A stretch of DNA of 18,249 nucleotides from Lachnospiraceae bacterium (GTDB taxonomy: Bacteria > Bacillota > Clostridia > Lachnospirales > Lachnospiraceae), in assembly GCA_021204285.1 (NCBI GenBank), contig JAJPZP010000243.1:1-18249 (forward strand), read 5' to 3'. Position numbers and translations under genes: made by a program. Below the pieces are notes generated by a model. The model worked only from the letters and a program-made list of their open reading frames with translations, searched no databases and had not been told where the DNA came from. Below, piece by piece: positions 1 through 18,249 of this stretch (its first letter is position 1; each line of letters opens with the position of its first letter).

Positions 1-775
1 ATCGCACTCTGTGTAGAACACGCTGTTCGCCTAATAAAACAGAAGACTGCATTTCGGGTTTGTCATCTCCGTGCAGAGCTGGCCATAGAATTTATCGTAC
101 AGTTCTTTGTTCGGAATGATGATATTGGAATTCTGCATCCCGGCCAGGTTGAAGGTCTTGCTCGGCGCCGTGCAGATCACGCTGTGCTGCGCGAACTCCT
201 CGCTCAGCGTCGCGAAGACCTGATGGTGATATCCCGGCATGATGATATCAAAATGAATCTCATCCGAGCAGATCACCACATCGTTGTCGATGCAGATACG
301 TCCCATCCGCAGCAGCTCCTCCTGCGTCCAGACGCGGCTCGATGGATTGTGCGGGCTGCACAGAATAAACAGCTTCGTATCCGGCAGCTTCGCCTTCGCC
401 TCAAAGTCCTCCCAGTCGACCTCGTAGCGCCCGTCCTTATTGATCAGCGAGCAGGAGACCCGTTTGCGGTGGTTCTCCGAGATCGCCGCGTACATCGGAT
501 AGTAAGACGGCGTGAGCAGCATGACGCCCTCGCCCGGCTCCGTGTAGGCCTTAACCGCCGTGAAGAAAGCCTTGATCACGCCCGGCGTGCGGACAATCCA
601 CTCTCTTTTAATATCCCAGTTGTGGCGTCTCTTCATCCAGCCGCAGATTGCCTCGTAGTACGCATCGGTCGGATCACCGTAGCCCAGCACATAGGTGTCG
701 ATATATTTTTTCAGTCCCTCCCGGATCTCCGGCGCGTTCTCAAACTCCATGTCCGCCACGGAGAAGGGGACGATG
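1..775 (-). pseudogene. PatB/MalY-type aminotransferase fragment, headless and with an in-frame stop
   Basis: The fragment resembles fold-type I PLP enzymes of the MalY/PatB class (cystathionine beta-lyase-like aminotransferases). It contains IVPFSVADMEF, GYGDPTDAYYEAICGWMKRRHNWDI, LLTPSYYPMY, LCSPHNPSSRVW, the PLP aspartate in ICSDEIHFDI and the Schiff-base lysine in TAPSKTFNLAGMQ. A normal family member is about 390 residues. Here the first 30-40 residues are missing, and homology starts abruptly near 774, where it abuts a UxaA fragment in another frame. After NPKCSLLFY an in-frame TAG (31-33) interrupts the gene. The same frame continues to the window edge as ANSVFYTECD, which looks like family sequence, so this appears to be a nonsense mutation rather than a frameshift. 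No ribosome binding site or plausible start precedes the conserved part. I judge it non-functional. A sequencing or assembly error could explain the stop, but not easily the junction as well. Confidence 0.8.
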
Positions 776-922
776 GAAGAAGCCAACTGTGCCCTGTACC
801 GCGCGGCAGATCGCCTGCGCCACATCCGTTGCGCAGATCACGCTCGGAATCACGGCCACCAGATTTCTGCTCCCGACCTTTCCGTTCGGCCGGACATATC
901 CCTGAAATGTTATGCTCATCAT
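773..922 (-). pseudogene. UxaA-family dehydratase large subunit, truncated after about 50 codons
   Basis: The reading frame from ATG 922 gives MMSITFQGYVRPNGKVGSRN, then LVAVIPSVICATDVAQAICR and AVQGTVGFFH. This is the start of the UxaA C-terminal (altronate/galactarate dehydratase) domain, in which GY.RP.G..G.RN is diagnostic. Full-length proteins are about 380 residues. Homology stops at GFFH (about 775), and the next bases belong to the middle of a PatB gene in a different frame; this frame itself ends at 740. The start overlaps the stop of the small UxaA subunit in an ATGATGA arrangement with GGGGGGAG as ribosome binding site, so the two subunits were once translationally coupled. The cysteines that would hold the catalytic cluster in the large subunit are absent, so an active dehydratase cannot be made from this locus. 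Confidence 0.8.
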
Positions 923-1230
923 TCTCCCCCCTTCAAATCGCCGCGGCCGCGCATGGCGACCATATTATGTACGTGGACGTATTCCCCGGTCTTAATATCC
1001 GCGCTCGCCGCGCCGATGCTCTCCCCATACTTGTAGATCGGATCGCCCTTTTTCAGATCACAGACCGCGATCTTGTGGCCATAGGGAACGTCGCCGATCA
1101 CCCTTACTTTTGTCATGTTTCCCTGCCTGTCACGGATCTCTACCTCCGTTCCGTCGCAGATCCCGTTGGCAAAGATCGTCGCCACATTGTCCTTGTCATC
1201 CACCTTCAGCGCCAGTTTCAGTTCTTCCAT
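919..1230 (-). CDS. uxaA: UxaA family small subunit (SAF domain), altronate dehydratase-like
   Basis: This 103-residue protein matches the N-terminal SAF domain of altronate/galactarate dehydratases, which in many Firmicutes is a separate polypeptide. Visible motifs are DNVATI (14-19), DVPYGHKIAV (47-56), KYGESIG (67-73) and GEYVHVHN (82-89), with conserved His52, His86 and His88. In the family it pairs with the large UxaA subunit to dehydrate aldonic acids to 2-keto-3-deoxy acids in the cytoplasm. It lies 31 bp after larA, with an AGAGGA-type ribosome binding site, so larA and this gene are probably co-transcribed. Its normal partner, immediately downstream, is truncated, so this subunit may be orphaned unless another large subunit exists elsewhere in the genome. 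Length and sequence look intact. Confidence 0.85.
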   Translation of the reverse strand: MEELKLALKVDDKDNVATIFANGICDGTEVEIRDRQGNMTKVRVIGDVPYGHKIAVCDLKKGDPIYKYGESIGAASADIKTGEYVHVHNMVAMRGRGDLKGGE

Positions 1231-1261
1231 ATTCCTCTTCCTTTCTGCTTCCTGAATCTGT

Positions 1262-2542
1262 TTATTCGGGCTTCACCGCGAGCACGGATACGCCGTCCGG
1301 GATAACCACCACACTGGCGTCCGCCCCCTTCAGCTGATAAGCCATCTCGAGCGCCTCGTCTACCGTGGACGCATGAAGCATGTTCGCCTTCTCGACCGTC
1401 TCCCTGTCGAGATATGTCGTCACAAGGATCACCTTGTGTTTTTTCAGAATTCTGGCATAAATCTGCGCGCACCACTGCTCGCTGATCGTCTCCTTTGGTG
1501 GAATCTTTGACAAATACTCGTCGATCTCATCCACCGTGCCCATGACAATCAGTTTCTCGAAGAATTTCCCTCCCATACCTTCTACGCAGGACGCCGACAT
1601 GATAATCACGCCGTCCTCCCCTGCGCAGGCCTCCGCCGTGGCCACTGCCTTCGGAGACTGATAGAGATTCTGATCAAGCGGATAGCCGCCATTTGAGGTC
1701 ACAACGATATCTCCGGTAACCGGCTCGCACTGCGCCAGCTTCCGCACAAAGGCTACGCCCGCCTCATGCGCCTGCTCCAGATCTCCGGCAAAGGCACCGA
1801 TGATCTTTTTCTCACTGTTCTGCGCCACATTGAGAATAAACTGTACATTCACACGCCTTGCAGCCGTGATCATATCGAGATGAATTGGATTTTTGTCCAG
1901 AACGCCCGTCACCGCCCAGGGACTGGCGATGGCCTTGTAGGAATGATTTTCATTGACGGTTGCTGCGTTGCAGACGCCCGGCAGAATACTCTTGCGTCCC
2001 CCTGAAAATCCCGCGAAGAAATGCGGCTCGATAAAGCCCTCCGTGACAAGCAGATCGCAGTCTGCGGCAAGCTTATTGACATGGAACTCCGCCCCGGAAG
2101 GAAGCGTTCCCAGAAAGGTGAATTCCTCCGGTTCGAAGGCATGATTCACCGCAATCCTTTCGTGATCTACGATCGCATCGCCAAACATGGAACGCATCTC
2201 CTCCTCCGTCGTCGCACGGTGAAGACCGGTCGCCACGAGAATCGTGATCTGGGCATCCGGATTTCCCTTCCGGATTTCATCCAGCAGAATCGGCAACGTG
2301 ATTTTGCTCGGCACCGCACGCGTATGATCGCTCGTGATCAGCGTAACCCGCCGCTTTCCCTCCGCCAGCTCGTGAAGCGGCTTTGATCCGATCGGATGCT
2401 CCAGCGCCTCGCGCACCAGCTCCTCTTCTCCCTTCCCCGGGTCATAAGAATCCCCCCTGGCGGTAATCACTGTCTTCAGATTTTCTTCCGAAATGTGAAG
2501 ATCCATATGTTCCTTATAATATGGAATCGGAATGGTCTTCAT
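1262..2542 (-). CDS. larA: Nickel-pincer-dependent hydroxyacid racemase/epimerase, LarA family
   Basis: This 426-residue cytoplasmic enzyme is of the LarA superfamily, which interconverts C2 epimers of 2-hydroxyacids with the nickel-pincer nucleotide (NPN) cofactor. Residues known in Lactiplantibacillus plantarum LarA fall at the same numbers here: Asp72 and Arg75 in TSDHTR, His108 in ATGLHR, His174 and Lys184 in EPHFFAGFSGGRKSILPG, and His200 in NENH. Lys184 links to the cofactor, His200 helps hold the nickel, and His108/His174 are the acid-base pair, so the gene looks fully active. Characterised homologues include lactate and malate racemases and an aldonate 2-epimerase. With a UxaA subunit downstream and an acid-sugar dehydratase and TRAP importer upstream, a sugar-acid epimerase is more likely than a lactate racemase; this is inference. 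The start at 2542 follows GAGGAGG. No larB or larE is in the window, only a larC-like gene at 9904. Confidence 0.93.
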   Translation of the reverse strand: MKTIPIPYYKEHMDLHISEENLKTVITARGDSYDPGKGEEELVREALEHPIGSKPLHELAEGKRRVTLITSDHTRAVPSKITLPILLDEIRKGNPDAQITILVATGLHRATTEEEMRSMFGDAIVDHERIAVNHAFEPEEFTFLGTLPSGAEFHVNKLAADCDLLVTEGFIEPHFFAGFSGGRKSILPGVCNAATVNENHSYKAIASPWAVTGVLDKNPIHLDMITAARRVNVQFILNVAQNSEKKIIGAFAGDLEQAHEAGVAFVRKLAQCEPVTGDIVVTSNGGYPLDQNLYQSPKAVATAEACAGEDGVIIMSASCVEGMGGKFFEKLIVMGTVDEIDEYLSKIPPKETISEQWCAQIYARILKKHKVILVTTYLDRETVEKANMLHASTVDEALEMAYQLKGADASVVVIPDGVSVLAVKPE

Positions 2543-2567
2543 ATACAGTACCTCCTCTTAAATATAT

Positions 2568-2582
2568 TGTATACATTATACA
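2568..2582. promoter_or_regulatory. Putative operator TGTAT-N5-ATACA upstream of larA
   Basis: The dyad TGTATACATTATACA sits 26 bp upstream of the larA start. Sixteen bases (TGTATACATTATACAC) match 15 of 16 in the same + strand orientation at the larC2 promoter (9854-9869), and the TGTAT-N5-ATACA form recurs at the gntR promoter (9093-9107). On the gene strand it contains a TATAAT (2580-2575) that could itself be a -10 box. The arrangement fits a repressor site, probably for a GntR/FCD regulator. The choice of regulator is inference. Confidence 0.6.
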
Positions 2583-2594
2583 CCACGCACCATA

Positions 2595-2623
2595 AACATA
2601 CATCTTTTTTTACGAATTGTCAA
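2595..2623 (-). promoter_or_regulatory. Candidate larA promoter
   Basis: On the minus strand TTGACA (2623-2618) is followed after 17 bp by TATGTT (2600-2595). Transcription would start near 2588, just upstream of the TGTAT-N5-ATACA dyad, so a repressor bound there would block elongation or the initiating complex. An alternative -10, TATAAT, lies inside the dyad at 2580-2575 but has no good -35 at the right distance. Confidence 0.55.
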
Positions 2624-2642
2624 CCCACGGTATGAATTTTTC

Positions 2643-2691
2643 CGTAAAAATGACGAGGAGACAAAACATATTGACACCGGGCATTTTTACG
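2643..2691. repeat. Spaced perfect inverted repeat CGTAAAAATG / CATTTTTACG
   Basis: A perfect 10-bp inverted repeat (2643-2652 and 2682-2691) with a 29-bp spacer lies between the larA promoter and the gntR terminator. A third TTTTTACG copy is at 2607-2614. The spacing suits a pair of regulator half-sites rather than an RNA hairpin. No regulator is assigned. Confidence 0.4.
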
Positions 2692-2694
2692 TAC

Positions 2695-2730
2695 AGAAAA
2701 GGCGCCGCATATAAATACGACGCCTTTTCT
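2695..2730 (-). terminator. Intrinsic terminator after the first gntR gene
   Basis: Perfect 10-bp arms AGAAAAGGCG and CGCCTTTTCT (2695-2704 and 2721-2730) begin 2 bp after the gntR stop. The stem ends in a CCTTTTCT tract on the minus strand. It separates the regulator transcript from the larA unit. The stem is nearly symmetrical, so weak function in the other direction is possible. Confidence 0.7.
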
Positions 2731-2732
2731 GC

Positions 2733-3473
2733 TCAGTTCAAATCCACTTTATAATCCACCATGTCGGAGTAGGCTTTTTTACAGGCTTCAAAATCTTTTT
2801 CCCGGATCGAGCGGCAGATCACACGATGAAGATCGTCATCCATGTTTCCGCTCCGTGCCTGCCTCTGCCAGTAAGCAACTCTCTTATCCACCAGCATTTC
2901 CATGTACTTGTAAATCAGCTCCCGCGCCATCTCAAAAGCGTAAACAAACAGATCATTATGCGACAGCTTGCAGACCATGTGATGGAACTCCACGTCCTCA
3001 CTTACCAGCTCGTTAAAAACATTCTTATCCTTATTTTGCAGATATCGGAGTTTCGCATTCTCAAAACGTTGGCATTGCTGCTCCAGCTCCACAATCTCCT
3101 GTTCTTCTGCCCGGTCAATCGCCAGACGGACAGAATCAATCTCAATCGACTTCCGGAATTCCAGTACTTTGTCCAGAAGCTCCGGTTTAAGATAGAAATC
3201 GCTGACACGCTCAATATAATTCTCAAAGGAAAATTCCTTCACATAAGTGCCGTCTCCCACCTTGCTTTCCAGAAGACCCATACCAATCAGCCGCTGCATT
3301 GCCATACGCACCGTCAAACGGTTCACCCCAAAGATCTCCGATAATTCCGTCTCCGGCGGTATCTTTTCCCCCGGTTTCCAAACGCGGTTCTTGATTGCCT
3401 CCCGCATCGCTTCGAACACCTGCTCACTGACCGGCATCCGCTTCACTTTCATCTCTTCCAACTGTAACGCCAT
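2733..3473 (-). CDS. GntR-family transcriptional regulator, FadR/FCD subfamily
   Basis: This 246-residue regulator has an N-terminal winged helix-turn-helix (about 12-80; SEQVFEAMREAIKNRVWKPG, PPETELSEIFGVNRLTVRMA, GLLESKVGDGTYV) and a C-terminal all-helical FCD ligand domain (about 95-235). Candidate metal/ligand residues are the Asp and His of SEDVEFHHMV, the histidine of DDDLHRVI, and the arginine in LEFRKSIE. FCD regulators usually sense carboxylic or sugar acids and repress neighbouring catabolic genes, which fits the TRAP/dehydratase and larA units on either side. It has its own promoter (3506-3534) and terminator (2695-2730), so it can be expressed apart from the TRAP operon. The start at 3473 follows GGAAGGA. 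The ligand is not known. Confidence 0.9.
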   Translation of the reverse strand: MALQLEEMKVKRMPVSEQVFEAMREAIKNRVWKPGEKIPPETELSEIFGVNRLTVRMAMQRLIGMGLLESKVGDGTYVKEFSFENYIERVSDFYLKPELLDKVLEFRKSIEIDSVRLAIDRAEEQEIVELEQQCQRFENAKLRYLQNKDKNVFNELVSEDVEFHHMVCKLSHNDLFVYAFEMARELIYKYMEMLVDKRVAYWQRQARSGNMDDDLHRVICRSIREKDFEACKKAYSDMVDYKVDLN

Positions 3474-3505
3474 GTCCTTCCCTTTCTGTCAAAAACCCAA
3501 GTATT

Positions 3506-3534
3506 ATTATATGGTTGGAATCGGTTGTTTGCAA
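3506..3534 (-). promoter_or_regulatory. Promoter of the first gntR gene
   Basis: On the minus strand TTGCAA (3534-3529), a 17-bp spacer and TATAAT (3511-3506) form a good sigma-A promoter. It lies about 33 bp from the gntR start, in the gap after dctM. Confidence 0.7.
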
Positions 3535-3540
3535 GTTTTT

Positions 3541-3566
3541 CCTGAGAGATGAGACACTTTCTCAGG
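3541..3566 (-). other. Stem-loop directly after dctM
   Basis: The arms CCTGAGA (3541-3547) and TCTCAGG (3560-3566) form a 7-bp stem 2 bp beyond the dctM stop. On the minus strand it is followed by AAAAAC, not a T tract, so it is a poor intrinsic terminator. It could protect the 3' end of the operon message. Confidence 0.4.
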
Positions 3567-3568
3567 CA

Positions 3569-4849
3569 TCAGCCTCCGAGAAGGTGCATCGGCAGATAAA
3601 TGATCCCCGGAATGAATGCTACCGCGAAAAATGCAGCAAACAATGCAATCAGGAATGGTACCATCGGTTTCACGATCTTATCCAATGGAATTCCCGTCAT
3701 GGACGAAGTTACAAACAGGTTTGTCGCCACCGGTGGCGTACAGAATGCGATCGACAGAGCCAGAACCATGATAATACCAAACTGGATTGCGTCGATCCCA
3801 TAGGGCTCCAGTACATTGAGCAGGATCGGTCCCAGAATGACGATCATTGGTGTTGTCTGCACAAACATACCGGCAATAAACAGGATCAGGAAAACCAGCA
3901 GCATCACCACAATCTTGCTGTCAAAGTTACTCGTAAAGAATTTGGTGATCGCGCGAGTCACGCCCATGTAAGCAAAAATCTGTCCCAGCGCGGATGCGGG
4001 AGCAAGGGTGAGCAACATACCTCCCACAAAGGTGCTGGTCGACATCAGTTCCTTAAACAATGCCGGGATCTTCAGTTCCCGATAGTAGAGCATACCGATC
4101 ACTACGCCGTACACACAGGCCACCACAGACGCTTCCGTCACGGTGAAAATACCGCCATAAATACCGCCCAGGATAATCACCGGCATCAACAGCGCCGGCC
4201 AGCCGTCCTTCAAAGAGTGTGCCACTGCTCTCGCACTGAACTTCTTTGTCCCGACAATGTGATGTTTTTTGCAGTAAACATAATTTACCGCCATCAGAAG
4301 AACACCAACCAGGATTGCCGGTCCGATTCCCGCGACAAACAGGTCACCGATCGACACATTCATCGCAACGCCATACACGACCATCGGGAAGCTCGGCGGC
4401 ACGATCACGCCCAGGGAACCCGCCACGGTGATCAATGCGACCGCGTAATATTTATTATAACCTGCGCGCACCATCTCCGGGAGCATGATACCGCCAATCG
4501 CAGCGACCGTCGCTGGCGCCGAACCGGAAACCGCCCCGAAGAACATGCACGCCAATATCGCTACCATACCAAGGTTGCCGGTCACCCTTCCGATCAGGCT
4601 GTCCGCAATCGCCACCAGTCTCTTGGAGAGTCCGCCCGCGTTCATCAGACTGCCTGCCAGGATGAAAAACGGAAGCGCAATCATCGTGTAGGTAGCCACA
4701 CCTGTATACATAATGGAAGCGATAAAAGCCGGCGTCGTGATCCCGTTCATGGCAATCAGCACAAAAATCGGCAGCAACAGACACACACCGATCGGCACGC
4801 CGATCAAAAAGAACGCAAACATCAGGACAAACATTATCGTCAATGCCAT
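3569..4849 (-). CDS. dctM: TRAP transporter large permease, DctM subunit
   Basis: This 426-residue, very hydrophobic protein has roughly 11-12 membrane segments and is of the DctM/SiaM type. It forms the ion-coupled transport channel of a tripartite ATP-independent periplasmic transporter in the cytoplasmic membrane. Family signatures are visible: the N-terminal LIGVPIGVCLLLP, the PFFILAGSLMNAGGLSKRLV stretch, FFGAVSGSAPATVAAIGGIM, GSLGVIVPPSFPMVVYG, and the late MFVQTTPMIVILGPILL. The length is normal for the family. Its ATG directly follows the dctQ stop codon (TAA-ATG) with GGGAG inside dctQ as ribosome binding site, so the two permease subunits are translationally coupled. The operon context points to uptake of a sugar acid or other hydroxycarboxylate, but the permease does not reveal the substrate. 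Confidence 0.95.
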   Translation of the reverse strand: MALTIMFVLMFAFFLIGVPIGVCLLLPIFVLIAMNGITTPAFIASIMYTGVATYTMIALPFFILAGSLMNAGGLSKRLVAIADSLIGRVTGNLGMVAILACMFFGAVSGSAPATVAAIGGIMLPEMVRAGYNKYYAVALITVAGSLGVIVPPSFPMVVYGVAMNVSIGDLFVAGIGPAILVGVLLMAVNYVYCKKHHIVGTKKFSARAVAHSLKDGWPALLMPVIILGGIYGGIFTVTEASVVACVYGVVIGMLYYRELKIPALFKELMSTSTFVGGMLLTLAPASALGQIFAYMGVTRAITKFFTSNFDSKIVVMLLVFLILFIAGMFVQTTPMIVILGPILLNVLEPYGIDAIQFGIIMVLALSIAFCTPPVATNLFVTSSMTGIPLDKIVKPMVPFLIALFAAFFAVAFIPGIIYLPMHLLGG

Positions 4850-5395
4850 TTAAATCACTCCCTTCTCTTTTGCCTCTCTCTCACAAGCCTCCAGATCGAT
4901 CGTCGGATCCGAATAACCCATATTTTCCTCCGTCTCATGCCACAAACGCCAGATATCCTGTATGATACGGACCCCTCTCAGAAGCAGGATAATCGGAATC
5001 CAGATGTAAATGTAGGTTTTCGGAATACGCATCAGATCCGTCACGCTGTCGCCCAGATTCTCAATCACCGTATACAGCGGCCCCTGGATATAAATGCAGA
5101 ATACCAGGAAAATCACATCGCTGAGAATCAGCAGTGCTTTCCGCACTTTATAAGGGACAAGCTGCTGTACGATTTCGATAGAAACATGCTTTCTGTTTGT
5201 AACCGCAGAAGCGATACCACAGTAAATCATCGGCACAAAAAGCAGGGTGCCCAGCTCCTCCGTCCAGGAGAAGGAATGGTTCAGCACATAACGGCTGAAC
5301 ACCTGCACCGCCAGCAAAATGCCGATAATGGCAAACAGGATTGCGGCCACGTAAGTTTCAAAATTGTTCAGATAGTATTTTACTTTATCACTCAT
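4850..5395 (-). CDS. dctQ: TRAP transporter small permease, DctQ subunit
   Basis: This 181-residue membrane protein has four predicted helices, as expected for DctQ. The signature region is VFSRYVLNHSFSWTEELGTLLFVPMIYCGIASAV, followed by RKHVSIEIV. It pairs with DctM and is needed for transport, probably docking the substrate-loaded binding protein. A terminator hairpin separates it from dctP, so its expression is likely set below that of the binding protein. It abuts dctM with no gap. Its ribosome binding site (AAGGCGGG) is a poor match compared with its neighbours, consistent with modest translation. Confidence 0.9.
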   Translation of the reverse strand: MSDKVKYYLNNFETYVAAILFAIIGILLAVQVFSRYVLNHSFSWTEELGTLLFVPMIYCGIASAVTNRKHVSIEIVQQLVPYKVRKALLILSDVIFLVFCIYIQGPLYTVIENLGDSVTDLMRIPKTYIYIWIPIILLLRGVRIIQDIWRLWHETEENMGYSDPTIDLEACEREAKEKGVI

Positions 5396-5414
5396 ACAAT
5401 TTCCCGCCTTTTTT

Positions 5415-5453
5415 CAAAAAATGCCCCGGTCGTCCGAAAGTTTCCGGGGCATT
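5415..5453 (-). terminator. Intra-operon intrinsic terminator between dctP and dctQ
   Basis: Perfect 10-bp GC-rich arms AATGCCCCGG and CCGGGGCATT (5420-5429 and 5444-5453) are followed on the minus strand by a run of Ts. The hairpin lies in the 78-bp gap between dctP and dctQ. Partial read-through would give more binding protein than permease, a common need in binding-protein-dependent transporters. It would also stabilise the 3' end of a dctP message. Confidence 0.8.
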
Positions 5454-5473
5454 CATCCTGTCTCGATTAATAT

Positions 5474-6658
5474 TCAATAAGTTTCGACGTAGTCCATCAG
5501 CGCATCCCAGCGATCCTGACCCATCGTCTCAGCCTCGCTGTCATATACTTCTTTTTCCATCAGCGTTACAAAGGCTTCTCTCTGCTCATCGGTGAGATAG
5601 GTAATCTGCATGCCGCTCGCTTCGCACTCCTCCTGGTAGTAATCCTGAAGTTCCGTCATTCTCTCATATCCTGCTTCCTCAGCCTCCTCAATCAGGCGCT
5701 CAAAGATCTCCTGATCCTCCTCAGAAAGGCTCTCCCAGAAGGACTCGCTGATCACCTGTGCGGACATCTGATAGAGATGATCCGTCACAGTGCAATAGTC
5801 CTGCACCTCCATCAGCTTATCCACAACCAGATTCTGGAACGGATTCTCCTCGCCGTCCACAACACCCTGCTGCAGAGAGGTATAAAGCTCGCTATAGGTC
5901 ACGTTTGTGACGGAAGCCCCCATCGCCTCAAAAGCCGACACAATCAGCGGGTCAGTCAGAACTCTCATTTTCAGGCCTTCCAGATCCTCCGGCGAGGTGA
6001 TCTCATGCTTGTTGTTTGTCATCTCACGGAAGCCAAAGGTTGCAATTCCCTTGAACAGAACGCCTTCGATGTCCTCCTCGGCCCGTGCGCACATCTCATC
6101 TTTCAGTCCCGCATCCAGAATGCTCTTCACTTCCTCCTCGTCGGAAAACACGAACGGTACATTCATCTCGGAGAACGCATCCGTATAGCTGCTGAAATTT
6201 GCCGTCGAGAGGCAGTTCATCTCGAACGCGCCGCTCTTCAGGCCGGAAACAATGTCATCCGCCGTCTTGGCCAGCGTGCCGTCCGCATACAGTTCCAGAC
6301 GATAACGTCCCTCCGTCTCGATCGGAAGATTGACCGCCAGGTAAAGCACGATGGCCGGGATAGAACCGCCATTGGTCTCAAAGGTACCGGTGGAGGTGTT
6401 GTTCGTATAGCGGACAACTGTCGCATCCGGATATTTCTCTGCCGCCCAGTCGCAGGCTTCCAGCGCGTCAATACCGGTATAGATGTCGTCATCTGTCGCC
6501 TCAGCCTCATCACTGCTCTCCTCCGCGGTGTCAGATGCTTCCGTCTCCGTGCTGTCCGAGCTGGAACTGGAGCTGGAACTGGAGCTGGAACCGCAACCCG
6601 CCATCAGGGATCCTGCCATGCACACAACAAGTATCAGGCTTAGAACTTTCTTCTTCAT
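5474..6658 (-). CDS. dctP: TRAP transporter substrate-binding lipoprotein, DctP family
   Basis: This 394-residue solute-binding protein has a lipoprotein signal peptide (hydrophobic core VLSLILVVCMAGS, lipobox LMAGC with Cys22). After the anchor there is a run of 11 serines (24-34) and an acidic linker to about residue 58, so the protein is longer than typical 330-residue DctP proteins. The binding domain shows the family pattern: SPEDLEGLKMRVLTDPLIVSAFEAMGASV (with the conserved substrate carboxylate-binding arginine), then YSELYTSLQQGVVDGEENPFQNLV. It captures a carboxylated substrate outside the membrane and hands it to DctQM. It begins 20 bp after the dehydratase stop, with AAAGGAGAG as ribosome binding site, so it belongs to the dehydratase operon. 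The exact ligand cannot be read from the sequence. Confidence 0.93.
   Translation of the reverse strand: MKKKVLSLILVVCMAGSLMAGCGSSSSSSSSSSSDSTETEASDTAEESSDEAEATDDDIYTGIDALEACDWAAEKYPDATVVRYTNNTSTGTFETNGGSIPAIVLYLAVNLPIETEGRYRLELYADGTLAKTADDIVSGLKSGAFEMNCLSTANFSSYTDAFSEMNVPFVFSDEEEVKSILDAGLKDEMCARAEEDIEGVLFKGIATFGFREMTNNKHEITSPEDLEGLKMRVLTDPLIVSAFEAMGASVTNVTYSELYTSLQQGVVDGEENPFQNLVVDKLMEVQDYCTVTDHLYQMSAQVISESFWESLSEEDQEIFERLIEEAEEAGYERMTELQDYYQEECEASGMQITYLTDEQREAFVTLMEKEVYDSEAETMGQDRWDALMDYVETY
6558..6591. repeat. Short tandem repeat, 12-bp unit, coding the serine run of dctP
   Basis: The unit GAGCTGGAACTG occurs twice in full and once in part. It encodes the polyserine linker after the lipid anchor on the minus strand. 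Slippage would change linker length in steps of four residues without shifting the frame. Confidence 0.8.
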
Positions 6659-6678
6659 TTTTTCTCTCCTTTTTTATT

Positions 6679-7887
6679 TTACTTTATCGTTACCTTTACA
6701 GCCTTTTCCATGACTTCCGGGCGAAGTTCCTGTCCGATACCAGGCTTGTCCGGGACTTCATAATAGCCATTTTCCGGCTGATAATCATAAAGACAGGTGT
6801 TCCTGCAATCCGGATGCAGCGCCCATCCATGGTGCTCATGGATCAGGAAGTTCGGAAGCACTGCTTCAATCTGCAAAGCAGCTGCTTTCGAAATCGGGCT
6901 TCCGCACACGTGAATCTGCGCCGCGCAGTCGTAAGTGTTCGCCATATCGCAGATCTTCTTCGCCTCTGTGAGGCCACCGCACAGGCAGATATCCGGCTGC
7001 ACGACCTGCAGGGAGCGATCCTCCAGGAATTCGCGGAACCCGGTCCTGCCGTAGATACGCTCACCGCTGGCAATCGGCATCTTAAGGCTTCTGTGAACCT
7101 CCAGCATATTCTTCGGATTCAGCGGATGTACCGGCTCTTCATAATAGAAGATATTCAGCTCCTCCAGCCTCTGTCCCAGCTGCACGGAAGAGATCGTATC
7201 CGTATAGGAGTGTAGTTCGATGATAATATCCATATCTTTTCCGCCGGTCTCCCGGATCGCAGCCACCCGGTCATAAGCCGTGCTCAGCTCCCTGTCGGAA
7301 AGTACGCCTCTGGTCTTCCACTCGCCTTTGCCGTCCGGTTCCTGCCTGCTCAGCGCAAGCGGGTCAACCTTCACACAAGTATATCCCTCTTCCATTACCT
7401 TCTTCGTTACCGTTGCGTAGTCCTCCGGCCGGATCATCATATCGCGTTCCGGTACCACGTGTTCCGGTCCCCAGCCAAACTGAATCTGACTCGCATACGC
7501 TCTCAGCTTTTCGTTCGTCTTGCCTCCCATCAACTGGTAGACAGGCAAGCCCAGCGCCTTTCCCTTGATATCCCAAAGCGCAATATCAATCGCACTCATA
7601 CCGGCGCTGATGATCGTCCCTCCTCCGAGGCCCCAGAATGTCGTCCGGTACAGTTTCTCCCAGATCTTCTCATTCTTCATAGGATCCTCACCGATGATCA
7701 CCTCCGCGAAATCCTGGATCATGCTGAAACCTGCGCGATATCCGCGGCCGTAGGCTACTCCGACTTCCCCAAAGCCGCTGATTCCCTCATCTGTATTCAC
7801 CTTCACGATCACCGGATGCCAGGAATTGCGGCCCTTACAGGGATCTCCGCTGTCGATGATCATACAGTCGACACTTTGAATCTTCAT
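6679..7887 (-). CDS. Enolase-superfamily acid-sugar dehydratase (mannonate/galactonate dehydratase-like)
   Basis: This 402-residue protein has the mandelate-racemase/muconate-lactonising-enzyme fold. Numbered from the ATG at 7887, the Mg-binding acids are Glu224 (IIELHS), Glu250 (YYEEP) and Glu276 (SGERIYGR), evenly 26 residues apart. The two catalytic histidines are His226, two residues after the first ligand, and His326 (AAQIHVCGSP). They are 100 residues apart, as in known mannonate and galactonate dehydratases. Glutamate instead of aspartate as first metal ligand is unusual for the dehydratase subgroup. The likely reaction is removal of water from an aldonic acid to give a 2-keto-3-deoxy acid in the cytoplasm. 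It is the first gene of the operon with the TRAP importer, so the imported acid is probably its substrate. A GTG at 7890 precedes the ATG, but GGGGGG spacing favours 7887. The exact sugar acid is unknown. Confidence 0.88.
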   Translation of the reverse strand: MKIQSVDCMIIDSGDPCKGRNSWHPVIVKVNTDEGISGFGEVGVAYGRGYRAGFSMIQDFAEVIIGEDPMKNEKIWEKLYRTTFWGLGGGTIISAGMSAIDIALWDIKGKALGLPVYQLMGGKTNEKLRAYASQIQFGWGPEHVVPERDMMIRPEDYATVTKKVMEEGYTCVKVDPLALSRQEPDGKGEWKTRGVLSDRELSTAYDRVAAIRETGGKDMDIIIELHSYTDTISSVQLGQRLEELNIFYYEEPVHPLNPKNMLEVHRSLKMPIASGERIYGRTGFREFLEDRSLQVVQPDICLCGGLTEAKKICDMANTYDCAAQIHVCGSPISKAAALQIEAVLPNFLIHEHHGWALHPDCRNTCLYDYQPENGYYEVPDKPGIGQELRPEVMEKAVKVTIK

Positions 7888-7915
7888 CACTTTCCCCCCC
7901 TTTTGCTATTTGGTT

Positions 7916-7938
7916 AGTTGTTAATTTGTTAATTTGTT
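7916..7938. repeat. Direct repeats in the 5' leader of the dehydratase-TRAP operon
   Basis: GTTAATTT is repeated head to tail with an 8-bp period, flanked by related GTT and TTAGTT copies. The block lies about 6-28 bp downstream of the predicted start site of the minus-strand promoter, a typical position for a repressor site. No regulator is assigned. Confidence 0.4.
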
Positions 7939-7950
7939 CGCCTGATTCGT

Positions 7951-7979
7951 ATTATAGAAGCCGGAAAGAAATTTGTCAA
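7951..7979 (-). promoter_or_regulatory. Promoter of the dehydratase-TRAP operon
   Basis: On the minus strand TTGACA (7979-7974), a 17-bp spacer and TATAAT (7956-7951) make a perfect consensus sigma-A promoter. Its -35 is 17 bp from the -35 of the divergent hydroxyacid dehydrogenase promoter, so the two units share one control region. A promoter this strong implies tight repression when the substrate is absent. Confidence 0.85.
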
Positions 7980-7996
7980 CAAAAAGTGAAAAAAAT

Positions 7997-8024
7997 TTGA
8001 AATTTCTGTGAAATATGATAAAAT
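7997..8024 (+). promoter_or_regulatory. Candidate promoter of the 2-hydroxyacid dehydrogenase gene
   Basis: TTGAAA (7997-8002) and TAAAAT (8019-8024) are 16 bp apart, and a GGAGG ribosome binding site follows at 8031. This is a moderate match, divergent from the strong minus-strand promoter. An in-frame ATG at 8008 falls between these boxes, so it cannot be the true start if this promoter is used. Confidence 0.5.
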
Positions 8025-8046
8025 CACTGTGGAGGTAAAGAAGATA

Positions 8047-9030
8047 ATGAAAAAACCAGTCGTGTTCTGCACGGAAAATAAATATATTATTTCTGATAAA
8101 ACGGAGGCTTACCTGAAAGAACATGTAGAACTCATCCGGGCAGAAGAAAGACCAACGAAAGAAGCACTTATGAGACAGATTGGAGACGCAGACGGGCTGA
8201 TCTGTATGGGACCAAATTATCCTGTTGACAGCTGTTTTCTTAACGCCGCCCCCAGACTTCGCGTAATCAGCACCACTTCCGTCGGATACGACACTTTCAA
8301 CCTGGCGGAGATGAAACAGCGCGGCGTGATCGGCCTGCACACACCGGATGTGCTCAATAGTTCCGTAGCGGATCACGGAATTGCGTTGATGTTCGCTGTC
8401 AGCCGCCGTCTGACAGAAATGGACAAGCTCGTCCGCCAGGGAAAGTGGATTGATACCCCCTTCTGGGAAATGTATGGCTGTGAACTGTCCGGTAAAAAGC
8501 TCGGCATCATCGGCATGGGCCGCATCGGGGAGACGCTGGCACGCAAAGTAATTGCCGGCTTCGATATGGAAGTATCCTACTACAACCGCTCGCGAAAAAC
8601 CGGCACAGAGGCTGAGCTGGGCGTCCATTATCTCCCGCTCGACAAGCTGCTGCAGGACTCCGACTATATCGTCACGCTCGTCCCGCTCACAGAAGGAACT
8701 TACCATATGATCAGCCACCGCGAATTTTCCCTGATGAAACCCGGTGCGATCTTCATTAATATCGCCAGAGGTCCGGTTGTGGACGAGGCCGCACTCGTCG
8801 AAGCGCTTGAAAATCATGAGATCTACGGAGCCGGTCTGGATGGCTTTGAAAAAGAACATTTCGGGGAAGGCAATCCCCTGACGAAACTTCCGAACACTGT
8901 TCTCACGCCCCATATTGCTTCCGCCACAACGGAATGCCGTGAAAGAATGGGACAGCTCGCCGCCCGCGGGCTTGTCGAATTTTTTGAAGGGAAAACGCCT
9001 TCCAATCTGATCCCGTATTTCCGGAAGTAA
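8047..9030 (+). CDS. D-isomer-specific 2-hydroxyacid dehydrogenase
   Basis: This 327-residue cytoplasmic oxidoreductase interconverts a 2-keto acid and a D-2-hydroxy acid with NAD(P)H. It has the two-domain family layout: a catalytic domain (about 1-100 and 290-327) around a Rossmann domain with GMGRIG (156-161). The catalytic triad is Arg241 (NIARG), Glu270 (GFEKE) and His289 (TPHIASAT). It looks closest to the glyoxylate/hydroxypyruvate/2-ketogluconate reductase group, but the usual DVFEKEP is altered to DGFEKEH, followed by GEGNPL. The start at 8047 is chosen because GGAGG lies 11 bp upstream and the earlier ATG at 8008 overlaps the promoter. Its gene is divergent from the dehydratase operon, so it may reduce or oxidise an intermediate of the same sugar-acid pathway. 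The substrate is not determinable here. Confidence 0.9.
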   Translation: MKKPVVFCTENKYIISDKTEAYLKEHVELIRAEERPTKEALMRQIGDADGLICMGPNYPVDSCFLNAAPRLRVISTTSVGYDTFNLAEMKQRGVIGLHTPDVLNSSVADHGIALMFAVSRRLTEMDKLVRQGKWIDTPFWEMYGCELSGKKLGIIGMGRIGETLARKVIAGFDMEVSYYNRSRKTGTEAELGVHYLPLDKLLQDSDYIVTLVPLTEGTYHMISHREFSLMKPGAIFINIARGPVVDEAALVEALENHEIYGAGLDGFEKEHFGEGNPLTKLPNTVLTPHIASATTECRERMGQLAARGLVEFFEGKTPSNLIPYFRK

Positions 9031-9055
9031 TGGGACACAGAACCGGAAAAAATGT

Positions 9056-9125
9056 TTGACTATTTCAAAATAAATGTTATGATAAATACACATGTATCAT
9101 GCATACACGATACATGTGTATTTAT
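9056..9125 (+). promoter_or_regulatory. Promoter and autoregulatory operator of the second gntR gene
   Basis: TTGACT (9056-9061), a 16-bp spacer and TATGAT (9078-9083) form the promoter. Overlapping the -10 and extending downstream is a perfect 17-bp inverted repeat (9082-9098 and 9109-9125; left arm ATAAATACACATGTATC) with a 10-bp centre. Inside it are TGTATCATGCATACA (9093-9107) and the overlapping TGCATACACGATACA (9100-9114), both of the TGTAT-N5-ATACA type found at the larA and larC2 promoters. Position and symmetry strongly suggest autorepression. The hairpin would also form in RNA, but it has no T tract suited to termination. Confidence 0.75.
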
Positions 9126-9141
9126 TTTTCAGGAGAAAAAA

Positions 9142-9807
9142 ATGGCTCAGAAAATTATCAGCACCATCAGCGGTCAGGTCTATGAGCTGCTGAAACAGGA
9201 TATCTGTGAGGGGAAATATGCCCCTGGACAATGGCTACAGGAAAAAGAACTCGCGGAACAGTTTTCCGTCAGCAGAAGCCCGGTTCGCGAGGCTTTAAAG
9301 CAGCTCTCCGACGACGGCCTGGTCGTCAACGTGCCGAACAAAGGTGTCTTTGTCAGGAAATTCACGGAGAAAGATATTCTGGAAATCTATGACCTGCGGG
9401 TCATGATGGAAAGCTACGCGATCCAGAAAATCACAGAGCTCATGAATGAAAATATCAAAACGCAGCTCGCTGCCTGTCTGGAAAGGCTGGAAGAAGCTTA
9501 TCGGAAAAAAGATCATTCGCTCTATACAAAGGAAGATATGAAGCTTCACGATCAGATCATCAAGCTCAGCGGGAATGATCTGCTCGCGCTCACCTACGAG
9601 CGCGTCCATATGATGATCCACCAGTTCCGTGCTTACTCTCTCATGGATCAGACCCGCTTCGACGAATCCATCGCGGAACACCGCAGTCTGGTCAATTATA
9701 TTCTGGCCGGAAAAGCACAGCTGGCGATCGAAACCAACCGGAAGCATCTCCTGCTCGCAGCAGAACGGGTCAATACGAACCTGAAAAAAGCATATCCTTC
9801 CGGGTAA
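9142..9807 (+). CDS. GntR-family transcriptional regulator, FCD subfamily (second regulator)
   Basis: This 221-residue regulator has an N-terminal winged helix (about 8-75: ISGQVYELLKQDICEGKYAPG, LQEKELAEQFSVSRSPVREA, GLVVNVPNKGVFVRKFT) and a helical FCD domain (about 80-215). Likely metal/ligand residues include the Asp and His of DMKLHDQIIKLSGND and the histidine of IAEHRSLV. The start at 9142 is preferred over an in-frame ATG at 9052, which lies upstream of the promoter. AGGAG is 6 bp before 9142. Its promoter contains a large palindrome, so it probably represses itself. The same dyad at larA and larC2 makes it the best candidate regulator for a nickel-pincer regulon. It differs clearly from the GntR protein at 2733-3473, so they are not recent duplicates. 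Confidence 0.9.
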   Translation: MAQKIISTISGQVYELLKQDICEGKYAPGQWLQEKELAEQFSVSRSPVREALKQLSDDGLVVNVPNKGVFVRKFTEKDILEIYDLRVMMESYAIQKITELMNENIKTQLAACLERLEEAYRKKDHSLYTKEDMKLHDQIIKLSGNDLLALTYERVHMMIHQFRAYSLMDQTRFDESIAEHRSLVNYILAGKAQLAIETNRKHLLLAAERVNTNLKKAYPSG

Positions 9808-9824
9808 ATTCTCATCCGCTGCTC

Positions 9825-9869
9825 TTGACAGAGCGTTTGTTTCCGCTATATAATGTATACATCATACAC
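9825..9869 (+). promoter_or_regulatory. Promoter and operator of the larC2-ECF operon
   Basis: TTGACA (9825-9830), an 18-bp spacer and TATAAT (9849-9854) give a near-consensus promoter. The dyad TGTATACATCATACA (9854-9868) starts at the last base of the -10 and covers the transcription start. The 16-base stretch to 9869 matches the larA site at 15 of 16 positions. A repressor bound here would block RNA polymerase. Confidence 0.72.
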
Positions 9870-9903
9870 AGTTCTTGCCCGTCACTTTTAGGAGAGGGAC
9901 ACT

Positions 9904-10407
9904 ATGAAACTATACAGCAAAAAGGGAATCTTATTTCTCGTTCAACTTGACCATCTGTGTGGCGAAATTCTCGGTGATGTGATAGAATCATTCTATCAGG
10001 CCGGAGCTAAGAATGTTCAGATTTTAAACACGATCACAAAAAAGAACCGCCCCGGTTATGTCGTCCTGATCGACGGCAATGAAGCTTCCTCAGAGGCCAT
10101 CGAGGCTGTCATCGTGGAGGAATGTGGCTCTTCCGGCTGGCACAGGATTGATACCTGCCACCGCCATACGGACGTGTTTTATCTTCAGAAAACCGTTCAC
10201 ATCGAACTCGAAGACGGCACTTTTGATTTTCAGATAAAGGGAAAGCAGATCGCCGACAGGGAGCAAGAAATCCGCCCGGAATATGACAGCTGTGATCTCC
10301 TCCGAAAGGAATTGCTGAAATATGGGAAAAAAGTCAGCATCCGACAGTTGCAGTTTCTTCTGGCACAGGCTTTCCGCCAGGAAGGAGAAAGCCGGGTTCT
10401 GCTGTAA
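9904..10407 (+). CDS. Stand-alone LarC C-terminal domain (LarC2-like), nickel-pincer cofactor maturation
   Basis: This 167-residue protein matches the C-terminal (LarC2) part of LarC, the CTP-dependent nickel insertase that finishes the NPN cofactor. Diagnostic stretches are LVQLDHLCGEILGDVIESFYQAGA (12-35, matching TNIDDMTGE.LG in LarC), KKNRPGYVV (46-54), the strand ELEDGTFDFQIKG (101-113) and RPEYDSCDLL (124-133). The roughly 270-residue N-terminal LarC1 domain is absent: only a promoter lies in the 96 bp upstream, and the gene has its own ribosome binding site (AGGAGAG). In L. plantarum LarC1 and LarC2 are joined by ribosomal frameshifting, whereas here LarC2 is independently promoted. 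It could act in trans with a LarC1 encoded elsewhere or be a divergent paralogue. The shared operator with larA supports a link to nickel-pincer enzymes. Sequence divergence is considerable. Confidence 0.78.
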   Translation: MKLYSKKGILFLVQLDHLCGEILGDVIESFYQAGAKNVQILNTITKKNRPGYVVLIDGNEASSEAIEAVIVEECGSSGWHRIDTCHRHTDVFYLQKTVHIELEDGTFDFQIKGKQIADREQEIRPEYDSCDLLRKELLKYGKKVSIRQLQFLLAQAFRQEGESRVLL

Positions 10408-10434
10408 TATTCTCACGGAAAGGAGACTGACATT

Positions 10435-10998
10435 ATGAACAAAACCAATAAACTGACTCTCGCCGCCATGTTTTTTGCTCTGGGACTCATCCTTCCGTTT
10501 TTCATCGGACAGATTCCCGCCATCGGCAAGATGCTTCTACCTATGCACATTCCTGTTTTATTCTGTGGTCTCATCGTCGGCTGGCAGTACGGACTGCTGG
10601 TTGGCTTTTTCCTGCCGCTGACGCGCAGCGTCCTGTTTTGGATGCCCGCTCTCTTCCCGAACGCAATTGCCATGGCTTTTGAGCTGGCGACTTACGGGCT
10701 GGTTATCGGCTTCCTCTACAGCCATTCCAGATGGCAGTGCGTAAAGGCACTGTACCGCTGCCTGATTGCCGCCATGCTTGCCGGACGTCTGGTATGGGGT
10801 GTCGCTGAGATCCTGTTGCTCGGCATCAGCGGCAGCGCCTTTACCTGGGAGCTTTTTCTGGCAGGGGCTTTCCTGAACGCTATTCCCGGCATCATCCTGC
10901 AGCTGATCCTGATCCCGGCTGTCATGGTATCCCTGAACCGGGCAAAAATTGTGCCTTTCAAGAAGGAGGCAGGCTGGAACACCTCTCAGATTGTCTGA
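10435..10998 (+). CDS. ECF transporter S-component, substrate unknown
   Basis: This 187-residue membrane protein has five or six hydrophobic segments. It resembles the S-component (substrate-binding subunit) family of energy-coupling-factor vitamin and metal transporters: N-terminal KLTLAAMFFALGLILPFFIG, then KMLLPMHIPVLFCGLIVGWQYGLLVGFFLPLTRSVLF and NAIAMAFELATYGLVIGFLYS. No EcfA or EcfT genes are nearby, so it would use a shared module, the usual situation in Firmicutes. It lies 27 bp after the larC2-like gene with its own AAGGAGA and is followed by a terminator, so the two form an operon. I infer it supplies something for nickel-pincer cofactor synthesis, such as a nicotinate-type precursor or nickel, but sequence alone does not show this. 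Confidence 0.85.
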   Translation: MNKTNKLTLAAMFFALGLILPFFIGQIPAIGKMLLPMHIPVLFCGLIVGWQYGLLVGFFLPLTRSVLFWMPALFPNAIAMAFELATYGLVIGFLYSHSRWQCVKALYRCLIAAMLAGRLVWGVAEILLLGISGSAFTWELFLAGAFLNAIPGIILQLILIPAVMVSLNRAKIVPFKKEAGWNTSQIV

Positions 10999-11014
10999 TT
11001 TGCAATGATCCATG

Positions 11015-11051
11015 AAAAGAAGGGCTGTCGCATGTGACAGTCCTTCTTTTT
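11015..11051 (+). terminator. Strong intrinsic terminator after the larC2-ECF operon
   Basis: A 15-bp stem (11015-11029 with 11036-11050, one G-U pair) has a 6-base loop and ends in a T-rich tract. It lies 16 bp after the ECF stop codon and closes the operon. Confidence 0.9.
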
Positions 11052-11073
11052 ACGCAATAATCTCCCATTTGGG

Positions 11074-11102
11074 TGGACAAAATGGAAAGCCGGTTATAAA
11101 AT
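11074..11102 (+). promoter_or_regulatory. Candidate nudC promoter
   Basis: TGGACA (11074-11079) and TAAAAT (11097-11102) are 17 bp apart, located after the terminator and about 40 bp before nudC. TATAAA at 11095 is an overlapping alternative -10. Confidence 0.5.
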
Positions 11103-11143
11103 GATAGCAGTTCCGTTTATACGCAGGAAAAGGAGGAAATGCA

Positions 11144-11980
11144 ATGATTCAGGAAATTGCGCCTATGAAATACTATAATCATTATGAAGAGCAGAGCCCA
11201 TCTCCGGATGACTGGCTGCTGATATACCATGACGGAGAGCTGTTGTGTAGCTTTGAGAAAGATCTCTCCTTTCCGAAAGTATCCGAAATCCAGCAGGAAA
11301 ACATGGAGATCACCTACCTTTTAACGATCGACCGGGAACGGTTTTTCCTTCTGAGAGATGACCGCGACAGTGATCTGCAGGGCTATGGCTGGCAGAAGCT
11401 CAGTACCCTGCGAAATGCGCATCCCAAATACCGGGTCTTTGCAGCAGAGACCGGCATGCAGCTTGCCGACTGGTACCGGAGCAACCGCTACTGCGGACGC
11501 TGCGGGAAACGCATGACACCGGACCATAAGGAACGGATGATGCACTGCCCCGACTGCGGCTACATGGCCTATCCAAAGATCTGTCCCGGTGTGATTGTGG
11601 CAGTCACAGACGGTGACCGGCTCCTGCTGACAAAATATGCGCCGGGTCCCGGACGGACAGCAAGCTATGCGCTGATAGCCGGATTCACGGAGATCGGAGA
11701 GACACTCGAGGAAACCGTACAGCGCGAGGTCATGGAGGAGGTCGGCCTGAAGGTAAAGAATATTCGTTATTATAAAAACCAGCCCTGGTCCTTCACCTCC
11801 ACACTGCTTTGCGGATTCTTCTGCGAGGTCGATGGAGACACCTCCATCCGGCTCGACACGGAAGAACTGTCCGTGGGAGAATGGTTCCGCCGCGACGAAA
11901 TCCCGGTCGACGATGACGGCATCAGCCTGACCCGCGAAATGATCGGTGTATTCAAAGCGGGGGGACCGCATTTTCAATAG
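11144..11980 (+). CDS. nudC: NAD+ diphosphatase / NADH pyrophosphatase, NudC family
   Basis: This 278-residue Nudix hydrolase cleaves NADH, NAD+ or NAD-capped RNA ends to nicotinamide mononucleotide and AMP in the cytoplasm. It has the NudC layout: a divergent N-terminal domain, a zinc ribbon with Cys117, Cys120, Cys135 and Cys138 (YCGRCGKR, HCPDCGYM), then the Nudix box from Gly180 to Leu202 matching GX5EX7REUXEEXGU exactly (RE at 194-195, EE at 198-199). The class-defining motif after the box, usually SQPWPFPxS, reads NQPWSFTST (212-220), so the nicotinamide end may be recognised slightly differently. AGGAGG precedes the start. It appears to be a single gene with its own promoter. Pyridine-nucleotide turnover next to a nickel-pincer gene set is noted, since NPN derives from nicotinic acid adenine dinucleotide, but the link is speculative. 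Confidence 0.93.
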   Translation: MIQEIAPMKYYNHYEEQSPSPDDWLLIYHDGELLCSFEKDLSFPKVSEIQQENMEITYLLTIDRERFFLLRDDRDSDLQGYGWQKLSTLRNAHPKYRVFAAETGMQLADWYRSNRYCGRCGKRMTPDHKERMMHCPDCGYMAYPKICPGVIVAVTDGDRLLLTKYAPGPGRTASYALIAGFTEIGETLEETVQREVMEEVGLKVKNIRYYKNQPWSFTSTLLCGFFCEVDGDTSIRLDTEELSVGEWFRRDEIPVDDDGISLTREMIGVFKAGGPHFQ

Positions 11981-12074
11981 TTCCCGGGAGAACAAGCCCG
12001 CGCTTGCTTGTCAATGTTACCGTGATGTGATAAACTTCTGATAACAATACTTTTATTTTGAGAGGAAAACATTC

Positions 12075-12944
12075 ATGTACAGAAAACCTTTTGTCATCGC
12101 AGAGGCCGGATGCAACCATATGGGCCGCATGGAGGTGGCCAGAGATCTGATAGAGACAGCGGCTCATTTCTGCAAAGCTGATGCAATCAAATTTCAGAAA
12201 CGCTGTCCGAAAGAGCTTCTGACTCCGGAGCAGTACAACGCTCCGCATCCAAATCCCGCGAATTCCTACGGTGATACCTATGGCGCTCACCGGGAGTTTC
12301 TGGAATTCACGGTCGAGCAGCATGCGCAGCTCAAAGAATGGTGCGAGGAGGCCGGCATCATTTATTCCACGTCTGTCTGGGATATGACCAGCGCCAAAGA
12401 GATCGCCTCTCTGAATCCCGTATTCATCAAGATACCGTCAGCCTGCAACACGCACTTTGAGATGCTGCAGTGGCTGTGCGACCATTACGAAGGTGAGATT
12501 CAGCTCTCCTTCGGCATGACAAGCCATGAGGAGGAGGAACAGATTGTGGAACTGTTCGAGAAGAACGGACGCGCAAAGGATCTGGTTCTGTTCAACTGTA
12601 CTTCCGGCTATCCGGTTCCCTTCAAGGATGTATGCCTGCTGGAGATCAGCCGTATGCGCGAGGCTTATGAGGGGCGCGTGAAGGCAATCGGCTTCTCCGG
12701 ACATCACCTGGGCATCGCCGTAGACGTCGCCGCATATACGCTCGGCGCGGATGTGATTGAGCGCCACTATACGCTCGACAGGACATGGAAAGGTACCGAT
12801 CATGCAGCCTCCCTGGAGCCGGACGGCATCCGCAAACTTGTCCGGAACCTGAATGCGGTTCACGATGCGCTGACTTACAAAGAGATGGAAATTCTTCCGA
12901 TCGAACAGGTACAGAGAGAAAAACTGAAATACAGGAAACATTAA
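12075..12944 (+). CDS. neuB: Nonulosonic acid synthase, NeuB family without SAF domain
   Basis: This 289-residue TIM-barrel enzyme condenses phosphoenolpyruvate with a six-carbon sugar to make a nine-carbon 2-keto-3-deoxy acid. Family motifs are EAGCNHMG (10-17), AIKFQKR (37-43), KIPSACNTHFEML (119-131), NCTSGYPVPF (174-183) and IERHYTLDRTWKGTDHAASLEP (228-249). Metal-binding histidines correspond to His210 in SGHHLG and His231 in ERHYTLD, 21 residues apart as in Neisseria NeuB (His215/His236). The usual C-terminal SAF (antifreeze-like) domain of about 60 residues, which completes the active site of the partner monomer, is missing; the protein ends after the barrel. SDHT is replaced by SGHH. 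It starts a plus-strand operon with the CBS-cupin and NeuA-phosphatase genes. Whether the acceptor is ManNAc, ManNAc-6-P or mannose-6-P is not determined. Confidence 0.9.
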   Translation: MYRKPFVIAEAGCNHMGRMEVARDLIETAAHFCKADAIKFQKRCPKELLTPEQYNAPHPNPANSYGDTYGAHREFLEFTVEQHAQLKEWCEEAGIIYSTSVWDMTSAKEIASLNPVFIKIPSACNTHFEMLQWLCDHYEGEIQLSFGMTSHEEEEQIVELFEKNGRAKDLVLFNCTSGYPVPFKDVCLLEISRMREAYEGRVKAIGFSGHHLGIAVDVAAYTLGADVIERHYTLDRTWKGTDHAASLEPDGIRKLVRNLNAVHDALTYKEMEILPIEQVQREKLKYRKH

Positions 12945-12945
12945 G

Positions 12946-13704
12946 ATGACAGAGAATTTAAGGATCTTCACAATAAAGCCGGATGCCTCCGTCCGGGAAG
13001 CCCTGAAAAAGATCGATGAAAATAAAAAGGGCTTCCTGGTCGTGACAGACTTAAGGACCGTGGTTCTGGGAACACTGACGGACGGCGATGTGCGCAGAGC
13101 CTTCTTAAAGGGTATTTCTGTCGATGACCAAATCAGCGGCATCTATACGAAAACCCCCAGATGCCTGCGATTGTCAGACGGCATCCCGGGAGCGACAGAA
13201 TTATTTAAAGATGAGGCCATCCGTTTCCTCCCAATCGTGGACGAAGAAAACCGGCTTCTGAATATTCTGACAAAGAATCAGGTGCATGCGCTGCTCCTGC
13301 AGGATATACACGCCGACCTCACGTTTGATTTTCTGAGTCTTGACGAAGGGATTGTCGACTATGAAATTTACCAGAGGCCATGGGGCTTTTATAAAACGAC
13401 CGTGATGAACGATTTTTTCCAGTCCAAAGTCATCAGCGTAAATCCAAAGGCGCAGCTCAGCCTGCAATCGCACAATCACCGCGAAGAGCACTGGATTGTC
13501 GCTCACGGCCGGGGGACGGTTCAGCTCGACCAGTCGGTTCTGGAAGTCCACTGCGGCAGTTCGGTTTTTATCCCGAAGGGCGCCAGACATCGGCTGACCA
13601 ACACGGACGAGAAGGAGACGCTCATCATCACAGAAGTGCAGATCGGCGACTACTTTGGCGAGGATGATATTATCCGATATGAAGATATCTACGGGAGGAT
13701 CTGA
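12946..13704 (+). CDS. CBS-pair protein fused to a type II mannose-6-phosphate isomerase cupin
   Basis: This 252-residue cytoplasmic protein has two CBS repeats (about 5-60 and 68-118; FLVVTDLRTVVLGTLTDGDVRRA and RFLPIVDEENRLLNILTKNQV). They are joined to a cupin like the C-terminal isomerase domain of ManC (about 138-252; RPWGFYKT, LSLQSHNHREEHW, VFIPKGARHRLTN, VQIGDYFGEDDIIRYEDIYGR). Putative metal ligands are His176, His178, Glu181 and His215. CBS pairs usually bind adenine nucleotides and could tune the activity. In other surface-sugar loci CBS pairs sit on a nucleotidyltransferase; that domain is absent here. The start is 1 bp after neuB, with AGGAAA inside neuB, so translation is coupled. 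If the cupin is active it would supply mannose-6-phosphate, a direct hint about the NeuB substrate. Confidence 0.85.
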   Translation: MTENLRIFTIKPDASVREALKKIDENKKGFLVVTDLRTVVLGTLTDGDVRRAFLKGISVDDQISGIYTKTPRCLRLSDGIPGATELFKDEAIRFLPIVDEENRLLNILTKNQVHALLLQDIHADLTFDFLSLDEGIVDYEIYQRPWGFYKTTVMNDFFQSKVISVNPKAQLSLQSHNHREEHWIVAHGRGTVQLDQSVLEVHCGSSVFIPKGARHRLTNTDEKETLIITEVQIGDYFGEDDIIRYEDIYGRI

Positions 13705-13708
13705 ACTT

Positions 13709-14887
13709 ATGAATGTGGCTTTTATTCCGGTCAGAGGCGGAAGCAAATCCATTCCTCTGAAAAATATCAAACCCATCTGCGGGAAACCGCTGGTGTACTG
13801 GACCCTGAAGGCTGCCTGTCAGTGCAGATACATCGACAAAGTCTACATTGCGACAGACAGCGACCCGATCCGGAATACGGTGGAAGCCTTCAGAAACGGT
13901 ACAGAGGCGGAAATCTTTGCAAAAACCCAGGTCATCGGAAGGAGCGCCGAGTCGGCCTCCGATACCGCCTCCACCGAATTCGCCATGCTGGAATTTGCTG
14001 CCGGCTACAGCTTCGACAACATTGTGCTGATTCAGGCCACCTCCCCGATGCTCACGGCAAAGGATCTGGACGGTGGTTTCGCACTGTTTGAAAGCGAGGG
14101 AACGGACAGTGTACTCTCTGTGGTACGCCAATATCGCTTTCTGTGGAAGCAGGACGCGAAAGGTCTCGCCACGCCGGACAATTACGATGTCTTCTACCGT
14201 CCCCGCCGCCAGGAATTTGACGGTTATCTGATGGAAAACGGCGCCTTTTACATTTCCTCAAAGGCAGATCTTCTGAAGTCCCAGAATCGTGTTTCCGGCA
14301 ATATCAGGGCTTACGAGATGTGTGAGGACAGCGCGTTTGAGATCGACGAGCCGAGCGACTGGATCATTATTGAAGCACTCATGCGCAAGAACGGACTGGC
14401 AGAAGAAGAAAAGACGCTTCCCGGGATTAAAATGTTTCTGACCGACTGTGACGGATGCCTGACGGATGCGGGAATGTACTATTCCGAGCAGGGAGACGAG
14501 ATGAAGAAATTCAACACAAGAGATGGCATGGGATTTCACCTTCTTCGCTCCAGCGGCATCATCACGGGTATTGTCACAGGGGAAAGCATCGAGCTCAATC
14601 GCCGCCGGGCACAGAAACTGAAGCTGGACGTGCTGGAAGACGGATGCCGGGATAAGGCCGCAACGGTAAGGAAGCTCTGTGAACAGTATGGCGTAGCTCT
14701 GCAGAATGTCGCCTATATCGGGGACGATATCAATGATCTGGAAGTGATCCGGATGGTCGGCTTCGGCTGCGCACCCGCTGACGCGATGCCGCAGGTGAGG
14801 GAAGCCGCGGATTACGTGACGAAAGCAAAGGGCGGCGAGGGCGTGATCCGGGAAGTCGCAGACCTCCTACTCCACGCCCGGTCTTAA
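13709..14887 (+). CDS. neuA: CMP-nonulosonate synthetase fused to KdsC-type HAD phosphatase
   Basis: This 392-residue bifunctional protein has a NeuA cytidylyltransferase domain at about 1-230: IPVRGGSKSIPLKNI (6-20), ATDSD (48-52), IQATSP (108-113), ENGAFYI (176-182) and EIDEPSDW (211-218). A KdsC/YrbI-like HAD phosphatase domain covers about 238-392: LTDCDGCLTD with Asp246 and Asp248, FNTRDGMG, GIVTGES, DKAATV and GDDINDL with Asp339 and Asp340. Both active sites look intact. The phosphatase would remove a 9-phosphate before the synthetase activates the free acid with CTP. A phosphatase-like domain also follows the cytidylyltransferase in animal CMAS. The start at 13709 is preferred over an in-frame ATG at 13655 because GGGAGGA precedes it and the upstream one lies inside the previous gene. 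Its 3' end overlaps the convergent glycosyltransferase gene by 21 bp. Confidence 0.92.
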   Translation: MNVAFIPVRGGSKSIPLKNIKPICGKPLVYWTLKAACQCRYIDKVYIATDSDPIRNTVEAFRNGTEAEIFAKTQVIGRSAESASDTASTEFAMLEFAAGYSFDNIVLIQATSPMLTAKDLDGGFALFESEGTDSVLSVVRQYRFLWKQDAKGLATPDNYDVFYRPRRQEFDGYLMENGAFYISSKADLLKSQNRVSGNIRAYEMCEDSAFEIDEPSDWIIIEALMRKNGLAEEEKTLPGIKMFLTDCDGCLTDAGMYYSEQGDEMKKFNTRDGMGFHLLRSSGIITGIVTGESIELNRRRAQKLKLDVLEDGCRDKAATVRKLCEQYGVALQNVAYIGDDINDLEVIRMVGFGCAPADAMPQVREAADYVTKAKGGEGVIREVADLLLHARS

Positions 14888-15952
14888 CAGTCGCTCCACA
14901 TCTGCCCAGCTCCTTGCGATATGGACGTTTTCGCAGAGGCGGGAGAAGCTGTTGAAGTAATGCTCATAATCACATTTTTCATTAAAAGCATCCTCCGCCA
15001 AAGGATAAAGGAAAAGAATGCGGCATTTACTGTGGAACAGCAGTTTTCCCGCCACACAGGCCGTGGAATAGAAAGAGATCAGAGTCTTCTCTTCCATCTC
15101 CCCGGAGGCAATCGCCAGTTCCACCGGACAGGGATCTTCATACACCTGAAGCTCCCCGTGGAAATCATCATAGATTCCTCTTGGATGCGGCTTGATCACA
15201 AAATGATCGTCTCCGGCGATATCCCTCAGCCTTCTGACCAGTCTCTGATAGGTATCGGGATTCCCGGAGGCGTTTTTGGCGCCCTGCCCCAGAAAGATGA
15301 CCTCCTCCGATGGCGTATGGGCCTCAAACTGAAAAATCTCCTTCGCCATCTCTGTGACCCGGCGAATGCGCTCCTGCGTCTGTGGAATCCGGTGTTTTTC
15401 GAAATCCACCTCTCTCTCCGCCATCTCCGGTTCAAAAAACAGAATTTCCTTTTCCATCTGTGTGATATCGTAGCGTAAGAGGATGCGGTACAGGAATCTC
15501 CCGGAAGGGGTATTGATGATATGGACGGGCTTTTTCGTATAACTGGCAAAGCCATCCTCAAATCTGTGAAAGCTCAGCTTCCTGTTTTTCCTGATCAGGG
15601 TCTTTGCAATCTCCTTTGCGATCTCGTCGGGCATTCCCGGGGAACCCAGATACATCCGGTCATAGCGTCCCAGCGGCGCGCTCAGAATCCTGTCCGTTGT
15701 ACCATTGTGTACAAAGCTCTCCCAGAAAGTGACGGGCGCGGATTTATAAGGATTCTTTATTTTTCTGCCATCGGCAAAAAAAACCTTATGAAAATAAGGC
15801 TCCAGCCTGCCGCTGTGATAGAGCGCTTCCATGGAGGCAGTCTTATCCGTCACGACAAGGTCCACCTCGTCTTCTGTCAAGAACGCATCTTTTATAAAAA
15901 GAAAAACCAGCAGATGATAGGGGGTGCTCACCATCCCGAGAACTTTTGCCAT
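14867..15952 (-). CDS. Sialyltransferase-like glycosyltransferase (GT52-type)
   Basis: This 361-residue protein resembles bacterial sialyltransferases of the GT52/polysialyltransferase group. It has an N-terminal STPYHLLVFLFI nucleotide-fold start, an E-D-G motif (FEDGFASY, about 132-134), and KPHPRG (about 254-257), followed by LISFYSTACVAGKLL. The acidic-D-G and H-P motifs bind CMP-sialic acid and catalyse transfer in these families. It would act at the inner face of the membrane, adding the nonulosonic acid made by the plus-strand operon to a surface glycan. The start at 15952 (MAKVLG) is favoured because GGAGG lies 5 bp before it; an ATG at 15964 has no clear ribosome binding site. It follows the flippase gene by 14 bp, in one transcription unit. 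Linkage and acceptor are unknown, and GT52 versus a related polysialyltransferase family is not certain. Confidence 0.82.
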   Translation of the reverse strand: MAKVLGMVSTPYHLLVFLFIKDAFLTEDEVDLVVTDKTASMEALYHSGRLEPYFHKVFFADGRKIKNPYKSAPVTFWESFVHNGTTDRILSAPLGRYDRMYLGSPGMPDEIAKEIAKTLIRKNRKLSFHRFEDGFASYTKKPVHIINTPSGRFLYRILLRYDITQMEKEILFFEPEMAEREVDFEKHRIPQTQERIRRVTEMAKEIFQFEAHTPSEEVIFLGQGAKNASGNPDTYQRLVRRLRDIAGDDHFVIKPHPRGIYDDFHGELQVYEDPCPVELAIASGEMEEKTLISFYSTACVAGKLLFHSKCRILFLYPLAEDAFNEKCDYEHYFNSFSRLCENVHIARSWADVERLLRPGVE

Positions 15953-15966
15953 AGATACCTCCATTC

Positions 15967-17523
15967 TTATGCCCTGCGCAGCATTTTCTGAATCACATCC
16001 AGCAGCATGGCACGCTCTTTTTTTCCAAATAAAAACACAAGATTCATAATGGATCCCACTACTCCGCAGATGATGACATCAAGGAAAAGCCAGAACCAGC
16101 TCACAGACGGTAAAGCCAGGGAAAGCAGGCAGAATACGGCTCCCATGGCCGCGCTGACCACAATATAGCGGAAAATGACAGGATAGAAGGACGTTTTCGG
16201 GATCTGCAGGCAATGCGCCGCGTACATCGGTGTAAAAGTCAGATTTTTGATAATCCCCAGAATCGTGGAAGTGCCCGCGACACAGTAAACGCCCAGGGAA
16301 GTCGTTCCGAGCAGGATGAAGACGATGCCGGCACTCAGAACGCCCATGACCAGGGTAACGATCGAATTCCACTTTAACCTGTTCACGACGGTGTAGACAT
16401 TAAACAGGGGACTGATCACACCGCCCACAATCGTTCCGAACATGGTCAGAAGCGTCAGGGTATAGATAATCTGAATGACAGAGGTATCGCTGATCGACTG
16501 GGAACCGGGCAGCCACAGGGTGTAAAAGGGAATGCCGAAAGCCACCACAAAACAGAGTGGAATGTTGGCGAAAAAGCCGGTCATTTTCATGGCACTCGTC
16601 AGATCCTCCAGCAGCTCCTTTTTATTTTCTCTGGCAAAGCTGATGGTAAGGGAAGGCGTGAACGCGGAGGAGATGGATTCATACATGGTATTGATCGCTG
16701 TGACGATCGTTTTGGAAGTACTGATATAGCCCATCTCGGTTCCGCCGATAAACAGATTTGTAATCAGGACATCCAGGCCGTTTGTCAGAGTCTGTCCGGC
16801 ACGCATAACCGTATTCCAGATACCGGAAGAGAGAATTTCCAGCACTTTCTTTATACGGAAATGTTTTCTGCTGAACTCGATCTGCGGAAGCAGCTTTTTC
16901 GTATAGTGGATGTAACTGATGAACAGATACACTGTTGCAGCCAGCGACGCGATTATCGTGTAGTAAACATGTATCGGCAGGAAGTAGAAGGCCGCAATCA
17001 GGATAACCGAGCGCAGGATCTGAGACTCAATCGTGCGGAAGGCCTGCAGATCCAGCCTGTTCGCGGCAAAGGTTGCGGTCGAAAAGGTGGTGCTGATGAT
17101 CGTCACCATAAAATTCAGGAAGGTCAGCGCAAACAGTATCTTCACGTCGGGAACCAGCGAGGGTGAGATGTTCACCAGCCTGTCCAGGAAAGAGACAATC
17201 AGTACACAGGGCAGGGACAGCGCCGCCACGATCGCCAGATTCGCATACAGCGTAGAGTTGAAATACTTATTGGCCTCGTCGTAGTCTCCCCGGGTCAGGC
17301 TGACCGTGATAAAGCGGCCGGCCATGGAATTCAGCGCCATGGCAGCAATATTGGCATAACTCACGAAATCGTTGGCAAGCGTCATAAAGCCGTACGCTTC
17401 ATAATCCAGTCTGGCGATGATGATGGGAGAAAGCACGAAACTGATAGCGAGGCTTACCAGGGTAGAAAACAGGCTCGCCGCCATATTCACCATAATCTGC
17501 TTACTCTTGCTCACTGTACCCAT
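15967..17523 (-). CDS. Polysaccharide/oligosaccharide flippase, Wzx-like (MOP superfamily)
   Basis: This 518-residue integral membrane protein has about 12-14 hydrophobic segments, typical of MOP-superfamily lipid-linked oligosaccharide flippases. The N-terminal region (MVNMAASLFSTLVSLAISFVLSPIIIARLDYEAYGFMTLAND) is characteristic. It would turn undecaprenyl-linked glycan units across the cytoplasmic membrane. A GTG at 17541 lies within the same frame, but the AAGGAG ribosome binding site sits between it and the ATG at 17523, so 17523 is the start. It is the first gene of a minus-strand unit with the sialyltransferase and has its own extended -10 promoter. Pairing of flippase, sialyltransferase and CMP-nonulosonate synthesis indicates a sialylated exported glycan (capsule or teichoic-type polymer). 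No polymerase or initiating transferase is in view. Confidence 0.9.
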   Translation of the reverse strand: MGTVSKSKQIMVNMAASLFSTLVSLAISFVLSPIIIARLDYEAYGFMTLANDFVSYANIAAMALNSMAGRFITVSLTRGDYDEANKYFNSTLYANLAIVAALSLPCVLIVSFLDRLVNISPSLVPDVKILFALTFLNFMVTIISTTFSTATFAANRLDLQAFRTIESQILRSVILIAAFYFLPIHVYYTIIASLAATVYLFISYIHYTKKLLPQIEFSRKHFRIKKVLEILSSGIWNTVMRAGQTLTNGLDVLITNLFIGGTEMGYISTSKTIVTAINTMYESISSAFTPSLTISFARENKKELLEDLTSAMKMTGFFANIPLCFVVAFGIPFYTLWLPGSQSISDTSVIQIIYTLTLLTMFGTIVGGVISPLFNVYTVVNRLKWNSIVTLVMGVLSAGIVFILLGTTSLGVYCVAGTSTILGIIKNLTFTPMYAAHCLQIPKTSFYPVIFRYIVVSAAMGAVFCLLSLALPSVSWFWLFLDVIICGVVGSIMNLVFLFGKKERAMLLDVIQKMLRRA

Positions 17524-17557
17524 CCCGGCGCTCCTTTCCACCTTTTCATAAAATTTT

Positions 17558-17586
17558 ATTATAGCATATCAATCCGTATTTGACCA
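17558..17586 (-). promoter_or_regulatory. Promoter of the flippase-sialyltransferase unit
   Basis: On the minus strand TGGTCA (17586-17581), a 17-bp spacer and TATAAT (17563-17558), with an extended -10 TGC immediately before it, form a good promoter 35 bp from the flippase start. It is divergent from the purine-gene promoter. Confidence 0.75.
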
Positions 17587-17603
17587 GCGTTGTATCTCCC
17601 GAG

Positions 17604-17632
17604 TTGACAAAACGATCGTTTCCCACTACAAT
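17604..17632 (+). promoter_or_regulatory. Promoter of the IMP cyclohydrolase gene with a palindrome in its spacer
   Basis: TTGACA (17604-17609), a 17-bp spacer and TACAAT (17627-17632) form a strong promoter. The spacer holds the perfect 12-bp palindrome AAACGATCGTTT (17610-17621), which looks like a repressor site. The transcript would have a leader of about 335 nt carrying the ZTP riboswitch. Confidence 0.72.
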
Positions 17633-17681
17633 GAAGCCGTTGGCAGACACATCATGCCCACAATGAGGAGGGAAATCAGTC

Positions 17682-17741
17682 ATGACAAAACAGGTAGTAA
17701 AAGCAGGCCGCCTACTACACAGTCGATGGCCAGAGCGATGA
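17682..17741 (+). CDS. Possible 19-residue leader peptide upstream of the ZTP riboswitch
   Basis: GAGGAGGG (17665-17672) lies 9 bp before an ATG that opens the frame MTKQVVKAGRLLHSRWPER, ended by TGA. The Shine-Dalgarno match is stronger than that of many real genes in the window. The peptide has no recognised homologue and no obvious regulatory codon run. It lies in the transcribed leader between promoter and riboswitch. It could be a leader peptide, a remnant of a lost gene, or chance. Confidence 0.3.
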   Translation: MTKQVVKAGRLLHSRWPER

Positions 17742-17811
17742 GCGCTTCCGGATTGATCTGCGGACGCTGTAAGTTTTTCTTGCAAAATGTTTTCACATCT
17801 TGTAAGATGAA

Positions 17812-17912
17812 TTGCGAAGAAGCCGTGCGACTGGCGGAAACGGGCGGTAAGCCCGCGCAGGAGTACCTGCAGGGAGCACAGCAATACGAAAGAGAAGCCG
17901 ACCGCCTGGGCA
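17812..17912 (+). ncRNA. ZTP (pfl) riboswitch aptamer
   Basis: The conserved pfl-motif parts are present in order: GTGCGACTGGCGGAA (17825-17839), a GC-rich hairpin (CGGGC/GCCCG), a second hairpin (GCAGG/CCTGC), GGGAGCAC (17871-17878), and CCGCCTGGGCA (17902-17912). GTGC (17825-17828) can pair with GCAC (17875-17878) as P1. GGCGG (17833-17837) can pair with CCGCC (17902-17906) as the known pseudoknot. This RNA senses ZMP/ZTP, the purine intermediate that builds up when one-carbon folate is short. It sits just before an IMP cyclohydrolase gene, which consumes the product of ZMP formylation, so function and context agree. An upstream hairpin at 17796-17809 (CATCT/AGATG) is outside the conserved core. 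Confidence 0.92.
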
Positions 17913-17945
17913 CATGTAAGACAGCCATGTGTTCAGGCGGTTTTT
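17901..17945 (+). terminator. Riboswitch expression platform: intrinsic terminator
   Basis: ACCGCCTGGGCACATG (17901-17916) pairs with CATGTGTTCAGGCGGT (17926-17941) through 16 positions, two of them G-U, and is followed by TTTT. Its 5' arm contains the CCGCC that closes the aptamer pseudoknot, so ligand binding and termination are mutually exclusive. High ZMP/ZTP should therefore turn the downstream gene on. Confidence 0.92.
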
Positions 17946-17975
17946 GCATGCATCACAAACCAGAAGGAGGACCAC

Positions 17976-18249
17976 ATGAAAGCTTTATCACTCGAGGAGG
18001 AACTGAAGTCCAACGCCTATCCCGGACGCGGCATCGTCATCGGACGCACCCCGGACGGAACGCGCGCCATCACTGCCTACTTTATCATGGGACGCAGTGT
18101 AAACAGCCGCAACCGCGTCTTCGTGGAGGATGGCGCTGGCATCCGCACCCAGGCCTTCGACCCGTCGAAGATGAAAGACCCAAGTCTCATCATCTACGCG
18201 CCGGTGCGTGTGCTCGGCGGGCGCACCATCGTCACGCACGGTGCCCAGA
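17976..18249 (+). CDS. purO: IMP cyclohydrolase (PurO-like), 5' part only
   Basis: The first 91 codons are visible and run off the window. The protein begins MKALSLEEELKSNAYPGRGI and continues with AYFIMGRSVNSRNRVFVEDG, IRTQAFDPSKMKDPSLIIYAPVRVL and a final THGAQ. This is the N-terminal half of the PF07826 IMP cyclohydrolase family, found as archaeal PurO and in Clostridia. It catalyses the last step of de novo purine synthesis, ring closure of FAICAR to IMP, in the cytoplasm. AAGGAGG precedes the start. Control is by the ZTP riboswitch immediately upstream. Nothing in the visible part is damaged. Confidence 0.9.
   Translation, partial: MKALSLEEELKSNAYPGRGIVIGRTPDGTRAITAYFIMGRSVNSRNRVFVEDGAGIRTQAFDPSKMKDPSLIIYAPVRVLGGRTIVTHGAQ

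Follow-up and report, generated by a model that had tools for sequence, protein, structure and literature searches.

One repressor appears to govern both a nickel-cofactor racemase and a stand-alone cofactor gene in a gut bacterium, and a protein encoded near relatives of that gene is a possible second type of enzyme with the rare nickel cofactor

The window, that is, the whole stretch of 18,249 nucleotides analysed, encodes on its minus strand LarA (1262..2542), a nickel-pincer 2-hydroxyacid racemase of the lactate-racemase type by score. It carries the Pfam domains Lar_N and LarA_C, reaches 575.9 bits with the NCBIfam model NF033504 (cut-off 460) and matches 2yjg at E 2e-126; racemase activity is predicted. 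Next to it, on the same strand, lies a small subunit of N-terminal type, belonging to a UxaA/GarD-like dehydratase or lyase made of two parts (919..1230; a partial TIGR03248 match far below cut-off); this subunit is SuyA-like by arrangement, and its partner gene comes next in the related loci L039 and L040. The minus strand also carries GntR2 (2733..3473), a second FCD-type GntR regulator with no operator upstream, beside a TRAP transporter (3569..6658; DctM 3569-4849, DctQ 4850-5395, DctP 5474-6658) and an enolase-superfamily sugar-acid dehydratase-like protein (6679..7890; profile matches). On the plus strand follow a D-2-hydroxyacid dehydrogenase (8008..9030), likewise with no operator upstream, the FCD-type GntR regulator GntR1 (9142..9807; GntR HTH E 8e-22, FCD E 3e-22), the divergent stand-alone LarC2-domain paralogue LarC2' (9904..10407) and an ECF transporter substrate-binding (S) component (10435..10998; PF12822), for which a sequence search of solved structures found no relative up to E 1.

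The initial annotation had described the dyad TGTAT-N5-ATACA at three promoters, and a pattern scan recovered the exact dyad at the same three places in the window (2568-2582, 9093-9107 and 9854-9868), together with the variant overlapping the second of them (9100-9114), which has one mismatch. The larA and larC2 16-mers differ at a single base, in agreement with the 15 of 16 identities reported earlier. In 1000 dinucleotide shuffles of the window, a control that takes no account of promoters being richer in A+T, the exact dyad occurred with a mean of 0.002 and a maximum of 1; at up to two mismatches the window holds 15 matches versus a mean of 4.23 in 200 shuffles. Genome-wide (assembly G000: 2.19 Mb, 272 contigs, 88.5% complete), the exact dyad is found at six places, three of them in this window, and the reversed-pattern control at none. 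The other three (C43:1089, C208:9117 and C266:8780) lie outside the surrounding ORFs of at least 80 residues that were listed and, unlike the refined core described below, do not contain GTATAC.

All three operators overlap, or sit just downstream of, a −10-like box, which agrees with the earlier placement of each site at a promoter. The larA operator (2561..2582, minus strand; pattern scan) consists of the core TAATGTATACAATA and an outer TGTAT half-site, directly downstream of the promoter-like TTGACA-17-TATGTT (2595..2623, minus strand; a pattern match only, with one found and 0.9 expected in shuffles). At gntR1, the promoter-like TTGACT-16-TATGAT (9056..9083, plus strand; pattern match only) is followed by a 40-bp near-palindrome (9084..9123, plus strand), which is its own reverse complement at 36 of 40 bases and contains both the exact dyad and TCATGCATACACGA, the latter with two mismatches to the core. 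The larC2 operator TAATGTATACATCATACA (9851..9868, plus strand) overlaps the −10 box of the promoter-like TTGACA-18-TATAAT (9825..9854, plus strand; a pattern match at 12 of 12 bases). Over the gntR/larC2 stretch the promoter-pattern scan found four matches versus 1.2 expected.

The core that the relatives share best is TNATGTATACATNA, an even palindrome accompanied by a further half-site 7 bp off; the N5 dyad corresponds to one half of this core plus that additional half-site. The relatives therefore suggest TNATGTATACATNA as a sharper core than the dyad, and the compact form was preferred because L039 gntP, L040 and G011 larA each have one mismatch to the dyad and keep GTATAC. Counting against this choice, the gntR1 site in the window has the exact dyad and its core reads GCATAC; this one site is better described by the dyad initially proposed than by the compact form. 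The loose pattern TGTATACAYNATACA is weakly specific, as its matches at up to two mismatches show beside those of the control: 25 in G000 (control 10), 23 in G011 (13), 49 in G428 (30) and 28 in G429 (14). At zero or one mismatch G000 holds six, five at the three window promoters and one within an ORF of contig C145; of the three in G011 one falls outside the locus, as do four of the eight in G428 and three of the four in G429. Near-matches to the operator exist elsewhere in the genomes scanned.

LarC2' has 167 amino acids and matches only positions 249-363 of the 375 in PF01969, and was for this reason filed as a LarC2-domain paralogue and not as LarC. Its score with the LarC2 model NF052512 is 52.6 bits (cut-off 50), the copy in G701 falling below the cut-off at 44.6; no LarC1 domain was detected within the protein. 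It retains D16, E21, KKxRP and PE; its identity with each of three full-length LarC proteins amounts to 25, 22 and 24%. A further locus, L042, was rejected as being of this type, its match being limited to residues 68-109 and no lar gene being seen by eye among ORFs of at least 150 residues.

This odd larC2 gene of the regulon led to an unannotated family of approximately 595 residues, here called unk590 (“hypothetical protein” where the source names it), whose members occur in operons for nickel-pincer biosynthesis for which no LarA was found. The family is rare and scattered over Bacillota (Sporomusa, Blautia), Rhizobium, Ciceribacter and bins named Thermodesulfovibrionales and Thermomicrobiales. 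LarC2' and unk590 share a locus in 9/9 loci inspected for both, and LarB plus LarC or LarC1 are also present in seven of these. Among sampled family genomes, LarC2' occurs in 3/397 and unk590 in 2/397, both within those three; five of 72,556 plasmid records carry LarC2' (the query coming from one of the five) and the same five carry unk590. Among the matches listed, 12 of 65 LarC2' clusters share a longest contig of exactly the same size with an unk590 cluster, versus 0.3 expected. On four Rhizobium/Ciceribacter plasmids (four of the five records with unk590, NZ_CP032687.1 being left out), unk590 and LarC2' lead LarC, LarE and LarB, and no match to LarA was found on those four replicons. In L039, L040 and G011, unk590 comes after larA; it was not found in the G000 assembly. 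The LarA of the Sporomusa termitida plasmid was discarded as a parallel case, showing no meaningful similarity.

Searched up to E 5, two unk590 proteins matched nothing in Pfam or NCBIfam, the Lar_N and LarA_C domains of the LarA superfamily included; for the G701 homologue the one match, to PF02878, was weak and below the cut-off of that family. For comparison with solved folds the protein was modelled whole (pLDDT 91) and as residues 1-334 (pLDDT 80). The neighbouring genes encode a PatB C-S lyase, RidA and a CuyA/D-cysteine-desulfhydrase-like protein. A sulfolactate pathway, considered for the two-part dehydratase given its SuyAB-like arrangement, is not claimed because the plasmid relatives listed are annotated as UxaA family hydrolase or galactonate dehydratase and one of them lies beside 2-keto-3-deoxygluconate permease and dihydrodipicolinate-synthase-family genes. 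The CuyA-like gene after unk590 in G011 scores 303.6 bits with NF052482 (cut-off 450).

Since unk590 heads LarC/LarE/LarB plasmid loci that have no LarA match, it is a concrete candidate, on the strength of genomic linkage, for the postulated non-LarA nickel-pincer protein. We consider it about an even bet that unk590 is the first identifiable non-LarA nickel-pincer-nucleotide enzyme family, with LarC2' as its dedicated cofactor-loading partner. Somewhat less probable is that unk590 serves nickel or LarC2' as carrier, chaperone or regulator, or has no more than a substrate pathway in common with the lar genes: where it follows larA (L039, L040 and G011), LarA could be the sole cofactor user. 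Its length, its strong conservation and its many invariant charged and histidine residues would, however, suit an enzyme, and it accompanies lar biosynthesis genes in places where no LarA was detected. If unk590 is indeed an enzyme, its invariant H184, H237, H333, K118, K141 and K145 may supply nickel and thioamide ligands and general acids or bases, and the PatB/RidA/CuyA-like neighbours would point to a substrate that is an amino acid or is sulfonated, with racemization at the alpha carbon a possibility.

It is unlikely that LarC2' is instead the missing half of a split LarC, with LarC1 encoded elsewhere and both halves forming an ordinary nickel-insertion enzyme. G000 and G011 each have one LarC1-only match and no LarC2 match besides LarC2', and in L050 and L051 LarC1 and LarC2' stand in one cluster. 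Four of six genomes scanned, in contrast, have further LarC or LarC2 sequence, G428 and G429 in the form of full-length LarC and G234 and G313 as LarC or LarC2; LarC2' adjoins LarC in L137-L140 and shares a cluster with it in L121, and its low identity to full-length LarC likewise argues against a split LarC. These additional sequences and the divergence of the paralogue also weaken the initial description of larC2 as part of the LarA cofactor machinery. No larB or larE match was above cut-off in G000 or G011, two fragmented assemblies that nevertheless encode LarA, which sits badly with cofactor synthesis there.

GntR1 is 93, 63 and 58% identical to its homologues in G011, L039 and L040, respectively. 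In L039 and L040 these 58-63% identical homologues are divergent from larA, which favours the initial choice of the GntR at 9142 as the predicted regulator; in L041, gntR1, larC2' and the ECF gene stand together. (The 2563 plasmid records matched by GntR1 stay below 60% identity throughout and were left out of the analysis.) The core, at up to two mismatches, lies upstream of 10/10 larA, gntR1 or larC2-operon starts and 0/10 other starts, in a comparison that covers four genomes (two of one genus), takes its controls from the same loci or genome, counts the core in the ten target regions from which it was derived, and includes one intergenic site shared by L040 larA and gntR1 and a G011 gntR1 region covered over 55 bp only. 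The L040 larA/gntR1 site deviates from the core at two bases, and so does the gntR1 site both in the window and in G011. The operator recurs at the corresponding promoters of three further genomes, and the predicted operators are A/T-rich palindromes with GT...AC boxes. For L040 larC2' no separate site lies within 220 bp, which counts against full co-regulation.

It is improbable that the TGTATACA sites are instead recognized by GntR2 (2733-3473) or some other regulator: GntR2 is also of the FCD type, larA starts 190 bp beyond the end of its gene and L040 has a 59% identical copy, but gntR2 has no site within 220 bp upstream in the window or L040, L039 has the sites and only a GntR1 homologue listed within the 9.2 kb examined, and it is gntR1 that carries the site upstream in the window, G011 and L039. 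Less probable still is that the 9084-9123 palindrome, with its 15-bp complementary arms and ensuing T-rich stretch, acts at the RNA level behind the dehydrogenase gene, as a hairpin or terminator unrelated to the other two sites, given that it directly follows TTGACT-16-TATGAT, that the terminator scan did not list it, and that the core also lies upstream of gntR1 in G011 and in L039, the latter listing no dehydrogenase upstream.

What was computed here comprises the motif and its recurrence, the order of the genes, the paralogy and the linkage. One FCD-type GntR regulon that covers larA, gntR and the larC2-ECF operon through predicted operators is supported. The single regulon at three promoters is retained from the initial annotation; its register and the cofactor-machinery role are revised, and its extension to other lar genes finds no support, the upstream region of larC1 having no site and larB and larE not being found above cut-off in this genome.

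With a probability of about 0.7, GntR1 is an FCD-type repressor acting on the three promoters, and LarC2' loads or remodels the cofactor for a client protein, which in the wider family is unk590; DNA binding, the inducer and every biochemical role are what we infer. GntR1 would bind TNATGTATACATNA-like operators at its own, the larA and the larC2'-ECF promoters, helped by the half-site 7 bp away, until a short 2-hydroxy acid or sugar-acid-like inducer lifts repression. LarA, the adjoining dehydratase/lyase subunit, LarC2' and the ECF uptake component would then be made, and LarC2' would help to load or remodel the nickel-pincer nucleotide for its client.

A GntR regulon by itself would be ordinary; the link between LarC2' and unk590 is the interesting part. 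Passages of the cited literature describe the nickel-pincer nucleotide only in LarA-family racemases and epimerases, and a passage of PMC11796402 reports that larA is missing beside larB, larE and larC in approximately 15% of the genomes covered by its survey, which may put the cofactor into non-LarA-like proteins. Through unk590 this formerly open question of a non-LarA cofactor user becomes directly testable. If the reading is true, the regulon of the window and its relatives would place LarA and unk590, as the two users of the cofactor, under a common switch. A literature search, most subscription papers being outside its scope, returned no named non-LarA nickel-pincer enzyme and no GntR-larA-larC2 regulon.

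The predicted regulon resembles the FadR/FCD GntR regulons as presented in passages of PMC4494728, which share the FCD domain, the palindrome with GT/AC boxes and the regulator's own promoter among the targets, and in which carboxylic-acid effectors are common. The boxes are 2 nt apart here, and the additional half-site falls within the 7 to 12 nt from the site centre described for the extra box of the FadR-type consensus. Unlike in those regulons, the targets are a nickel-pincer racemase and a stand-alone LarC2 paralogue, and no named orthologous group was identified. As in the lar genes of Lactiplantibacillus plantarum, to the extent that passages of PMC11796402 and PMC11770544 describe them, LarA has a cofactor-related lar gene nearby; here, by contrast, control is of the GntR/FCD type, LarC2 is alone and divergent, and dehydratase and transporter genes take the place of larB, larE and larC1. 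LarC2' fits the LarC2 profile of LarC, the CTP-dependent nickel-insertion enzyme (LarC2 structures 6bwo/6bwq/6bwr), with the conserved residues kept; it differs from LarC in having no LarC1 domain and, in the Lachnospiraceae group, in a GWHRI...HRHT-like stretch. It is closer to MK0293 (3c19, 186 residues; E 9e-7), likewise short and LarC2-like, than to 6bwo (E 0.004). Like the non-LarA nickel-pincer proteins postulated in PMC11796402, whose passages on the matter name no candidate, unk590 stands beside lar biosynthesis genes where LarA was not detected, as a putative binder of the cofactor.

The window is contig C202 of genome G000 (2.19 Mb, 272 contigs, 88.5% complete). Its minus strand carries genes for an enolase-type dehydratase, a TRAP transporter, the FCD-type regulator GntR2 (2733-3473), LarA and a small dehydratase subunit. 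The plus strand carries those for a D-2-hydroxyacid dehydrogenase, a further FCD-type regulator, GntR1 (9142-9807), a divergent stand-alone LarC2-domain protein, LarC2′ (9904-10407), and an ECF S component, beyond which lie a NUDIX gene and a cluster of glycan genes. This cluster (12075-17541), with NeuB, cupin/CBS, cytidylyltransferase-HAD fusion, polysialyltransferase-like and flippase-like genes, is probably of the sialic- or legionaminic-acid type. A ZMP/ZTP riboswitch (RF01750, 48.4 bits) at 17817-17918 on the plus strand precedes an IMP-cyclohydrolase-like reading frame that starts at 17976.

The dyad TGTAT-N5-ATACA, which the initial annotation had placed at the promoters of larA, gntR1 and larC2′, lies where it was reported and at a frequency far above chance; a genome-wide scan found it exact at six places in G000, three of these within the window. 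A compact core, TNATGTATACATNA, an even palindrome with a central GTATAC, was present at two or fewer mismatches in 10 of 10 target upstream regions from four genomes. These regions were those of larA and gntR1 in the window, in genome G011 and in the related loci L039 and L040, that of larC2′ in the window and that of gntP in L039, the first gene of a gntP-larC2′-ECF run; each spanned up to 220 bp, except the 55 bp of G011 gntR1. In L040, larA and gntR1 have a single site in common. At the same tolerance and region length, the core was found at none of ten other starts, namely the dehydrogenase, gntR2, enolase, NUDIX and neuB genes of the window, the enolase, larC2′ and gntR2 genes of L040, larC2′ of L039 and larC1 of G000. 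The contrast of 10/10 with 0/10 is partly circular, since the consensus came from the same ten target regions; shuffles of each target region equalled its core score in 0 to 8 of 300. The suggestion that larC1 is a further target was not supported in G000, where its upstream region lacks the core, and the failure to find an operator of its own within the upstream region (up to 220 bp) of L040 larC2′ counts against full co-regulation.

At the three window promoters the core overlaps a −10-like box or sits just after it, a position of the predicted operator that fits repression. PMC4494728 describes FadR-type sites by TKGT/ACMA boxes with a GT-AC spacing of 3 nt, or 2 in some groups; many of them have an additional, weaker box at 7-12 nt from the centre of the site. 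The N5 dyad is accounted for as the core plus such an extra box.

Gene arrangement in relatives favours GntR1 as the candidate regulator of these sites. Its homologue is divergent from larA in L039 (63% identical) and L040 (58% identical), and in locus L041 gntR1 is the first gene of gntR1-larC2′-ECF. GntR2 is not listed in the 9.2 kb examined of L039, and both types are present in L040. In G011, larA is divergent from a hydroxyacid dehydrogenase gene with the site in between, so that the 7-kb gap in the window would most simply be an inserted TRAP-enolase-GntR2 block, unless this block was lost in G011. We place the probability of the regulon reading as a whole at roughly 0.7; the footprinting lends good support to a GntR/FCD regulon at larA, yet such a regulon would be ordinary in kind. 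On plasmid pSPTER of Sporomusa termitida, an enolase-type gene clusters with a tripartite tricarboxylate transporter, a LarA-domain gene, two UxaA genes and a GntR; this LarA-domain gene was set aside as an unrelated LarA type.

A Pfam LarC scan of six genomes shows LarC2′ to be distinct from ordinary LarC. Genomes G428 and G429 encode a full-length LarC in addition to LarC2′. In G234 and G313, LarC1 and LarC2′ share a cluster; elsewhere G234 encodes most of a LarC and G313 a LarC2 that scores higher. G000 and G011 have LarC2′ and a LarC1-only match, and no LarC2 domain was found after either LarC1 gene before the convergent gene; that of G000 (locus L043, 4290-5500, contig C55) shifts frame near its end and then meets a stop, with the convergent gene downstream. 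The LarC2 domain binds CTP. LarC2′ keeps D16, E21, KKxRP and PE, which are invariant or nearly so across a 17-sequence alignment that includes three full-length LarC.

LarC2′ is repeatedly accompanied by unk590, an unannotated family of about 595 residues. The unk590 gene follows larA in L039, L040 and G011; in L039 and L040, larA and gntR1 are flanked by unk590 on one side and LarC2′ on the other, and in G011 the two are on separate contigs. In the L039 bin, the unk590 copy (636-2422, minus strand) is split between two reading frames that overlap. Single clusters in G234 (L050) and G313 (L051) hold unk590, LarC2′, LarB and LarC1, and one in G701 (L121; another family, 39% identical) holds unk590, LarC2′, a PocR-type sensor kinase, LarB, LarC and, by eye, a response-regulator-like gene. 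The order unk590-LarC2′-LarC-LarE-LarB occurs on plasmids of Rhizobium tropici, whose LarE has an in-frame stop, Rhizobium sp. CCGE532, Rhizobium sp. CB3090 and Ciceribacter; a NixA-type nickel transporter is found in the three Rhizobium records and as a partial match in Ciceribacter. Upstream of two of these operons (L137, L138) lie genes for PatB C-S lyase, RidA, thioredoxin/DsbA and an amino-acid ABC transporter; in G011, PatB likewise occurs downstream of unk590, as does a CuyA/D-cysteine-desulfhydrase-like gene.

The plasmid records that match unk590 are the same five matched by an R. tropici LarC2′ query. In draws of 397 family genomes for each protein, with agreeing handles where shown, LarC2′ turned up in three genomes (G000, G234 and G313; E 1e-20), two of which also gave an unk590 match; unk590 was found in 1 of 398 phylum genomes (G701), and the family is therefore rare. 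At least 12 of 65 LarC2′ clusters equal an unk590 cluster (best 120 of 859 and best 120 of 681 compared) in exact longest-contig size; a jittered control gave 0.3, with a maximum of 4. In strain TWA4 the locus tags of the two proteins are consecutive.

In single-sequence searches with the window LarA, no match was obtained in any of the five unk590 plasmid records (17 plasmid records match LarA; the Rhizobium side consists of plasmid records) or in G234, G313 and G701 (E 1e-10). LarA is present in G000 and G011, two fragmented bins of one genus, and neither LarB nor LarE was found above the cut-off in either, which is hard to square with cofactor synthesis in the genus of the window. The G000 assembly also gave no unk590, a further result against the reading. 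Near 775 (700-840, minus strand), the reading frame of the second dehydratase gene passes at about codon 64 into that of PatB at about codon 32, over a short CATC common to both; between these genes G011 has unk590, a CuyA-like lyase and, by eye, an antiporter-like gene. The junction may be either a deletion or an assembly error.

Two unk590 proteins searched against Pfam and NCBIfam had no hit up to E 5. In an alignment of 33 sequences, including those of R. tropici and G701, N116, R117, K118, K141, N143, K145, H184, E189, D190, H237, D239, D289, K295, D296 and H333 are identical in 33/33; H36 and R131 differ in G701. The chances are about even that unk590 is a nickel-pincer-dependent enzyme, for which it is a candidate on conservation and gene neighbourhood. 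On LarA, the bound cofactor was reported to add about 450 Da to the protein mass. Unlike the regulon, which is of an ordinary kind, the stand-alone LarC2 paralogue together with unk590 is a valuable lead. PMC11796402 reports larB, larE and larC without larA in ∼15% of the genomes analysed and suggests non-LarA-like nickel-pincer-binding proteins for such genomes, a description that unk590 fits.
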